A DNA stretch of 64,000 nt from Brucella tritici (lineage in GTDB: Bacteria > Pseudomonadota > Alphaproteobacteria > Rhizobiales > Rhizobiaceae), in NCBI RefSeq assembly GCF_902825325.1, contig NZ_CADEAR010000001.1, forward strand, positions 372,001-436,000, given 5' to 3'. This document shows positions 1 to 64,000 of this stretch, piece after piece; positions within the stretch are counted from its first letter, which is position 1, and every line of letters starts with the position of its first letter. The notes under the pieces are model-generated. The model saw only the letters and a program-made list of their open reading frames with translations. It ran no database searches and was not told where the DNA came from. The position numbers and the translations under genes are program-made.

Positions 1-1
1 A

Positions 2-1429
2 GTGTTCATTGAAGAGGACCGCGGTTATCACAAAGCCTTGAAACCGCGGCAGATTCAGATGATCGCGATTGGCGGCGCAATCGGAACCGGGCTCTTTCTC
101 GGCGCGGGCGGACGCCTGGCGCTGGCAGGTCCCGCCCTGGTCTTCGTCTATGCCTTGTGCGGCTTCTTTGCGTTTCTGGTTCTGCGCGCCTTGGGCGAGC
201 TCATCATGCATCGTCCCAGCTCCGGTTCCTTCGTCTCCTATGCCCGCGAGTTCTACGGCGAAAAGCTGGCTTTCGCGGCAGGCTGGATGTACTGGCTCAA
301 CTGGGCCATGACGTCGGTAGCCGACGTGACAGCAGTTGCGCTCTACATGAATTTCTTCAAGCATTATGTGCCCTGGCTGCAGGGCATCGACCAATGGGTA
401 TTCGCCCTGACCGCGCTTGTCATCGTGCTGGCGATGAACCTCATGTCGGTGAAAGTGTTCGGCGAACTGGAATTCTGGTTCAGCCTCGTCAAGGTCATCG
501 CGCTCGTAACGTTTCTTGTCGTCGGCATTTACTTTGTCGTTTCCGGCACGCCGATTGACGGTCATCCGGCGGGTTTCAGCATCATTACCGATAGCGGAGG
601 TCTGTTCCCCAACGGCATATTGCCTGCCTTCATCATCATACAGGGCGTGGTTTTCGCCTATGCATCCATCGAGTTGCTGGGCACCACGGCTGGAGAAACC
701 GAAGACCCGCGCAAGGTAATGCCCCGCGCAATCCGCACCGTGGTCTTCCGACTGCTTGTCTTTTATGTGGGTTCGGTCCTGCTGCTTTCGCTGCTTCTTC
801 CCTACACCGCCTATTCCGCTGGCGAGAGCCCGTTCGTGACCTTCTTCGGCAAGATCGGCGTCGAGGGTGCGGATATCATCATGAACCTCGTCGTCCTGAC
901 AGCAGTGCTGTCGTCGCTGAATGCCGGGCTTTATTCCACGGGACGCATCCTGCATTCCATGGCAATATCCGGTTCTGCACCTGCTTCGCTGGCCAAGATG
1001 AACAAGAACGGCGTTCCCTATATGGGCATTGCGGTTACCGCCGTCGTCACCGTGATTGGTGTCATTCTCAATGCCGTCGTGCCTGCGGCTGCGTTCGAAA
1101 TCGCGCTTAATCTCTCCGCTCTCGGCATCATCACCGCGTGGGGCGTCATTGTCCTCTGCCAGTTGAAACTGTGGCATCTTGCGCGTCGCGGCGAAATCGT
1201 GCGCCCGGATTTTCGCATGTTCGGCGCGCCCTATACCGGCATCCTCACACTCGCATTCCTGCTCGGCGTACTCGTTTTGATGGCGCTCGACTATCCGGTG
1301 GGCACCTGGACGATTGCTTCGCTGGCGATTATCGGCCCGGCCCTCATCCTCGGCTGGTATCTGATGCGTGAACGCATCCATCGACTCGCTGCCGAACGTG
1401 CTGTAGACGCCAGCATTCTTGGTAAGTGA
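2..1429 (+). CDS. ansP: L-asparagine permease (APC superfamily), 5' end probably outside window
   Basis: Inner-membrane amino-acid/proton symporter importing asparagine. The protein aligns by eye with E. coli AnsP along its whole length: the GYHKA and [18 protein letters not shown] segment near residues 8-35, [20 protein letters not shown] near residues 64-83, and an acidic GETEDP loop near residue 235. About 12 hydrophobic segments are visible. The first in-frame start here is GTG at base 2, and the frame stays open to the window edge. E. coli AnsP has roughly 20 more residues before this point, so the true start is probably upstream. The next gene is an L-asparaginase 14 bases downstream, a natural uptake-plus-hydrolysis operon, which supports asparagine over other APC substrates. 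Substrate assignment is by similarity and context. Confidence 0.88.
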
Positions 1430-1443
1430 GAGGATTCGGAAAT

Positions 1444-2391
1444 ATGACGCTTGCAAAGCCTTCCATAATGGTGATCGCCACTGGCGGCACCATCGCCAGC
1501 AAGCGCGGGGAAGACGGCGCGAGCACACCGGTCCTGACCGGTGAGGATTTGCTGGAATTCGTACCGGGTCTTGAAGCGGAGCTTCGTCCTGTCGATCTCA
1601 TGGCGAAGGACTCTGCTAGCCTTACCCTTTCCGACATGCAGCGCATCAGTGATGCTGTGGGTTCGGGCCTGCAGGATGATGACGTCGATGGCGTCGTCGT
1701 CCTGCACGGAACGGATGCCATGGAAGAAACGGCGCTGCTGGTACATCTGCAGCGTCGCATCAGCAAGCCGGTGATTTTCACCGGAGCGCAATTTACCGCC
1801 GATCATCCGCAGGCGGACGGGCCGGAAAATCTCGCTGCCGCCATTCAGCTTGCCTGCAATCCGGCCAGTGCCGACAAAGGTGTCCTTATCGCCTTCGGCG
1901 GACGGATTGTTCCTGCTTGGGGGGCATACAAGTTCAGCAGCGACAGTACTGACGCCTTCCGCTCTGCACGCATGATCCAAATCCAAAGCCCTGTGCTTCC
2001 AGCCCCTGTCGGTGACCGCCGGATCGACACGATTGCCCTGTATCCGGGCTGCGACGCCCTCCACATCGAAGCGAGCATTGCAGCCGATGCCAGCGGCGTG
2101 GTTCTTGCGGCGCTGGGGTCCGGCAACACTACGCCCTGCGTTGTCGAAGCTGTCCGCGAATGTACATGCCGCAATATCCCCGTTGCAGTCTCAAGCCGCG
2201 TGCCCGAAGGCCTGTTGACACCCGGTTATGGCGGCGGCGGCGGCGGATATGATCTTGGCGAAGCCGGAGCCATGCACGCACATACGCTTCGCCCAGGTCA
2301 GGCTCGCATCCTGCTTGCCGCATTGATCGCCAGCGGCAGTTCCAAGGATGCGATGATTCACGCCTTCAGCGACGACTGGAAAGCAAGTTAA
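1444..2391 (+). CDS. L-asparaginase
   Basis: Hydrolyses L-asparagine to aspartate and ammonia. Both family signatures are present: ATGGTIAS near residues 12-19 with nucleophile Thr16, and HGTDAMEETA near residues 88-97 with the Thr90-Asp91 pair. The length (315 aa) fits the bacterial asparaginase family. No signal peptide is visible (MTLAKPSIMVI), so it is probably cytoplasmic. ATG at 1444 is chosen because GAGAGGA lies just upstream and the family normally starts a few residues before the TGGTI motif; an in-frame GTG at 1426 would add six residues overlapping the permease stop. Its job is to convert asparagine brought in by the preceding permease. A glycine-rich stretch (GGGGGGYDLG) sits near residue 270. 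Confidence 0.9.
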   Translation: MTLAKPSIMVIATGGTIASKRGEDGASTPVLTGEDLLEFVPGLEAELRPVDLMAKDSASLTLSDMQRISDAVGSGLQDDDVDGVVVLHGTDAMEETALLVHLQRRISKPVIFTGAQFTADHPQADGPENLAAAIQLACNPASADKGVLIAFGGRIVPAWGAYKFSSDSTDAFRSARMIQIQSPVLPAPVGDRRIDTIALYPGCDALHIEASIAADASGVVLAALGSGNTTPCVVEAVRECTCRNIPVAVSSRVPEGLLTPGYGGGGGGYDLGEAGAMHAHTLRPGQARILLAALIASGSSKDAMIHAFSDDWKAS

Positions 2392-2561
2392 CTCGGAAAT
2401 TGGCGGTAGCATTCTTCCACCACCCGCCGCAGCAGTTCGCGCGATATCTCACCGCTCACCGCATAACCAAGATCGTTATCCGTCCAGTAAAGGATTTCAT
2501 CGCCATCACTTGACGGCGAAACGAAAACTCGTGTCACGATTTTCCGAATTACGGTCAACGA
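2388..2561 (-). pseudogene. 3' remnant of an anti-sigma-factor-like gene
   Basis: Between the asparaginase and the marR promoter the minus strand keeps an open frame of about 57 codons that stops at 2388-2390, overlapping the asparaginase stop. The translated tail contains RVFVSPSSDGDEILYWTDND, then LGYAVSGEISRELL, and ends CYRQFPS. The pattern of a WxxxxxxYAVSG-like segment followed by a helix resembles the C-terminal end of RsiW/ChrR-type anti-sigma factors, but no N-terminal zinc-binding or membrane part is encoded, because upstream the frame is closed by TGA. I read it as a decayed fragment. Alternatively it is a short orphan gene or chance. The family resemblance is recalled, not searched. 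Confidence 0.4.
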
Positions 2562-2609
2562 TCAACGTCAAAAAATTGTGTTTCCTGTTTCCGGTAACCG
2601 TTGCAGCCA

Positions 2610-2664
2610 TTGATTAGCAGATCCAGAGTATTATATATAGCTACACATATAATAGATGGCTATA
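2610..2664 (+). promoter_or_regulatory. Promoter and MarR-type operator before marR-emrBA
   Basis: A promoter-like pair TTGATT (2610-2615) and TATATA (2632-2637) is separated by 16 bases. Overlapping the -10 region is an imperfect inverted repeat with arms TATAGC (2636-2641) and GCTATA (2659-2664), extended by A/T-rich flanks. MarR regulators usually repress their own operon from such a palindrome, so this is the likely autoregulatory operator. No binding data are available from sequence alone. Confidence 0.55.
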
Positions 2665-2666
2665 CA

Positions 2667-3125
2667 ATGTCCCAGTCAAAACACGATCTCGAAGCGGCTT
2701 TCACGATGGAGCTTTCCACGGCCGCACGCAAAATGCGCAACCTTTTTGATTCCCGCGTCCGTGAGCGCGGACTGACGCTGGCGCGCGCCCGCGTGCTTGT
2801 GCTTCTGACCCAGCAGCGCGACTGGAACCAGCGCGAGCTGGCGGATGCTCTTGAGATCGAGCATCCCTCGGTAGTGCGTCTTCTGGATGGCCTTGAGAAG
2901 CAGGGATTGATCTATCGCAGCGCGGTTGAAAGCGACCGCCGTGCGAAACGCATTGAACTGACGGATGAAGCACAGGCGCAAGTGCGCGAGCTGCAAGAAA
3001 TCACCCACCGCATGCGATCCGAACTGCTGCAGCGCGTAGACAGACAGTCGCTGGAAACGGCGCTATCGGTGCTTCAGGAAGTCAGCCAGACAGTAGAAGC
3101 GACCCTCGCGGGCAAAGACCGCTAA
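2667..3125 (+). CDS. MarR-family transcriptional regulator
   Basis: Winged-helix repressor of 152 aa. The wHTH spans roughly residues 45-105, with a recognition helix in the IEHPSVVRLLDGLEKQGLI segment and the wing SAVESDRRAKRIELT. N- and C-terminal helices would make the dimer interface. ATG 2667 was chosen because it starts right after the operator-like palindrome and gives normal MarR length; upstream in-frame TTG codons would place the operator inside the gene. The efflux genes follow 4 bases later, so it probably represses the pump and releases DNA on binding a phenolic or other toxic ligand. The ligand is unknown. Confidence 0.85.
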   Translation: MSQSKHDLEAAFTMELSTAARKMRNLFDSRVRERGLTLARARVLVLLTQQRDWNQRELADALEIEHPSVVRLLDGLEKQGLIYRSAVESDRRAKRIELTDEAQAQVRELQEITHRMRSELLQRVDRQSLETALSVLQEVSQTVEATLAGKDR

Positions 3126-3129
3126 AACC

Positions 3130-4767
3130 ATGTCGGAAGAAGGCAAAGATCGGCAGGGACAAGAGGCTGCGCCGACGCAGGCTGCAACGCCTTCGGTTTC
3201 GCATATGCCGGTTTACATGTCGGCCATCTATATCACCGCGTCTGTTCTCATGTGGTCGACACGCGGCCTCAGCATGTATTTCATCTCGGCCAATACACAG
3301 CAGATACAGGGATCACTCGGCGCGACGCTGACGGAAACCTCCTGGCTGGTAGCGGCCTATATGGCGCCTTACGCCAGCCTGACGATCCTTCTCGTCAAGA
3401 TCCGCACGCAGTTCGGCCTGCGCCGGTTTGCGGAAATTGCGATCGCCGTCTTCCTGATTTCCTCGTTGCTGCATCTACTTGTCTACGACATCTGGTCGGC
3501 AATCCCGATCCGCTTCATTGCGGGCGCTGCCGCAGCACCGGTCTCGACCATCGGCTTTCTTTACATGCTGGAAGCCTTTCCGCCCGCCAAGAAAATGACG
3601 TGGGGGCTCAGCCTTGCGCTGACCTGTTCGGCGGCAGCAGGCCCACTGGCACGTGTCATTTCGCCATTGCTGTTCGATATCGGCCAATGGCAGCAACTCT
3701 ATATGGTCGAGATCGGCCTGTCGCTTGCAGCCTTCGCCGTCGTCTATGTGCTGCCGTTAACGCAGGCGCCGCGCGCGAAAGTGCTGCACTGGCTGGATTT
3801 CGTTGCTTACGGCCTGATCGCCATCGGCTTTGGGCTTCTCGCGGTGGTTCTGGTTCAGGGAAAGAATTACTGGTGGTTCGAAGCCCCCTGGATCGGCGTA
3901 TGCCTTGCGATCTCAATCGCAGTCCTCGCTTGCGCTGCCGCCATCGAACTCAACCGCGAACAACCGCTGATGAACCTGCACTGGTTGTTCTCGCCGGAAA
4001 TTCTGCGCTTCACGCTGATACTCTTCGTCTTCCGCATCGTGCTTGCCGAACAGACGACCGGCGCGGTCGGCCTCTTTCAGGCATTCGGTCTGCAGGACGG
4101 CCAGAGCCGTGGCCTCTATCTCGTCATCCTCGCCGCGTCGCTGGCGGGCGGCATTGCCTGCGGCATGTGGATGAAGCTGGAACGCGTATCGATCATTTTC
4201 GGGCTGGCACTGGTCTTCATCGCGGTCGGGGCCTTTCTGGACAGCCATGCGACAAACCTGACCCGTCCGCACAATGCCTATCTCAGTCAGGGACTGATTG
4301 CTTTCGGCGGCGCTCTGTTCCTGCCCCCGGCCATGCTTGCAGGCATTACCAAGGCGTTGAAACAAGGGCCGACCTACATGACGAGTTTCATCGTCATCTT
4401 CCTGTTCACACAGAACATTGGTGGCCTTATCGGCTCTGCCGTGTTCAGCACCTTCATCGCGATCCGCGAGAAATACCATTCCGCCTATCTGGTGGAACAA
4501 CTGGTCATGTCCAATCCCGTGGTCGCCCAGCGCGTTCAGGCACTATCCGGCACCTACGCAAAGGTTCTGGCTGACCAGGGACTGACGAAGGCAGAAGGGC
4601 TGGCGCTTCTTGGACAACAGGTCACCAAGGAAGCGACAGTGCTGTCCTATAACGATGCTTTTCTCGCGATCTCCGTCATTGCGGTGCTCTCACTCGCCTG
4701 CCTGATCGCCTATCGCCTCTATGAAAACATGCACGCCCGCCGCCAAAGTGCTGCGATGGCTGGTTAA
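3130..4767 (+). CDS. DHA2-type MFS multidrug efflux transporter (EmrB-like)
   Basis: Inner-membrane proton-driven drug exporter of 545 aa with about 14 hydrophobic segments, the DHA2 topology. The N-terminal 30 residues are polar (KDRQGQEAAPTQAATPS). Family landmarks include TETSWLVAAYMAPYA near residue 70 (matching EmrB motif C-type helices) and RFIAGAAAAP near residue 125. A periplasmic loop near residues 455-505 precedes the last helix. It is 4 bases after marR and 18 bases before the membrane fusion protein, so the three form one operon. With an outer-membrane TolC homologue encoded elsewhere it would form a tripartite pump. The substrate cannot be read from sequence. Confidence 0.85.
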   Translation: MSEEGKDRQGQEAAPTQAATPSVSHMPVYMSAIYITASVLMWSTRGLSMYFISANTQQIQGSLGATLTETSWLVAAYMAPYASLTILLVKIRTQFGLRRFAEIAIAVFLISSLLHLLVYDIWSAIPIRFIAGAAAAPVSTIGFLYMLEAFPPAKKMTWGLSLALTCSAAAGPLARVISPLLFDIGQWQQLYMVEIGLSLAAFAVVYVLPLTQAPRAKVLHWLDFVAYGLIAIGFGLLAVVLVQGKNYWWFEAPWIGVCLAISIAVLACAAAIELNREQPLMNLHWLFSPEILRFTLILFVFRIVLAEQTTGAVGLFQAFGLQDGQSRGLYLVILAASLAGGIACGMWMKLERVSIIFGLALVFIAVGAFLDSHATNLTRPHNAYLSQGLIAFGGALFLPPAMLAGITKALKQGPTYMTSFIVIFLFTQNIGGLIGSAVFSTFIAIREKYHSAYLVEQLVMSNPVVAQRVQALSGTYAKVLADQGLTKAEGLALLGQQVTKEATVLSYNDAFLAISVIAVLSLACLIAYRLYENMHARRQSAAMAG

Positions 4768-4785
4768 ATCGACGAGTATTTGAAA

Positions 4786-5838
4786 ATGTCAGTTGGAAAA
4801 CAGTATATTCGCGGCGGTCTTGCCCTCATCATCGGCCTGGCAGGTGTTCTGATGGTGCTCTGGGCGTGGCAGTTGCCGCCTTTCAAACACAGCGTCGAGA
4901 CCACCGATAACGCTTATGTCCGCGGACAGGTAACGGTTATCAGCCCGCAAGTCGCCGGCTATGTCACCAAGGTCAATGTCAACGACTATCAAACCGTGAA
5001 ACAGGGCGACCTCCTGTTCGAGATCGACAGCCGCAGCTATCAGCAGAAGCTGGATCAGGCGCTTGCCGCACTCAACAGCAAGAAGGCAGCGCTTGCCAAC
5101 TCAGAACAGAGCCAGCGTTCGGCCGAAGCAACGATCCAGTCGCGACAGGCGCAGATTTCCGGCGCCAAGGCAGCACTTGAGGTAGCTGAGGCCAATGCGA
5201 AGCGCGTCGAAGCCTTGCTGCCGCGCGGCGTGACGACGCAAAGCTCTGCCGATACAGCACACGGCACCCTGCTTCAGGCACAAGCTTCTGTTGACGAAGC
5301 CCAAGCCGCACTAGCCGTTGCCCAACAGGACCTGCAATCCATCATCGTCAATCGTGACAGCCTCAATGCCGATATCGCCAATGCGGAAGCGACCGTTGAA
5401 CTGGCGCGGATCGACCTGCAGAACACCCGCATCATCGCCCCGCGCGACGGTACGCTCGGCGAAGTGGGCGTCCGGCTCGGTCAATATGTGACGGCGGGAA
5501 CGCAGCTCGTGTCCGTCGTCCCGAAGACCAAATGGGTGATGGCGAATTTCAAGGAAACACAGCTCTACGGCATGAAGGTCGGCCAACCAGTCACTTTCAC
5601 CGTCGATGCGCTGCGTCATGCAGAGTTGACGGGGCATATCGAAGCCTTCGCACCCGCTGCCGGGTCTGAATTCAGCGTCATCAAGTCGGACAATGCGACC
5701 GGCAATTTCACCAAGATCACGCAACGCCTTTCCGTTCGGATCGCCATCGATGAAGATCAACCGGACGCCGCGCATCTGGCACCCGGCATGTCGGTGGTCG
5801 TCCGTGTCGACACCAATGCGGAACCGATTAAAAATTAG
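4786..5838 (+). CDS. HlyD/EmrA-family membrane fusion protein
   Basis: Periplasmic adaptor that links the EmrB-like pump to an outer-membrane channel (350 aa). One N-terminal transmembrane helix (about residues 8-30) is followed by a TTDNAYVRG barrel/lipoyl segment typical of EmrA. Next comes a long alanine- and glutamine-rich coiled-coil hairpin (about residues 90-205), then the second lipoyl half (ARIDLQNTRIIAPRDG) and a beta-barrel (KTKWVMANFKETQL). ATG 4786 is preferred; an in-frame TTG two codons earlier is possible. The gene ends in a 4-base overlap with the convergent PIG-L gene, so no room exists for a terminator between them. Confidence 0.87.
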   Translation: MSVGKQYIRGGLALIIGLAGVLMVLWAWQLPPFKHSVETTDNAYVRGQVTVISPQVAGYVTKVNVNDYQTVKQGDLLFEIDSRSYQQKLDQALAALNSKKAALANSEQSQRSAEATIQSRQAQISGAKAALEVAEANAKRVEALLPRGVTTQSSADTAHGTLLQAQASVDEAQAALAVAQQDLQSIIVNRDSLNADIANAEATVELARIDLQNTRIIAPRDGTLGEVGVRLGQYVTAGTQLVSVVPKTKWVMANFKETQLYGMKVGQPVTFTVDALRHAELTGHIEAFAPAAGSEFSVIKSDNATGNFTKITQRLSVRIAIDEDQPDAAHLAPGMSVVVRVDTNAEPIKN

Positions 5839-6491
5839 AAAAGCCGCAGCTTACGGGCATGGAAAGCTTCGGCATAAGTTTCGGGCGCGCGGCATTCCAT
5901 GCCGCGTAGCCGGGCAAGACCGCGAAAGGTTTCCGGATCGAACCAATCCTTCGAGCGCTGTGTGCCGAAGTGCTTCATCAACAGTTCGATCTTGCGATCC
6001 ATCATCACAGCCGGTAGCGCCGAATAGGCGTTCGGCTGGCCCAGATCGCCATCCCATTTCGGAATTTCATATTCAAGGATCACCTGATCCCGAAACAGGT
6101 TCCATGTCAGCTCGTTGATCGTACGGTGATCCTGATGAGCATCGCCATGGCGATGAGTGAAAACCATATCCGGTAGCCCTCTTCCGCGCTGTTCAATCAG
6201 CCATTGCTTGATTTCGCGGCTTTGCGCCGGGAAATAGCTATCCTCGAAAGAGGCCAGATGGATGTTGAAACTGTCTATCCCGCGCAGAAAATCGCGTGCG
6301 GAAGCCTCTGCCTCCGCGCGCCTTGTCTCGTTCCCCGACAGAACACACCATTCGACATGCAGCGGCGTTCCGCTCTCGATCAGGCTCAGAAGCGTGCCGC
6401 CGCAACCGATCTCGATATCGTCGGAATGCGCGCCCAGACAAAGCAGCTGAAGCGGACGGCTGTTATTTGCCAGTGAGCGCAGATCGATCAT
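5835..6491 (-). CDS. PIG-L/LmbE-family deacetylase
   Basis: Probable zinc-dependent N-deacetylase of 218 aa. The metal-binding AHSDD motif lies at residues 21-25 and a second histidine-rich segment (THRHGDAHQDH) near residues 111-121. PIG-L enzymes remove N-acetyl from amino sugars or similar amides. The start ATG overlaps the stop of the upstream cytidylyltransferase (ATGA), so the two are translationally coupled. In this setting it may deacetylate a nucleotide-linked or lipid-linked amino sugar made by the neighbouring block. That role is inferred from context; small-molecule deacetylation is also possible. Confidence 0.85.
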   Translation of the reverse strand: MIDLRSLANNSRPLQLLCLGAHSDDIEIGCGGTLLSLIESGTPLHVEWCVLSGNETRRAEAEASARDFLRGIDSFNIHLASFEDSYFPAQSREIKQWLIEQRGRGLPDMVFTHRHGDAHQDHRTINELTWNLFRDQVILEYEIPKWDGDLGQPNAYSALPAVMMDRKIELLMKHFGTQRSKDWFDPETFRGLARLRGMECRAPETYAEAFHARKLRLF

Positions 6492-7306
6492 AGCGCTATC
6501 GCGACATTGGTGGCCCGACGTGCGGCTTCTTCCGCCTTGTGTCTCTTCCAGGGCATGTCACCCTTCTCCACCATATCTTCAAGCGTCTGCCAGTCACGCA
6601 GCGTATCCATGGAGCGCCAGAAGCCCTCATACTTATAGGCCATCAACTGGTTTTCAGCGATGAGACGACCGAAGGGCTCGAGCACCAGTTCCTCACCTTC
6701 GCGCATATAGTCGAAGATTTCCTTGCGGAAGAGGAAATAGCCGCCATTGATCCAGATATCGGAGGTGTTCGAGGTTCGGAAAGCCCGCACGTCGCCGCCT
6801 TCGGCAATATCTGCAAGGTGATAGGTCAGCGGCGGACGGACGGCGAGAAAGCAGGCAATCTTGCCGCTGGCTCGGAAACGTTCCGTCATGTCGTCGAGAT
6901 CGACATCGCTGAGACCGTCACTGTAATTGGCGAGGAACATATCTTCATTTGCTACATGCGATCGGGCGCTCCAGAGCCTTTCACCGATATTGCGCCAGAT
7001 ACCCGTATCGAGCAGCGTAACGCTCCAGTCGCGATCCACTTCCTCGAGCAGTTGCACATTGCGCCCGCCATCCGAAACCACACAGTCCGCGAAGGTTTGC
7101 GGGCGGATTGTCAGGAAGAAATCCTTCACGACATTGGCCTTATAGCCCAGGCACAAAACAAACTCGTTGTGCCCATAGTCGCTGTAATATTCCATGACAT
7201 GATGCAGGATCGGCTGATGACCGAGCGGGATCATCGGTTTCGGGACATTCTCCGAATATTCGCGGATTCTGGTTCCAAGACCGCCGCAGAACAAAACGAC
7301 TTTCAT
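6488..7306 (-). CDS. rfbF: Glucose-1-phosphate cytidylyltransferase (RfbF-like)
   Basis: Nucleotidyltransferase expected to join CTP and glucose 1-phosphate to CDP-glucose, the entry step to CDP-linked deoxysugars. The GT-A signature GGLGTRIREYSENVPKPM is at residues 8-25, followed by the LGHQPILHHVM and YSDGLSDVDL metal/sugar segments that are characteristic of RfbF rather than RfbA. Length (272 aa) fits (RfbF about 257 aa). It sits between the methyltransferase (3-base gap) and the PIG-L gene (overlap). A CDP-glucose 4,6-dehydratase, the usual partner, is not obvious in the window, which makes the downstream product uncertain. Confidence 0.85.
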   Translation of the reverse strand: MKVVLFCGGLGTRIREYSENVPKPMIPLGHQPILHHVMEYYSDYGHNEFVLCLGYKANVVKDFFLTIRPQTFADCVVSDGGRNVQLLEEVDRDWSVTLLDTGIWRNIGERLWSARSHVANEDMFLANYSDGLSDVDLDDMTERFRASGKIACFLAVRPPLTYHLADIAEGGDVRAFRTSNTSDIWINGGYFLFRKEIFDYMREGEELVLEPFGRLIAENQLMAYKYEGFWRSMDTLRDWQTLEDMVEKGDMPWKRHKAEEAARRATNVAIAL

Positions 7307-7309
7307 GAC

Positions 7310-8611
7310 TTACCGCTCCTCTGTGAGTAATGCCGGGTCAATCAACGTGACGTGCGGGATGGGAATGATGAACTTCGCACCCCATTCGACCACATGCTGC
7401 ATCTGCCGGATGATCTCGTCCTTGAAATTCCACGGCAGAATGAGGATGTAATCGGGTCGGTATTTGTCGATTGCCGACACATCGTAGATCGGAATGTGCA
7501 TGCCCGGCGTGAAACGCCCGTGCTTGTAGGGATTGCGGTCAACCGTGAAGTCCAGGAAATCTGTGCCGATGCCGCAATAATTCAGAAGCGTATTGCCCTT
7601 GCCCGGCGCGCCGTAACCGCAGATACGTTTTCCAGCATTCTTGGCTGCGATCAGGAAGGACAGGAGATCGCGCTTGGTGCGCCGCGTCTTTTCGGCAAAC
7701 TGCTCATAGGTCGAAATCTCGTTGAGGCCGAAACTCTCTTCGCGCTTCAGAAGGGCGGCGACACGCGGCCCCGCCTTCCGCTTGCTGCTGTTATGCGCAA
7801 GATACACCCGGAGCGACCCGCCATGGGTTGGCAGTTCCTCCACGTCGATGACCTTGAGGTGATGGCGATGCGCCATATACCGGATCGTCAGCAACGAGAA
7901 ATACGAGAAATGCTCGTGATAGATCGTGTCGAACTGGTTCTGCTCGATCAGATTGGCGAGATGCGGAAACTCCAGCGTAATCACGCCCTCCGGCTTCAAC
8001 AGCAGTTGCAGGCCGCGCACAAAGTCATTGAGATCAGGGACTTGCGCCAGAACGTTGTTGCCGATCAGGAGGTCGGCCTTGCGTCCCGCGCCCACCAGTT
8101 CGGCGGCGAGCGTCGAACCAAAGAAATCCACGCGCGTCGGCACGCCCTTGGCAATGGCAGTCTCAGCCACATTGGCAGCCGGTTCGATACCGAGGATCGG
8201 GATGCCCTTCGGCAGAAAATGCTGCAACAGATAGCCATCATTGCTGGCAATCTCGACCACGAAGCTATTCTCGTTCAGTCCCAGCCGCTCGGTGATCTCG
8301 TCGCAATAGGTCTTTGCGTGGCTGACCCAGCTCGTGGCAAAGGACGAAAAATAGGCATATTCAGTGAAAATTTCTGCAGGCGAGAAATACTCCTTCAGCT
8401 GCACCAGATAACAATGGTCACAGACGAGCGCATAGAGCGGGTAATAGGGCTCCATACGGTCAAGGCGATCCGCTGTGATGAAGCTCTCGCAAGGCGGTGA
8501 CATCCCAAGATCGACGAAAGTATGTTTGAGTAGTTTACCGCACAGGCGACAGCCGGTCTGCTCTTGCGCCATGCTCGTGCTCCGCGAAATATCCGGCGTC
8601 TGGATGGTCAT
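7310..8611 (-). CDS. Class I SAM-dependent sugar C-methyltransferase
   Basis: 433 aa with the three-part architecture of nucleotide-sugar C-methyltransferases (TylC3/NovU/CloU type). It has an N-terminal four-cysteine zinc site (Cys21, Cys24, Cys64, Cys67), a central Rossmann SAM-binding domain (VVEIASNDGYLLQHF near residues 120-135), and a C-terminal domain with KRICGYGAPGKGNTLLNY. The YHEHFSYFS segment near residue 230 matches the conserved catalytic His-Glu-His region of this family. These enzymes methylate C3 of a 4-keto-6-deoxy nucleotide sugar. The ATG at 8611 follows a GAGGA ribosome site. It is first in the operon with rfbF and the PIG-L gene, suggesting a CDP-linked C-methyl sugar. 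Confidence 0.85.
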   Translation of the reverse strand: MTIQTPDISRSTSMAQEQTGCRLCGKLLKHTFVDLGMSPPCESFITADRLDRMEPYYPLYALVCDHCYLVQLKEYFSPAEIFTEYAYFSSFATSWVSHAKTYCDEITERLGLNENSFVVEIASNDGYLLQHFLPKGIPILGIEPAANVAETAIAKGVPTRVDFFGSTLAAELVGAGRKADLLIGNNVLAQVPDLNDFVRGLQLLLKPEGVITLEFPHLANLIEQNQFDTIYHEHFSYFSLLTIRYMAHRHHLKVIDVEELPTHGGSLRVYLAHNSSKRKAGPRVAALLKREESFGLNEISTYEQFAEKTRRTKRDLLSFLIAAKNAGKRICGYGAPGKGNTLLNYCGIGTDFLDFTVDRNPYKHGRFTPGMHIPIYDVSAIDKYRPDYILILPWNFKDEIIRQMQHVVEWGAKFIIPIPHVTLIDPALLTEER

Positions 8612-8821
8612 ACGTCATTCCTCGCCTCGTCGAACCTTTTGGCTGGTCCGTTATGGGTTGATAGAGTTGAACTCCGATCCGCGTCGGATAACCAAAATTA
8701 CTAAGCGGCCTAAAAATTTCCGAGACTGTCATCGGGAGCGAGCCGTACATACGATCGGGCGCAACATTCACCGGACGGACTATGCGGTGTAGATACCCAA
8801 TCTTCGCCCAATGGCGGCAGG

Positions 8822-8839
8822 GGCGTAGTCGCCTACCTC
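8822..8839 (+). promoter_or_regulatory. GGCG-N4-CGCCTACCTC element, copy 1 (divergent spacer)
   Basis: The 338-base spacer between the methyltransferase and rfbC carries an inverted repeat GGCG (8822-8825) / CGCC (8830-8833) followed by TACCTC. Nearly the same element recurs in two other spacers of the cluster. It lies 211 bases before the methyltransferase start and 111 bases before rfbC. The same spacer holds small inverted repeats ATCCG/CGGAT (8677-8689) and CATCCG/CGGATG near 8858-8880. No gene is seen in the spacer. A regulatory role is inferred from recurrence only. Confidence 0.45.
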
Positions 8840-8949
8840 ATTCGGACAGTTTGGCCTCATCCGGAAGGCTATTCGGATGCATCGAAGAAGGTTCTATCGC
8901 CCGGCAATCCAGCTGTCAGAATGCAAATGGCTGCAATCCGGGGCAAATC

Positions 8950-9474
8950 ATGCGTTTCACTTCGCTCAATATCGACGGTGCCTGGTCTATCGAGCCGGAA
9001 AGACTTGAAGACGAACGCGGCTGGTTCGCGCGGGTCTATTGCGAAGCTGCATTCGCCGAGCGGCAGATGGAAACGCATTTCCCGCAGCACAGCCTGTCTT
9101 TCTCGCGCGAAGAAGGAACACTGCGCGGCCTCCATTATCAAAACGAACCGCATTCTGAGACCAAGCTCGTCACCTGCCTGCAGGGCGTCATATGGGATGT
9201 TCTGGTCGATCTGCGCCCGCATTCGCCAACCTATCGGCGCTGGACCGGCGTGGAGCTATCCGCCGAAAACGGCGTGCTGCTTTATATCCCCGAAGGATGC
9301 GCGCACGGTTTTCAGACCCTGACGCCCGATGTGCTCGTTCGTTACATGATCTCGAAGCCCTATGCACCGGACTATGCGACAGGTTTACGCTATGATGACC
9401 CGTCGCTCGGCATACCATGGCCAAACAGGCCGAGTGTCATTTCCGACAAGGATTTGGCCTGGCCGCTGCTTTAG
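8950..9474 (+). CDS. rfbC: dTDP-4-dehydrorhamnose 3,5-epimerase family protein
   Basis: Cupin-fold epimerase acting on C3/C5 of a 4-keto-6-deoxy nucleotide sugar (174 aa, usual length about 180). Seen are ERGWFARVY near residue 22, the RGLHYQ motif with catalytic His62, the DLRPHSPTY segment, the IPEGCAHGF motif and the VRYMISKPYAP segment with the catalytic tyrosine region. ATG 8950 is the start that matches the family N-terminus; an upstream extension to 8782 is non-homologous and crosses the regulatory element. RmlA, RmlB and RmlD are absent nearby, so the substrate may be a CDP-4-keto sugar made in this block instead of dTDP-sugar. It ends in a 4-base convergent overlap with the DUF4910 gene. 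Confidence 0.85.
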   Translation: MRFTSLNIDGAWSIEPERLEDERGWFARVYCEAAFAERQMETHFPQHSLSFSREEGTLRGLHYQNEPHSETKLVTCLQGVIWDVLVDLRPHSPTYRRWTGVELSAENGVLLYIPEGCAHGFQTLTPDVLVRYMISKPYAPDYATGLRYDDPSLGIPWPNRPSVISDKDLAWPLL

Positions 9475-10793
9475 CTTTCCACCAATAACTCTGCCTCGCG
9501 GAGCCGGGCAGCCGCGTCGGCGAGGGTTACAAATGGCAGTTTCGTACGCTCTGCCATATCGAGAATGGAATGCTCGCCATCTGCCAGATTGAGCACCCAT
9601 AACAACGCCATTGCGTTCTGTGCAGAGCGGCTATCCCCACCCATGTTTCCATAGAGTCCACGTCTTCCAAGCTGCGGCTCTCCCTTGGGTGAGGTATTCA
9701 GCGGACGCCAGTTTCGTTCAGCAATTTCAATAGCCTGCAAGACCATGTTGAACGACTGCTCAAGATACTCCGGTTTGATGAAATCGAGATTGTCGGCCGA
9801 TGTGTGATATTCCGGAAAGGTGCCATAAAGGCTGCGCTGGAACATGCCGACCGGCAGATTGAATCCCGGCGAACAGAACTGGCGCTCGTCATAGCCGTAG
9901 GGCCAGAAATCATGCATCGTCGCATTGGTGCACTCACCGAGTACGAGGCCCATGATCCGATCAATCTCCGCGTCGCCGCGACGGCTGCGCTTGTAGTTCG
10001 GCCCGCCAGCATCGCCGACGCAGGACAAGACCAGCCCGTGGCGGACCAGCCCCAGTTGCGCCTCGTTATGCCTGAGCCACGCAAGAGCGCCGAAAGTCGC
10101 CGGGCCGAAAAGCAGTCGATAGGTCAGGCGCGTGCGCCGTGATTGCAGAACCTCACCAAGGCGGGTCAGCAGTGCCAGCCCCGAACAGTTATCGTTGGCC
10201 AGCGACGGATGGCAGAGATGGGCCGACAGGATGAAGGTCTCGTCGGTGTCCCCCTCGTGAATGAACTCACCGAAGGTCAGAAAACCGTCGCGGCGCTCAG
10301 CATCGATCACGACGTCATAATCGCCGTACTGCATGGACAGAAATTCGTTATGCGCCATACAGAACCCCCAGCCCTCCGCGTGATAACAGGTGCGATAGGG
10401 AATGAGGTCCGGCTGGTCGGGCAGCGTATGAATATGCTCCCTCAGTGCACTAAGCGGCATTCTTTCCCGCACCGGCACGCTGAAATTCACCACATGCAGA
10501 TTGTGCCGGGCAAAATCGACGACACGATTGCCGTTCATATCCGCAATATAGGCATCACGAATGATCCACTCCTGCGGCGCTTTCCAATCGTAAAGCGATG
10601 TACCGGTCGGAACCTGATGGACTGTCAGCGGCAGATGTTCCCCGATGATGGCAAGCGTTTCGCGCACCCCATCGCCGGCGAGACTGCGGCAGACTGGATA
10701 AAGCCGAGCAGCAAGGTCGTAAATGGCCATCCCGTTCGATACCGGCGGAATGGCTGTTTCAATGCCTTTGCGCCCTGCCCCCGTATCCATCAC
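9471..10793 (-). CDS. DUF4910 (M28 aminopeptidase-like) protein of polysaccharide clusters
   Basis: 440 aa. Central domain resembles zinc aminopeptidases: [16 protein letters not shown] near residues 190-205 supplies a His/Asp metal site, and [11 protein letters not shown] near residue 322 supplies another His. The N-terminal part is the associated DUF2172-like insert and the C-terminal 90 residues look like a winged helix ([12 protein letters not shown]). Proteins of this family recur in surface polysaccharide loci and their reaction is unknown to me. The start overlaps the SDR stop by 4 bases (coupled translation). A later Met at residue 22 ([12 protein letters not shown]) is an alternative start. 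Possible roles are amide hydrolysis or amide formation on an amino sugar; neither is shown. Confidence 0.8.
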
Positions 10794-11851
10794 GCAGTTG
10801 CCCGAAGCTGTTGCGGTTCCTCGTCGGCACGCCGCAGATCGGCATCCAGCACCCCTTCCGCTATCAGCTTGCGGATATGGGCGATGCGCTGGAAGCGTGG
10901 TCCTTCAAACTCCTCAAGAGTCAGCGTCGAGCGGCTATAGGCGGCAAGCAATTCACGCGCGCCGGCAACGGCATCCCATTCCGGTTTCGCTTCCGGCAGC
11001 ACGCGCGCCAGCTTTTCAAAACTGACACGGTAGGAGCGCGTATCCGGCCCGGCATCGTCCGCATATTCGATACGGCAATCGGGAACATTGTCGGCGACGA
11101 TGCCCGCTATATCCCGAATGCGGTAGTTGTGCTCCGTTGATCCGACATTGAAGGCCTCGTTCCAGACTTTTTCGCGCGGGGCTTCCATGGTGGCCATGAA
11201 GGCGCGGGAAATATCGCGAATATGCACGATGGGTCGCCATGGCGTGCCGTCGGACTTGAGATAAATCAGCCCTTTCGTCACTGCCCAGGCCACGAGATTG
11301 TTGAGCACGATATCGAAACGCAGGAACGGCGAAACGCCGTAAGCCGTGGCGGGCCGAAGATACACGGGACAGAAGCTTGCATCCGCCAATTCCCGAATTT
11401 CTTGCTCCGCCCGCACCTTGGACCGGCCATAGGCCGTCACCGGTTTCAGTTCGCCGGTCTCATCGATCAGATCGGCATCGCTGATACCGTAATTGCTGCA
11501 GGATGAAGCAAACAGAAAGCGCCCCACCCCTGCCAGCTTGGCGGCCTTGGCCATCGCGAGGCTCGCCCGATGATTGATGTCGTAGGTCAGTTCCTCGTTG
11601 AGATTGCCAAGCGGATCATTGGAGAGTGCGGCAAGATGAATAACCGCATCAAACCCCTCCAGATCGCGTGGCGACACATCGCGCACGTCCTTTCGGATGG
11701 TCGGCACGCTCATAACGGCGCCGCCTTCTTCAAAACGGCAATGTTCGTAAAGACCGATGTCATAGCCGGACACCTCATGCCCCGCATTTGTGAGGACCGG
11801 CACCATGACCGACCCGATATAGCCCTGATTGCCCGTAACCAGTACTTTCAT
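10790..11851 (-). CDS. NAD-dependent extended SDR, sugar epimerase/dehydratase/reductase
   Basis: 353 aa with Rossmann motif TGNQGYIG at residues 6-13 and the YxxxK dyad in [12 protein letters not shown] near residues 144-155; the upstream Ser is in [11 protein letters not shown]. Extended SDRs of this type oxidise, dehydrate, epimerise or reduce nucleotide-linked sugars. ATG 11851 has GGAG 8 bases upstream; a longer frame to 11923 lacks homology. It is coupled to the DUF4910 gene and lies 119 bases downstream of the GH140-like gene, with the second copy of the GGCG/CGCC element in between. It is the best candidate in the block for either CDP-glucose 4,6-dehydratase or the final 4-ketoreductase, and sequence reading alone cannot decide which. 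Confidence 0.82.
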
Positions 11852-11960
11852 GTCCGACTCCTCAAGCTTTGATAAATGCATGTTAGCCAGAGAGGACAGG
11901 AGCGACGACTTGACCGAAGGCATGCCCGGTTAGGACAAGCGTTTATGAAAAGCGTGAAAG

Positions 11961-11977
11961 GGCGTATCGCCTACCTC
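11961..11977 (+). promoter_or_regulatory. GGCG-N3-CGCCTACCTC element, copy 2
   Basis: GGCG (11961-11964), TAT, CGCC (11968-11971), then TACCTC (11972-11977) and TTTTGG. The element overlaps the stop codon of the GH140-like gene and sits about 110 bases before the start of the SDR gene. If read on the minus strand (GAGGTAGGCG) it could control a promoter for the SDR-DUF4910 pair. Confidence 0.42.
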
Positions 11978-13293
11978 TTTTGGATGTCCTGCAGGCGCCT
12001 GGCGTTGCCGATCAGTAAAAGCCAGTCAGTTCCGCCACCGGCATTTTGCGCCTGCTTGGGTGTGTAGGTCGCAACCGATCCCTCAAGCTTTGGTTGGCCC
12101 GCATCCGCGAACGTGCCGGAAACCGGGTCGTACCAGACAGCCTGCCAGCCTTGTTTGACAATAGCTTTCTGCACCGCAAAACCACCGGCATCGCCATAGA
12201 TAACCGACAAGGTGCCGTCAGGCAGTGATGCGGCATAGTTTCCCGCGCCTGCTGAAATGGCTCTACTGCTATCGGGTTGGAGCTGCGACCATGGCAGTTT
12301 GTCGAAGAGTTTCTTTAACACCGTCATTGACCGCGCGCCGGCACTGTCGAGGGCTTCCTGCCAGCTTCGATCAGCAGTGGAGATCCCCGGTCCCGTGAAA
12401 TGCCAAATCGGGTTGTTACCAAAGAACTGCCCGGCAGCACCCGCCAACAGCGCGCCATAGGCATTACGGCGGATCATCCGCGTAGTCGTCCCCCGCTCGA
12501 ACTCATAGCCCGCTTCCAGCAAAATGACAGGCATTTCAGCAGCTTTTCGCCGTTGAAAAACCGCTGCATGAACATCGTCATATGTATAAACCGTATCGAA
12601 ACTCAACCAGGGCCGGTCGCCCCAGAGTTCAGCCGTATTGCTATTGCGACCAGAATGTACCGTCAGAAGAGCGCCAGGAACAATACTTGAGATTCCATTG
12701 GCCAGACTGGAAACCAGCCGTCGATCAGGATCATCAAAATCCCCGCCCAAGACCCAGACAACATTATGAAACTCCGCAAATCGCTGAGCTATCGTCTGGC
12801 CATAGACACGCATTTTCTCCGGACCGGCAGCCTGCGCCTTGGAGAACCAACCCTGGTTGCCGCCGTTCACCCCAAGGTAGGCGGGCGCGAGAAAAACGAC
12901 GAAGCCGAGTTCTTCCGCCCTCCCGATCACCCAGGCGGCGTGATCGAAATATTTCGGATTGAGTTCACCGAAGGCATCGCTCTTGAACGGCTTCTCGCCA
13001 TAGGCATTGGCGGGCGGGTGACTGGAGAAGTAGTGTTCGACCAGACTGACCAGAATGGCGTTGAAGCCGCGCTTCCGGCGATCTTGCAGATAGGTTTCGA
13101 CATCTTCGCGCTTCAATTCCGCAATCAGCGACCATGCGGTATCACCCTGCAACAGAAAAGGCTTACCGGCTGCATCCTCGAATACGCGCCGGTCCTGACC
13201 AACTGTGATTGGAAACAGATCGGCGGCATATGTCGGCTTCGTTGCCGACCACAGCAGGGTTGCGGCGATCAGGACCGCTGCGAAGTGCTTCAT
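11971..13293 (-). CDS. Secreted DUF4038 / GH140-like glycoside hydrolase
   Basis: 440 aa with a signal peptide (residues 1-23: MKHF, hydrophobic core, then YA|AD). A TIM-barrel-like catalytic region follows: FLLQGDTAWSL near residue 46, the RGFNAILV segment, NVVWVLGGDFD near residue 177 and MPVILLEAGYEFERG near residues 254-268, with Asp and Glu in catalytic-looking positions. The C-terminal 90 residues resemble the putative collagen-binding domain that accompanies DUF4038. The characterised relative is the GH140 apiosidase. Exopolysaccharide loci often carry a secreted hydrolase that trims or releases the polymer, so this may cut the local polysaccharide. It overlaps the aminotransferase stop/start by 4 bases. 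Confidence 0.75.
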   Translation of the reverse strand: MKHFAAVLIAATLLWSATKPTYAADLFPITVGQDRRVFEDAAGKPFLLQGDTAWSLIAELKREDVETYLQDRRKRGFNAILVSLVEHYFSSHPPANAYGEKPFKSDAFGELNPKYFDHAAWVIGRAEELGFVVFLAPAYLGVNGGNQGWFSKAQAAGPEKMRVYGQTIAQRFAEFHNVVWVLGGDFDDPDRRLVSSLANGISSIVPGALLTVHSGRNSNTAELWGDRPWLSFDTVYTYDDVHAAVFQRRKAAEMPVILLEAGYEFERGTTTRMIRRNAYGALLAGAAGQFFGNNPIWHFTGPGISTADRSWQEALDSAGARSMTVLKKLFDKLPWSQLQPDSSRAISAGAGNYAASLPDGTLSVIYGDAGGFAVQKAIVKQGWQAVWYDPVSGTFADAGQPKLEGSVATYTPKQAQNAGGGTDWLLLIGNARRLQDIQKR

Positions 13294-14645
13294 CGCATCG
13301 TCGGCGGATAAGTCGGCGCTTCATTGAAGCGGCGATAGACCACCTGCGAAGGACGTCCCGTCAGATAGGAAGTCACACCATCGTTCAGTGCCCGGACATA
13401 GATGTCGAGCGCGCCGTCGATTGCATCCACCGTTCGCGCAATATCCGTGTCGCTATGGGTATAGCTTACGACCAGCGACGGCATCAGCACGCCACGCCGG
13501 ATTGTCTCCTGAAGAAACAGGGTGCGAAATGCCTGAGATGGCTGCCCCTTCTCGTCGAGCGTTCCATATGCAAGACAGCACGGACGCCCGAACAGGCGAA
13601 GGTGGTTCTGCAGGCCATGGCTGGCAATCGCCGCATTCACGCCCTCTGCCAGTTTGGAGCCTTGTTCGTGAAGCCTCTCGATCACCGGTTCGTCGCGATA
13701 AATCGTCATCGTGGCAATCGCAGCAGCCATGGCATGGGTCTCCGCGCCATGCGTGGTCGAAAGCAGAAAAACGCGCGGATGGTCGGTCTGGGTCAGACCG
13801 CCAAGCTGCATATATTCCGCCTTGCCTGCCAGCGCTGAAATCGCAAAGCCGTTGCCCAGCGCCTTGCCGAAACAGGAAAGATCAGGCTCGACATCATAGA
13901 GCTTCTGCGCCCCGCGCACATGCCAGCGAAAGCCGGTAATCATCTCGTCCAGAATGAACAAGGCCCCGTTTTCGTGGGCGATACGCCTTGCTTCCTGCAG
14001 GAAGTTGTTTTGTGGCTCGTCGGCCTTTGCGGGTTCAAGGATAATGGCCGCGATACGTCCCGGATAATCCTCGAACAAGGCTTTCACGCTCGCAATGTCA
14101 TTATAGCGGAACGTTGCCGTCAAAGCCGAGACCGACGCCGGAATGCCCGCATTCATCTTCGTCGTGCCGATAAACCAATCGTCGGTCGAGAAGAACGGAT
14201 GATCGGCACAGCAGGCAATCATGTCGCGTCCCGTATAGGCGCGCGCAAGTCGTACCGCGCCCGAAGTCGCGTCCGAGCCGTCCTTGCAGAACTTCACCAT
14301 TTCCGCTCCGTCGATCAGCTCCAGAAAGCTCTCCGCGCATTCGACTTCGATGGCGCTTGGACGCGTGAAATTGCAGCCATCCTGCAAGGCGTCACGCACG
14401 GCGCGCACGACGGGTGGATAGGCATGGCCCAGCCCAACCGCACGATTACCCATGCCGTATTCGATATATTCATGGCCGTCGACGTCGAAGACATGCGAGC
14501 CGGAGCCGCGCTGGATGAAGCCGGGTGCCAGAACGGGATACTGGTCGTCGCCCTTGGCATAGGTGTGACAGCCGCCCGGTATCAGCGCGTGTGCCTTGGT
14601 GGCAAGCAGTTGAGAATTGCGAAACTGCGATGTGAAAAGGTTCAT
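13290..14645 (-). CDS. Class III aminotransferase, glutamate-1-semialdehyde aminomutase-like
   Basis: PLP enzyme of 451 aa. Landmarks are IPGGCHTYAKGDDQYP near residue 23, FCKDGSDATSGAVRLARA near residue 118, the cofactor aspartate in FILDEMITGFRW near residue 222 and the Schiff-base lysine in CFGKALGNG near residue 250. This resembles HemL but the genomic position, the insertion after the catalytic Lys (LGGLTQTDHPRVF) and the extended C-terminus argue against tetrapyrrole synthesis. It may aminate a keto sugar or move an amino group in a sugar precursor. It is first in a coupled unit with the secreted hydrolase. The real substrate is unknown. Confidence 0.8.
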   Translation of the reverse strand: MNLFTSQFRNSQLLATKAHALIPGGCHTYAKGDDQYPVLAPGFIQRGSGSHVFDVDGHEYIEYGMGNRAVGLGHAYPPVVRAVRDALQDGCNFTRPSAIEVECAESFLELIDGAEMVKFCKDGSDATSGAVRLARAYTGRDMIACCADHPFFSTDDWFIGTTKMNAGIPASVSALTATFRYNDIASVKALFEDYPGRIAAIILEPAKADEPQNNFLQEARRIAHENGALFILDEMITGFRWHVRGAQKLYDVEPDLSCFGKALGNGFAISALAGKAEYMQLGGLTQTDHPRVFLLSTTHGAETHAMAAAIATMTIYRDEPVIERLHEQGSKLAEGVNAAIASHGLQNHLRLFGRPCCLAYGTLDEKGQPSQAFRTLFLQETIRRGVLMPSLVVSYTHSDTDIARTVDAIDGALDIYVRALNDGVTSYLTGRPSQVVYRRFNEAPTYPPTMR

Positions 14646-14664
14646 GCCCCTTCTCCTTTTTTAT

Positions 14665-14767
14665 TAGAGCGCGTTTCGATCTGATTGGATCAGATCGGCG
14701 CTCTAATCATTTGTTTTTATGCGCATCTTTTCCGAAAACCGCTTCACCGTTTTCGGGGTGCGCTCTA
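14665..14767 (+). repeat. Mosaic palindromic intergenic repeat, copy A
   Basis: About 103 bases bounded by TAGAGCGCG and GCGCTCTA. It contains the palindromic core GATCTGATTGGATCAGATC, an internal GCGCTCTAATC, and the CATCTTTTCCGAAAACCG / CGTTTTCGGGG part. A near-identical copy in inverse orientation is at 32261-32364. Such mosaic elements are widespread in Hyphomicrobiales (RIME or Bru-RS type; naming from memory). Here it fills the gap between two minus-strand genes. Confidence 0.8.
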
Positions 14768-14772
14768 AAGGA

Positions 14773-16005
14773 TCATGCTGCCGACCATCCGGTGTGCAAG
14801 CGCTCGCGCACCTGGCGCAGCCAGTTCTTCACCGGCTTCGGCAAACGGCTGCGCAGACTGGAATGAAGCGCGTTCGGCATCGACCATTGCGAAAGCGCCA
14901 GTGGCGGTGCGATGGCAGGGCGCTCCTCCGCGAGTTTCTCAAGGAGTCCTGCGTAAGCGCGCCCGGCAGTATCATTGTTGAAGACTGTTTCAACCTTCTG
15001 CTGGGCGGCATCCGCCATGCCCGCAAGCAGTTCACGGTCGCGTGCAAGCTGCCCGATATGGCGTGCTGCCTGACGAAAATCGCCGACGGGAAACAAAAGT
15101 CCGTCCTTTCCATCGGTGACGATCATATCGGTCACACCGGCGATCTTCGACACGACCGCCGGACAGCCCTGGCTCATTGCTTCAATGAGCGTGAGTCCGA
15201 ACCCTTCAAAGCGCGACGGCATAACCATGACGTCATGCTGGCTCACCAGCCAGGGAACATCGGAGGGCGCGACCCAGCCGTTGAAACGGACCTTGTCGCC
15301 AAAGGGCGCAAGACGGTGGCGCAGTTCTTTCAGATCGGGGCCATCTCCGGCGACGGTCAGATGATAATCACAGTCGAGCTCACGCAGGATGTTCGGAAGC
15401 CAGAATATGCCCTTTGAGTTATCTTCCATGCGTCCCAGATAGAGCAGCCGCAGCGGACTGCGTCCATCGTGCCTCGGAACATTGCGCGAGAGATGGATAT
15501 CCCGGTTCAACCCATGCGGGATGACCAGCGTGCGCGCCGCATCGAAACCGTGCTGGCGCACGAGATCGTCGCGACAGCGTTTTGAAACTCCCACAGTTGC
15601 ATGAACATGATCGCGGATTGCCCTCGCCGCCGCATAGGTGCCGGGCGTGATATTGTGCACGATCATGATACGCAGAATATCGGCAGGCAGATAGCGCACC
15701 AGATTGGTTTCGAAACGATGAGAGAGGACATTGACGAAAACGGCGTCAAAACGGTTTTCGCGCAGGAAGCCAACCATGCGCTTGGCGCGGGTTTCTTCAT
15801 CCAGCACCCCCATCCCGTCGATGACATCACCCTTGCGAAGGGAATCCTCCAGCCCTTGTCCCGTCGGCACGCTGATCGTATCGCCAGCGGCACCCGAGGC
15901 AAGCCATCGAAGCTCAATGCCCGACTGGCCAAGCGACGAACGCAGACGCATGAAGACCGAATAAGTCCCGCCTATATGGGGACGGACAAAGTAAGCACAT
16001 TTCAT
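14773..16005 (-). CDS. Glycosyltransferase family 4
   Basis: Retaining GT-B glycosyltransferase, 410 aa, cytoplasmic face of the membrane. The C-terminal nucleotide-sugar domain is clear: LRLLYLGRMEDNSKG near residue 200, VAGDGPD near 233, and the E-x7-E motif EGFGLTLIEAMSQG near residues 293-306 followed by AGVTDMI. The start ATG 16005 (MKCAYFVRPHIGG) matches the family N-terminus; a longer frame to 16062 runs through a perfect 11-bp hairpin and is unlikely to be translated. It probably adds one sugar of the repeat unit; donor and acceptor are not predictable. Confidence 0.85.
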   Translation of the reverse strand: MKCAYFVRPHIGGTYSVFMRLRSSLGQSGIELRWLASGAAGDTISVPTGQGLEDSLRKGDVIDGMGVLDEETRAKRMVGFLRENRFDAVFVNVLSHRFETNLVRYLPADILRIMIVHNITPGTYAAARAIRDHVHATVGVSKRCRDDLVRQHGFDAARTLVIPHGLNRDIHLSRNVPRHDGRSPLRLLYLGRMEDNSKGIFWLPNILRELDCDYHLTVAGDGPDLKELRHRLAPFGDKVRFNGWVAPSDVPWLVSQHDVMVMPSRFEGFGLTLIEAMSQGCPAVVSKIAGVTDMIVTDGKDGLLFPVGDFRQAARHIGQLARDRELLAGMADAAQQKVETVFNNDTAGRAYAGLLEKLAEERPAIAPPLALSQWSMPNALHSSLRSRLPKPVKNWLRQVRERLHTGWSAA

Positions 16006-16048
16006 CGCCACAACCTTGTTGCCACAGGACATTTCAAGGGAGACAAGA

Positions 16049-16170
16049 CTTCGAGGGAACAATTCCCTCGAAGCCTTACTCCGGTATATCGGGGGGCAAT
16101 GGATATACCGCTGGCCAGTGTATCGAAATTGCTTTGCCGCGCATTTCGGCTATGAGGGGTACTCCCCCTC
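16049..16170. promoter_or_regulatory. Divergent promoter region with three inverted repeats
   Basis: In the 253-base spacer between two divergent genes are three inverted repeats. The first has arms CTTCGAGGGAA (16049-16059) and TTCCCTCGAAG (16063-16073). The second has arms CGGTATATC (16082-16090) and GATATACCG (16102-16110). The third has arms GAGGGG (16154-16159) and CCCCTC (16165-16170). The first two are perfect. The first is 44 bases upstream of the GT4 start and could be an operator or a 5'-leader hairpin; the others could serve either gene. A clear AACAGGAG ribosome site precedes the plus-strand gene. Confidence 0.5.
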
Positions 16171-16258
16171 CTACAATAGAGGATGGTGTTCACCCTTCTG
16201 CCAGTTTTCCTGACAACGCGTCCGGCATTAGCCTGTTGCTACAACAGGAGAAACGCAT

Positions 16259-17485
16259 ATGAGAATTGGGCTTTTCGGGCAGTTCGGTTCCGGCAATACC
16301 GGCAATGACGGTTCGCTGGAAGCCATGTTGCAACTCCTGAATCGTAACTGTCCCGACGCAAAACTCGTCTGTATCTGCTCCAAGCCCGATGTCGTCGAGC
16401 AGACGTTTGATCTCCCCGCCCGTCCGGTTTCTCAACCGGAACCGTCAAATTGGCTACTGAGGGCAATCAACAAGGCGCTATTGCACTTTCCTCGCCGAAT
16501 AATCGGCTTTATCTGCGCGCTCTTGCTTGCCTCCCAGCTCGATCTCATCGTTGTGCCAGGTACCGGGATACTCGACGACTTCAACGAAAACCCCTTCGGC
16601 TGGCCGTTCGCAGTGCTACGATGGTCCCTCGCAGCCAAACTTGCCAGCACGCGTCTGATTTTTGTATCGATCGGCGCCGGCCCCGTCGATCGTCCATTGA
16701 GCCGGCTCTTCATCCGCTGGGCTTCAATGTTGGCGTCTTTCCGTTCCTATCGAGACCAGATCTCCCATGACTTCACGAAACAGCTGGGCGTAAACTCCAC
16801 TCAGGATTTCGTCAGCGCAGATATCGCCTTCGCATTGCCGACGGTTCCGGATGAAAAGCCGGGCAGCCCGGATCAATGCGTGGGCATCGGCGTGATGATT
16901 TATCGAGGATGGAAAAAGAATGAAAAGGACGGCGACGCCATCTACGAGCAATATGTTGCCAAAATAACCACGCTGGTAAAAAAGCTTCTGGCCAGCGGTC
17001 GTCAGGTTCGCCTGCTTATTGGCGGCAAGGGTGATATAGAGGCCGCCCGTGACGTACTGGAGCAGCTTGCACCAGCCGAAGCGAACAATGTCATATTTGA
17101 ACCATCCGCGTCCCTGCACGACCTCATGCAGCAGATTGCCAAGACAGACATCGTTATTGCCAGCCGTTACCATAACGTCGTCTGCGCTCTTGCCATGGGG
17201 CGTCCCACAATCTCGCTGGCTTATGCGAGCAAGAACGATGCATTGTTGCAAGATACCGGATTGGCAGCATTCTGCCATCGGATCGAAAACTTCGATCCTG
17301 AAACCATACTCTCCCACGTTGAAATTGCTTTCGAGCAGCGCACGATATTGGTCAAGAAAGTGGAGGCCGGTGTACAAGGGTATCGCAGCCGGTTGGCAGG
17401 GCAGGAAGAAATTCTTTACGCCACTTTTCTCGACACGGCCAAGGAGACGGCGAATGTCGCCGTTCCATTGCCGCGCCCCAACTAG
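16259..17485 (+). CDS. Polysaccharide pyruvyl transferase family protein
   Basis: 408 aa, CsaB/ExoV/WcaK-type enzyme transferring pyruvate from phosphoenolpyruvate to a sugar as a ketal. Typical features are the N-terminal GQFGSGNTGNDGSLEAML (residues 7-24), the VVPGTGILDDF segment near residue 98, LIFVSIGAGPVDRP near residue 136, and VIASRYHNVVCALAMGRP near residue 300 with the conserved Arg-His. A hydrophobic stretch near residues 75-95 suggests membrane contact. ATG 16259 follows AACAGGAG. It suggests the repeat unit carries an acidic pyruvyl group. The next gene is convergent, with a 55-base spacer. Confidence 0.85.
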   Translation: MRIGLFGQFGSGNTGNDGSLEAMLQLLNRNCPDAKLVCICSKPDVVEQTFDLPARPVSQPEPSNWLLRAINKALLHFPRRIIGFICALLLASQLDLIVVPGTGILDDFNENPFGWPFAVLRWSLAAKLASTRLIFVSIGAGPVDRPLSRLFIRWASMLASFRSYRDQISHDFTKQLGVNSTQDFVSADIAFALPTVPDEKPGSPDQCVGIGVMIYRGWKKNEKDGDAIYEQYVAKITTLVKKLLASGRQVRLLIGGKGDIEAARDVLEQLAPAEANNVIFEPSASLHDLMQQIAKTDIVIASRYHNVVCALAMGRPTISLAYASKNDALLQDTGLAAFCHRIENFDPETILSHVEIAFEQRTILVKKVEAGVQGYRSRLAGQEEILYATFLDTAKETANVAVPLPRPN

Positions 17486-17540
17486 AGCATTTCTCCCGCT
17501 TTACGTTTGGGGATACCCTAGCGATCCGTCTTATGAATCT

Positions 17541-18515
17541 CTAGCCAGCGTCGCGTCGGCTTCGCCAGGCGGATCGTTTCAACAGGTAATCGAAGGGAGG
17601 CATGACTGCCAGCAACGGCTCACGCTTCAATGCGAACGCCATCAACGAACCTGCCACCTTCGGCTGCCGCGCCAGATTGGAGATCGCAGACCAATAGGCA
17701 CGCTTGGTCAGGCAATCCTGAACCATTGCGAACAGATGGCGCTGATCCGGCAAGCTCGCACCTTCATGATCGAAGAAGGACCGGAATCCGGCTTCGAATT
17801 CCCGGTTCCAACTCAGAATGCCGTTCACTGTCGCCGATTGGTTCTGGGGATGCGAACGCGCGTAAGCCTGAATCTGGCTGGTAGAGGCGATGGAACCGCG
17901 CAGAGCGATACGCAGCCACATTTCGAGATCGTCAGTGTGAGAAAGCGAGGTGCGGTAATATCCTACCTCTTTCTGGATCGACGTCCTTACAACCGCCGTC
18001 GGGCCTATTATCGGGTTAAATGCATGCCGACAGGCAAATTCAATGAATTCATCCCCCGACCATATCCGCCAATCGTCCGGTGCGGCAACGGGAGTGGTGA
18101 GGCCGGGTTCACCGTCGTCGGCTCTGATCCTGCCTGTCGCGCCATGCGCAAGGTGAACGTCCACACATTGCGACAACACGCTTGTCGCCCTCTCCAAAGC
18201 TCCATTCGCCAATAGGTCATCCGAACACAGGATCAGGAAATATTCGGATGTGGCCCAATCTATGCCCTCATTGAATGAGGCATGCGGCCCGAGATTTTTC
18301 CGACGGAGCAGCAATTCGACACGGCTGTCACTGGCCGCAAGGCTCTTCGCCACCTCAACACTATTGTCGGTAGAGGCATTGTCGATGATCAGTAGACGGA
18401 CATTGGCACCTGATTGCCGCAATACACTGTTGGCACAGGTGGAAAGATAGCGACCATAGTTAAAGTTGGGGATGACGACATCGACCGTGGGCTGTTGTTG
18501 TAGGCGTCGGTCCAT
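17541..18515 (-). CDS. Glycosyltransferase family 2
   Basis: Inverting GT-A enzyme, 324 aa. The N-terminal PTVDVVIPNFNYGRYLSTC strand/loop binds nucleotide, DNASTDNS lies near residue 43 and the metal-binding LCSDD near residue 93, and a later ED-type acceptor segment (SLSHTDDLEMWLR) sits near residue 195. ATG 18515 has AGGAGA upstream and starts 11 bases after the flippase stop, so the pair is cotranscribed. A longer frame to 18572 would overlap the flippase. The sugar transferred is unknown. Confidence 0.85.
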   Translation of the reverse strand: MDRRLQQQPTVDVVIPNFNYGRYLSTCANSVLRQSGANVRLLIIDNASTDNSVEVAKSLAASDSRVELLLRRKNLGPHASFNEGIDWATSEYFLILCSDDLLANGALERATSVLSQCVDVHLAHGATGRIRADDGEPGLTTPVAAPDDWRIWSGDEFIEFACRHAFNPIIGPTAVVRTSIQKEVGYYRTSLSHTDDLEMWLRIALRGSIASTSQIQAYARSHPQNQSATVNGILSWNREFEAGFRSFFDHEGASLPDQRHLFAMVQDCLTKRAYWSAISNLARQPKVAGSLMAFALKREPLLAVMPPFDYLLKRSAWRSRRDAG

Positions 18516-18526
18516 GACAAGCTCTC

Positions 18527-20011
18527 CTATTCTGCCGGGGTCGAAGCTGAAGGCTGCGCACGCCGAACCCAAAGCTTCCCAATAGTCCAGCCCAGAACCG
18601 GTGAAACCTCTGCGGCGAAGGGATGCCGCACCAGGAACAGCGAGCTCAGCCAGCTAAATGCCGCCACAAGACCCATCGAAATCCCGGTGGCCCAATGAAT
18701 TTCCAGCGAAAAGCCATTCACCGCGACCATCACGAGCGGTATAGCCAGTGTCATCAGAGTAACAAGGCCGCTTTTCATCAATGCCCGGCCAAGCACGGTA
18801 TAGGAAAAAGCCACATGCCTGCGCACGAAAACGATGGCTATGACCATCTGTATCGGCAGACTGATGAACTGGCCAAGCGCAACGGCCATCAGACCGTAAA
18901 ATGCAGCGGTGCTTATAACGGTGAGCGCAACCAGCCGCGAAATCAGATTGGATAGGAAAGCTTCGCGATTTTCACCCAATGCCATCAACAAAGGATAGGT
19001 CAGGATCGCGGGGAACCAGAAAAGACAGGCCAGGCTCAGGATCGCTACGATGGGTGCCGCTTCGGACCAGCCGGGGCCAAGAATGATATGTACCGCCGGA
19101 TATGCAAGCAAAGCGAGCAATGCCTGTGCCGGCCAATAAGCAACGGTGATGTAGGATAAGGCACGTATATAGGACTGGCTGATATCAGCCCCGGCGCGGA
19201 CCTGCGCCGAAAGCATCGGGAACGCCACAGTGAAAACGGCTGAAAGGATAATACGATCCGGCAGACCGCTCAGCGTGTCGGCCCGGTTGTAAATTCCAAC
19301 TGCCGATATGGGCATGAAGCGTCCTAGCAGAAGCTGTGGAAGCGTCATGCAAATCTTGTTTAGCCCGGCATTGCCTCCAAGATAGATCCCGAACCGCCAG
19401 GCTGTATCGAAACTGGCCAGCGACGGACGAAACTGGCCTCTCAAAGGATGGATCGCGATAGCCAGTCCTGTTGTCATCAGGGCGCTCGCCAGCAATCCGA
19501 AGGCAAAGCACATATGTCCGAAACCGCAAAAGGCCATGGCAACCGTTACCAGGGCACCCAAACCGGATCCTGCAGTACGGATGCGCGCCAATGTTCCGAA
19601 GGCCATCTCACGCCTCAGCAGTGCGACGACCGGCAAGGACAGGCTTTCGACCAGCGCTGCAACGATCGTGATGCTAAGAAAGAGCTTCAGTTTCGGGTCG
19701 TTATAGGACTCGGCGAAATAACCCAGTGTGAAATAGAGGGCCAGCGACAGCAGCAGCGTCACGCCCATAAGAAAAGTAAGCGAAGTCCGGATATCCTGAT
19801 CACGCACCTTGTCGATCTTTATCAGGAATTCCGGACTGGCGAATTCGCGCAGTGAAAACACAAGCGCCGTAAGGCTCAAGCCTATTACACCCATTCCGGT
19901 TTCTGCCGGCCCCAGAAGCCGAGACACCGCTGCGACGGTTACAAAGTTAAAAAGTAGCCCCGCATACTGCTCCAGCGCCGCCATGACAAAGCCCCTGCGA
20001 ACGCCATTCAT
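18527..20011 (-). CDS. Polysaccharide flippase (Wzx-like, MOP superfamily)
   Basis: 494 aa integral membrane protein with about 12-14 hydrophobic segments. It moves undecaprenyl-linked repeat units from the cytoplasmic to the periplasmic side. The N-terminal FNFVTVAAVSRLLGPAETGMGVIGLS segment is typical of PST/Wzx proteins, as is the RFMPISAVGIYNRADTLSG segment near residue 240. GGAGCGGATC precedes the ATG at 20011. It heads an operon with the GT2 gene. Together with the polymerase candidate at 22955 and the export pair at 31-34.6 kb it defines a Wzx/Wzy-type pathway. Confidence 0.85.
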   Translation of the reverse strand: MNGVRRGFVMAALEQYAGLLFNFVTVAAVSRLLGPAETGMGVIGLSLTALVFSLREFASPEFLIKIDKVRDQDIRTSLTFLMGVTLLLSLALYFTLGYFAESYNDPKLKLFLSITIVAALVESLSLPVVALLRREMAFGTLARIRTAGSGLGALVTVAMAFCGFGHMCFAFGLLASALMTTGLAIAIHPLRGQFRPSLASFDTAWRFGIYLGGNAGLNKICMTLPQLLLGRFMPISAVGIYNRADTLSGLPDRIILSAVFTVAFPMLSAQVRAGADISQSYIRALSYITVAYWPAQALLALLAYPAVHIILGPGWSEAAPIVAILSLACLFWFPAILTYPLLMALGENREAFLSNLISRLVALTVISTAAFYGLMAVALGQFISLPIQMVIAIVFVRRHVAFSYTVLGRALMKSGLVTLMTLAIPLVMVAVNGFSLEIHWATGISMGLVAAFSWLSSLFLVRHPFAAEVSPVLGWTIGKLWVRRAQPSASTPAE

Positions 20012-20308
20012 GATCCGCTCCAGCGGGTATTCCCAGGCGAAATCGTCGTTCTCCGTATCACCTCTTCGTCCCCCATTTCATACTGTCGCGGGCATACCGG
20101 CACCGGCACACTGGCTAAAGCGTTCGCAGGCGCGATTTTCCGGATCAGGCCCAGAATAGACTTTTGCTACCGGCAAGAAATGTCGCCCTTGGTGTTAACC
20201 CCTGACCTGAAAGGAGTATGCGGCACGCTCTAAAGCCAAGTCGTGGATCACCGCGGCAATGGGTAAAAATTTCCAAAGTTTGATCTTTGCACGCGCCTCG
20301 GAGGAGAC
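20012..20308. other. Divergent spacer, flippase / WecA-like gene
   Basis: 297 bases without a supportable gene. It must hold promoters for both divergent operons. CGGAGGAG precedes the plus-strand ATG at 20309. A short CACGCTCTAAAGC segment at 20225-20237 resembles one end of the mosaic repeat, but no full element is present. The GGCG/CGCC element is absent here. Confidence 0.5.
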
Positions 20309-21457
20309 ATGACGAGTCTTTCCTGGATCACGCTTCTGGCTTTCGCGCTTTCCGTTGCCTTCTGCCTCGGTTTTCGCGGGCTGGCACGCGAATGGTATCT
20401 CATCGACATTCCCGATGCCCGCAAGAGACACGACGGAAACGTTCCGCTTTGCGGTGGCATCGCCATTTTTCTCTCGTTTTCCGTAGCAGCGCTTCTGGCG
20501 CACGGCATTTCGGGCCATGCCAGCGCCATGACCTTGCTGCCGGGCCTTGTGCTTATCCTCATCACCGGTGTTCTCGATGACCGTTTCAACCTGCCGGTCA
20601 CGCCGCGCCTCGCGATTCAGCTGCTTGCAGCCTTTCTGATGATAGGCATCGCCGGAATACGGCAGATTTATCTCGGACTTGCATCGGACGGCGTTGAGGC
20701 TTCAGCGTCCGCCAATCCGGAAATGCTGTTTCAGGTTCTGACCGGACCGCTGTTCATGATTATGGCGTTCGCTTTCATTGTTGGCCTCGTCAACGCCATC
20801 AATATGAGTGATGGCGTTGACGGACTGGCGGGATCGGCTAGTGCTGCAGCGTTTTTCTGGCTGGCCGTCATCGGCTTCGGGATCGGCGAACATCGCCTTG
20901 GGCTGCACGCACTCGCGCTGGCTGCTGCTTGTCTCGGCTTTCTCGTCTTCAACATGCGGCATCGCTGGCGTGCAAAGGCCAGTCTTTTCCTTGGCGACGG
21001 CGGCAGCACCTTTCTCGGTGCGGCGCTTGCCGGATTTATCCTCATCCTTGCGAACGGAACCATCGCCGTCGCCTTTCCCGTCCTGATCTGGGTCGTCATC
21101 GTGCCTGTCATCGATACGCTGAGCCTGATCGTGCGCCGCATGTCCGCACGCAGAAGCCCGTTTTCGCCAGATCGGCAGCATCTGCACCACCTGCTGATGG
21201 ATGCGGGGCTTTCCTGCGGGCAAACAGCCGTGGCGGTTATGGCGCTTAACTTCATGGCCGGGGCCATCGCCTATATCGCGATCCGGCTCGACATACCTGT
21301 CTGGCCGATGCTTCTCGCACTGGCGATCCCTGCCGCAGCGCACACGCTTTTCGTGCTGCGCATGACCAGGGGCGCGCGTCCGATCATTGCCGCCTCAATG
21401 GCCGAGGCCAACCCGACAACAAAACCGAACATCAACTATCCTGGGGCAACTTCATGA
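20309..21457 (+). CDS. WecA/MraY-family undecaprenyl-phosphate sugar-1-phosphate transferase
   Basis: Polyprenyl-phosphate HexNAc-1-phosphate transferase of 382 aa with about 11 transmembrane segments, expected to start repeat-unit synthesis on the lipid carrier. Conserved family loops are present: the KRHDGNVPLCGG loop near residue 39, LITGVLDDRFNL near residue 88 (DDxxD-type metal site), NAINMSDGVDGLAG near residue 168, LFLGDGGSTFLG near residue 228, and the basic HIR-like loop SPDRQHLHHLL near residue 288. An N-acetylhexosamine is the usual sugar. It heads a tightly overlapping five-gene plus-strand operon. Confidence 0.87.
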   Translation: MTSLSWITLLAFALSVAFCLGFRGLAREWYLIDIPDARKRHDGNVPLCGGIAIFLSFSVAALLAHGISGHASAMTLLPGLVLILITGVLDDRFNLPVTPRLAIQLLAAFLMIGIAGIRQIYLGLASDGVEASASANPEMLFQVLTGPLFMIMAFAFIVGLVNAINMSDGVDGLAGSASAAAFFWLAVIGFGIGEHRLGLHALALAAACLGFLVFNMRHRWRAKASLFLGDGGSTFLGAALAGFILILANGTIAVAFPVLIWVVIVPVIDTLSLIVRRMSARRSPFSPDRQHLHHLLMDAGLSCGQTAVAVMALNFMAGAIAYIAIRLDIPVWPMLLALAIPAAAHTLFVLRMTRGARPIIAASMAEANPTTKPNINYPGATS

Positions 21458-22341
21458 ACGTTTCCGTACTCATCATGACGCTGAACGAAGAGGTCAACCT
21501 GCCTGCCTGTCTCGCCTCGCTGGACTGGTGCGACGACATCGTCATCCTCGATTCTTACAGCAGCGACCGTACGGTCGAGATTGCGAAGGCAGCGGGAGCC
21601 CGCGTGTTTCAGCGTGCCTATGACACCGAGGACCGCCAGCGTATGTATGGCCTGACAGAAATCAAGTTCAAGCATGACTGGGTCTATACGCCGGATGCGG
21701 ACGAGATCACACCGGCGGACCTGCGTGACGAAATGCTGGCGATTGCCGCTGATCCCAAACGACCCGAAGTCTTCTTCAAGGCGCGTTACAAGAACATGTT
21801 CATGGGGCGCTGGATACGCCATGCGAGCCTTTATCCCACCTGGATCACCCGGCTGGTAAGGCCCGACCGGGTCCGGTTCGAGCGTTCAGTGCATTCACGT
21901 GCCAGCGGGGGGCCGGAAGGCGCTCTGCAGGCGCATTTCATCCATTACAGTTTCAACAAGGGCCTTGAAGCCTGGTACGACAAGCACAACCGTTACTCTT
22001 CCGCTGAGGCTGATCTGTCCGCCTCCCGCCTGCTTGAACGCAGGATCGACTGGGGCGGAATTCTTTCGACAGTTCCAGAACGGCGGCGGCGGGCGTTGAA
22101 ATCGCTCTCCTATCACATGCCGTTCAGGCCGAGTCTGCGCTTCCTCTACATGTATTTGCTGCGCGGCGGCTTTCTCGACGGCAAGCCCGGCTATCTCTAC
22201 TGCCGCCTGCTTTCCGCTTACGAGTTCATGATCGTCGTCAAGACGGAAGAGCAGCGCCAGCGCCAATCTGCGTTGCTCGCGGAAAACTCGCCCGTCAGGC
22301 ACCCGCTGGAAACCGAAACACCGGAACGGCGTATGGTATGA
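21454..22341 (+). CDS. Glycosyltransferase family 2 (WaaE/KdtX-like)
   Basis: GT-A transferase of 295 aa. The start MNVSVLIMTLNEEVNLPACL and the DSYSSDRTVEIA segment are typical of the WaaE-like branch, with the metal site in TPDADE near residue 87. The middle segment FMGRWIRHASLYPTWITRL is characteristic of this branch (family matching from memory). A short hydrophobic stretch near residue 230 may give membrane association. Overlaps of 4 bases on both sides show tight operon packing. It most likely adds an early sugar after the WecA-like step. Confidence 0.82.
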   Translation: MNVSVLIMTLNEEVNLPACLASLDWCDDIVILDSYSSDRTVEIAKAAGARVFQRAYDTEDRQRMYGLTEIKFKHDWVYTPDADEITPADLRDEMLAIAADPKRPEVFFKARYKNMFMGRWIRHASLYPTWITRLVRPDRVRFERSVHSRASGGPEGALQAHFIHYSFNKGLEAWYDKHNRYSSAEADLSASRLLERRIDWGGILSTVPERRRRALKSLSYHMPFRPSLRFLYMYLLRGGFLDGKPGYLYCRLLSAYEFMIVVKTEEQRQRQSALLAENSPVRHPLETETPERRMV

Positions 22342-22958
22342 TGCTGCTCATCATTCTGCCCTGTGCCGTCCTGTTCGGTCTTGCTGCGATGTTCTTTTCA
22401 GAACCGGTTCTGACCTTGCAGGATGATGGCGGCAAAGCGGATATAATCGTCGTTCCCGGTGGAGACGGGCCGCCCCGCGCAGCACAAGCAGCCCGCCTCT
22501 GGAAGGAAGGCCGCTCGCCCGTGATCCTTGTTACCGGAGACGGTGACTGCCTTTATAACAAGCGGATCATGGTGCGTAAGGGTGTGAAACCATCAGCGAT
22601 CTTCGTGGAATGCCAATCGGGCAGCACATGGCAAAATGCGCGGTTTTCTGCGCCGGTCATGCGCGAGATACAGGCCAGAAGCGCGCTGATCGTGACCAAC
22701 TGGTATCATTCGCGCCGCGCTGTGGCGAGCTTCCGTGCTGCCTGCCCTCAGATGCGCTTCATTTCGTCCCCGATCGGCGGCGATGGCGGTCATCCCGGAT
22801 TCCCGGCAACGCCTGCAGATATGGAACTTGTCGCCAAGGAATATGTGAAGCTCGGCTGGTATCTGCTTTCAGGCCGCATCTTCCCGCACGATCTTGCCGC
22901 TGGCGAACCGGCACCTGATCTTTCTGACGTTTGCGCCTTGGCGGGAGCCGTTCGATGA
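22338..22958 (+). CDS. DUF218 (YdcF/SanA-like) membrane-anchored protein
   Basis: 206 aa with an N-terminal transmembrane helix (residues 2-20) and a DUF218 domain. Visible are DIIVVPGGDGPPRAAQAARLWKEG split around residues 34-57, ILVTGDGD, the SGSTWQNARFS segment (conserved Glu/Ser-Thr region), and LIVTNWYHSRRAVASF near residue 116. The ElyC relative affects undecaprenyl-phosphate metabolism and DUF218 genes recur in polysaccharide loci, so a role in lipid-carrier or envelope homeostasis is plausible. The exact reaction is unknown. Confidence 0.8.
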   Translation: MMLLIILPCAVLFGLAAMFFSEPVLTLQDDGGKADIIVVPGGDGPPRAAQAARLWKEGRSPVILVTGDGDCLYNKRIMVRKGVKPSAIFVECQSGSTWQNARFSAPVMREIQARSALIVTNWYHSRRAVASFRAACPQMRFISSPIGGDGGHPGFPATPADMELVAKEYVKLGWYLLSGRIFPHDLAAGEPAPDLSDVCALAGAVR

Positions 22959-24244
22959 ACCTCTCGCTCACCTGGATTTTCGCCGGTTTCGTCCTCTGCC
23001 TTCTGGCCGGTGGCCTCCTCTCCCGTCCCGAACGCATGTATCAGTTTCCATTCCTTGCAGGCGTGATGACCTTTGGCTTTCTGCTGCCACAGCTCCCTGC
23101 CCTCGTTTATGACCATTTTCTGCCATCTGGCGCCTATGCCAAGACGATGATCATGGGCATCCTGTCCCTTGCAATGCTGGTTCTCGGCTGGCGGATGGCC
23201 AAACGCCCGATCAAATTTCTCAGCATGAGCTTCAGCGAACGGAGATTGCTATGGGCCGCAGCCGGTCTGTCGATATTCGGCGCGGTGTTCTACTTCCTCT
23301 TGAGTCGCCTTCCCGGAGATGTTTCCATCGGCATGCAGATGACCGGAATGCCGGTGGTCTATCTCTTCTTTGCGCAGCTCATGCCTTATGGCCTCGCCAT
23401 CGCCCTTCTGTGCTTCGCACGGCGTCCGTCATGGTTTGCGCTGACGATCATTCTTTTTGATCTGGTCTTCTATTTCGATCGTATTCTGGTGACCGGAAAG
23501 CGTGCAGAGACCATTCAGCTGGTGCTTATGTTCCTTCTTGCCTTCTGGTTCTACCGGCGAATTTTCGTTCCTCGAACAGTCATGGCAATCGGCATTCTGG
23601 CCGGTACTTTTCTGATGACCAGCATGGGCGATTATCGTCAGGTTACCCGCACGGATGCGAGCTTCGTTCTCGATGAGATTCTGGAAATCGACTACGCTGC
23701 CAATTTTCGCAGCACCCTGGAGCGCGGCGGCCCCGAAATGCGCAATGCCGTACAACGTATCGATGAAATCGATCGGCGGTTGGAATTCGACTACGGCAAG
23801 TATCACTGGAATCGTATCATTTTTACATTCGTTCCAGCGCAACTTGTGGGCAGCAATATCAAGGAAGCACTCTATCTCGATGTCCCGGAACCCGGTCGGG
23901 ATTACAATCCTCTGACCGGCACGACGGAAACCGGACTGGTCGATGCATTTTCGTCGTTCTGGTACTTCGGAGCCCTGAAATTCCTGCTGCTGGCCTGGGC
24001 CATGCGCAGGCTCTGGGAAACCGCAATGGCAGGCGAGATGCTGGGGCAATTGGTTTACATGCTTTCCATCGTCCCAGCCATGCATTCCATTTCCCACCAC
24101 ACGGATTGGGTCGTGCCGGTCTGGATTCACATGTCATTGTTTCTCATTCCCATTCTGTCGTTCTGCGTCATTCGCAATCGCTCGATCCACCTGCCGCTTC
24201 CGGCATCGCATAGCGGCAAGCTTCAGGAAGGATGGTCATCATGA
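22955..24244 (+). CDS. Putative polysaccharide polymerase (Wzy-like membrane protein)
   Basis: 429 aa hydrophobic protein with about 10 transmembrane segments and a large loop near residues 225-320 (including DYRQVTRTDASFVLDEILEI and PGRDYNPLTGTTETGLVDAF). Wzy polymerases have little sequence conservation and are usually recognised by topology and location; it sits between GT, DUF218 and acetyltransferase genes, and no other polymerase candidate is in the cluster. The start ATG overlaps the upstream stop (ATGA). The polymerase call is an inference from topology and context. Confidence 0.65.
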   Translation: MNLSLTWIFAGFVLCLLAGGLLSRPERMYQFPFLAGVMTFGFLLPQLPALVYDHFLPSGAYAKTMIMGILSLAMLVLGWRMAKRPIKFLSMSFSERRLLWAAAGLSIFGAVFYFLLSRLPGDVSIGMQMTGMPVVYLFFAQLMPYGLAIALLCFARRPSWFALTIILFDLVFYFDRILVTGKRAETIQLVLMFLLAFWFYRRIFVPRTVMAIGILAGTFLMTSMGDYRQVTRTDASFVLDEILEIDYAANFRSTLERGGPEMRNAVQRIDEIDRRLEFDYGKYHWNRIIFTFVPAQLVGSNIKEALYLDVPEPGRDYNPLTGTTETGLVDAFSSFWYFGALKFLLLAWAMRRLWETAMAGEMLGQLVYMLSIVPAMHSISHHTDWVVPVWIHMSLFLIPILSFCVIRNRSIHLPLPASHSGKLQEGWSS

Positions 24245-24867
24245 CCGTGACCTCAGATCACACAGGCTCGCTGACCGGAGAAACCAGCCGCCCCCGCCAG
24301 ACAGAGAGCATTACGGGCAGAATGACCGCATCGCGCCCCATGGAAGGTGGCGCGACCTTCACATTCCAGCACCGCGTACGACGTCTTTGCTGGCAGGCGA
24401 GCTGGCTGGTGCTGGCAGCATGGACACCATCCTTCCTGTGGCGCTGGCGTGGCATGGTGCTGCGTGCCTTCGGCGCGAAGGTTCACAGGACGGCCATCGT
24501 GCGCGGCAGTGCACGCATCTGGTGGCCGGGCAATCTGACCATGGGAGCACACGCATCGCTGGGACCGGGCGCGCTTTGCTATAACGTGGCGCATGTGACG
24601 CTTGCGCCCTTCGCCATCGTCTCCCAGCGCGCGCATCTCTGCACTGCGGGCCACAATATCGATCAGGCGGAATTCCCGCTCACGGCGGCGCCCATACACA
24701 TCGGGCCACATGGCTGGGTTGCAGCTGAAGCCTTCGTGGGACCGGGCGTCAGTATCGGTGAAGGCGCTGTTCTCGGAGCACGGGGAGTCAGCTTCCGCGA
24801 TATGGACCCATGGATGGTTTATGCGGGCAATCCGGCCAAGCCGGTACGGCCACGGCGAAAGCCTTGA
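24241..24867 (+). CDS. WcaF-like O-acetyltransferase (left-handed beta-helix)
   Basis: 208 aa hexapeptide-repeat acyltransferase. The repeats start near residue 80 (VHRTAIVRGSARIWWPGNLT) and continue through FVGPGVSIGEGAVLGARGV near residue 165, ending with the family-typical VYAGNPAKPVR. A catalytic His lies in CTAGHNID near residue 140. WcaF/WcaB-type enzymes acetylate sugars of colanic acid-like polymers from acetyl-CoA. It is the last gene of the plus-strand operon, with a 4-base overlap to the polymerase candidate, and it abuts a convergent GT gene 3 bases away. Confidence 0.83.
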   Translation: MTVTSDHTGSLTGETSRPRQTESITGRMTASRPMEGGATFTFQHRVRRLCWQASWLVLAAWTPSFLWRWRGMVLRAFGAKVHRTAIVRGSARIWWPGNLTMGAHASLGPGALCYNVAHVTLAPFAIVSQRAHLCTAGHNIDQAEFPLTAAPIHIGPHGWVAAEAFVGPGVSIGEGAVLGARGVSFRDMDPWMVYAGNPAKPVRPRRKP

Positions 24868-24870
24868 TTG

Positions 24871-26067
24871 TCAGCTTGCGGGAACGGACCGGAGCGCCTT
24901 GCGCCTTGCAACGGCGTCGGTCTTCTGTGACTGAAAGCTTTGGTAGGCTGCAATCGTCTGATGCGCAATGCGAGGCCAGGTGTAGTTATCCCGGACGAGC
25001 TTGGCTCCGGCCGCACCCATTCGCGCGGCGCGATCGGGGTCTTCGAGAATCCGTTCAAGCGCCGAAGCCACAGCCATCGGGTCGAGCGGGCAGACCACAC
25101 CGGCACCGGCCTCGGCAACTTCCGGAAAATGACACCCATCCGTAATCGCCACCGGCACACCGCAGGCAAGGGCCTCGGTTATGGCAACGCTGAAACCTTC
25201 CTGACGGCTCGGCAGACAAAAACAGGCCGATTGTTTCAGGGCAGCGATCTTGGCCGGACCGTAAAGCCCGCCGGTCACATGAACGCGCGCCTCAAGTCCA
25301 TAGTGACGAATACGCTCACGAAACTCGTCTTCCGCTCCGCCATCCGGCCCTGCGACCACCAGATCCACATCGGGAAACAAGGAAGCAACGCGGCGAAAGG
25401 CATCGGCCAATATATCAAGCCCTTTCTTGTAGTGAAGCCGCGACAGAAACAGAACATAAGGCCGCTTCGGCAAACCGATGTCAGCGGTTTCGCCGCCCTC
25501 GACTTCGTTGAGGAAGATGCCGTTCGGGATAATCATCGACGGCGGTTTCAGACCAAGAGGTCGCATCAGCTCGATTTCGTCTGCATTAAGAGCGTGAATG
25601 AAGGCTGCACCGTCGAGCATCCGACGAAAGCCGAGCGTCATCGCGAATTTCTTCTTCCACGCGCTCTGCCGCATGCTCCATATATCGAGCATGCCGCAGC
25701 AACATATGCAGTAAGGCACACCATAGCGACGACAGAACATCGAAGCGCGCAGCAGATTGGTCTCCCATACGCCATGCAGATGCACGAAATCCGCGAGGCG
25801 CAGCAGTGGCTGCATCGCCTTCGCGGCAGCTCCTCCGAACAACGTTTCCCGCAGATCTGGCATCGGCAGAAGAAGCGTGCGCACCTTGTCAAAACCGGGA
25901 ATGGTTGCGGTCGCCCTGATGGCGCGTCTGTTCACCTCGTCATCGCTATAGCTTATGATTGTCACCTCGTGGCCAAGAGTAGCCTGCGCTGCCGCCAGCC
26001 TTACCACGACGGCCTGTGGCCCCCCCTTGGCAGGATCGAAGGAACCGATGACGTGGACGATGTTCAT
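24871..26067 (-). CDS. Glycosyltransferase family 4
   Basis: GT-B enzyme of 398 aa. N-terminal IGSFDPAKGGPQAVVV loop, VLFLSRLHYKKGLDILADAF near residue 205, VVAGPDGG near 240 and the E-x7-E motif QEGFSVAITEALACG near residues 290-305 are all present. A run of cysteines CICCCG near residue 120 is unusual for a cytoplasmic transferase. It is the last gene of a three-gene coupled minus-strand operon of GT4 enzymes (4-base overlaps). It probably adds one sugar to the lipid-linked unit; specificity is unknown. Confidence 0.85.
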   Translation of the reverse strand: MNIVHVIGSFDPAKGGPQAVVVRLAAAQATLGHEVTIISYSDDEVNRRAIRATATIPGFDKVRTLLLPMPDLRETLFGGAAAKAMQPLLRLADFVHLHGVWETNLLRASMFCRRYGVPYCICCCGMLDIWSMRQSAWKKKFAMTLGFRRMLDGAAFIHALNADEIELMRPLGLKPPSMIIPNGIFLNEVEGGETADIGLPKRPYVLFLSRLHYKKGLDILADAFRRVASLFPDVDLVVAGPDGGAEDEFRERIRHYGLEARVHVTGGLYGPAKIAALKQSACFCLPSRQEGFSVAITEALACGVPVAITDGCHFPEVAEAGAGVVCPLDPMAVASALERILEDPDRAARMGAAGAKLVRDNYTWPRIAHQTIAAYQSFQSQKTDAVARRKALRSVPAS

Positions 26068-27293
26068 GGCGTCTTCTCCTGAAAGATTGCTGAAGCCAGC
26101 CGCTCGCCATAACGCGATAAGGTATAATCAGCCGCGCGTTCACGCGCGTTTTCCCCCATCCGTTCCAGCATAGTCGGGTTCCCTGCCAGTTCCCGCAGGA
26201 TTTCCACCGTTTCCCTGACGTCGCGGATCGGTACGATATACCCATCGATTCCGTGGCGTACGACACTGCCTGTATTTTCGGTACAAATCACAGGCAGCCC
26301 GGCGGCCAGTGCTTCATAAACGGAGATTGCCGACCCTTCGCAGAGTGATGGCAGCAGAAAGACATCCGCCCATTCAAACTGCTTGCGCATCTCACTGCGT
26401 GGAATGGGGCCCGTCAATTCTACAGAGACAGCAAGTTTGGCCTGCGCTTCGGGCAATAACTCCAAAGGACCGACCATCCGAAACTCCACCTCTCCCGCCA
26501 GCAATCGGGAAACCCCGCCGACATAGGGCGAACCTTTGCGTAAGCCGACGGCGCCCACCGTCAGCACACGCAATTTACCCGGAGCTCGCGGCTTCCGTTC
26601 AAACTGGAAGCGTGTATCAACCCCGGTCGGAACCATGACGATCTTTTCCGGTGCGCAACCTTCTTCAATCACGTGACGGGCGACAAAGGGCGACGGGCAC
26701 ACGACCACATCGGCCAATTGCCATTCGGCGCGTTCACGCTCGGCAAAAGCCTCGGAGTATCCATCACTCTCGACCGGCAATTGCCAGCCCGGATTCAACA
26801 ATTCCTCTTCATAACCAAGCTGGTCTACGATGGTGCGCGGTGCGATGACCTGATCAACCGCCGTCCAAAGGCCCATTTTTCGTGCGGCCGACAGCACTTC
26901 CACAGCTTCGCCGCTGAAGGCATAGATACCGCCAGCGCCGTGAAAGCCACTTTCGGCAACCAGCCTGCCGAATGTTTCGCCGGCCCATATCGCATTGGCC
27001 GTGGATTTCGGCCCCGTCTGGTTGGCCAGTCTGCGCACTGCAGAATGCAGTCCGAAGCCGGGAAAAGTCGTCATTTGTTCGAGCGGAATTCCCTGTGGCT
27101 TGCGTCCGATCAATCTGCGTACAGAGGATGGAAGCGCATTCGGCGGCAAGCTGTTGAGAAAACGCGGCCACCCCTGAAAAGCACATATATCCGTATAGAA
27201 ATGCGCCAGTTTCTGATTGTTCGCAAAAATCCGCGGAACCGCGTAGTGCCGACGCGCACCCAGCTGGCTGACGACAACCGATCCATCCATCAC
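26064..27293 (-). CDS. Glycosyltransferase family 4
   Basis: 409 aa GT-B enzyme. The C-terminal half shows LRVLTVGAVGLRKGSPYV near residue 240, the RMVGPLELL segment, and the donor motif CEGSAISVYEALAAGLPV near residues 318-335 followed by TENTGSVV. The N-terminal half is divergent (MMDGSVVVSQLGARRHYAVP), as is usual for the acceptor-binding domain. It is the middle gene of the coupled triple. Donor and acceptor are unknown. Confidence 0.83.
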   Translation of the reverse strand: MMDGSVVVSQLGARRHYAVPRIFANNQKLAHFYTDICAFQGWPRFLNSLPPNALPSSVRRLIGRKPQGIPLEQMTTFPGFGLHSAVRRLANQTGPKSTANAIWAGETFGRLVAESGFHGAGGIYAFSGEAVEVLSAARKMGLWTAVDQVIAPRTIVDQLGYEEELLNPGWQLPVESDGYSEAFAERERAEWQLADVVVCPSPFVARHVIEEGCAPEKIVMVPTGVDTRFQFERKPRAPGKLRVLTVGAVGLRKGSPYVGGVSRLLAGEVEFRMVGPLELLPEAQAKLAVSVELTGPIPRSEMRKQFEWADVFLLPSLCEGSAISVYEALAAGLPVICTENTGSVVRHGIDGYIVPIRDVRETVEILRELAGNPTMLERMGENARERAADYTLSRYGERLASAIFQEKTP

Positions 27294-28561
27294 ATTTCCC
27301 TCGGCTGGAACTGTCGGTCGAGAACCGGCATGGCCGCCGGGACCATTTTCTCCTCAAGGCGCGAGATGGCGGATTGCCAGACGGCTGCACCATATTCCCG
27401 CGAATAGGCCGTCTCCATCAGATAGCGCGCATTGTTGCCCATCGACATGCGGCCGACGGGCGAATGGCGCAGATGAAGGATCGCATCGACCAGCGCATCG
27501 ACATTGCCCGGTCTCAGCGCCATGCCACACTGAAAGTCACGGACAATCGAACCGATTTCACCTTCCGTATCGCCGATAAAGATTGTCGGGCGGGCGGCGG
27601 CAAGCACGCCATAGAACTTGCTGGGCACAATGCAATGTTCCAGCTCCGGCTTCAGGGAGACGAGATGCACATTGGCCGCACCGAGGCTTTCGGAAAGCTT
27701 CTCCACGGGCTGGAACGGTTTCATCATCACATTGGTCAGGCCGCGCCGTTTGACCTCGCTTTCGACGAAACCGCGCTGCTGCCCCTCGCCAATCATCAGA
27801 AAGACTATACTTTTCATATGTTTGAGCCGTTCGGCAGCGTCGAGAACTGTCTTGAACTCATGCGCGCGCCCGAAATTGCCCGAGTATCCGACGACGAATT
27901 TTCGACCAAGCCCCCAAGCACGGCGCAAAGGATTTTGCGCCGGTTCCACCGGAACAATTTCATTGCGGTCCGCCCAGTGGTGAACCACGCTCAGGCTCTC
28001 CGCCGGAATGTCCCGCGTCGAAAGATATTGCGCCATGCGTTCTATCGGACAAATGGTCAGCGCGGACTGGCGCATCGACCAGTTACGCAGGATCAAGGCG
28101 AGCTTGCCGGAAATGGTGTCGGACTTGATGAGACCGAGTTCCATCGCAGTTTCAGGGAAAAGATCCATCACCCAGTTGACCAACTTTGCCCGACGCATAC
28201 GGACTGGGAGTGCTGCCGAAACAGATAAAAGCGGCGGATCGGTGCAGACGACGCAGACATCGTCCTTTCTGGCATTGGAAGCGAACCAGGCTGCGGCGGA
28301 CAAATGAAAGGTCGCATAATCGACCGCGCGCCCGACAAGCTTTCCCCGACCGAATCCCGAGGTCCATATGCGGTGTACATCCACGCCGTCGATCGTTTCG
28401 CGCGCGGGCAAAACGTCCTTTCGATTGTCGTGATAGCTGCGGCTTGCCAGCACCGTGGTTTCAATGCCTTCTCGCACAAGTGTATGGGCAAGGCTCGTCA
28501 CCATTCGGCTCGTCGCCGACTGGTCCGGGTAAAAGTAACGATTGGCAAGCACCACACGCAT
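27290..28561 (-). CDS. Glycosyltransferase family 4 (WbuB/WcaI-like)
   Basis: 423 aa. The N-terminus VLANRYFYPDQSATSRMV matches the WbuB/WcaI group that carries fucosyl- or acetamidofucosyl-type transferases in several polysaccharide clusters. The donor domain has FVVGYSGNFGRAHEF near residue 222, IGEGQQRGF near 258 and KPELEHCIVPSKFYGVLAAARP near residues 304-325. With gmd/fcl divergently transcribed next door, L-fucose is a candidate donor sugar, but this is only a neighbourhood inference. It is the first gene of the three-gene operon. Confidence 0.82.
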   Translation of the reverse strand: MRVVLANRYFYPDQSATSRMVTSLAHTLVREGIETTVLASRSYHDNRKDVLPARETIDGVDVHRIWTSGFGRGKLVGRAVDYATFHLSAAAWFASNARKDDVCVVCTDPPLLSVSAALPVRMRRAKLVNWVMDLFPETAMELGLIKSDTISGKLALILRNWSMRQSALTICPIERMAQYLSTRDIPAESLSVVHHWADRNEIVPVEPAQNPLRRAWGLGRKFVVGYSGNFGRAHEFKTVLDAAERLKHMKSIVFLMIGEGQQRGFVESEVKRRGLTNVMMKPFQPVEKLSESLGAANVHLVSLKPELEHCIVPSKFYGVLAAARPTIFIGDTEGEIGSIVRDFQCGMALRPGNVDALVDAILHLRHSPVGRMSMGNNARYLMETAYSREYGAAVWQSAISRLEEKMVPAAMPVLDRQFQPREM

Positions 28562-28658
28562 GATTTCGCTTCCTATTGTTCGATCCCGTTAGAACGAGCA
28601 TCGCAATAGCGCGGCGGATACCGCAAGAAACACAAAGGCATGGCCCGTACCGACAGCG

Positions 28659-28675
28659 GGCGAACCGCCTACCTC
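28659..28675 (+). promoter_or_regulatory. GGCG-N3-CGCCTACCTC element, copy 3
   Basis: GGCG (28659-28662), AAC, CGCC (28666-28669), then TACCTC (28670-28675) and TTTGGG. It lies in the 260-base divergent spacer, 98 bases before the GT4 operon start and 147 bases before gmd, so it could control either. The rest of the spacer shows no gene. Confidence 0.45.
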
Positions 28676-28821
28676 TTTGGGTGAAACCGGCCATACCGGA
28701 CGCGCTTCAGACCTCATCCGAAGAGGGATGTTCCGGCTCGCAATTGCCGTTTTGGAGCCGTTCTGCCTGCGTGGGAAATCGCTAACATGGTTCCATCAAA
28801 TTTCTGATTGGAGGCAGGGTC

Positions 28822-29892
28822 TTGCAGGAGAAAACAGCTCTCATCGTCGGTGTGACCGGACAGGATGGCGCTTATCTGAGCGAACTTCTGCTCAAAAAGG
28901 GTTATCGCGTCCATGGTCTGAAACGGCGGTCTTCGTCGTTCAACACAGCGCGCATCGATCATCTCTATCAGGACCCGCATGAGGAGGACATTCGCTTCCG
29001 CCTGCATTTCGGAGACCTGACGGATGCTACCAATCTGTGCCGTGTCATACAGGAAGTGCGGCCCGACGAGATTTATAATCTGGGCGCGCAGAGCCATGTG
29101 CAGGTGAGTTTTGAAACGCCTGAATATACGGCGAATGCCGATGCGCTCGGCACGCTGCGGCTGCTTGAATCCATGCGCATCCTGGGGCTCGGCAAGACAT
29201 GCCGCTTCTACCAGGCTTCCACATCCGAACTCTTCGGCAACAGCTCGCCCCATGCGCAGAACGAACAGACGCCATTCGCGCCGCGCAGCCCCTATGCGAC
29301 GGCAAAGCTCTACGCCTACTGGACGACGGTGAATTATCGCGACGCTTACGGCTTTCATGCTTCCAACGGCATTCTGTTCAATCATGAAAGCCCGCTTCGC
29401 GGCGAAACCTTCGTCACCCGCAAGATCACACGAGCCGTCGCCGCCATTGAACGTGGCCTTCAGGATAGGCTTCGGCTCGGTAATCTCGATGCCCGCCGTG
29501 ACTGGGGCCATGCCCGTGACTATGTCGAGGGCATGTGGCGCATCCTGCAGGAAGATACCGCCGACGACTACGTTCTGGCGACCGGCGAAACGCATACGGT
29601 GCGGGAGTTTGTCGAACATGCATTCAAGGCGGTAGACAAGGAGATCGAATGGCACGGCGACGGCGTGGAAGAAATCGGCCGCGACCGGAAATCCGGCAAT
29701 TGCCTGATTGAAATTGATCCGCGCTATTTCCGTCCAAACGAGGTCGACTTCCTGCTCGGCGACGCATCCAAGGCGAAAACGCGCCTCGGCTGGCAGCATA
29801 CGACCGGCTTCGACAATCTCGTCACCGAGATGGTCGATTGGGATTTGCGCAATATCATGCGGGAGGTTGGACGCAATGACTTCTATGGCTGA
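28822..29892 (+). CDS. gmd: GDP-mannose 4,6-dehydratase
   Basis: Converts GDP-D-mannose to GDP-4-keto-6-deoxy-D-mannose (356 aa). Strong signatures: [15 protein letters not shown] near residues 10-24, [12 protein letters not shown] near 32-43, [18 protein letters not shown] near 88-105, the STSELFG and [12 protein letters not shown] catalytic Ser and Tyr-x3-Lys segments near 132-160, and [17 protein letters not shown] near 178-194. The start is TTG at 28822, supported by GGAGG about 8 bases upstream and exact match to the family N-terminus. It feeds fcl, which overlaps its 3' end by 17 bases. Confidence 0.95.
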
Positions 29893-30856
29893 AACCGCAC
29901 CCACCCCACTCTATTCGCTCGAAGGCAAAAAGATATTTATTGCCGGACATACAGGCATGGTCGGTTCGGCCATACTGCGACGCTTGCAGGGCACGGATTG
30001 TGACATCATCACAGCACCACACAGCACCCTCGATCTGACCCGACAGGGAACGACTGAGAATTTCATTAGCGGCCGCAAGCCGGATGTCATCATCATCGCT
30101 GCCGCCCGCGTCGGCGGCATTCTGGCCAATTCGCAGTACCCGGCGGATTTTCTCTACGACAATCTCGCCATCGGCATGAATCTCATCCGCGCCGCCCAGC
30201 AGAACGGCGTCGAGCGCCTGTTGTGGCTCGGTTCAAGCTGCATCTATCCACGCGACGCCGCACAGCCACTCACCGAAGATGCGCTTCTGACCGGCCCGCT
30301 GGAACCGACCAACGAAGCCTATGCCATCGCCAAGATCGCCGGGCTGAAATATGCGCAAGCCTGCTCACGGCAGTATGGCAATCATTTCATGACGGCTATG
30401 CCGACCAATCTTTACGGCCCAAACGACAATTTTGACCCCAATAGCTCGCATGTCCTGCCGGCACTCATCCGGCGCATTCACGAGGCCAAGGTGAGAGGAA
30501 TGGATCATGTGACGCTCTGGGGCACAGGCAAGCCCTTGCGGGAATTCCTGCATGTGGACGACCTTGCAGATGCATGCCTGCACATGCTGCGCTTTTATGA
30601 CGGCATCGATCCCATGAATATCGGAACGGGTGAGGAGATTTCAATCAAGGACCTGGCGCTGACCGTCGCCCGCGTTGTCGGGTACGAAGGTCGCTTTGAA
30701 CATGATCTCAGCAAACCGGACGGCACTCCACGCAAACTCCTCGACACATCGCGGATGCGGGCGCTCGGCTGGAAACCGCTAATTCGTCTGGAGGACGGCC
30801 TGCGTAAAGTCTATCGCGATTGGTTGGAGGAAACCGCCGATCCTGTCGCCGCTTGA
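29876..30856 (+). CDS. fcl: GDP-L-fucose synthase
   Basis: Epimerises and reduces GDP-4-keto-6-deoxymannose to GDP-L-fucose with NADPH (326 aa). Seen are [18 protein letters not shown] near residue 18, AAARVGGI near 75, WLGSSCIYP near 118 with the catalytic Ser/Cys region, [12 protein letters not shown] near 148 with Tyr-x3-Lys, and [13 protein letters not shown] near 177. The start ATG 29876 lies inside gmd, giving a 17-base overlap and coupled translation. It shows that L-fucose is a precursor available for the polymer. Confidence 0.93.
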
Positions 30857-30863
30857 AGCCCCC

Positions 30864-30886
30864 GGAAAAGCGTGTTCCGCTTTTCC
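30864..30886. terminator. Hairpin after fcl
   Basis: Perfect 9-bp inverted repeat, arms GGAAAAGCG and CGCTTTTCC with loop TGTTC, 8 bases after the fcl stop. There is no U-run, so it may be a processed hairpin or a small intergenic palindrome and not a classical terminator. Confidence 0.4.
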
Positions 30887-30931
30887 GATCAAGCCGCGAC
30901 GTTTCACTCTTACATTGTCAATCCTGGACAA

Positions 30932-30962
30932 GTCTCCTCAGCATCCCTCATGCTGAGGAGAC
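30932..30962. terminator. Probable bidirectional terminator hairpin between convergent operons
   Basis: Perfect 13-bp inverted repeat (arms GTCTCCTCAGCAT and ATGCTGAGGAGAC, loop CCCTC) in the 141-base spacer between the convergent fcl and ExoF-like genes. Its position suggests transcription termination from both sides. It lacks a strong T-tract; it may equally be a member of a dispersed palindrome family. Confidence 0.5.
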
Positions 30963-30997
30963 GCGCAGTCCTTTCCTGACTTTTGGAGAGCCTAAAC

Positions 30998-32245
30998 CTA
31001 TGACGGCGAGCCGCCGCCAATCTTGCTCATATCAAGCTCGACGCGCAGGATGTCACCCGGTTTGATTTCCGTACGCTCATTGGCAACGATATCCTGAAAG
31101 TTGCCATTGACGTTACGGCTGATCGAGAAGACCAGTTTCTGGCGCAGCGTGGCTGAGGAGATATCGCCGGAAGACTTGGCAATTTCAGCCATGGCCTGCA
31201 GTTGGGCATTGCTGCGGCGTTCCATGCGGGCCATGTTGAGGTCGATGTCCTGCAAGCTGGTGGCCGCATCGCTTCGGCGGATCTCCTCCAGATTGGCTAT
31301 GCGCTGCTGCACGGCAAGCTGGTTCTGCTTCGCCCGAGCGAGAAACGACCCCTGTTCCAGCGCGGCGCGCCGGGTAGCCGACAAATCCCGCTCCAGATCG
31401 CGAAGACTGGACTTTGCCGCAAGGCCGCGATCCACCAGCGACTTGCTGGAATCCACATTCTCTTGCAGCAGCGCGATTTCGGTGTCATGCAGCTTGATGC
31501 TCTGCTGCAAGGTCTGGATTTCATCGCCATAGCTTGCAACCTGTGCCTCAAGCGCCCGGCGCTCGGAAGCAAGATTGTTGCGGCGAACATCGAACAATGT
31601 CTTCTCGCCATCAAGCATGTGTTGCTGCAGGACTGCTGTTTCCTTGGTCGCAGGCGTTTGTTCCGGTAGAGTATAGGTAAAATCCGTGCCGTTCAGTTCG
31701 GCCTCGAAACGCGCACGCTTGATCGCCATTGCGGTAATTTGCAGCTGCAGATCGGTATATTCCTGCTGAGCAGCGATCAGCTGCACGCCTGCAGTGACCG
31801 CCGGAGACTCGGCCTTTCCTACCCCGCCGCCGAGCGCCGTTAGCTCAAGCGCCACCATGCCGGGCCGAAACTGGTATTTTCCAGGCGCCCTTACATCACC
31901 GACGACAAATACCGGCGCATACTGATTGACCGTTGCAGTGACCGTCAAACCCGGAATGTGCTGGGATAGCGATCCTGCAATCTTCTCGCTGATCTCATTT
32001 GTGGTCAGCCCGTTTACCGGGATATTGCCCACGACCGGATAGCCAATATTGCCATCCACATCGACGGGATAAAGCCCTGTGAGGGACGGCTGCCCGTAGA
32101 CAGTTACCTGAAGCACGTCGTTGGCACCCACACGATAGGCCTGCCCATCCGCAAGCGCTCCTAAAGTCCCGCCGATCAGAATAAGACTGGAAAGCACCGT
32201 TGCGCGGAGATATCTGCCACGATTGCTGAACACTTTGCTTGACAT
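30998..32245 (-). CDS. Polysaccharide export protein, OPX family (ExoF-like)
   Basis: 415 aa secreted protein. A signal peptide spans residues 1-31 (RGRYLRATVLSSLILIGGTLGALA), without a lipobox cysteine. A Poly_export domain follows (YRVGANDVLQVTVYGQP near residues 36-52), then an SLBB-like segment (FVVGDVRAPGKYQFRPGM near residue 118), then a long helical coiled coil (about residues 160-340). This is the ExoF arrangement, not full-length Wza. ATG 32245 has AGGGG upstream; a longer frame to 32344 would translate the mosaic repeat and is rejected. Together with the ExoP-like protein it would form the periplasm-spanning exporter. Confidence 0.85.
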   Translation of the reverse strand: MSSKVFSNRGRYLRATVLSSLILIGGTLGALADGQAYRVGANDVLQVTVYGQPSLTGLYPVDVDGNIGYPVVGNIPVNGLTTNEISEKIAGSLSQHIPGLTVTATVNQYAPVFVVGDVRAPGKYQFRPGMVALELTALGGGVGKAESPAVTAGVQLIAAQQEYTDLQLQITAMAIKRARFEAELNGTDFTYTLPEQTPATKETAVLQQHMLDGEKTLFDVRRNNLASERRALEAQVASYGDEIQTLQQSIKLHDTEIALLQENVDSSKSLVDRGLAAKSSLRDLERDLSATRRAALEQGSFLARAKQNQLAVQQRIANLEEIRRSDAATSLQDIDLNMARMERRSNAQLQAMAEIAKSSGDISSATLRQKLVFSISRNVNGNFQDIVANERTEIKPGDILRVELDMSKIGGGSPS

Positions 32246-32260
32246 GATCTGTGCCCCTTT

Positions 32261-32364
32261 AGAGCGCATCCCGAAAAGTGTGAAACCGTTTTCGGAAAAG
32301 ATGCGTGGTTCAAAACAAAGGATTAGAGCGCCGATCTGATCCAATCAGATCGAAGCGCGCTCTA
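32261..32364 (-). repeat. Mosaic palindromic intergenic repeat, copy B
   Basis: Inverse-orientation near copy of the element at 14665-14767, with the same modules in order (GCGCTTCGATCTGATTGGAT, GCGCTCTAATC, GCATCTTTTCCGAAAACGG, CACTTTTCGGGATGCGCTCT). The stop codon of the upstream ExoP-like gene (TAG, 32362-32364) is formed by the end of the repeat. Confidence 0.8.
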
Positions 32365-34557
32365 GGCCTGCTCTTGTACGCTGTCCGCCGCCGGTTTCCG
32401 TCGTCGCGAGAAGAAGGTCTTCATGCGCCGTGTTGCGCTCTGCAATCCCAATCCGCAAAGCGCGACTGGAAGCGCTATCCAGTTGGGATAAGACGAAGAA
32501 TTATGGTTCACGACCGCGAGTGCAGGCTTCCGTCCGAAAGATGCCATCGTCTGGATCAGCGCATTGGTCGCGTTCTGGTCCTGACGGTCGGACGGCACGA
32601 CGAGAAGCGCCGTATCGGTTGCCCGTGACAGGAGAACCGACCGCTTGTCCTCCATGACTGCCGGGAGGTCCACGAGGATGATCTTGTGATCGGCGCGCAA
32701 CTGGGCGATCAGATCAGCCAGCCAGTCTCCCTCGCGCATCTGCCTGTTGGGCTTGATGATGTCTATCCCCGAACCGTGATCGTGCACGAGCGTCGCGCCG
32801 GTAAGCGGACGTCCGGTGGACACAACACCGTAATCGTTATGCGGTAGACCGAAAGCCTCCGACAGACCCGACCGCTTGTTCGTCGCGTCGATGACCGCAA
32901 CCGTTATGCCTGTCGCGGCGATCTGTTGTGCAAGCGCGGTAATCAGCAGGGTCTTTCCTTCACCGTCGGACAGGGACACGACGGAAAGCGCTAGTGAATC
33001 CCGACCGCGTGTCAGCGCCCGCAGACGATCATGCACGGATTTGATTGCGCGGCCGAAAGGACTCGCCGGATCGAGACCGCGATTGACGAGAAGCGGCACC
33101 GTCAGTTGTGGCGAAACCGGCAGCAGCGTTGCCGCCGGAATGCCGGGCAGCACCAGAGACGCCGTCTGCGCAGGCCTGATCTTGTCGAATGTCTCCTTCA
33201 GCATGGTGCCGGCAAGCGCAACCAGACCGCCGAGCCCCAGCCCCAGAAGCAGCCAGTTTGCGAGGTTCGGGCTGGCCTTGGCCATTGCCGGTTCCGCAGG
33301 TGAGATCATCTGCGCTTCTGGTGCGGCGATACCATCCTGCTCGATCAGCTGCTTGTAACGCGTCAGATAGCTTTCATAGACGGTGCGGCTGGCATTGGCT
33401 TCGCGGTCGAGTTGCACGGCCTTGACCTGGGCCTGATTGGCTTCGGCGAGGTCAGCTTCCGCATTCCTCAACGCATCTTCCAGCCCGCTGCGCCGCTGGC
33501 GCGCTATCTGGATTTCATTGCCGAGGCTCTTGATGATTTCTCCGACCTGACTTGAAATCTGCTGCTTCAGTGCTTCCCGTTCAGCCTTCAGCACCGGAAT
33601 TTCGGCACTTTTCAGAGCACCGTTCGACTGCAATTCGTCAAGCTGACGCTCGACGCGCGCCTCCTCGTTGCGCAAGGCCTGGATCGCAGGCGAAGCCAGA
33701 ACTTCGGCCAGAGCAGGTGCTTCATTATTGTTTTTCAGTTCTTCTGCGGTGCGCAACCGCGCTTCTGCCAGCGAAACCGCTCCCGTCGCGGCAACAATCT
33801 CGTTGTTCAGAGCCGCCACACGCTGTGCCTGGAAGCTGATCTGTCCCTGCTCACCTGCAAGCCGTGACTTCTGGCGGAATTCTTCCGCCGCACGCTCGGC
33901 GCCTTCAAGATCGCTGCGCAAAGTCCCAAGCTTCTCGCCGAGCCATTCGCTGATACGCCGCGTGGCCGACTGTTGCACATCGATCTGGTGATCGAGATAG
34001 GCCGTGGCAAAAGCATTGGCGACCTGAGCTGCATAGGCCCGATCAGAAGCGCGATACGAAATGAAGATGGTGTAGGACCGGCCGTCATTCGTAACCCGCA
34101 GCCGTGAAAGAAGAAGATCGATCTGCTGGCGTTCACGCATGGCCGGATCGATATCGCGTCCGCCTTTTTCCTGCTCTCCGGCATCGGAAGCGGACGACAA
34201 TACCGTACGCGAACGAAATGCCGTTGGCACGACGATGTTCTCCGCGTGCAGAATGTCGATGACCTTGCGCGCCATCATGCGTGAGTTGATGATGTCCAGT
34301 TCCGAACGCAGAACCGGGCTGTCCTGCGGCAGAGGCGTGATCGCGCTTTCATTGGGAAGCGCCTGTAATCGCCGCATATCCAGCACCAGCACGGACTCCG
34401 ACACATAACTGACCGGCGCAGTAAGATAGCCTGCAAAGCCGACAGCCACGCCTGCAAGCACCGGCACGATCAGCATCATTTTTCTACGTTTTATAGTGTC
34501 GAGCAGATCAGCCACCGGCTGCCGCCCGTTTCCTGCTGAAACGTCGGAGATAATCAC
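32362..34557 (-). CDS. Polysaccharide co-polymerase with BY-kinase-like domain (ExoP/Wzc-like)
   Basis: 731 aa. N-terminal Wzz domain: first transmembrane helix near residues 27-48, a long periplasmic coiled-coil (about 170-410), and a second helix LANWLLLGLGLGGLVALAG near residues 432-450. The cytoplasmic C-terminus has a P-loop SLSDGEGKTLL near residue 548, and a Walker B-like IILVDLPAV near residue 640. Two features are off type. The Walker A' segment reads VAVIDATNKRSG, lacking the second Asp of the usual DxD, and there is no C-terminal tyrosine cluster. Kinase activity is therefore doubtful. A GTG at 34557 with AAGGAG 7 bases upstream is preferred over the adjacent TTG. It sets chain length and couples synthesis to export. 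Confidence 0.83.
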   Translation of the reverse strand: MIISDVSAGNGRQPVADLLDTIKRRKMMLIVPVLAGVAVGFAGYLTAPVSYVSESVLVLDMRRLQALPNESAITPLPQDSPVLRSELDIINSRMMARKVIDILHAENIVVPTAFRSRTVLSSASDAGEQEKGGRDIDPAMRERQQIDLLLSRLRVTNDGRSYTIFISYRASDRAYAAQVANAFATAYLDHQIDVQQSATRRISEWLGEKLGTLRSDLEGAERAAEEFRQKSRLAGEQGQISFQAQRVAALNNEIVAATGAVSLAEARLRTAEELKNNNEAPALAEVLASPAIQALRNEEARVERQLDELQSNGALKSAEIPVLKAEREALKQQISSQVGEIIKSLGNEIQIARQRRSGLEDALRNAEADLAEANQAQVKAVQLDREANASRTVYESYLTRYKQLIEQDGIAAPEAQMISPAEPAMAKASPNLANWLLLGLGLGGLVALAGTMLKETFDKIRPAQTASLVLPGIPAATLLPVSPQLTVPLLVNRGLDPASPFGRAIKSVHDRLRALTRGRDSLALSVVSLSDGEGKTLLITALAQQIAATGITVAVIDATNKRSGLSEAFGLPHNDYGVVSTGRPLTGATLVHDHGSGIDIIKPNRQMREGDWLADLIAQLRADHKIILVDLPAVMEDKRSVLLSRATDTALLVVPSDRQDQNATNALIQTMASFGRKPALAVVNHNSSSYPNWIALPVALCGLGLQSATRRMKTFFSRRRKPAADSVQEQA

Positions 34558-34608
34558 CAAAATTCTCCTTCACGGAAGAGTTCAACCCACCCACTGGGTG
34601 CCGCCCGC

Positions 34609-34712
34609 TAGAGCATAATCCGACCGGAGCGAAGCGAAGATCGATAAGATTATGCTTATAATATAAGCAGTTATGGTGTCGATCTGATCCAACCGGAATG
34701 AAATTCGCTCTA
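34609..34712. repeat. Mosaic intergenic repeat, divergent type
   Basis: About 104 bases with TAGAGC / GCTCTA ends like the other copies and a shared GATCTGATCCAACCGG module, but a different interior (GAGCATAATCCGACCGGAGC, then a TTATGCTTATAATATAAGC palindrome). It fills most of the spacer between the regulator and the ExoP-like gene and could affect transcript processing. Confidence 0.6.
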
Positions 34713-34726
34713 ACGCCAGCCAAGTC

Positions 34727-35503
34727 CTACTGCAAATCGGAAAACGATGTTTCCGACGGAAACATCTCGTTGATAATGCAGGCCACCTCGGTTCGGTTGG
34801 ACGCCTTCAGCTTCTTCATGATGTTGCGGATATGAACCTTCACAGTGCTTTCACGCAGCTTCAGTTCATAGGCGATGATCTTGTTCGCCTTGCCCCGGCG
34901 CAGCGCATTGACCACTTCGGCCTGACGCTGGGTGAACATTCCGCCGAGAGGCTGCAGTCGCTGCGAATTTGGATCTGTTGCGTGACGGAGAGCAAGCACG
35001 CTGCTGGCCGGAACGAAGGTTCCACCTGCCATCGCAAGACGCAATGCTTCAACGCAGACATTCACATTGACCGATGTCGGGATATATCCCTTCACGCCAT
35101 GGTCGAGCGCTTTGAGAACCTGAGAGATTTCTTCCTTGTCCGCCAAAAGAATGACAGGCGCCGGAGCGCAATCGGTGACGATGCGATTGAGATAATTTCC
35201 GACAGCCGGGTCCGAGACCTTCTGACCGCCGATATTGAAGAGCACTGCGCCCGCCGTGCGGCCCCTACGCTGATGCTGCCACTGTTCGAACGAGCTGAAT
35301 GTGGCGATCGACATTTCGATACTGTGGTTCGTCAGTCCATGTGCGAGGCATTCGCGATCCAACGCACGGTTGTCTATAATGACCAGTAGCGGCAACATGC
35401 TGTCGTTCGGCTGTTCAGGCTTGAAAGAGGCATCCTTCGATGCAACGAAGCCGTTATTCTTTAACTCACTCGTCCTGTTACTGAATTGTGGAGAAATGTT
35501 CAT
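34727..35503 (-). CDS. LuxR-type regulator with degenerate receiver domain
   Basis: 258 aa NarL/FixJ-like protein. After a 35-residue polar N-terminus comes a receiver-like domain (LLVIIDNRALDRECLAHGL near residues 39-57; HGVKGYIPT with the conserved Lys near 138) and a LuxR HTH (TQRQAEVVNALRRGKANKII near 191-210, then ESTVKVHIRNIMKKL). The position of the phospho-acceptor Asp reads VLFNIGG, giving Asn90, and only one Asp remains of the acidic pair. It should therefore not be controlled by normal phosphorylation. GAGGGCGATCAA precedes the ATG. It is next to the ExoP/ExoF genes and may regulate the cluster. Confidence 0.85.
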   Translation of the reverse strand: MNISPQFSNRTSELKNNGFVASKDASFKPEQPNDSMLPLLVIIDNRALDRECLAHGLTNHSIEMSIATFSSFEQWQHQRRGRTAGAVLFNIGGQKVSDPAVGNYLNRIVTDCAPAPVILLADKEEISQVLKALDHGVKGYIPTSVNVNVCVEALRLAMAGGTFVPASSVLALRHATDPNSQRLQPLGGMFTQRQAEVVNALRRGKANKIIAYELKLRESTVKVHIRNIMKKLKASNRTEVACIINEMFPSETSFSDLQ

Positions 35504-35899
35504 TTGATCGCCCTCTAGTTTGACTTATGCGCACGACCCCATTGTTTGCACATCACAATCAAGTAAGCGCATCCTCTGCCTGTTCTATTTATCTTCATGA
35601 GATTTAGACAAAACCCCGGAAGCAATTCTTGTTTTTGTTCTTAATTTGACGAAAAGACTGCCCCAAAATTCTTTTAGTGTCATTAACCTAGATTAATGGC
35701 TTCAGCAGAATATGGTTTAGGCGAAGCGAAGATATATACCCAATTAGTGGTAGAAATTACTACCTTGCCAAAACAAATGCCCTCGCTGAAACTCATCACA
35801 GACCCAGCCTCTCCGGGACGAGCAGGGAAAACGAAACGCGGGGACGTCAGACTTACAACGCATCTTCTCCTTTACTGGGCAAAACAGCAGGTAGGCTAT
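35504..35899. other. Divergent regulatory spacer, LuxR-type / Crp-type genes
   Basis: 396 bases between the two starts I chose. The half near 35504-35700 is A/T-rich and is the likely promoter area for both genes. From 35696 a plus-strand frame is open into the Crp-type gene, so an N-terminal extension of 68 residues is formally possible, but its composition is not domain-like. No other gene is seen. Confidence 0.45.
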
Positions 35900-36658
35900 A
35901 TGGTGGTAAATGCCGACGACGCTAAAACGCTGCGCCATTTTCTGGAGAGCGCACCCATTGGTGCGGTCTTCGACGAAAGCGATCTCAGCGTGCTCGGCGC
36001 CCTGCCAATTTCCTCAAAAAGCTATGCCTCGCATACAGTAGTCAGCAGCCAGGGAGACTGGGCCAACTCGGTTCATATTATAAAGAGCGGCTGGGGTTGC
36101 ATCTATCGCGACCTTCCTGATGGCGACCGCCAGATTCTGGACTTTCCCATGAAAGGCGATTTTCTGGGTTTCCGAACCGGGCTGGGTTTCAACTACTACA
36201 CCCTGATTTCGGTTACGGAACTCTCGGTACTCGAGATTTCCCTCGACCACCTCACCGAAAGCCTGCTCAAATCGCCGCGCCTTGCCATGACATTCATGGA
36301 ACTCATGGCACGACAGCGGGCAATATTGATCGAACATCTCATCAGTATTGGTCGCCGCAGTGCGCTTGTACGAATTGCGCATCTTCTGCTCGAACTCGGT
36401 CACAGGGCCCGGATCAATGGAACGGGTGACGAAAACAGCTTTTTCTGTCCGTTGACACAGAGCGAACTCGCAGATGCGCTCGGGCTCACCCCGATCCATA
36501 TCAATCGAATGCTGCGCGAACTGCGCGAGGACGACCTTCTGGTTTTCCGCAACAATGAGGTCGAGTTTCTCAACCGATCGGCGCTCGTTCATATCTCAAG
36601 CTTTGACGAGCACTACCTGACCATGGAAATCTTCCCGCGTGTTCGGATCAGCCGGTGA
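35900..36658 (+). CDS. Crp/Fnr-family transcriptional regulator
   Basis: 252 aa from ATG 35900. It has an N-terminal cyclic-nucleotide-binding-like beta-roll (about residues 25-140, with SVHIIKSGWGCIYRDLPDGD and DFPMKGDFLG), a dimerisation helix and a C-terminal HTH (CPLTQSELADALGLTPIHIN near residues 197-216, then RMLRELREDDLL). The FNR-type N-terminal cysteine set and a canonical cAMP phosphate-binding Arg-Ser pair are not visible, so ligand and signal are unclear. An upstream TTG at 35696 would add 68 residues; AGGTAGG ahead of 35900 and normal family length favour the shorter form. It is one of three regulators beside the polysaccharide cluster. Confidence 0.8.
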   Translation: MVVNADDAKTLRHFLESAPIGAVFDESDLSVLGALPISSKSYASHTVVSSQGDWANSVHIIKSGWGCIYRDLPDGDRQILDFPMKGDFLGFRTGLGFNYYTLISVTELSVLEISLDHLTESLLKSPRLAMTFMELMARQRAILIEHLISIGRRSALVRIAHLLLELGHRARINGTGDENSFFCPLTQSELADALGLTPIHINRMLRELREDDLLVFRNNEVEFLNRSALVHISSFDEHYLTMEIFPRVRISR

Positions 36659-36789
36659 GTGACAGGTCCACGGGTTGAGGATTTCCGACATACGCAAATT
36701 CATTCTTCAACAGTTCGTCATTGGCGATGGACTGGAATAGTTGCTCCCTTCATCCTAGATTCAGGGCACATATCAAGGGAGCGCAAAAA

Positions 36790-37236
36790 ATGACCTACAG
36801 CAAGACCCCGGAAGCGATTGCGAAGCTCACGCCGGAGCAATACCGCGTCACGCAGGAAAGCGGCACCGAGCGCCCCGGAACCGGCGAATATCTCTATAAC
36901 AAGGAGCCGGGTATCTATGTTGATATCGTCTCCGGTGAACCACTTTTCGCTTCCGCCGACAAGTATGAGTCCCATTGCGGATGGCCCAGCTTCACCAAGC
37001 CGATTGAACCCTCGAATGTTGCGGAACTGAACGATATCTCGCATGGCATGGTGCGTACGGAAGTGCGTTCGACGCATGGCGATAGCCATCTGGGACATGT
37101 CTTCCCCGACGGCCCGGTAGATCGCGGCGGCCTTCGCTATTGCATCAATTCGGCATCGCTGCGTTTCGTTCCGAAAGACCGGATGGAAGCGGAGGGATAT
37201 GGCCAGTATCTTGATCAGGTCGAAGATATCGGCTGA
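36790..37236 (+). CDS. msrB: Peptide-methionine (R)-S-oxide reductase
   Basis: Reduces methionine-R-sulfoxide in proteins (148 aa). Diagnostic segments are CGWPSFTKP near residue 61, [12 protein letters not shown] near residue 96 and [11 protein letters not shown] near residue 114, with the catalytic Cys116. The two CxxC zinc pairs of E. coli MsrB are missing: the aligned places read [13 protein letters not shown] and [11 protein letters not shown]. This is therefore the zinc-free MsrB form. AAGGGAG lies upstream of ATG 36790. It appears to be an independent gene; a RidA-family gene follows 61 bases later. Confidence 0.92.
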
Positions 37237-37297
37237 ACCGACAAGTAGGGCCCGGACCGGTTTCGGGCCTGAATGTTCTCTGGAGATAGAGGCAGTT

Positions 37298-37708
37298 TTG
37301 GCAGAAGAAACCCGACAGGCTGTTCGCATTCTCAACCCTGAAAATGTCGCGCCCCCGATAGCTGCCTATTCGCATCTGGCGATCATACCTACCGGTGCAG
37401 AGCTTCTGGTCATCGCCGGTCAAGTCGGTATGGGTCGCGATCGCACGATTCCTGAAGAACCCGAAAAACAATATGAATGGGCGCTGCGCAACATCGTGGA
37501 CATCCTTGCCAGTCAAGGTCTCACGGCGGCGAGCCTTATCAAGCTCAACATTTTTCTGGTGGACCGGCTCGACCCGGAACACGCCAAAAACATCCGCACC
37601 ACAATTCTGGGCAGTAGCCTTCCGCCGACAACTCTCGTTTATGTCGCCGGATTGGCACGACCGGAGTTGAAGGTCGAAATCGAGGGCATGGCCGCGCGAA
37701 GTATTTGA
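37298..37708 (+). CDS. RidA/YjgF-family protein
   Basis: About 136 aa. The core matches the RidA fold: LLVIAGQVGMGRD near residue 35, EKQYEWALRNIVDILASQG near residue 57, LIKLNIFLVDR near residue 80, and PPTTLVYVAGLARPELKVEIEG near residues 110-131, which holds the conserved Arg and the VEIEG motif. RidA proteins hydrolyse reactive enamine/imine intermediates; others in the family act in different pathways. TTG 37298 with GGAGATAGAGG upstream is the likely start; an ATG-type start further upstream would overlap msrB. Substrate unknown. Confidence 0.78.
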   Translation: MAEETRQAVRILNPENVAPPIAAYSHLAIIPTGAELLVIAGQVGMGRDRTIPEEPEKQYEWALRNIVDILASQGLTAASLIKLNIFLVDRLDPEHAKNIRTTILGSSLPPTTLVYVAGLARPELKVEIEGMAARSI

Positions 37709-37857
37709 AATAAAATACATGCGGTATGAAAACAATTTGGGTTCAAATTAATTGATCCACAGCCATTCCCAAGGGTAATAAAGTAAGACTTCTTTCTGTC
37801 GCATTGATCACTAATCTGATCCGGCGCACCGCTTCGGCGGAATCAGGCAAATGCGCA

Positions 37858-37896
37858 GCCTCGGTATGATTATGCTATCACCACACATACCGAGGC
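37858..37896. promoter_or_regulatory. Perfect inverted repeat upstream of GAF-LytTR gene
   Basis: Arms GCCTCGGTATG (37858-37868) and CATACCGAGGC (37886-37896), 11 bp each, perfect, with a 17-base spacer. It lies in a 389-base spacer between the RidA gene and the regulator that otherwise shows no gene. It may terminate the upstream gene (a short TTTCC follows) or serve as an operator for the regulator. Confidence 0.5.
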
Positions 37897-38097
37897 TTTC
37901 CGGGGCTTTGGGCCGATATATGCGCCTTGAACCGCCCCATTCCGGATCATTCCCCTGTACGAATAGGCAAATCGTCCGATAAAGCGGTTGCATTAAGCGC
38001 ATGATTTCTATTGCAAATAGCGATAGATTATATTCAATATACTGTCCGACTACTACGAGACGACGGATTTCGATCACGCAACATTTTGGGAGGCGGC

Positions 38098-39018
38098 TTG
38101 GACAGCGCTGTTGGAGCCTACCGGATTTATTCCGAGAAGGAGTGCGCGGAAGCACCCGCACTCGACTGGCCCTATGTTTGCGCGCTGCACCTGCTTCGGA
38201 AACCCGTAGAAAGCGCCATTTCCGAGTTTCTTGCCTTCGTCGGCAATGCTTCGCAAGCTGACCGGTCCTGGATGATCGAGTATGCGCCCGATCTTTTGCG
38301 GTTCCGAAACACCCATGAGTGGTGCAACGGCGATACCATGGCCTATATTTCCGAACTTCAGGAAGCTCCCACCACATTGATTGCATGGTTGCACCGTTAT
38401 CTGACCGAAGGACAGGCCGTTGCCGTCCACGATGTCAGAGGTTTGCCACGTACCGCACGCTCCATTCAGGCAGAGTTCCTGCGTCAGGGAAATCAGAGCA
38501 TCCTGAGCATACCGGTCTTTTACCAGGACCGGCTGCGGGGAATTATCGGCTTCGATACAACCAAGGGCACAAGACGCTGGTCACGCGCGGAAATCAAAGC
38601 CATGTTTCACTGCGCCAGCCTGATCGCGCAGGCGAAATATTCCATACCAGATAATGAGCCTGTTTCAGATGAAGAGCCGGACCCCACATCGCTAATCTAC
38701 GTCAGCAAACGCGGGGTAATGCGCGGGATTTCCCCGGAGGAAATCATTGGGGTCCGTTCGGCAGGCAATTACAGCGAAATCTGGCTCAGCGACGGTTCCA
38801 TGGTTCTCGATTCCCGACCGCTTGGCATATGGGCAGGCATTCTTCCGGCAAGCGTCTTTTTTCGTATTCACCGCACCACATTCATAAACGTCCTGCACGT
38901 CTCGGACATAGACAGAAGTATGCTCGACAAATGGCTGGTCAGGATGCGCGGCATCGATCAGTCATGGCCTGTCTCACGGTCCTATCGAAAGGCACTACGC
39001 GAGCGCCTGGGCTTCTAG
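38098..39018 (+). CDS. GAF-LytTR transcriptional regulator
   Basis: 306 aa. An N-terminal GAF-like sensor domain spans roughly residues 25-185 (YLTEGQAVAVHDVRGLP and SILSIPVFYQDRLRGIIGFD). A LytTR DNA-binding domain occupies residues 205-305 (GISPEEIIGVRSAGNYSEIW, VFFRIHRTTFINVLHVSDID, then PVSRSYRKALRERL). TTG 38098 has GGGAGG four bases upstream; an in-frame TTG at 38011 would add 29 residues without domain content. Such one-component proteins sense a small ligand through the GAF domain. It could be a regulator of the nearby polysaccharide genes, but there is no direct evidence. Confidence 0.82.
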   Translation: MDSAVGAYRIYSEKECAEAPALDWPYVCALHLLRKPVESAISEFLAFVGNASQADRSWMIEYAPDLLRFRNTHEWCNGDTMAYISELQEAPTTLIAWLHRYLTEGQAVAVHDVRGLPRTARSIQAEFLRQGNQSILSIPVFYQDRLRGIIGFDTTKGTRRWSRAEIKAMFHCASLIAQAKYSIPDNEPVSDEEPDPTSLIYVSKRGVMRGISPEEIIGVRSAGNYSEIWLSDGSMVLDSRPLGIWAGILPASVFFRIHRTTFINVLHVSDIDRSMLDKWLVRMRGIDQSWPVSRSYRKALRERLGF

Positions 39019-39154
39019 CCTTTATTTCACCTTATTTTTGTCCGTCCGTCGCCACAAAATTCCGTGTGAAATGCGAAAGTTTTTCTCACATAAATGCCAT
39101 TTAAGCGTCGAACAGGATCAAATCCTGGTTTTGCCTTAATTTAAAATCAGCTGC

Positions 39155-40783
39155 TCAATGCAGGTCGAGATGTGCTTTGAGCGGCGTGTCGTCATGCACC
39201 GGAACAGTCTGTCTTTCGATCATGCGATGGACGAGCGGCGGCTTGTCTCCCTTGTGCAAGGCAAGCAGCCGTTCCGACACTTCGGCGTCGGCCTGAGTCC
39301 GGCGCTGGTTGTGACGGACATACTCAACCCAGGTCGGCACATGATAACTTTCCGTCCAGGTTTCCGGGTTCTCCAGATCGCGCAGCAGCACCCATTGCCG
39401 GGCACCGTCGCGGATACGCATACGGCGGCGCAAGGCCATGGCGGAAAGGAACGACGGAACATCTTCCTGTGCGATCTTGTAATCGACCATGATCATGATC
39501 GGACCACTACGCGAACGCAGATCCAGCCGAAGCTGCGGCTCGCTGAAACGGTTGAGCGGATCAAGATTGAGGGATTCAAACTCGGGCTGCGGAAGGAGGA
39601 GACCAATCAGCGCTCCGAACATCAATACGACCGCGGCGGCCAGAAGCGCGCCCGGCACGCCATATTCGTCAGCGACCGCACCCCAAAGCCAGCTACCCGC
39701 CGCCATCCCGCCAAAGGTTGCGGTCTGATAAAGTGCCAGAGCACGCCCCACCACCCAGCGCGGCGTGGAAAGCTGCACGGTGACGTTGAACAGCGACAGC
39801 GCAAGAACCCAGGAAACACCGGCAGGCAGCAGGAAAATACAGCTCAGCCACATGTTCCGGCTGATCGACAGCAAGGCGCAGCTGATTGCAAAGGCGACAA
39901 AAGCACCACGCACCAGCCACTCATTGCCGAGAAGCTCACGAAGCCGCGCGCTGAGCAACGCGCCGCCAATAGCGCCAAGTCCGAAGAAACCCAGCATGAT
40001 ACCGTAGATAAGCGCTGTTCCGTGGACGAGATCGCGCGCGACGAGCGGCAAAAGCGCCAGAATGACAATCGCGGACAGGCCGAACAGAAAGCCCCGGAAC
40101 ATCACTTTCAGGAGGTTCGGCGACATGGCGACATAACGCAGCCCCGCCACCATGGCCGGTCCCAGCGTTTCACGCGGCAGGGTGGATTTGACCGTTTCCG
40201 GCTTCCACCGCCACAGCGCCAGAATGAGCGCGCAATAGCTGAACGCATTGAAAATGAAGGCAAAAGCAGCACCCGCCGCCGCAACGATGATACCGCCGAT
40301 GGCAGGACCGATGCTGCGCATGAGATTAAAGCTCATGCTGTTGAGCGCCACGGCTGCGGGCAGATCGGTGCGGGGAACGATATCCCCCATCGAAGCCTGC
40401 CAGGACGGATTGTGCAACGCCCCGCCGCAACCGATCAGGAAGGTGAAGCTGAGCAGCATCCACGGCGTGAGAATGCCAAGATAGGCAAAAGCCGCCAGCG
40501 CGACCGAAATGATCAGGAGCAAAACCTGCGCGGTCAGCATGATGCGGCGGCGGTCGAAATTATCGGCCAATGCGCCTGCAGCAACTGAAAAGATCATCAC
40601 AGGCAGGGTTGTCGAAGCCTGCACAAGTGCAACCATATCGTCCGAATGGGCGATGGTTGCCATCATCCAGCCAGCACCGACCGTCTGCACCAGACCGCCA
40701 AGGTTGGAAACCAATGTAGCTGACCAGAGCGCCCGAAATGTTTTGTATTGGAAAGGCGCAAGGGGGGAAATTCTCTGCGGCAC
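39155..40783 (-). CDS. MFS transporter (DUF894/EntS-like) with C-terminal soluble domain
   Basis: 542 aa. The first 405 residues form about 11-12 transmembrane segments with MFS landmarks (GALADNFDRRRIMLTAQ near residue 70, the classical loop 2-3 motif). The last 130 residues are soluble and basic (SGPIMIMVDYKIAQEDVPSF, then HVPTWVEYVRHNQRRTQADA), a tail found in a subset of the DUF894 family. GTG at 40783 is preceded by GGGAGG. It is divergent from the TetR gene with an operator palindrome between them, so it may be that regulator's target. Substrate unknown. Confidence 0.82.
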   Translation of the reverse strand: MPQRISPLAPFQYKTFRALWSATLVSNLGGLVQTVGAGWMMATIAHSDDMVALVQASTTLPVMIFSVAAGALADNFDRRRIMLTAQVLLLIISVALAAFAYLGILTPWMLLSFTFLIGCGGALHNPSWQASMGDIVPRTDLPAAVALNSMSFNLMRSIGPAIGGIIVAAAGAAFAFIFNAFSYCALILALWRWKPETVKSTLPRETLGPAMVAGLRYVAMSPNLLKVMFRGFLFGLSAIVILALLPLVARDLVHGTALIYGIMLGFFGLGAIGGALLSARLRELLGNEWLVRGAFVAFAISCALLSISRNMWLSCIFLLPAGVSWVLALSLFNVTVQLSTPRWVVGRALALYQTATFGGMAAGSWLWGAVADEYGVPGALLAAAVVLMFGALIGLLLPQPEFESLNLDPLNRFSEPQLRLDLRSRSGPIMIMVDYKIAQEDVPSFLSAMALRRRMRIRDGARQWVLLRDLENPETWTESYHVPTWVEYVRHNQRRTQADAEVSERLLALHKGDKPPLVHRMIERQTVPVHDDTPLKAHLDLH

Positions 40784-40878
40784 CGGACGACCTCCCGTTC
40801 CATCTGCCTAATTAAGCGGATACGTGAATCTCTCCCTAGGGACAAGGGGTTAAAACCGTCGGCGCACGAGAATGATGA

Positions 40879-40918
40879 TTGACTCCGCCTTTTCATTAGG
40901 TAGACTGGTCTACCTAAT
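40879..40918 (+). promoter_or_regulatory. Promoter with embedded TetR-type operator
   Basis: TTGACT (40879-40884), 16-base spacer, TAGACT (40901-40906). A perfect palindrome covers the -10 box: ATTAGGTAGAC (40895-40905), TG, GTCTACCTAAT (40908-40918). The TAGAC..GTCTA core resembles operators of NemR/LmrA-type TetR proteins. The likely reader is the TetR gene starting 17 bases later; the divergent MFS gene could be co-controlled. Confidence 0.7.
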
Positions 40919-40934
40919 AGATGGAACAAATGTG

Positions 40935-41525
40935 ATGAGCGATCCCGCGGCTCCAAGTTCAAGACCGGCACGCGAGCGGCTTTTAGCAGCGGCGGCGGAA
41001 CTGTTTTACGACGAAGGCATTTCGGCGACCGGGATCGACGCGATCATCCAGCGTGCGGGCGTGGCAAAGCAGAGCCTCTACAACAACTTCGCATCCAAGG
41101 CGGAACTGGTGGCCACCTATCTGGAGCATCGTCATGCCGAATGGCTGGGCCTCTATGAAAAGCGCATGGAAAAGGCATCCACCCCGATGAACGGGATACT
41201 GGCGGTCTTCGACGCTTATCGCGACCACGCGGAGTTTGCCTATGAACATGGATTTCGCGGTTGCGGCCTGCTGAATGCGGCAGCAGAGCTGCCCGCTGGC
41301 GATCCGGGCCGCGAGGCGGTGAGAAAACACAAGGAAGAGGTCGAAGGCCTGCTTGTGACACATCTCACCGGCCTGATCCCCGACGATCCGCCTCGGGTCA
41401 GCCAACTGGCCGTGCAGCTCTCCTTCATTCTCGAAGGAGCGATCATGCGGGCTGGCCTTGAAGGCAACAGTGCGCGTCTTGGCGAAGCCAAGGCGATGGT
41501 CGCGACCATTTTGAAACCAGTATAA
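40935..41525 (+). CDS. TetR-family transcriptional regulator
   Basis: 196 aa. N-terminal HTH (ARERLLAAAAELFYDEGISATGIDAI split near residues 12-37, then KQSLYNNFASKAEL near residue 48) and a helical ligand-binding C-terminal domain with GFRGCGLLNAAAELP near residue 105, a segment common in the NemR/LmrA-like subfamily. ATG 40935 is chosen because it starts just after the operator; a longer frame from 40872 would run through the palindrome. It ends one base before the EamA gene, so both form an operon that the protein probably represses. Confidence 0.88.
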   Translation: MSDPAAPSSRPARERLLAAAAELFYDEGISATGIDAIIQRAGVAKQSLYNNFASKAELVATYLEHRHAEWLGLYEKRMEKASTPMNGILAVFDAYRDHAEFAYEHGFRGCGLLNAAAELPAGDPGREAVRKHKEEVEGLLVTHLTGLIPDDPPRVSQLAVQLSFILEGAIMRAGLEGNSARLGEAKAMVATILKPV

Positions 41526-41526
41526 A

Positions 41527-42462
41527 ATGCAATCATCGAAAAGCTATCTTCTGGGAGTGACGGCCATCATCGTCGCTTCCACCATCTGGGGCACGACCGG
41601 CACCGCCGCAACCTTCGCGCCCGAGGTCGGCGCGGCTGCGATCGGCGCTGCGGCCATGGGCCTTGGCGGACTGGCGCAAGCCGCAATCGCCTGGCGCGGG
41701 CTGATTGCCTCGCGAAAGGCACTTGCCGATCGATGGCGCATCCTCATACTGGGCGCGGTCTGCGTCGCGATTTATCCCCTTGCCTTCTGTGGGTCCATGC
41801 GGATGGCTGGCGTAACCATCGGAACGGTCATTTCGCTCGGTTCCGCCCCGCTTCTGTCAGCATGCATCGAGTATCGGCAAAGCGGCTTTCGCCCTTCTTT
41901 GCGCTGGCTGGCAGGTGCCACGGTCGGCATTGTCGGCATGGTCCTGCTCAGCATGTCGGAGGACGGCGGCGGCCATGCTGCGTCTGCAGAAGGCTCCACG
42001 CTCATGGGCGCACTGGTCGGGTTGGTGGCAGGCTTCACTTATGCGCTTTATTCCTCATGCGCGCGCCAGCTCATGCAGGGCGGCATATCATCGACAACTG
42101 CAATGGGCGCGACGTTCGGCATAGGCGGTCTTCTGCTGATGCCGGTTCTGATCGCAACCGGTGGGCCGTTTCTCGCCTCATGGAACAATGCGGCTGTGGG
42201 TCTATACATGGCCTTCGTGCCAATGTTCCTCGGCTATGTCTGTTTCGGCTACGGGTTGAGCCGTGTTGAAACAAGCGTGGCGACGACGATCACGCTGTTC
42301 GAACCGGTTGTCGCCGCGTTTTTCGCGGTGGTGATTGTCGGCGAGCGCCTTTCCGCCCTCGGCTGGTTTGGTGTTCTTCTGGTCGTCATCTGCCTTATCT
42401 GCATCACCATACCAACCCGCAGTCAAAAGACTCAGATGAAAGTCCTTGAGCCGTCAACCTGA
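41527..42462 (+). CDS. EamA/DMT-family transporter
   Basis: 311 aa inner-membrane protein with 10 hydrophobic segments arranged as two EamA repeats (first IIVASTIWGTTGTAA near residue 15; second LVGLVAGFTYALYSSCARQL near residue 165, ending FEPVVAAFFAVVIVGERLS near residue 260). DMT transporters export amino acids, metabolites or toxic compounds. The TetR regulator is directly upstream (1-base spacing), which suggests an inducible exporter. Substrate unknown. Confidence 0.85.
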   Translation: MQSSKSYLLGVTAIIVASTIWGTTGTAATFAPEVGAAAIGAAAMGLGGLAQAAIAWRGLIASRKALADRWRILILGAVCVAIYPLAFCGSMRMAGVTIGTVISLGSAPLLSACIEYRQSGFRPSLRWLAGATVGIVGMVLLSMSEDGGGHAASAEGSTLMGALVGLVAGFTYALYSSCARQLMQGGISSTTAMGATFGIGGLLLMPVLIATGGPFLASWNNAAVGLYMAFVPMFLGYVCFGYGLSRVETSVATTITLFEPVVAAFFAVVIVGERLSALGWFGVLLVVICLICITIPTRSQKTQMKVLEPST

Positions 42463-42480
42463 TGCGCCTTTTCACATTTA

Positions 42481-42528
42481 CGCGCATCTTGTCCGAAAAC
42501 CGTTTCACACTTTTAGGGACGCGCTTTT
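42481..42528 (+). repeat. Partial mosaic repeat (CCGAAAACCG module)
   Basis: CGCGCATCTTGTCCGAAAAC followed by CGTTTCACACTTTTAGGGAC and GCGC corresponds to the second half of the repeat at 14665-14767. It lies between two convergent genes, and the last codons and the stop of the LysR gene are inside it. Confidence 0.7.
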
Positions 42529-43386
42529 TAACCAGGCTTTGACGGCATCGACCGATTCCGGATGGCGCGGCTTTCGAAGGGAAACCGCATAGAAATCTGC
42601 GCCCACCCGCAACTCTGTGGCCAGCGGCTGAACGAGGCTGCCTGCGGCAACTTCCTTCTCCACGAAGAAACGGCTTGCCAGTGCCAGCCCCTGCCCGGCA
42701 ATCGCCGCGTCGATGGCAAGTGACGTCTGGTTGAAGCGAATATTCTTTGGCGAAGTCGACACGCCGCCCGGAAAAGCCTTTTCCAGATAGCGCGGCCAGA
42801 AATTATGCCCATCGTGCAGCAGCGGATAGTGCTCCAGATTTTCCGGCATCACCGGATCGCCAAGCCTTTCGACCAGCACCGGGCTTGCAACGGCGACGAT
42901 CACATGCTCGAAAAGCAGCTCCGCATTCAGCCCCGGACCGAAAGGCGGCTCGCCGTAACGCACCGCCAGATCGACGGCATCGGTCTGGAAATTTGCGACC
43001 TTGTCGCTGGCGACAATGCGCAATTCTATATCAGGATGTGCACGCGTGAACTCCGCCAATCGCGGGATCAGCCATTTCGATGCGAAGGTTGGCGTCACGC
43101 TGATCGTCAGATGCTGCGGTTCAGGCCGCAGCATTTCGGTCGCCTCCGAAAGCAGGTCGAACGCGCGCCGCACATTGGCAATATATGCACGGGCCGGTTC
43201 GGTCATGACCAGCGTACGGGGTTGGCGTTCGAAGAGTTTCAGTCCAAGCTCTGCTTCAAGCCCGCGTATCTGTTGGGCCACCGCCGCCTGCGTCACGCCA
43301 AGTTCTTCCGCCGCCAGCCGGAAATTCAAATGCCGCGTGACGACTTCAAACACACGCAGACCGTTGAGCGAGGGAAGTCTTTTCAT
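42505..43386 (-). CDS. LysR-family regulator (GcvA-like)
   Basis: 293 aa. HTH at residues 1-62 (LPSLNGLRVFEVVTRHLNFR, then AAEELGVTQAAVAQQIRGLE) and a periplasmic-binding-fold effector domain (ISVTPTFASKWLIPRL near residue 95; AVRYGEPPFGPG near residue 142), the GcvA subgroup pattern. The C-terminus (SLKV) is encoded by the partial repeat. It is divergent from an SDR gene (138-base spacer), the typical arrangement for a LysR protein controlling its neighbour. Confidence 0.87.
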   Translation of the reverse strand: MKRLPSLNGLRVFEVVTRHLNFRLAAEELGVTQAAVAQQIRGLEAELGLKLFERQPRTLVMTEPARAYIANVRRAFDLLSEATEMLRPEPQHLTISVTPTFASKWLIPRLAEFTRAHPDIELRIVASDKVANFQTDAVDLAVRYGEPPFGPGLNAELLFEHVIVAVASPVLVERLGDPVMPENLEHYPLLHDGHNFWPRYLEKAFPGGVSTSPKNIRFNQTSLAIDAAIAGQGLALASRFFVEKEVAAGSLVQPLATELRVGADFYAVSLRKPRHPESVDAVKAWLKSASLKV

Positions 43387-43524
43387 AAATCGAACTCGAT
43401 AGATTTTCTACTGATTGGTGTTACGCATTCTCGTTCGTAAGGATAGTGGATTTCCGCTATAACGTCAAAAAATGGCCGTCGATAGTTGCCGCCTGGCGCA
43501 ACACTCTGAAAAAAGGAACGCATC

Positions 43525-44229
43525 ATGACAATAGAAAAAGTAGCGATTGTAACGGCCGGCGGAAGCGGCATGGGCGCCGCCGCCGCGCGCAGACTGGCGC
43601 AGGACGGTTTCAAGGTTGCAATCCTCTCATCCTCCGGCAAGGGCGAAGCACTGGCCGAGGAACTGGGCGGCATCGGCATCACCGGTTCGAACCAGTCGAA
43701 TGACGATCTGAAGCGCCTTGTGGACGCGGTTCTGGCAAAATGGGGCCGTATCGACGTGCTGGTGAACAGCGCAGGCCACGGCCCGCGCGCGCCGATTCTC
43801 GAAATCACCGATGAAGACTGGCACAAGGGGATGGATACCTATTTCCTGAATGCGGTTCGCCCGTCCCGTCTCGTTGTGCCGACGATGCAGAAGCAGAAGT
43901 CGGGCGTCATTATCAATATCTCGACCGCATGGGCATTCGAGCCGAGCGCCATGTTCCCGACTTCGGCGGTGTTCCGCGCAGGGCTAGCCTCTTTCACCAA
44001 GATTTTCGCCGACACCTATGCAGCCGATAATATCCGCATGAACAATGTTCTTCCGGGCTGGATCGACAGCCTGCCGAAGGTGGAAGAGCGCCGGGCAAGT
44101 GTTCCGATGCAGCGCTATGGCACGAGCGAGGAAATTGCCGCGACGATCGCCTTCCTCGCATCGGATGGCGCCGCCTATATCACGGGCCAGAACCTGCGCG
44201 TGGATGGCGGCCTGACCCGCGCAGTTTAA
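43525..44229 (+). CDS. SDR-family protein lacking the Tyr/Lys catalytic pair
   Basis: 234 aa classical short-chain dehydrogenase fold: nucleotide-binding TAGGSGMGAAAARRL near residue 10, VLVNSAGHG near residue 79, NISTAW near residue 133, and PGWIDSLP near residue 179. At the catalytic position, counted 14 residues after NIS as in FabG, the YxxxK motif reads SAVFR, so Tyr is Ser and Lys is Arg. The rest of the domain is intact, so it is either a non-canonical enzyme or a binding protein. AAAAAGGAACGC precedes the ATG. It is probably controlled by the divergent LysR gene and is convergent with the XRE gene. Confidence 0.85.
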   Translation: MTIEKVAIVTAGGSGMGAAAARRLAQDGFKVAILSSSGKGEALAEELGGIGITGSNQSNDDLKRLVDAVLAKWGRIDVLVNSAGHGPRAPILEITDEDWHKGMDTYFLNAVRPSRLVVPTMQKQKSGVIINISTAWAFEPSAMFPTSAVFRAGLASFTKIFADTYAADNIRMNNVLPGWIDSLPKVEERRASVPMQRYGTSEEIAATIAFLASDGAAYITGQNLRVDGGLTRAV

Positions 44230-44230
44230 A

Positions 44231-45034
44231 CTATGACTCGACGGTGAGCCGCCGCATGGCGGCAGCCGTTTCCTCATTGGCAGGGAAGAAGGTTTCGATC
44301 ACCACTTCCGACAGCGTGATATCGACGGCGGTGCCGAATACCGTCGTCGCGCTCAAAAACTCCAGCGGGCCTTCGCGGCTATCAATCCTGAGCGGAATGG
44401 CGACCGGATTATCGGTGACAGTTCCCCCGCCCGAAGAGGCCGCGCGCGGAGGGACCGGATAAGATTTCAACTCATCGAGAAGTGCTGCCAGCCGCGGATC
44501 GGCGGAGTTGTCCGCATCGCGGGCAAGGCGCGCAAGAATATGGCTGCGCCATTGCCGGAAATTCAGGATGCGCGGCGCCAGCCCTTCCGGGTGCAGGCTG
44601 AGGCGAAGTGCATTCACCTCCCCCTGCAGAAGATGGTCTGCCACGCCCTCGGTCAGAACACCTACCGCCTTGTTCGCCAAAAGCAGGGTCCAATGCCTGT
44701 CGATAGCAAGGGCGGGATGCGGGTTGTGTCCGTGCAGCAGGGCTTCGATCACGCTTCGCGCAGCGGCAAATTCCGGCGCTTCCAACCCTCGCTCGCCATG
44801 AACCGGGGCATATCCGGCGGCGACCAGCATCCGGTTGCGCTCCCGCAGCGGTACGTTCAGATGCTCGACCAGACGCAGAACCATGTCGCGGCTTGGCGCC
44901 GAACGCCCGGATTCCAGAAAACTCAGATGACGCTGCGAAATCTCGGCCTCCATCGCCAAGGAGAGCTGGCTGAAACGGCGAAGCTGCCGCCATTCCCTGA
45001 GAAGCGACCCGACTGTCTGTTGTGTTTCGGTCAT
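44231..45034 (-). CDS. XRE-family regulator with MmyB-like C-terminal domain
   Basis: 267 aa. N-terminal HTH (LLREWRQLRRFSQLSLAMEA, then EISQRHLSFLESGRSAPS) and a C-terminal PAS-like ligand-binding domain of the MmyB type (NPHPALAIDRHWTLLLANKA near residue 104). These regulators bind small, often lipid-like ligands. It is divergent from the small membrane protein gene at 45211 (176-base spacer) and may regulate it together with the DUF1330 gene. Confidence 0.85.
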   Translation of the reverse strand: MTETQQTVGSLLREWRQLRRFSQLSLAMEAEISQRHLSFLESGRSAPSRDMVLRLVEHLNVPLRERNRMLVAAGYAPVHGERGLEAPEFAAARSVIEALLHGHNPHPALAIDRHWTLLLANKAVGVLTEGVADHLLQGEVNALRLSLHPEGLAPRILNFRQWRSHILARLARDADNSADPRLAALLDELKSYPVPPRAASSGGGTVTDNPVAIPLRIDSREGPLEFLSATTVFGTAVDITLSEVVIETFFPANEETAAAMRRLTVES

Positions 45035-45210
45035 AAGCAGTCCGATCCCTCCGACAATTTTTTCTGCGCGTCACGGCTGGCAGATGCATTCTGGAATGCG
45101 CCGCAAAATTCATAGCAACAATTACCTCTCACGTAATCGACCCCATAACGCAACAGCGCAAATATGCAGCCAGCCCGAAGAACGGGACGCCAAAATGAAA
45201 GGTCGATAGG

Positions 45211-45609
45211 ATGAAAACCGCACAAACCGTATTTGCTCTCAAGCCACTTGTCGCCATCGACGCCATCACCTGCGCCGCGATGGGTGTCGCCCTTGTCGCA
45301 GCCTCAGCACCGATGGGCGAACTGACTGGAATTCCAGCGTCGTTGCTTTACTGGGCAGGCGTACTGCTGCTGCCGACAGCGGCCTTCATGGCCTGGGTAT
45401 CGCAGAGCGCAAGTCCACCGGCATGGGCGGTGAACTTCATCATTCTCGGCAATGGCGCATGGGTAGCAGCCAGCCTTTTCCTGCCTGTTGCGGGGATGAT
45501 TATCCCCAATCTGTTAGGCTGGATCTTTCTCGTTGGTCAGGCGGCGGCAGTGACAGCGCTTACCGGGTTCGAGGTTCGCGCCTCCCGTACGCTTCAAGCT
45601 GCATTCTGA
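45211..45609 (+). CDS. Small membrane protein of unknown function
   Basis: 132 aa with four hydrophobic segments (about residues 12-33, 45-63, 73-90 and 97-118), no recognised domain. The first codon ATG follows GATAGG. It is 17 bases ahead of the DUF1330 gene and divergent from the XRE regulator, which suggests a small regulated unit. I do not recognise the function. Confidence 0.7.
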   Translation: MKTAQTVFALKPLVAIDAITCAAMGVALVAASAPMGELTGIPASLLYWAGVLLLPTAAFMAWVSQSASPPAWAVNFIILGNGAWVAASLFLPVAGMIIPNLLGWIFLVGQAAAVTALTGFEVRASRTLQAAF

Positions 45610-45626
45610 TCGAACGGAGATGCCAA

Positions 45627-45944
45627 ATGACCGCTTATGCAATCGCACAGCTTCGCAATGTCAGGGTCAATCAAGGAATTGTCGATTATCTGAAAGCCAT
45701 CGATGGAACTCTGGCGCCCTTCGACGGACACTTCATCATTCACGGTGGACCGAAGGATGAACTGGAAGGCCTATCGCCGAACGATCTGATCGTCATCGCT
45801 TTTCCAGATCTCACGACGGCGCGCAACTGGTATGCCTCGCCCGCCTATCAGGCGATTATCGAATGCCGCAGGCAAGGATCGGAAGGAGAGGTGTTTCTGA
45901 TCGACGGCGTCGATAAAGATCACCGCGCCGCCGATATTCTATGA
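45627..45944 (+). CDS. DUF1330 domain protein
   Basis: 105 aa ferredoxin-like (dimeric alpha/beta barrel) domain. Visible are VDYLKAIDGTLAPFDGHFII, then LIVIAFPDLTTARNWYASPA and YQAIIECR, a pattern typical of DUF1330. ATG 45627 follows CGGAGA. Function in the family is unknown; related barrels act on small organic substrates. Likely cotranscribed with the upstream membrane protein gene. Confidence 0.83.
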   Translation: MTAYAIAQLRNVRVNQGIVDYLKAIDGTLAPFDGHFIIHGGPKDELEGLSPNDLIVIAFPDLTTARNWYASPAYQAIIECRRQGSEGEVFLIDGVDKDHRAADIL

Positions 45945-45991
45945 CCAAACCAACCCGGCGACGGCATGAAAACCGTCGCCGGATTTTCCGG

Positions 45992-47743
45992 TCAGGCCGA
46001 ATAACGTTTGGTGCCATCCATCCACGTTTCGCTGACCTTGATCTTGCCGATCTTCACATCCGGCGTGGTCGGATCTTCTTCCAGAATGGCGAAGTCAGCG
46101 AACTTTCCGGTTTCCAGCGAGCCGATCTGGTCTTCCATGTGGCACTGCCAGGCCGCATCAATGGTGACGGCGCGCAGCGCTGCATCCACCGGAATGCGCT
46201 CTTCGGGGAAGAACACGTCGCCACCTTCATTCATTACGCGGGTGACGGCATCCTCGACATAACGCAGCGGCTCGATCGGCGTCACGTTCCAGTCGGAATG
46301 GAGGGAGATCTTGAGACCCGCCGCCAGCGCCGACGCACATGGATCATAGAAGCGCGCACGCTCCGGTCCCAGAAGACGGTCGCGGAATGCCTTGCCCCAC
46401 CAGCGCACATGGCCGATCAGGAAAGACGGCGAAACGCCCATATCCTTCATGCGCACCATTTGTTCCGGATGGAAAACGCTGCAATGCTCGATGCGATGAC
46501 GCAGATCGCTGTTCGAGGTCTTTCCGAGCACGGCCTCGTAGGCATCCAGAACCATATCGATTGCCGCATCGCCATTGGCGTGGACGCCAACCTGCCAGCC
46601 GCCTTCATGCGCCCGGCGGATGACATCGGTTACCTGCTCAAGGCTGTAGTTCAACGCGCCACGCGCATCGGTGCCCAGATAATTCTCGCGCTGATAGCCA
46701 GTCTGCGCCTGATTGGACCCGTCTGCCCATGCCTTGATGCCGTCGACGCGGAAAAGGTCGTTACCGCGACCGGGCTTGATTCCTTCCTTCTCCCATTCAT
46801 CCATGATCGTTGACACAAGCATGCCGCGATAACGCACCGGGGCCTTGCCTTCGCCCAGAACCGCATCGAGGATTTTCAGGTCCTGCGCACCAGCCATGAT
46901 GCCGATGCCGCAATCGTGCAGCATGGTACAGCCGACAGAACTTGCGTGATCCAGAAAACGCTGGACGCGCCCCATCATATCCGCCGCCGTCGGAGACGGC
47001 ATGGCGCCAAGGAATTCCTGCTGCGCCGCCATTTCCTCCAGACGCCCGGTCAGGTTGCCATTCGCATCCTTCACAAAGCGCGCGCCGGATGGATCAGGTG
47101 TCTCGCGGGTGATGCCAGCGGCCTTGAAGGCCGCACTGTTGGCATAGGCAATATGGCCGTTGCTTTCCTGCATGAAGAACGGATTGTTGGGCGCAAGCGC
47201 ATCCAGTTCGGCAATGGTCGGGATTTTGGCATCGCGGGTGATGCTGGCATCGAACTGCTGCGCGCGCACCCATTCACCCGGCTTGGCATCCGCCACGTCT
47301 TTCTGCAACTTCGACCAGACGGTCGCGTAATCCGGTGTCGTGATCGGGCTGACATCGATCCAGTCCTCGAAGGCCGTGAACACGAAATGCATATGCGGAT
47401 CGATCAAGCCCGGCATCAGGGTCCGGCCCTGAAGATCCACCACCTGCGCGCCGGAACTGACGGCCGACTGAACATCATCCAGCTTGCCGACCGCCAATAT
47501 CTTGTTACCCCGAGTGGCAATCGCTTCGGCACGCGGTGCCTTGTCGTTCATGGTCAGGATCGTCCCGCCCTTGAAGATGATATCAACTGCGGGTGCTGCA
47601 GCCTGCTGCGCAAAGGCCATACCCGGCGACGAACAGGCAAAGGCCGAAGTCGCGGCGGCAGCGCCGAGATATTTGAGAAAATCACGCCTGGAGGCTGTAG
47701 ACCGCAGGAACGCCACCATACCAGGATTACAGGCTATACACAT
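45992..47743 (-). CDS. Tat-exported amidohydrolase (YtcJ-like, amidohydrolase family 3)
   Basis: 583 aa. The N-terminus has a twin-arginine signal SRRDFLKYLG near residues 18-27 followed by a hydrophobic alanine-rich stretch, predicting export in folded form. The metallohydrolase domain shows GLIDPHMHF near residue 117 (HxH metal site), VGVHANGDAAI near 386, the RIEHCSVFHPEQ segment near 421 and SLHSDWNVTP near 483. ATG 47743 with AAGGA 8 bases upstream is preferred to 47788. It probably hydrolyses an amide or related bond in the periplasm; substrate unknown. The upstream 265 bases hold no gene. Confidence 0.82.
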   Translation of the reverse strand: MCIACNPGMVAFLRSTASRRDFLKYLGAAAATSAFACSSPGMAFAQQAAAPAVDIIFKGGTILTMNDKAPRAEAIATRGNKILAVGKLDDVQSAVSSGAQVVDLQGRTLMPGLIDPHMHFVFTAFEDWIDVSPITTPDYATVWSKLQKDVADAKPGEWVRAQQFDASITRDAKIPTIAELDALAPNNPFFMQESNGHIAYANSAAFKAAGITRETPDPSGARFVKDANGNLTGRLEEMAAQQEFLGAMPSPTAADMMGRVQRFLDHASSVGCTMLHDCGIGIMAGAQDLKILDAVLGEGKAPVRYRGMLVSTIMDEWEKEGIKPGRGNDLFRVDGIKAWADGSNQAQTGYQRENYLGTDARGALNYSLEQVTDVIRRAHEGGWQVGVHANGDAAIDMVLDAYEAVLGKTSNSDLRHRIEHCSVFHPEQMVRMKDMGVSPSFLIGHVRWWGKAFRDRLLGPERARFYDPCASALAAGLKISLHSDWNVTPIEPLRYVEDAVTRVMNEGGDVFFPEERIPVDAALRAVTIDAAWQCHMEDQIGSLETGKFADFAILEEDPTTPDVKIGKIKVSETWMDGTKRYSA

Positions 47744-48008
47744 CCGAATATCCTTCTTTACCGCCGCAGCGAAAAGATCATCGTTCAAACGACAACTAAT
47801 TTTCTGATCGTCACGATAATGATGCAGTATTACAATTTATTAAACAGAAATTATTCTTCCATTGATTAGGATTTGCTAAAATAAATATTACCAACAAAGA
47901 AAAACCACTGACGATAAACATAAACCTGGATATATGTTTTGACGCACGAAACAATCCGACGAAGATCGACGGATTTCATAGAAATGCCCGCAATTTCCTG
48001 ATGCATTG
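47744..48008. other. A/T-rich spacer without genes
   Basis: 265 bases, unusually A/T-rich from about 47800 to 47930 compared with the surrounding DNA. It likely contains the promoter of the amidohydrolase gene. TTAAACAGAAATTATTC and TAAAATAAATATTACC illustrate the composition. No coding region is supportable. Confidence 0.5.
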
Positions 48009-48410
48009 TCAGCCGCGTTTGGCTTTTTTCCGCGTCTGCTTCGCTTCGTTATGCGCTATGGCGGCATGAACGAGCGCGATGAAGGCATCCTCGTTGACCT
48101 CTTCACCCTCACTTATATCCAGCGCGCGGCGCGTATTGCCTTCAAGACTGGAATTAAAGATGCGCGCCGGATCATCCAGCGCTGCGCCATTGGCAAAGGT
48201 CAGCTTCACGACCTTCTTGTAGGTCTCGCCGGTGCAGATGATGCCGTCATGCGACCAAACCGGAACGCCGCGCCATTTCCATTCCTCGATCACGGCCGGA
48301 TCGGCCTTCTTTATCAGCGCACGCATTCTGGCAAGTGTCTCGCCGCGCCAGTCGCCGAGTTCGGCAATCCGCCCATCAATCAGCTTTGAAGCCTCATTAT
48401 CGTCTGCCAT
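48009..48410 (-). CDS. DUF1801 domain protein
   Basis: 133 aa YdhG-like protein. Seen are the WRGETLARMRALIKKADPAV segment near residue 21, the EEWKWRGVPVWSHDGIIC core near residue 42, YKKVVKLTF near residue 64 and a lysine-rich C-terminus (KQTRKKAKRG). The family is also linked to a frataxin-like fold. Function is unknown. It is separated from a second DUF1801 gene by 42 bases that contain a mini repeat. Confidence 0.8.
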   Translation of the reverse strand: MADDNEASKLIDGRIAELGDWRGETLARMRALIKKADPAVIEEWKWRGVPVWSHDGIICTGETYKKVVKLTFANGAALDDPARIFNSSLEGNTRRALDISEGEEVNEDAFIALVHAAIAHNEAKQTRKKAKRG

Positions 48411-48425
48411 GAAATCCCTCCTCCC

Positions 48426-48450
48426 AGAGCACGTTTCGATCTGCGCTCTA
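48426..48450. repeat. Mini mosaic repeat
   Basis: Only the outer modules of the repeat remain: AGAGCACGTTTCGATCTG followed by CGCTCTA, as if the middle had been deleted. It lies between two minus-strand DUF1801 genes. Confidence 0.6.
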
Positions 48451-48452
48451 AC

Positions 48453-48875
48453 CTACATTTTCTCGCCCGGCAGCTGGCTTGCTTGCCTGATCCAGTCTGC
48501 GAGCTGCGCTTCATCCACATCGTCCTGCTCGTGAATATGGAAGTAGCGCGTATCCTGGCTCTTGGATTCGACCGGCGGCATCGGCTTCAGCTTTGCGCCG
48601 CGAAAGAACGCCACTTTTATATATTTGTCGAAACAATGATAGCTGAGGAACCAGCCCTCTCCCTTCATGCCATAGAAGGGCGAATTCCATTTGACCGCCT
48701 TGTGCACATCGGGAACGGTTCGCACGACAAGAGCATCGAGGCGGCGACCTGCTTCGCTTTTCCATCCCGGCATGGCGGCAATATAGGCCTGAACCGGCGT
48801 ATCCCCTTCACCTTTTGCAATCTGGGGATTGCCGCCCGACAAAAGCACCGGACCGTCAGGTTTTTTATCGGTCAT
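48453..48875 (-). CDS. DUF1801 domain protein
   Basis: 140 aa from ATG 48875, preceded by GGAGG. Seen are the VKWNSPFYGMKGEGWFLSYH core near residue 60 and YIKVAFFRGAKLKP near residue 84. It diverges from its downstream neighbour in sequence but has the same fold signature, so the pair is probably an old duplication or two independently acquired members. A longer frame up to 48977 is rejected because it places the ribosome site inside the gene. Function unknown. Confidence 0.8.
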   Translation of the reverse strand: MTDKKPDGPVLLSGGNPQIAKGEGDTPVQAYIAAMPGWKSEAGRRLDALVVRTVPDVHKAVKWNSPFYGMKGEGWFLSYHCFDKYIKVAFFRGAKLKPMPPVESKSQDTRYFHIHEQDDVDEAQLADWIRQASQLPGEKM

Positions 48876-49031
48876 CACGTTTCCTCCACTGATCACCTTC
48901 CGCCGGGGCCCCTCGTCGAGGTGACCATAACATCTCAACTGGTTTGCGACCAAGCTTTGGATGACAGGAAAGAACAACTCCCGTTTCGGCCACGCCTCGT
49001 GTAAGCAAAGCTGACCACATCAAACAAGCAG

Positions 49032-50363
49032 ATGGCGATGAGACGATTTTTCAACCCTGCGGTACTCGGAACTGCTCTGGCATTTCTATCCCTGAGCCAG
49101 ATGAATCTTGCGCATGCGGAAGAAAATCTGCCTCGCCTCCTGCCAGAACCCGGCGTGAGCGCGCATATCGAGAGACACAAAGAGGGTTATGTTCTGATCC
49201 AGCCCGATGGATCGAATCTCGTTTTGCTGGATTCCGACTGGCTCACCGGGTTGGACGGACCGGTTGGCTTCGAAATCGCCGATTATAATTTCGATGGATA
49301 CAGCGATTTCGCCTTAAGTGCCCGTGAAGCGGGAAGCCTTGATGTCGGCGTTGCCGTTTATCTCTACAATCCGAAGGTCAAAGCCTTTTCTCTCCTGATA
49401 ATCGAGGACGAACTTAGCGGGAAACTGAACTGCGGCGAGCTATGGAATGTCGAGCGCATCCCGGAGCGAAAGCTCATCAAAAGCAGTTGCAGTCTGGACG
49501 GGCATTATAGCCGGGTAGACATCCTGTCGATCGATCACGACCAGCCGGCGCGGCTTGTGGAACAGTCGCGCCCGGAAGAGCAGATGTCCGGCTGGCCCTA
49601 CCTGATAAAACCCATGCGCATGGTGATCTATGACCCGCGGGGAAACAGCATTCTCGAAACCCCCATAGCCCCGGATGAAACGGAACAAGGCTGGGAAGTT
49701 CCTATTGAAAAGCTGACCCTATACAGCAATCCTGACCAGCAAAGCGCCACAAACGTCTATCTGGGCAAGGACGACAAGGTGCGCAAGCTTGCCTATGCCG
49801 GTGATGACTGGATGAAGATCGCCTATCAGGGCAAAGCCGGACCGCTGGAGGGCTGGATATCCCTGAAAGAAGCCTATGATCTTGCGATATGGCAGGTCGA
49901 AAACGGACAAAAGCCGCAATCCTTGCAGCTCGGCCTCGCGGATTACAGCGGTGTCGACAAGGATCAGGATTACTACAAACACCTGTTCACACTGACGTTG
50001 GCCAATGAAAGTCGCGAAGCCATTGAACTCAACTACGGTGAATTGCACCTGATTTTCACATCTGTGGACGGCCGGCAGACCACACACAAGCTCTATGACC
50101 TCTTCAACAAGACGCTTGAACCGGGAATGAGCGAAACGCTCGACGACAACCCCGTGCAAAAGCGAGGCGGACAGTATGTGATTTATCACCCGGTCAACGA
50201 TGAAGACGCCTATTCGTCATTCTTCCCCGAAGGACTGGCGGTCGGGAAATACAAGATCCGCCCCGTTGTGACTGGCCCCAACCTCAAGACCCCCATTTAC
50301 GGTCCCGACGAAATCGAGATGGATTACCCGCCCAAGCTACCGGACAGCCTGATCGAGCCGTGA
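49032..50363 (+). CDS. Secreted protein of unknown function with XAC2610-like and SH3-like regions
   Basis: 443 aa. A signal peptide spans residues 1-29 (MRRFFNPAVLGTALAFLSLS...AHA|EE). The next part contains FEIADYNFDGYSDFALS near residue 78, an EF-hand-like FG-GAP/XAC2610-type calcium loop (DYNFDGYSD), and near residue 240-275 an SH3-like stretch (VRKLAYAGDDWMKIAYQGKA, GPLEGWISL). No catalytic residues recognised. Its 3' end overlaps the convergent GGDEF-EAL gene by 27 bases. Predicted periplasmic or extracellular; role unknown. Confidence 0.7.
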   Translation: MAMRRFFNPAVLGTALAFLSLSQMNLAHAEENLPRLLPEPGVSAHIERHKEGYVLIQPDGSNLVLLDSDWLTGLDGPVGFEIADYNFDGYSDFALSAREAGSLDVGVAVYLYNPKVKAFSLLIIEDELSGKLNCGELWNVERIPERKLIKSSCSLDGHYSRVDILSIDHDQPARLVEQSRPEEQMSGWPYLIKPMRMVIYDPRGNSILETPIAPDETEQGWEVPIEKLTLYSNPDQQSATNVYLGKDDKVRKLAYAGDDWMKIAYQGKAGPLEGWISLKEAYDLAIWQVENGQKPQSLQLGLADYSGVDKDQDYYKHLFTLTLANESREAIELNYGELHLIFTSVDGRQTTHKLYDLFNKTLEPGMSETLDDNPVQKRGGQYVIYHPVNDEDAYSSFFPEGLAVGKYKIRPVVTGPNLKTPIYGPDEIEMDYPPKLPDSLIEP

Positions 50364-52307
50364 GCCGGCACTTGATCGCGCAAGAGCATCCAGTGCCATA
50401 CTCATCGGCAGAGCGGGCGCAAACAGGAAGCCCTGCCCGCTGTTGCAGCCGAGTTTACACAGCATATCGCGGTCTTCCTCCGTCTCGATCCCCTCGGCAG
50501 TAACCTTGATGCCAAGAGCATCGCCAAGCTCGACCATGGCCCGCACGATATGCTGGTCGCCCTCGGATTCGGCGATACCACGCACAAAAACCTTGTCGAT
50601 CTTGATCTTGGTGACGAGGCCTTTCTTCAAAGAAGCAAAAGTGGCGAAACCGGTGCCGAAATCGTCAAGCGCGATAGAAATCCCGGCATCCGACAACGCG
50701 CCCAGACTGTCATTCATCCCACGCTGATCGAACGGTGCCTCCTCCGTAATTTCGATCTCCAGCATGGATATCGGCAGATCGCGTTTTTCCATCTGGGACA
50801 GGATTTCATGCGGGATGCGCCCTCCCGCCAGTTCGCGAGGCGAGAGATTCATGGCGACCGTCAGATCGCTGCGTCCACCTTCGGTGAGCTTGTCGATCAT
50901 CTCGCAGCAATTGAAAAACACATTATGTGTGAGCTGGCGAACCACTCCCACTTCGCAGGCAACGTCTATGATTTCCGGCGGAGCGATTGTGCCATGCTGC
51001 GAATGATCCCAGCGAAGCAGCGCTTCAAACCCGATCATCCGCCCGCTGGAAAGCTCGACCACCGGCTGGAAGTAGGTTTGGATCTGCCCGGTTTCGATTG
51101 CGATGCGCAGATCACGCTCGATGCTCTGCTTGCGCTCCCACTCATGCTGAAGGCGTTTCTCGAAAAAGTAATATTCATTGCGGCCACGCTTTTTGGCGGC
51201 ATAAAGGGCGAAATCAGCCTGCAGCAGCATGTCCACGGGATCGAGACGTTCAAGTCGGCAGATACCGACACAGGCACCAATCTCGACCGACAAAATGCCC
51301 TGATAATGCGCCGTCAAACTGCCGATAATGCGCGCGGCCACCAGTCCCGCCTCTATCTTCGCCGTCGGTTCTGGATAAAGAAGCACGAATTCATCGCCGC
51401 CAATGCGCGCCAGAACGGATCGTTCCGGTGAAACCTGGCGGATGCGTTGCGCAATGGCGACCAGGAGATCGTCACCCATTTTGTGGCCGTAGGTATCGTT
51501 GACGGATTTGAACCCGTCGAGATCGATCAGCATGACAATGAACGGACCGTCCTTCACCGGAAACAAACGGATGGATGTTTCCAAACCACGCCGGTTGAAG
51601 AGCCCGGTCAACGGGTCTTCCTGCGACTTGAGCGCCATTTCGTCAGCTGTCTGTTTGGCTTCGTGCTTCAGTCTGCTCGTTTCTATGAACCTGCGCTGCC
51701 CGAGCAGCGCGCCGCGCGTAAGCCCGCACCAGAACAGAACGACGGCGACAGCAATCACGCCATATTGCAGGTCGGCCTGCAGAGCCAAGCACACCACAGT
51801 CACAACGAGCGGCGGCGTTATGAAATTGATGGCAACGGACGCATAGGATGAACCATAGGTAACTGCGCCCGCGCAGATACCGGCCAGAATGACCAGATAC
51901 ACTGATGACTGCGGATCAGAAAACCCATGGGAAAGAATTGCGACACCGGCCCAGACGAAACCGGCCATGGCACCAAGCAGTTGAAACCGGGTAAGCTGGC
52001 GCTGCAGAACCGCGATATTCTCAACTGGCGCAGCCGGGCTCCTATAATAGGCTATGGCATCGATGAAGCGCAGGGTATTGATGATATTGACCAGCGCGAA
52101 CCAGATAATGGGCATCCAGAAATGCCCCGCAGCAATCTGGACAAGCAAAATGAGCGCGGACAAAATCGTGCTGATGGGCATCGAGAAGCGCGCACCGTCG
52201 CAAATCTCCCTGAGCTGGTCCGTAAGTATCTTGTCGGCTATCGGACTTTCCTGCCTGCCATAGGCAGACCTGACCAGTTGAAGCCAATATGCAGTTCTCG
52301 ACCCCAT
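50337..52307 (-). CDS. Membrane-anchored GGDEF-EAL protein (cyclic di-GMP turnover)
   Basis: 656 aa. The N-terminal 200 residues hold about six transmembrane segments. A GGDEF domain follows with an intact RIGGDEFVLL at residues 301-310 and the DPLTGLFNRRGL segment near 231-242. An EAL domain comes last with GFEALLRW near 423-430, EIEITEEA near 520 and DDFGTGFATF near 551. Both active-site signatures look intact, so it could make and hydrolyse c-di-GMP, a signal that controls exopolysaccharide in many bacteria. Whether it acts on this polysaccharide locus is not shown. Confidence 0.9.
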   Translation of the reverse strand: MGSRTAYWLQLVRSAYGRQESPIADKILTDQLREICDGARFSMPISTILSALILLVQIAAGHFWMPIIWFALVNIINTLRFIDAIAYYRSPAAPVENIAVLQRQLTRFQLLGAMAGFVWAGVAILSHGFSDPQSSVYLVILAGICAGAVTYGSSYASVAINFITPPLVVTVVCLALQADLQYGVIAVAVVLFWCGLTRGALLGQRRFIETSRLKHEAKQTADEMALKSQEDPLTGLFNRRGLETSIRLFPVKDGPFIVMLIDLDGFKSVNDTYGHKMGDDLLVAIAQRIRQVSPERSVLARIGGDEFVLLYPEPTAKIEAGLVAARIIGSLTAHYQGILSVEIGACVGICRLERLDPVDMLLQADFALYAAKKRGRNEYYFFEKRLQHEWERKQSIERDLRIAIETGQIQTYFQPVVELSSGRMIGFEALLRWDHSQHGTIAPPEIIDVACEVGVVRQLTHNVFFNCCEMIDKLTEGGRSDLTVAMNLSPRELAGGRIPHEILSQMEKRDLPISMLEIEITEEAPFDQRGMNDSLGALSDAGISIALDDFGTGFATFASLKKGLVTKIKIDKVFVRGIAESEGDQHIVRAMVELGDALGIKVTAEGIETEEDRDMLCKLGCNSGQGFLFAPALPMSMALDALARSSAGSRLDQAVR

Positions 52308-52548
52308 TTAAACGCCACCACTGGCCAGAGCATGTTCAGCTTTTCCCGATCAGGACGCCCCCCTGTTCCCGATCGAAAAGGAATGACAGCAAACCTGCCC
52401 CCAACTGACAAGTATAACATGCATGCAATCTAAAATGCCAATGGTACGGCAGTTCAATCAAGACGATTACTTCGGCGGATAAGGCATACCATCGACATGC
52501 CGCCGGAGACACGCGCTCAACAATAGTTATGGATGGACTATCCGCAAA

Positions 52549-53838
52549 CTACTCGGTCGGCTGCTCTTCCGCCGTCAGCAGCAGCTTGTCGATGCGGCGC
52601 CCGTCGAGATCGACAATTTCGAACACCCATCCGTGCTTGACGAAGGTTTCGCCTACATCCGGCAGATGCTTCATTTCCTCCAGCGCCAGCCCGGCGACGG
52701 TGTTGTATTCCGCGTCGTCGTCAATCGGGAACCGCAGAAACTCGGAGAACTCGTCAATCGGCATCCAGCCCGAGACCAGGTAAGAGCCATCCGCCCGGCG
52801 TACAATCGCCTTCTCCTCGACATGATCCTCCTGCATGGCGCCGATGATCGCTTCCATCACATCGCCCGCAGTGATCACACCTTCGAAATGGCCATATTCG
52901 TCGTAGACGAGCACCATATGGGTCGGCGTGCCACGGATAGCTTCCACCACGTCCAGCGCATCGGAAAAATCCGAAACGACCGGAACGTCCCGGATAATCT
53001 CGCGCAGATTGACGCTACCTTTGGAGGAGAGCTGATTGAAGAAGTCGCGGACTTGCAGAACGCCGATCACTTCGTCGGAATCCTCGCCGCGCACCGGAAG
53101 CCGCGACCGGCTTGTATTTTGTAGCTGCTCGCGGATTTCGTCGAAGCTGTCGTCTATATCGACCATATCGACATCCATGCGCGGCGTCATCAACCCGCGC
53201 GCCGTCCGGTCGGCCAGGCGCATAACGCCTGCAATCATGCGGGATTCCTCCGTCTCGATCACGCCTGCACTATGCGCTTCAGCGAGGACGGACTTGATTT
53301 CTTCATCGGTCACGCCGTCGCTCGACTTGCCCGACTGACCGAGCAGTTTCAGCACCAGACAGCCCGATGTATCGAGAAGCCAGACCAGAGGTGCCGCCAG
53401 CCTGGACAAGAGCGTCATCGTCGGCGCGACACGGCTTGCAACCGCTTCCGGTTCACGCAGCGCGATCTGCTTCGGCACCAGTTCGCCGACGATCAGCGAC
53501 AGATAGGTGATGAGCACGACAACGGAACCGACGCCAAGCGCATCGGCAAGAGCTGGCGATAAACCTTGTCCCAGAAGCCAGCCCGACAGACGCGCACCCA
53601 GTGTTGCGCCCGAAAACGCACCTGACAGGATGCCGACAAGGGTGATGCCAATCTGGACGGTGGACAGGAAACGACCGGGATTATCTGCAAGCTCGATGGC
53701 CATGCGGGCGCCGCGGCTGCCCTTGTCGGCCATTACCCTCAGTCGTGCCGGGCGGGAGGAAACCACTGCGAGTTCCGACATGGCGAGAACGCCATTGAGG
53801 ATCGTCAACAGCACGACCGTAATTATTTCAAAGTACAA
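52549..53838 (-). CDS. CNNM/CorC-type membrane protein with CBS pair (hemolysin-family)
   Basis: 429 aa. An N-terminal DUF21 domain has four transmembrane segments (to about residue 185) with VGELVPKQIALREPEAVA near residue 117. A CBS pair runs over residues 200-330 (GLMTPRMDVDMVDIDDSFD and MVLVYDEYGHFEGVITAGD). A C-terminal CorC_HlyC domain follows (LVSGWMPIDEFSEFL near residue 350). Members are metal/cation efflux or transport regulators; hemolysin is a historical name. TTG 53838 is the start, supported by GAGGGG five bases upstream. Confidence 0.87.
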   Translation of the reverse strand: MYFEIITVVLLTILNGVLAMSELAVVSSRPARLRVMADKGSRGARMAIELADNPGRFLSTVQIGITLVGILSGAFSGATLGARLSGWLLGQGLSPALADALGVGSVVVLITYLSLIVGELVPKQIALREPEAVASRVAPTMTLLSRLAAPLVWLLDTSGCLVLKLLGQSGKSSDGVTDEEIKSVLAEAHSAGVIETEESRMIAGVMRLADRTARGLMTPRMDVDMVDIDDSFDEIREQLQNTSRSRLPVRGEDSDEVIGVLQVRDFFNQLSSKGSVNLREIIRDVPVVSDFSDALDVVEAIRGTPTHMVLVYDEYGHFEGVITAGDVMEAIIGAMQEDHVEEKAIVRRADGSYLVSGWMPIDEFSEFLRFPIDDDAEYNTVAGLALEEMKHLPDVGETFVKHGWVFEIVDLDGRRIDKLLLTAEEQPTE

Positions 53839-54196
53839 AACTGCCCCTCGGGATCAGATAATCGGAATATAATGATAGAAAGGAACCGGCCTTCTTTCCA
53901 GAGGCGACCACACAAAATACTGCGATACTGTCGGAATTGCAGTAGTTATGTGCTCTCTTCTGACTGGTTTCACCTGCCTTTTCTCTTCCTTCCAGTAAAC
54001 GATTCACGATGCAGATAAAACGGCATAACCATCCTCTGGTCAGGCCAATTAGGTTCAATAGCCGAAATTCAGTAGGTCTTTCCCGCCACGCTACGGGTTT
54101 TTTGCTGCTCGCGCAAAATTGGCTTGACCAGAAACCGGTAGCCTTCTACTTCTTCCATTCATAGGTGATGAAACTTTGCGCGAGGGAGGAAGCGCG
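53839..54196. other. Divergent spacer upstream of ribose-type ABC operon
   Basis: 358 bases with no gene. It should hold the promoters of the CNNM gene and of the sugar importer. A weak promoter-like pair TTGACC (54124-54129) and TACTTC (54147-54152), 17 bases apart, precedes the importer by about 45 bases. No operator palindrome stands out, and no LacI, GntR or DeoR-type regulator is encoded nearby. Confidence 0.45.
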
Positions 54197-55738
54197 ATGG
54201 GAGGATTGCCGTCAGCGACAGCGCGCGCCGATACCGCGCCGATCTTGCTCAAGCTGGATTCCGTTTCCAAAGAATTTCCGGGCGTCAAAGCCTTGTCGAA
54301 TGTCAGCTTCGAATTGCGGGCGGGCGAAGTTCATGCCGTCTGCGGCGAAAATGGCGCGGGCAAATCGACCTTGATGAAGATCGTCAGCGGCGTTTATCAG
54401 CCGGATGGCGGGACGATCCATTATCGTGACCAGCCTGTCCGCTTTGCCTCGACGCTTGAATCGGAAGCGGCTGGCATCGCCATCATCCATCAGGAACTGA
54501 ACCTCGTTCCGCATTTGAGCGTTGCCGAGAACATCTATCTCGCCCGCGAGCCGAAACGCGGCTTCTTTGTCGACCGCCGCAAGCTGAAGGAAGATGCACA
54601 GCGTTGCCTCGACCGGCTTGGCGTCAAGATTGATCCGTCGGCACAGGTGCTGAACCTGTCGGTCGCCCAATGCCAGATGGTCGAAATCGCCAAGGCGCTC
54701 TCGCTCAATGCCTCCGTCCTCATCATGGATGAACCGACCTCTTCGCTGACAGAGCAGGAAGCGCAGCTTCTGTTCAAGGTTATCCGTGAACTGAAAGCGC
54801 AAGGCACCGGTATCGTCTATATTTCCCACCGTCTTGATGAAATGGCGGAGATTGTCGACCGCGTCACCATCCTGCGCGACGGGCGCTACGTCTGGACCAA
54901 GGACTTTGACGCTGTGACCGTCGATGAAATCGTGGCCGGGATGGTCGGGCGCTCGCTTGATGAAAAGTTTCCGGAACCGACAAGAAAACCAACGGAGGAA
55001 GTCATTTTCTCGGTTGCGGGGCTCACACGGAGCGGCGTCTTCGAGAATATCGGCTTTGAACTTCGGCGCGGAGAAATCCTTGGCTTTGCCGGGTTGATGG
55101 GCGCTGGGCGTACGGAAGTGGCGCGCGCGATCTTCGGCGCCGATCCACATGATGCCGGAACCATTGTGCTTGAAGGTGAGACACTGTCCATCTCCAGCCC
55201 GCGCGACGCCATCGAGGCAGGCATCGCCTATCTGTCGGAAGATCGCAAGGCGCAAGGGCTGGCCGTCAAGATGCCGGTCGATGCCAATCTCACGCTCGCC
55301 AATATGGAAGCGGTCAGCAGTTCCTATGGTGTGATCGATTTCGAACGGCAGCGGCAGGCAAGCCAGCGCTACGTCGATCTTCTGAACATCAAGACACCGG
55401 GACTGGCCCAGCCCGTTCGTCTGCTGTCGGGCGGCAACCAGCAGAAGATCATCGTCGGCAAATGGCTGTTCCGCGAACCGCGCATCATGTTCTTCGACGA
55501 GCCGACGCGGGGCATCGATGTCGGTGCAAAATTTGCGATCTACCAGATCATGGACGAACTCGCCGCAAGGGGCATCGGCATTGTGCTGATCAGCTCGGAA
55601 CTGCCGGAAATTCTCGGGCTTTCGGACCGCGTGGCGGTCTTTCACGAGGGACGCATCACTGCCGTCCTGAACACGGCTGCGACATCGCAGGAAGAAATCA
55701 TGACCTATGCTTCCGGTCGGGGCCGGCAGGACAAATGA
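54197..55738 (+). CDS. Sugar ABC transporter ATP-binding protein (RbsA/MglA-like, two NBDs)
   Basis: 513 aa double ATPase energising a ribose-type importer. First NBD: Walker A CGENGAGKST near residue 52, signature LSVAQCQM near residue 153, Walker B LIMDEPTSSL near residue 175. Second NBD: degenerate Walker A GLMGAGRTE near residue 299 (usual for the family), signature LSGGNQQK near residue 410, Walker B MFFDEPTRGID near residue 430. ATG 54197 follows GGGAGG; an in-frame TTG at 54176 is possible but would place the ribosome site inside the gene. Operon with the permease and binding protein. Confidence 0.92.
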   Translation: MGGLPSATARADTAPILLKLDSVSKEFPGVKALSNVSFELRAGEVHAVCGENGAGKSTLMKIVSGVYQPDGGTIHYRDQPVRFASTLESEAAGIAIIHQELNLVPHLSVAENIYLAREPKRGFFVDRRKLKEDAQRCLDRLGVKIDPSAQVLNLSVAQCQMVEIAKALSLNASVLIMDEPTSSLTEQEAQLLFKVIRELKAQGTGIVYISHRLDEMAEIVDRVTILRDGRYVWTKDFDAVTVDEIVAGMVGRSLDEKFPEPTRKPTEEVIFSVAGLTRSGVFENIGFELRRGEILGFAGLMGAGRTEVARAIFGADPHDAGTIVLEGETLSISSPRDAIEAGIAYLSEDRKAQGLAVKMPVDANLTLANMEAVSSSYGVIDFERQRQASQRYVDLLNIKTPGLAQPVRLLSGGNQQKIIVGKWLFREPRIMFFDEPTRGIDVGAKFAIYQIMDELAARGIGIVLISSELPEILGLSDRVAVFHEGRITAVLNTAATSQEEIMTYASGRGRQDK

Positions 55739-55748
55739 GGACGCAGTA

Positions 55749-56786
55749 ATGGCCGAAATCACTACGGACAAGCCCCAGCAGACGGCAAAATCCAAGGGGC
55801 TCAGCGACCGTCAGAAGGATATCATCCAGAAATTTGCGGCTGTCGGCAGCCTGATCATTCTGGCGGCGATCTTTTCCGTCACCAGCAGCGCCTTCATGAC
55901 CGTCAACAATGCGATGACCATCGCCTTGCAGGTGACCTCAATCGCGTTTCTCGGCATCGGTGCAACCTATGTCATCATAACCGGCGGCATCGATCTTTCG
56001 GTCGGCTCGGTTCTGGCGCTTGCCGGTGTGGTGGCGGCCCTTGCCGTCAAGGACCTTTCGATGCCCATCCCGCTCGCCATGCTGCTCGGCATATTGACGG
56101 GATCACTCTGCGGCCTCATCAACGGCGTCGTCATCACAAAACTCAAGCTGCCGCCCTTCATCGCTACGCTCGGCATGATGCTGATTGCGCGCGGTGTGGC
56201 GCTTCAGATCACCGGCGCGCGCGCCGTTTCCGGCCTTGGCGAATCCTTCGGCGTGCTGGGAAACGGCTCGCTGTTTCGCATCGAGAGCATCGACGAACAG
56301 GGTTTTCCGGTCGTCACCTTTCCCGGCATTCCCTACCCGGTGGTGCTGATGATCGTGATCGCGATTGCGGCAGCACTCGTCTTGAACCGCACCGTGCTTG
56401 GCCGCCACATCTATGCCATCGGATCGAATGCCGAGGCTGCACGGCTTTCCGGTGTCAATGTCGCCCGCGTGACGGCCTTCACCTATGTCGTTTCGGGAAC
56501 ACTGGCTGGTCTGACGGGCTGCGTTCTCATGTCCCGCCTCGTGACTGCACAGCCCAATGAAGGCGTCGCCTATGAGCTCGACGCCATTGCGAGCGCGGTT
56601 ATCGGCGGCACGTCGCTGATCGGCGGCGTCGGCACGATTTCGGGCACGTTCATCGGCTCGTTCGTCATCGGAATCCTGCGGAATGGCCTCAATATGAACG
56701 GCATTTCCGCTTTCACACAGCAGATCATCATCGGCCTCGTCATTCTGGGCACAGTATGGATCGACCAGATGCGCAACCGCCGATGA
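55749..56786 (+). CDS. Sugar ABC transporter permease (RbsC-like)
   Basis: 345 aa with about 10 hydrophobic segments, BPD_transp_2 type. The ITGGIDLSVGSVLALAGVVA segment near residue 77 and GRHIYAIGSNAEAARLSGVN near residue 218 are family signatures; VIGGTSLIGGVGTISGTFIG lies near residue 283. ATG 55749 follows GAGGA. The gene is 10 bases after the ATPase, so the two are cotranslated. Inner-membrane channel of the importer; sugar unknown. Confidence 0.92.
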   Translation: MAEITTDKPQQTAKSKGLSDRQKDIIQKFAAVGSLIILAAIFSVTSSAFMTVNNAMTIALQVTSIAFLGIGATYVIITGGIDLSVGSVLALAGVVAALAVKDLSMPIPLAMLLGILTGSLCGLINGVVITKLKLPPFIATLGMMLIARGVALQITGARAVSGLGESFGVLGNGSLFRIESIDEQGFPVVTFPGIPYPVVLMIVIAIAAALVLNRTVLGRHIYAIGSNAEAARLSGVNVARVTAFTYVVSGTLAGLTGCVLMSRLVTAQPNEGVAYELDAIASAVIGGTSLIGGVGTISGTFIGSFVIGILRNGLNMNGISAFTQQIIIGLVILGTVWIDQMRNRR

Positions 56787-56856
56787 GAGGGGAGACGGGA
56801 TGCGTCAGGCATTCCGAAAAAGGGTAGAGCCAAGAGCTCGATAACAGGAGGAAAAC

Positions 56857-57798
56857 ATGCGTAAACTGGTTTCTGCATTGATGGCTTCGGCCTTTGTGCT
56901 TGCGGGAGCGGCAGGCGCTTCGGCGGGCGAAATCGCCGTTATCGTCAAGACCGTGAATTCGACTTTCTGGCAGAACGTTCAGAAGGGTGCCGAAGCTGCG
57001 ATCAAGGATTCCAAGGATCACACCATGACCTTCCAGGGTCCGGCGGCTGAATCGGCCATCGCCGATCAGGTGAACATGGTGGAAAATGCCGTAAACCGCA
57101 AAGTGGATGCAATCCTGCTTGCCCCGTCCGACCCGGACGCGCTGACGCCTGCCGTAAAGAAAGCATGGGAAGCCCGCATTCCGGTCGTCATCATTGACTC
57201 GCAGCTCGCCGATGGCAGCGACAAATACTACCAGTCGTTCCTCGCCACCGATAACCGCAAGGCCGGTGAAGCCGCAGCCAAGGCCCTGATCGACAAGGCA
57301 GGCACAACCGGCAAGATCGCAGTCATGTCCTATGTTGCAGGCGCTGGCTCGGAAATCGGTCGTGTCGGCGGCTTCGTGGATTACATCAAGGCCAATTCCA
57401 AGCTGGAAATCGTCGGCCCCTACTATTCACAGTCGCAGATGGCGACGGCCCTGAACCAGACCACCGACGTTCTGGCGGCCAATGGCGATCTCGTCGGCAT
57501 CTTCGGCGCCAACGAGCCGACCGCTATCGGCATGGGCCGCGCGATCAAGCAGGCAGGCAAGTCCGGCAAGCTGACCGCCATCGGCTTTGACGGCAATCAG
57601 GATCTGCAGGAATTCGTCAAGGACGGCACGCTCAACGCCATCGTCGTTCAGGGTTCCTACCAGATGGGCGAAAAGGGTATCGAAACCCTGCTGAAGGTGC
57701 TGAACAAGGAAAAGGTCGAGAAGGTTGTCGATACGGGCGCCGTTGTCGTGACCAAGGACAATATCGACCAGCCGGAAGCCAAGAACGTGCTTTACTAA
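56857..57798 (+). CDS. Periplasmic sugar-binding protein (RbsB-like)
   Basis: 313 aa. A signal peptide spans residues 1-24 (MRKLVSALMASAFVLAGAAG...ASA|GE). Two-lobe type I periplasmic-binding fold: FWQNVQKGAEAAIKD near residue 36, DQVNMVENAVNRKVDAILLA near 69, the VVIIDSQLADGSDKYYQSF hinge region near 108, and NEPTAIGMGRAIKQAG near 212. AGGAGG lies 6 bases before the ATG. Presumably the sugar receptor for the ABC genes upstream (70-base gap). Ligand unknown; the adjacent sugar-acid enzymes hint at a pentose, hexose or aldonate. Confidence 0.9.
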   Translation: MRKLVSALMASAFVLAGAAGASAGEIAVIVKTVNSTFWQNVQKGAEAAIKDSKDHTMTFQGPAAESAIADQVNMVENAVNRKVDAILLAPSDPDALTPAVKKAWEARIPVVIIDSQLADGSDKYYQSFLATDNRKAGEAAAKALIDKAGTTGKIAVMSYVAGAGSEIGRVGGFVDYIKANSKLEIVGPYYSQSQMATALNQTTDVLAANGDLVGIFGANEPTAIGMGRAIKQAGKSGKLTAIGFDGNQDLQEFVKDGTLNAIVVQGSYQMGEKGIETLLKVLNKEKVEKVVDTGAVVVTKDNIDQPEAKNVLY

Positions 57799-57820
57799 GC
57801 CGGGTCGGCTCATACGTGAG

Positions 57821-57850
57821 AAAGGGAGGCATAATGCCTCCCTTTTGTTT
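57821..57850 (+). terminator. Rho-independent terminator after the ABC operon
   Basis: Stem AAAGGGAGGC / GCCTCCCTTT (10 bp, loop ATAAT) followed by TGTTTTT. This has a strong GC-rich stem and a T-run, the textbook form. It also faces the 3' end of the convergent RraA-like gene about 50 bases away. A degenerate remnant of the mosaic repeat (CAAAACCGCTTCGCACTTTT) follows at about 57866-57885. Confidence 0.85.
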
Positions 57851-57902
57851 TTGCACATTATCCAACGCAAAACCGCTTCGCACTTTTGCTGGAAATGCTC
57901 TG

Positions 57903-58628
57903 TTAGCGACCGTTCTGCTCGCGCCAGTTCTGGAACTTGCGCTCGGTCTCTTCCTTCGTGCACGGATAGAGGCCGACAATGGTGGCACCGTTCAGCACCT
58001 CTTCCAGCACGAAATCCTCATAGGTTTCCATGCCGATGCATTCGGCTGCAATTTCATCGGCAAGATGAGCCGGAATAACCATCACACCGTCGGCATCGCC
58101 GAGCAGCACGTCACCCGGAAACACCGCCGCATCGCCGCAGGCTATCGGCACATTGATATCCACCGCCTCATGCAGCGTCAGATTGGTCGGCGCGGAAGGC
58201 TTGGCGCAATAGGCCGGCATATCAAGCTCGCCGATCCCGCTGACGTCGCGAAAGCCACCGTCTGAAACAATGCCCGCCGCGCCGCGCAAGGCAAGCCTTG
58301 TCACAAGGATCGATCCGGCCGTCGCCGCACGCGCATCCTTGCGTGCATCCATCACCAGCACCCAACCGGGCGGACATGCCTCTATCGCAACACGCTGCTT
58401 ATGGTCCGGATTGCGGAAAACCGTTATGGGGTTGCGGTCCTCACGCGCCGGGATGTAGCGCAGCGTGAAGGCCTGACCGACCATATTCTCGCGCTTTCGC
58501 GCCACCGGCAGCACGCCCTGAATGAACTGGTTGCGCAGGCCGCGCTTGTAAAGCGCCGTTGCAACGGACGCCGTCGAAACCGTCTTCAGCTTCGCCCGCG
58601 TTTCCTCGGAAAGCACATAATCTGACAT
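57903..58628 (-). CDS. RraA/HMG-aldolase-family protein
   Basis: 241 aa. The segment GAAGIVSDGGFRDVSGIGEL near residues 115-134 carries the conserved Gly-Gly and Arg-Asp residues of the family, and GDVLLGDADGVMVIPAH near residue 172 the second conserved region. Family members act as metal-dependent aldolases/decarboxylases of keto acids (the RNase-E inhibitor role is E. coli RraA). Placed 12 bases after a sugar-acid dehydratase, it is likely an aldolase cleaving a keto-acid intermediate. Exact substrate is not determined. Confidence 0.83.
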   Translation of the reverse strand: MSDYVLSEETRAKLKTVSTASVATALYKRGLRNQFIQGVLPVARKRENMVGQAFTLRYIPAREDRNPITVFRNPDHKQRVAIEACPPGWVLVMDARKDARAATAGSILVTRLALRGAAGIVSDGGFRDVSGIGELDMPAYCAKPSAPTNLTLHEAVDINVPIACGDAAVFPGDVLLGDADGVMVIPAHLADEIAAECIGMETYEDFVLEEVLNGATIVGLYPCTKEETERKFQNWREQNGR

Positions 58629-58640
58629 CGAGGCTGCCTC

Positions 58641-60374
58641 TCAATAAATGACCGGTTCGTCGACAGGACGGCCGAAATCGGTTTTCAGGAAGTCGAAATC
58701 GCAGCCCTTGTCGGCCTGTTCGACATGCTTGGAAAAGACAAAGCCGTAGCCGCGCTCATATTTGGGTGGTGGCGTCTGCCAGGCCGCGCGTCGTGCAGCC
58801 AGTTCTTCGTCGGAAACCAGCATGTTGAGACTGCGGGCTGGAATGTCGAGTTCGACTGTGTCACCGGTCTTTAGCAGGGCAAGCGGGCCGCCGATGAAGG
58901 ATTCCGGCGCGACATGCAGAACACAGGCACCGAAACTGGTTCCCGACATGCGCGCATCCGAAATACGCACCATGTCGCGCAGCCCAAGCTTCAACAGCGC
59001 TTTCGGCATGGGGATCATGCCCCATTCCGGCATGCCCGGCCCGCCCTGTGGACCCGCATTGCGCAACACCAGAACCGTGTCCGGCGTCATCGGATAATCG
59101 GGGTCGTCGATGATCTTCTTCAGGTCCGGGTAGCTGTCCGCGACAAGCGCCGGGCCTTTGTGGCGATGAAAGCGGGGATCGCAAGCTGCAGGCTTTATCA
59201 CCGCGCCATCGGGACAGAGATTGCCTTTCAGCACCGCAAGCGAACCCTCATGATAGACCGGATTGGAAAGCGGACGGATCACATCCTCGTTCCAGATGTG
59301 AACCTCTTCCAGACCATCGGTCAGCGGCTTGCCGGTCACGGTCACCGCGGAAGGATCAAGCTTGTCGCCAAGCTGCTTCATCAGCGCCCGCAACCCGCCT
59401 GCATAATAGAAATCCTCCATCAGATAGGTCGTGCCGGAGGGCCTGATATTGGCGATCACAGGCGTCGTGCGTCCGATACGGTCGAGATCGTCCAGTTCCA
59501 GCGGCACGCCCGCCCGGCGCGCCATCGCGATCAGATGGATGATGGCATTTGTCGAACAACCCGTCGCCATTGCGACAGTGACCGCATTGGTGATCGCGGC
59601 GGGCGTCATGATCTTTTCCGGTGTCAGGTCTTCCCAGATCATCTCGACGATGCGGCGGCCGCATTGCGTGGACATGCGCTGGTGATTGGCATCTGCAGCC
59701 GGAATCGATGATGCACCGGGAAGCGTCAGCCCCATGGCTTCGGCAATCGCGGTCATGGTCGATGCGGTTCCCATGGTCATGCAATGGCCGTAGGACCGGG
59801 CGATGCCGCCTTCGATCCCCTGCCATTCCTCCTTGGAAATGGTGCCTGCGCGGCGCTCGTCCCAATATTTGAAGCCATCCGTGCCAGAGCCCAGATATTT
59901 ACCGGCATAATTGCCGCGCAGCATTGGTCCGGCAGGCAGGAAGATGAACGGCAGTCCCATGCTGACCGCACCCATGACGAGGCCCGGCGTGGTCTTGTCA
60001 CAGCCGCCCATCAGCACCGCGCCGTCGATCGGATGCGAGCGCAAAAGCTCCTCGGTCTCCATCGCCAGCAGGTTGCGATAGAGCATGGTTGTCGGCTTCA
60101 CGAAGTTTTCCGACAGCGACAATGCAGGCAGTTCCATCGGGAAGCCGCCGGCTTGCAGGATGCCACGCTTGACCCACTCCACCCGATCCTTGAAATGCAT
60201 GTGGCAAGGCTGGGCCTCGGACCATGTATTTATGATGGCGATGATCGGACGACCTTCCCAGTCGACCGGGTCATATCCCATCTGCATGGTGCGCGAACGA
60301 TGGCCGAACGAGCGTTGGTCATCGGGCAGCATCCAGCGCGCCGAGCGCAGGTCACCATAGGTCTTTCTCGTCAT
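58641..60374 (-). CDS. IlvD/Edd-family sugar-acid dehydratase
   Basis: 577 aa. Fe-S and metal-site segments are present: GGCDKTTPG near residue 130, SYGHCMTMGTASTM near residue 200, ATGCSTNAIIH near residue 280, and SDARMSGTSFG near residue 478. In this family members dehydrate dihydroxy-acids: IlvD (branched-chain), Edd (6-phosphogluconate) and sugar-acid dehydratases for arabinonate, xylonate, gluconate or similar. The neighbours (lactonase, RraA-like, enolase-superfamily) indicate a sugar-acid substrate. ATG 60374 is preferred; a longer frame to 60443 enters the spacer repeat. Confidence 0.85.
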   Translation of the reverse strand: MTRKTYGDLRSARWMLPDDQRSFGHRSRTMQMGYDPVDWEGRPIIAIINTWSEAQPCHMHFKDRVEWVKRGILQAGGFPMELPALSLSENFVKPTTMLYRNLLAMETEELLRSHPIDGAVLMGGCDKTTPGLVMGAVSMGLPFIFLPAGPMLRGNYAGKYLGSGTDGFKYWDERRAGTISKEEWQGIEGGIARSYGHCMTMGTASTMTAIAEAMGLTLPGASSIPAADANHQRMSTQCGRRIVEMIWEDLTPEKIMTPAAITNAVTVAMATGCSTNAIIHLIAMARRAGVPLELDDLDRIGRTTPVIANIRPSGTTYLMEDFYYAGGLRALMKQLGDKLDPSAVTVTGKPLTDGLEEVHIWNEDVIRPLSNPVYHEGSLAVLKGNLCPDGAVIKPAACDPRFHRHKGPALVADSYPDLKKIIDDPDYPMTPDTVLVLRNAGPQGGPGMPEWGMIPMPKALLKLGLRDMVRISDARMSGTSFGACVLHVAPESFIGGPLALLKTGDTVELDIPARSLNMLVSDEELAARRAAWQTPPPKYERGYGFVFSKHVEQADKGCDFDFLKTDFGRPVDEPVIY

Positions 60375-60392
60375 TTCCCTACCTTCCCGATC

Positions 60393-60449
60393 AAAGCGTA
60401 TTCCAAAGGGCGCGAAACGGCCTTCGGAAAAAATGCAATTCAAAACAAA
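60393..60449 (-). repeat. Degenerate mosaic repeat
   Basis: GCGTATTCCAAAGGGCGCG, then AAACGGCCTTCGGAAAAAATG and ATTCAAAACAAAT, matches the modules of the repeat at 32261-32364 with mismatches. It lies in the 101-base gap between the lactonase and dehydratase genes of one minus-strand operon, where it may act on transcript processing. Confidence 0.5.
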
Positions 60450-60475
60450 TATTTATGGGGAGATTAGCGACCACG

Positions 60476-61372
60476 CTACGCTCCCCTCATCCGGGTGACC
60501 GGGGCCCCGGCAACAGACGCCTGCGCCAGAAACACACCGCCCGACCGAGGGGCCGCCTCCAGAGCCGCTTCCGGCAACTGGCGATGCGAGGTGATGGCCA
60601 GAAGCGTCAGATCAGCCCCGCAAAAACAGGGCATTGTCGGAGCCGGAACCGGTACGGGAACCTTTTCAAGCAGATTGCCCTCGCGGTCGAAGCGATTCAG
60701 GACACCCGCAGATACGCCCGCGCTCCAATAAGCGCCCTCGGCATCGCAGGCACCGCCGTCCGGCCTGCCGCTCAGTTCATCGAGATCGCGAATGCGCTTG
60801 CGCCCGCTTATGTCACCGGTCTCCAGGTCGAAGTCGTAACGGTCGATCCACGGTCCGCGTGAATCCGTATGAAACATGGTTCCGCCATCTGCCGTCCAGG
60901 CGAGACCGTTCGAAATCTCGAAGCCTTCAGCCTTCACGGACGCATTGCCATCGCCGGTCACCCGGTAGAGCCGCGAGATGGCTTCGCGCTCAGGACGGCC
61001 ATCCATGCTGCCGATCCAGAAGGCACCATCGGGGCCAACCTTGCCGTCGTTGAGGCGGGAGGTGATGGGCTCGTCATAGGCGGACCACAGCGGTTCCTCG
61101 CTACCCGTTTCAGGGTCAAACACAACGAGTTGGCGTGAAAGCGCCACCACGAGACGTCCGCTTTCGGTCAATCCAAGGCTCGCCACCTGGCTTGCAAAGG
61201 TCCATTCACGAAGCACGCCCCGACCGGTATCTATGGCGGCGTCAATGTCGATTTCATATATGCGGCGCCCATAGATATCGCAGGCGAAAAGTGTTTGCCT
61301 GCGGTCATCCCAGACCGGGCTTTCCATCAATTGCCCGCGCAGATCGGCTATGCAGCGAAATGGTCCCATCAT
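60476..61372 (-). CDS. SMP-30/gluconolactonase-family lactonase
   Basis: 298 aa six-bladed propeller enzyme opening sugar lactones to acids. Conserved sites are ESPVWDDRRQTLFACDIYGR near residues 17-36 (metal Glu), SRLNDGKVGPDGAFWIGSM near 105-123, EISNGLAWTADG near 150 (metal Asn), and GGACDAEGAYWSAG near 205 (metal Asp). The start overlaps the stop of the enolase-superfamily gene by 4 bases. In the inferred route it makes the acid used by the dehydratase downstream. Confidence 0.88.
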   Translation of the reverse strand: MMGPFRCIADLRGQLMESPVWDDRRQTLFACDIYGRRIYEIDIDAAIDTGRGVLREWTFASQVASLGLTESGRLVVALSRQLVVFDPETGSEEPLWSAYDEPITSRLNDGKVGPDGAFWIGSMDGRPEREAISRLYRVTGDGNASVKAEGFEISNGLAWTADGGTMFHTDSRGPWIDRYDFDLETGDISGRKRIRDLDELSGRPDGGACDAEGAYWSAGVSAGVLNRFDREGNLLEKVPVPVPAPTMPCFCGADLTLLAITSHRQLPEAALEAAPRSGGVFLAQASVAGAPVTRMRGA

Positions 61373-62568
61373 TCAGCCTCTGTTTTCCGCCGGATGACAT
61401 CGGGATGATCGAGCACGAAATCGGAGAGTTCCAGTCCGAGTCCTGCCCCCTCGAACGGATAGATCACGCCGTTCTCGATACGCGGCATCACAGTCACCAG
61501 ATCGCGATACCAGGACGTGTAATAGGCGCGGACGGATTCCTGATAGATCGCATTCGGAGCATTGAGCGACAGGTGAATGGAAGCCGCAAAAACCACCGGT
61601 CCGGTACAGTCATGCGGCGCAATGGGGCGCTGGAATGCTTCGGCCATGGTGGCGATCTTTTTCGCCTCCGAAAGCCCGCCGCACCAGGAAATGTCGAGCA
61701 TGACATAATCGGACGCATCGGCGCGCAGGACATCGAGAAATTGCGCGCGCGTCGCCATGGTTTCGCTGGCGCAGACCGGAATGCCGGACTGGCGCGCATA
61801 AACGGCCAGCGCCTGCGGGTTCATCATCTTTATCGGGTCTTCCGACCAGAAAGGCCGGAAGGCTTTCAATTCGCGTGCGATGGCCAGAGCCGACGTCAGG
61901 TCCCACATGGAATGAAACTCGACCATGATTTCCATCCGGTCGCCAACAGCATCGCGTATCTGGCGGAACGGTTCCAGCGCCTTGTCGAGATCGCCAGCAT
62001 GGATAAAGTTTCCGCCGGATGCGACGGCAAACGGGTCGAAAGGCCAGATTTTCATGGCCGTGATGCCTTCCGACAGAAGGCTTTCAGCAAGTGCGCCTGC
62101 ATCCCTGTGAAAGGCAAGCTGGTCCTCGTACGGGCCTTCCTTCGCCTCGTCGGCATCACCAATATAACGGCGGGCACCGCTCTTGTTATAAGTGTAACCG
62201 GCGCAGGTGTTGTAGGTCCGGATCGACTGCCGAGACAAACCGCCGAGCAACTGGTGGATCGGCTGGCCAGTCACCTTGCCGAATATATCCCACAGCGCGA
62301 TGTCGATTGCCGAGGCAGCGCGGATTTCCACGCCCGACGACCGAAAGCCGACATAGGGCTCCAGCAGCAGCTTGGAGATACGGTCGATCTCCAGCGGATT
62401 TTGGCCAAGGAGCAGCGGCGCAATATCGCTATGGATATAGGCTGCGACCGCATTCGCGCCGCGAAATGTCTCGCCAAGGCCGACAATGCCTTCGTCGGTG
62501 TGGACCTGCACCCACACTATGTTGTTGAGGTGCGGAAGCTGCACCGTTTCGATAGCCGTGATCTTCAT
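61369..62568 (-). CDS. Enolase-superfamily (mandelate racemase-like) sugar-acid dehydratase/epimerase
   Basis: 399 aa from ATG 62568. N-terminal capping domain plus TIM barrel with the metal ligands and acid/base groups in order: MKIWPF near residue 175, EIMVEFHSMWDL near 220 (metal), WSEDPIKMM near 250 (metal), CASETMATR near 273 (metal), and APHDCTGP near 326 (catalytic His). Members dehydrate or epimerise sugar acids (galactonate, fuconate, tartrate and others). A longer frame to 62655 overlaps the permease and is rejected. The substrate must be tested, but its context is sugar-acid catabolism. Confidence 0.85.
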   Translation of the reverse strand: MKITAIETVQLPHLNNIVWVQVHTDEGIVGLGETFRGANAVAAYIHSDIAPLLLGQNPLEIDRISKLLLEPYVGFRSSGVEIRAASAIDIALWDIFGKVTGQPIHQLLGGLSRQSIRTYNTCAGYTYNKSGARRYIGDADEAKEGPYEDQLAFHRDAGALAESLLSEGITAMKIWPFDPFAVASGGNFIHAGDLDKALEPFRQIRDAVGDRMEIMVEFHSMWDLTSALAIARELKAFRPFWSEDPIKMMNPQALAVYARQSGIPVCASETMATRAQFLDVLRADASDYVMLDISWCGGLSEAKKIATMAEAFQRPIAPHDCTGPVVFAASIHLSLNAPNAIYQESVRAYYTSWYRDLVTVMPRIENGVIYPFEGAGLGLELSDFVLDHPDVIRRKTEAE

Positions 62569-62579
62569 TCTGTTGTGCC

Positions 62580-63422
62580 TCAATGCGCGGACGGTTGACG
62601 GTTGCGCGCAACAATCTGCGTCGGATTGACGAAGCGCAGTGCCAGAAGCAGCCACACCAGCGAGGTGACCATGTAAATGACCGCCATGGCATCGATGGAC
62701 TGGACGGAGCGAACCCCGGCTGCGAACACCGAATAATAAAGCGCAACCACGAGCGTCTGCGACGTCGGCCCTGCGGTCAGGAAGGTCAGTTCAAACATCG
62801 CGACCGTGCGCACCAGAACCAGAAGCATGGCCGCGAGCACGCCCGGCATCAGCATGGGCAGAAGCACATGAATGAAGAGCTTGAACGTGCCTGCGCCGAA
62901 CACGCGCGCCGCTGCCTCGACCTTCGGATCGATCTGCTCGATGAAGGGGATCATCACCAGAATGACGAAGGGGACTGTCGGCACGAGATTGGCGAGAACG
63001 ACGCCCCAGAACGTGCCACCCACGCCGAACTTGTAAAGCACGGTCGCCAGCGGAATGCCGAAGGTTATCGGCGGCACCAGAAGCGGCAGCAGGAAGATGA
63101 GAAGCACGAATTTCTTGCCCGGAAAATCCCGGCGCGCCATGGCATAAGCTGCCGTCACCCCCAGGATACCGGACAGGATCACCACGGCAAAGACGACCTG
63201 AAAAGTGACCAGAAGCACCTGATCAAGCTGGAATTCAGCCCAGGCCGCCGCATACCAGCGCGTGGTAAACGCATCCGGCAGCCATGTGCCGAGCCAGCGC
63301 GTGCCGAAACTCGAAACCACCACGGCCGTAATGACCGCCAGAACATTCAGCACGAAGAACCCGGTCACAAGCCAGACGAGTGTGATCCAGAGCTTGGAAA
63401 GGATGGAAGTATCGCGGATCAT
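62580..63422 (-). CDS. ABC transporter permease (PotC/type I)
   Basis: 280 aa with six transmembrane segments. EAA loop EAAARVFGAGTFKLFIHVLL (EAAxxxGA form) near residues 169-188 contacts the ATPase. It begins 3 bases after the next permease in transcription order, so the two form a heterodimeric channel. Together with the enolase and lactonase genes on the same strand it suggests import of a sugar-acid or related compound. ATPase and binding protein should lie beyond the window end. Confidence 0.87.
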   Translation of the reverse strand: MIRDTSILSKLWITLVWLVTGFFVLNVLAVITAVVVSSFGTRWLGTWLPDAFTTRWYAAAWAEFQLDQVLLVTFQVVFAVVILSGILGVTAAYAMARRDFPGKKFVLLIFLLPLLVPPITFGIPLATVLYKFGVGGTFWGVVLANLVPTVPFVILVMIPFIEQIDPKVEAAARVFGAGTFKLFIHVLLPMLMPGVLAAMLLVLVRTVAMFELTFLTAGPTSQTLVVALYYSVFAAGVRSVQSIDAMAVIYMVTSLVWLLLALRFVNPTQIVARNRQPSAH

Positions 63423-63425
63423 GAC

Positions 63426-64000
63426 CTATCCCTTTCCGCCAGCGGTGGAACCGCGATAGAAGAGCGAACGTACGCCCAGAAGCGCACCAACCACGAGCAA
63501 TTGCACCGCTGCCATGATCATGGCGATGGATGAAGCCATGGAGTCGTCATATTGCTCGAAGGCCGCCTGTGCTGCGGCAATCGAGATCACGCGCGTCGGC
63601 CCCGAAGGCGCGCCCAACAGGACCGCGGACGGAAACACGGCAAAGGCCTGCACGAAGGTGAGGCAGGCCGCGACGACCAGTCCCGGCACCAGCAGGGGCA
63701 GCATGACATGGCGGAAGCGCTGCCAGCTATTGGCGCCGTGGGTGGCGGCGGCGCGTTCAAGCGCCGGATCGATGCCGGTTATGTAGGAAAGCGTCAGCAG
63801 GAAGGTGAACGGAAACACCGTGATGACCAGCGACGCAAAGACACCCCAGTAATTGTTGGTGAGTTTCAACGGGCTATCGATCAGGCCGATGGTGATCAGC
63901 GTGCGGCTGAACCACCCCTGCGGCCCCAAGTAATTCAGCAGACCTTCCGCGATCAAAACAGTACCAAGCGTTACCGGCAGAACGAGGATCGTCGTCAGCA
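63426..64000 (-). CDS. ABC transporter permease (PotB/type I), 5' part outside window
   Basis: The frame stays open to base 64000, giving 191 visible residues and no start inside the window. EAA loop ERAAATHGANSWQRFRHVML precedes a hydrophobic PLLVPGLVVAACLTFVQAF. Several transmembrane segments are visible, and the 3' end abuts the second permease by 3 bases. It is the upstream partner of the permease at 62580 in an incompletely captured operon. Confidence 0.85.
   Translation of the reverse strand, partial: LTTILVLPVTLGTVLIAEGLLNYLGPQGWFSRTLITIGLIDSPLKLTNNYWGVFASLVITVFPFTFLLTLSYITGIDPALERAAATHGANSWQRFRHVMLPLLVPGLVVAACLTFVQAFAVFPSAVLLGAPSGPTRVISIAAAQAAFEQYDDSMASSIAMIMAAVQLLVVGALLGVRSLFYRGSTAGGKG

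What the first reader, a model, noticed from the sequence alone, without database searches (positions are those of the whole stretch)
5835..14645. Possible undescribed pathway to a C-methylated or branched, possibly aminated CDP-linked sugar
Seen in the sequence: a CDP-glucose-forming cytidylyltransferase, a sugar C-methyltransferase with intact zinc cysteines, a 3,5-epimerase, an extended SDR, a PIG-L deacetylase, a DUF4910 aminopeptidase-like protein and a GSA-like aminotransferase packed into coupled units. Known: RfbF plus C-methyltransferase plus epimerase/reductase logic produces C-methyl deoxysugars through a 4-keto intermediate. Not explained: no recognisable CDP-glucose 4,6-dehydratase (RfbG), no rmlA/B/D for the epimerase, and three enzymes (GSA-like, DUF4910, PIG-L) with no assigned place. 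Inference: the aminotransferase adds an amine, DUF4910/PIG-L make or remove an amide, and the product is a new sugar in the polymer.
Basis: partly seen in the sequence, partly recalled or inferred. Interest (0 to 1): 0.72.

Follow-up and report, generated by a model that had tools for sequence, protein, structure and literature searches.

The report
C-methyl sugar pathway without dehydratase
A conserved gene block in soil and plant-associated bacteria probably builds a methyl-branched sugar for the cell-surface coat, using an oxidising enzyme where known pathways use a dehydratase, so the product may be a sugar type not yet described.

Summary
The genes are real, intact and form a conserved unit. 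Around 80 relatives of the SDR, 36 loci carry all seven genes; 37 of 41 loci with the six core genes share one order and orientation. None of 22 genomes searched (own plus 21) has a CDP-glucose 4,6-dehydratase (RfbG) above cut-off. The SDR is not one: its catalytic Asp-Glu pair is Cys-Ser/Ala in 80 of 80, and its nearest solved relative is Cj1427, a C4-dehydrogenase. A second, wider version has RfbF (true equivalog in 5 of 5 tested), SDR and C-methyltransferase; in eight loci SDR and methyltransferase are fused. Best model: the SDR makes the 4-ketone without 6-deoxygenation, the methyltransferase adds the branch, RmlC epimerises where present, and the SDR probably reduces the ketone. Activities are inferred; a dehydratase of another pathway acting in trans (RmlB or Gmd, one of which every genome tested has) is not excluded.

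The parts
5835..6491 (-). PIG-L family de-N-acylase (PF02585), motif AHSDDIE; may remove an N-acyl group
   Evidence: next to the RfbF relative on the same strand in 49 of 49 loci that hold both
6488..7306 (-). divergent RfbF-like cytidylyltransferase; EKP replaced by RTS, TGGR-type loop by NIGER; sugar substrate uncertain
7310..8611 (-). sugar C-methyltransferase of the TylC3/TcaB9 family, zinc cysteines and YHEH motif present
8950..9474 (+). RmlC-type 3,5-epimerase, second copy in the genome (ORF extends up to 8782; 8950 is the start that fits relatives)
9471..10793 (-). DUF4910 M28-peptidase-like protein with DUF2172 and HTH_47; zinc ligands of 3k9t kept
10790..11923 (-). extended SDR, Cj1427-like; likely C4-oxidase (and perhaps re-reductase) of the CDP-sugar; relatives start at 11851
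13290..14645 (-). class III aminotransferase of NF004856 (PRK06209, GSA-like), PLP lysine motif kept; accessory
14773..36658 (.). surrounding exopolysaccharide locus: glycosyltransferases, pyruvyltransferase, flippase, WecA-like priming transferase, Gmd/Fcl, polysaccharide export and chain-length proteins, LuxR and Crp regulators

Best explanation
The block makes a C-methyl-branched CDP-sugar for an exopolysaccharide by a route that replaces the 4,6-dehydratase with a 4-dehydrogenase. Steps: (1) a cytidylyltransferase makes the CDP-sugar (CDP-glucose in the wider version with true RfbF; in the window's version the sugar may differ). (2) The SDR oxidises C4 to a ketone, leaving the 6-OH in place. 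(3) The zinc C-methyltransferase adds a methyl beside the ketone, by family precedent at C3. (4) RmlC epimerises C3/C5 where it is present. (5) The ketone is reduced, most simply by the same SDR, which would make the route redox-neutral; an alpha-ketoglutarate-recycled oxidation as in Cj1427 plus a separate reductase is the alternative. PIG-L and DUF4910 are proposed to trim or move an N-acyl group. The GSA-like enzyme and the apiosidase-like hydrolase are accessory. Shown here: gene content, conservation, order, fusion, motifs, absence of RfbG. Inferred: every enzymatic activity and the product.
For: RfbG above cut-off in 0 of 22 genomes: own and 21 others (1 of 14 control genomes is over the cut-off, so the model can ring). 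The SDR lacks the dehydratase Asp-Glu pair in 80 of 80 (SSCSNYG 79, SSCANYG 1). Its best PDB match by profile is Cj1427: 163 bits, next 101; the first six Foldseek rows are all Cj1427 chains. Cj1427 oxidises C4 of a GDP-heptose without deoxygenation (PMC10680097, passages). SDR, C-methyltransferase and RfbF are the only query genes found in 13 of 80 loci; RfbF there is a true equivalog in 5 of 5 tested of 14 such loci and has EKP in 14 of 14. SDR-methyltransferase fusions in 8 of 80 loci and on a Leisingera plasmid tie the two steps. Two methyltransferase lineages pair with the same SDR family (few outgroups). Of four plasmid regions inspected with a related methyltransferase (46-50%), three (S. 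meliloti, Desulfolutivibrio, Peteryoungia) have rfbF, rfbG and an RmlC homologue; the fourth (Azospirillum lipoferum) has rfbF, no annotated rfbG in 15 kb, and an SDR 47% identical to the window's. So the window's set looks like the classical operon with RfbG exchanged for the SDR. In G148, SDR, CMT-RfbF-PIG-L and DUF4910-RmlC-GSA lie on three contigs of one genome.
Confidence: 0.55

Rival explanations
1. Ordinary 3-C-methyl-6-deoxyhexose route: a 4,6-dehydratase encoded elsewhere (RmlB or Gmd) supplies the 4-keto-6-deoxy sugar, and the SDR is only the final 4-ketoreductase.
For: The own genome has RmlB and a Gmd/Fcl pair about 17 kb from the SDR. Gmd is over the cut-off in 23 of 27 genomes of both versions and RmlB in 24 of 27; none lacks both. 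Gmd and Fcl are annotated beside the block on the Shinella HZN7 and Qingshengfaniella plasmids. A GDP-4-keto-6-deoxymannose route was proposed for virenose in Coxiella (PMC3539893, passages).
Against: Neither dehydratase is universal: among six-gene genomes L114, L122 and L130 have no Gmd and L111, L117 and L131 no RmlB over the cut-off. Gmd-like and Fcl-like genes (50% identity or more) lie in the fetched flanks of only 1 and 2 of 44 six-gene loci and 0 of 14 of the second version, a weak test because the window's own Gmd lies outside such flanks. The block carries a cytidylyltransferase, while no RfbG was found in 22 of 22 genomes. SDR-methyltransferase fusions sit beside RfbF.
Confidence: 0.2
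2. One reading: a C-methylated and aminated sugar, with the GSA-like enzyme transaminating the ketone and DUF4910/PIG-L handling the amide.
For: GSA occurs in 46 of 59 DUF4910-bearing loci and 0 of 21 without. PLP lysine motif found in 41 of 46. PIG-L is a de-N-acylase family. Class III C-6' aminotransferases are distant relatives.
Against: Nine of 13 DUF4910-bearing genomes without a local GSA have no close homologue, six of them with all six core genes. GSA tracks the apiosidase-like hydrolase (32 of 34 apiosidase loci have it) and overlaps it by 4 bases in the window, which suggests a side function. Known NDP-sugar ketone transaminases are mostly of the DegT family (recalled).
Confidence: 0.13
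3. The SDR is a 4-epimerase or other modifying enzyme for a plain CDP-sugar, and the C-methyltransferase acts on something else in the locus.
For: Fold scores are tied with UDP-sugar 4-epimerases. SDR loci in genomes without any close methyltransferase homologue exist.
Against: In-frame SDR-methyltransferase fusions and fixed gene order; methyltransferases of this family need a ketone (recalled).
Confidence: 0.12

Closest known systems
RfbF-RfbG-C-methyltransferase-RmlC operons (S. meliloti pSymB, compare SMb21416-21418; Desulfolutivibrio; Peteryoungia)
   Same: Methyltransferase 46-50% identical to the window's, an RmlC homologue and a cytidylyltransferase
   Different: They carry RfbG (CDP-glucose 4,6-dehydratase); the window's kind has a Cj1427-like SDR instead, plus DUF4910 and PIG-L
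Campylobacter jejuni GDP-heptose route with Cj1427 (C4-dehydrogenase), Cj1430 (3,5-epimerase), Cj1428 (4-reductase)
   Same: Oxidation at C4 without deoxygenation, then epimerisation; closest solved SDR at about 30% identity
   Different: GDP-heptose, no C-methylation, separate 4-reductase
DUF4910 neighbourhoods of Das et al. 2014 (CA_C2195, PDB 3k9t)
   Same: DUF4910 beside an NDP-sugar SDR in a surface-sugar locus; same zinc ligands
   Different: CA_C2195 sits with sialic-acid-synthase-like genes, not with RfbF, C-methyltransferase and RmlC
TylC3/TcaB9 antibiotic-sugar C-methyltransferases
   Same: Same domain set; E 1.5e-85 to the D-mycarose 3-C-methyltransferase 4rv9
   Different: Those act on dTDP-4-keto-2,6-dideoxy sugars (recalled); here no 6-deoxygenating enzyme is in the block

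Membership tests
CDP-glucose 4,6-dehydratase (RfbG, TIGR02622) for the SDR | score over the curated cut-off | tested here: not met
   TIGR02622 is not among the SDR's 17 NCBIfam matches, and the SDR's place is not among the 11 hits in the own genome
CDP-glucose 4,6-dehydratase (RfbG, TIGR02622) for the SDR | catalytic Asp-Glu after the active-site Ser/Thr (motif recalled) | tested here: not met
   SSCSNYG in 79 and SSCANYG in 1 of 80 relatives
Cj1427-like NDP-sugar C4-dehydrogenase | closest relatives by sequence and fold | tested here: inconclusive
   6vo6 is best by profile (163 against 101 bits) and by Foldseek E-value, but by Z it is tied with 4-epimerases
Cj1427-like NDP-sugar C4-dehydrogenase | oxidation of C4 with tightly bound NAD(H) and alpha-ketoglutarate | not testable with these tools
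   needs the enzyme; activity of Cj1427 from PMC10680097 passages
Glucose-1-phosphate cytidylyltransferase (TIGR02623) for the window's RfbF relative | curated cut-off 300.25 bits | tested here: not met
   205.5 bits; five relatives with RfbF of this kind or its 50-70% sister kind score 207-236, five of the second version 359-375
Glucose-1-phosphate cytidylyltransferase (TIGR02623) for the window's RfbF relative | EKP sugar-phosphate motif (role recalled) | tested here: not met
   0 of 51 close relatives; 14 of 14 of the second version; window has RTS
Sugar C-methyltransferase (PF08421/PF08484, TylC3 kind) | zinc-binding and C-terminal domains over cut-off, YHEH motif | tested here: met
   83.5 and 229.4 bits; YHEH in 42 of 42 close relatives; 4 of 14 in the second version read YHQH
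RmlC 3,5-epimerase (TIGR01221) | curated cut-off 155.75 bits | tested here: met
   167.1 bits
RmlC 3,5-epimerase (TIGR01221) | acts on dTDP-4-keto-6-deoxyglucose | not testable with these tools
   a separate rmlC lies in the rml operon, so another substrate is likely
DUF4910 (PF16254) | domain over cut-off, zinc ligands of 3k9t | tested here: met
   353.5 bits; ligands aligned; first motif in 56 of 57 and YHTS.D in 57 of 57 relatives
Glutamate-1-semialdehyde aminomutase (HemL) | hemL equivalog cut-off 527.3 bits (TIGR00713) | tested here: not met
   227.1 bits; it is over the cut-off of NF004856 instead, 840 against 486 bits, a model that also bears the aminomutase name
PIG-L de-N-acetylase (PF02585) | cut-off and AHxDDxE motif | tested here: met
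   57.1 against 28.2 bits; motif in 50 of 50 relatives

The most novel reading that the evidence does not exclude
The window's version makes a new class of CDP-linked C-methyl sugar with the 6-OH kept and nitrogen chemistry built in: its cytidylyltransferase, which lacks the EKP sugar-phosphate motif, activates a sugar other than glucose (for example an N-acylated one, given that PIG-L is its neighbour in 49 of 49 loci with both), the Cj1427-like SDR oxidises and later re-reduces C4, and DUF4910 performs a non-peptidase amide reaction on the sugar, which would give this structurally solved orphan family a function.
Probability: 0.2. Interest if true: 0.82.

Novelty: new variant of a known kind. 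Interest (0 to 1): 0.57.

Why it matters
If right, nucleotide-sugar C-methylation does not depend on 6-deoxygenation. That predicts 6-hydroxy C-methyl hexoses in surface polymers of rhizobia, roseobacters, cyanobacteria and Thermanaerothrix, gives a testable function for a Cj1427-like SDR family with a fused methyltransferase partner, and puts DUF4910, a solved structure without a known function, on a defined pathway.

Tried and rejected
DUF4910 as the marker of the pathway: rejected. It occurs in 22 of 289 class genomes, own included, 21 over the cut-off. Of the 20 regions fetched, only L025 also has RmlC and a close GSA (62%); L037 and L038 have weaker GSA matches (31%, 43%), L031 a partial SDR match. 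Neighbours tested elsewhere are varied, for example sulfotransferase, GFO/IDH/MocA, WbqC, NeuB (10 proteins from 8 regions). DUF4910 therefore has wider use than this set.

Gmd/Fcl as the source of the ketone: the flank count speaks against it but is a weak test, since the window's own Gmd lies outside such flanks. For that reason I lowered the best explanation from 0.58 to 0.55 and raised this rival from 0.17 to 0.20.

The virenose model of Coxiella was read in passages only and differs (GDP or dTDP route; the word cytidylyltransferase does not occur in the main text).

Bradyrhizose, the bicyclic sugar of photosynthetic bradyrhizobia, was considered because Bradyrhizobium loci came up. The paper (PMC4743980, passages) names an eleven-gene cluster with a dTDP-glucose 4,6-dehydratase; no link to this set was shown or tested.

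Literature: ten searches. None listed a paper that I recognised as an RfbF-SDR-C-methyltransferase route without RfbG; I saw listings, not the papers, beyond the six read in part (PMC4000134, PMC10832277, PMC10680097, PMC3539893, PMC4053727, PMC4743980). The library holds open-licence papers only. Published S. fredii HH103 exopolysaccharide is glucose, galactose, glucuronic acid and pyruvate (PMC4270759, start of abstract in the listing); whether this locus makes it is not known to me.

The methyltransferase tree has only four RfbG-partnered sequences and midpoint rooting; it is suggestive only. Six of 60 loci with a methyltransferase were dropped there for low coverage or stops (L102, L114, L129, L143, L155, L161). 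Motif counts include frames with stops (DUF4910 1, methyltransferase 3, GSA 2, RfbF 2); misses may be alignment ends. My second PIG-L pattern matched only 4 of 50 and is not used. The first CxxC pattern matched 35 of 42 methyltransferases, the rest perhaps cut at the alignment start. The 15 distant RfbF rows are the 14 of the second version plus an extra copy in L144, which alone lacks EKP.

Counts of six-gene loci differ with the filter: 43 of 80 at 25% coverage, 44 with none, 41 at 60%.
Full report
What is there. The finding's stretch holds eight genes, not seven. On the minus strand run gsa (13290-14645), an apiosidase-like hydrolase (11971-13293), sdr (10790-11923), duf4910 (9471-10793), cmt (7310-8611), rfbF (6488-7306) and pigL (5835-6491); rmlC (8950-9474) runs on the plus strand. 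Overlaps of up to four bases join gsa/apiosidase, sdr/duf4910 and rfbF/pigL. The frames are open and the family matches strong, weakest for PIG-L. The block stands at one end of an exopolysaccharide locus with glycosyltransferases, a pyruvyltransferase, a flippase, a WecA-like priming enzyme, Gmd/Fcl and export proteins. The host is close to Brucella species formerly placed in Ochrobactrum (placement recalled): the SDR is 97% identical to that of B. cytisi.

Conservation. Within the flanks (up to 10 kb a side), 36 of 80 loci hold all seven enzymes; 43 of 80 hold the six without requiring GSA. With stricter coverage 41 hold the six, and 37 of these have the same order and strands, sdr+ duf4910+ rmlC- cmt+ rfbF+ pigL+. 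On plasmids seven of the eight SDR loci inspected (Ochrobactrum, Shinella, Mesorhizobium, two S. fredii, Rhizobium, Qingshengfaniella) show the same six genes in the same order; GSA is near in six of the seven. This set is fetched with the SDR and leans to near relatives. Starting instead from the RfbF relative in 289 genomes of the class, four genomes other than the own have one at 52% identity or more. G148 has all partners on three contigs (SDR on C4, CMT-RfbF-PIG-L on C12, DUF4910-RmlC-GSA on C20). G186 and G066 have RfbF-PIG-L-SDR-RmlC with no methyltransferase in the 20 kb read. G205 has CMT-RfbF-PIG-L on a 4-kb contig and no SDR of this family was found.

A second version. Fourteen of the 80 loci have RfbF, SDR and a methyltransferase but no DUF4910 (13 with just these of the query genes, one with RmlC too). 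By record title they come from eight genera or bins that I place in Rhodobacterales from memory, a Hyphomicrobiaceae bin, a Deltaproteobacteria bin, Pleurocapsa, Symploca, Phormidesmis (cyanobacteria) and Thermanaerothrix (Chloroflexota, recalled). In those eight (L160, L162, L163, L168, L170, L171, L174, L178) SDR and methyltransferase form one open frame; the Leisingera plasmid protein has 780 residues. RfbF in this version is a true equivalog (359-375 bits, cut-off 300) in 5 of 5 tested; in five relatives of the window's kind or its sister kind it is 207-236.

No dehydratase for CDP-glucose. RfbG was sought with TIGR02622. The own genome has none (best 81 of 278 bits, at the place that scores 490 as RmlB). 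The SDR itself is not RfbG: at the dehydratase Asp-Glu positions it has Cys-Ser (79 of 80) or Cys-Ala (1 of 80) (motif role recalled). Its nearest solved relative is Cj1427: 163 bits against 101 for the next. A model (mean pLDDT 87.8) puts six Cj1427 chains first in Foldseek, although by Z it is tied with epimerases (35.2 and 34.9). Cj1427 oxidises C4 of a GDP-heptose with bound NAD(H) recycled by alpha-ketoglutarate, without deoxygenation (PMC10680097, passages). Against this reading: dehydratases of other nucleotide sugars are common in these genomes. Gmd is over its cut-off in 23 and RmlB in 24 of 27 genomes, and none lacks both. Three six-gene genomes lack Gmd (L114, L122, L130) and three others lack RmlB (L111, L117, L131), so no single one could serve all.

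How it most likely works. Four plasmid regions with a related methyltransferase were inspected. The window's set reads as the classical route with RfbG replaced by a C4-dehydrogenase. Methyltransferases of the window's kind are closer to the RfbG partners (mean 49%) than to the second version's (41%), so the same SDR family seems to be paired with two methyltransferase lineages (few outgroups, midpoint root). The chemistry that follows (4-ketone with 6-OH kept, methyl beside it, epimerisation, reduction) is inference. No separate ketoreductase was identified, so re-reduction by the SDR is the simplest guess.

What the other genes do. The window's RfbF relative lacks the EKP motif (0 of 51 relatives have it, against 14 of 14 in the second version), so its sugar may not be glucose. 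PIG-L is adjacent to it in 49 of 49 loci with both, which hints at an N-acyl sugar; this is a guess. DUF4910 keeps the zinc ligands of 3k9t; a sugar-amide role was proposed in 2014 (PMC4000134). DUF4910 also occurs without this set. The GSA-like enzyme occurs in 46 of 59 loci with DUF4910 and 0 of 21 without, but 9 of 13 genomes with DUF4910 and no local GSA have no close homologue, six of them with the six core genes. It tracks the apiosidase-like hydrolase (32 of 34). It is therefore accessory, and amination is not shown. The methyltransferase, too, is missing in part: of 19 genomes searched that lack it at the SDR locus, 11 have it elsewhere at 63-69% identity and 8 do not.

Verdict. The pathway variant was not found in print by ten searches of an open-licence library (listed in Tried and rejected). 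Activities and product remain to be shown.

Noticed in passing
second-version loci, for example L160, L163, L168, L170, L173, L174, L180, L181: One or more further, distant C-methyltransferase homologues (about 20-36% identity) lie near in 13 of the 14 loci; three tested have Methyltransf_23 and Methyltransf_14 domains but no zinc domain over the cut-off. Their purpose is unknown.
   Followed up: partly
G186:C34:241730-243564 and G066:C1:4304074-4305908: These two genomes carry a second member of the SDR family right behind a second RfbF-like gene, so both versions of the route may live in one genome.
   Followed up: no
window 11971-13293: Apiosidase-like hydrolase with an apparent signal peptide; its family is found in 34 of 80 loci, 32 of them with GSA. 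It may process the branched polymer outside the cytoplasm.
   Followed up: partly
[quoted passage not shown]
   Followed up: partly
L181:5923-6729: A PIG-L protein also sits in a cyanobacterial locus of the second version.
   Followed up: no
L177, L179, L180, L181: The cyanobacterial and Thermanaerothrix methyltransferases read YHQH where the others read YHEH; this might change the chemistry.
   Followed up: no
L188:4246-5271: Azospirillum lipoferum plasmid: an SDR 47% identical to the window's near RfbF and a C-methyltransferase, with hisH/hisF-like and acylneuraminate cytidylyltransferase genes between.
   Followed up: no
L102: Several genes of the block appear split into two pieces in this Brucella cytisi contig, perhaps sequencing errors; not pursued.
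   Followed up: no
window 3130-5838: MFS transporter and HlyD/EmrA-like adaptor (below the EmrA cut-offs) next to the block; not part of it.
   Followed up: no
window 50337-52307: GGDEF-EAL cyclic-di-GMP protein about 14 kb beyond the polysaccharide locus.
   Followed up: no
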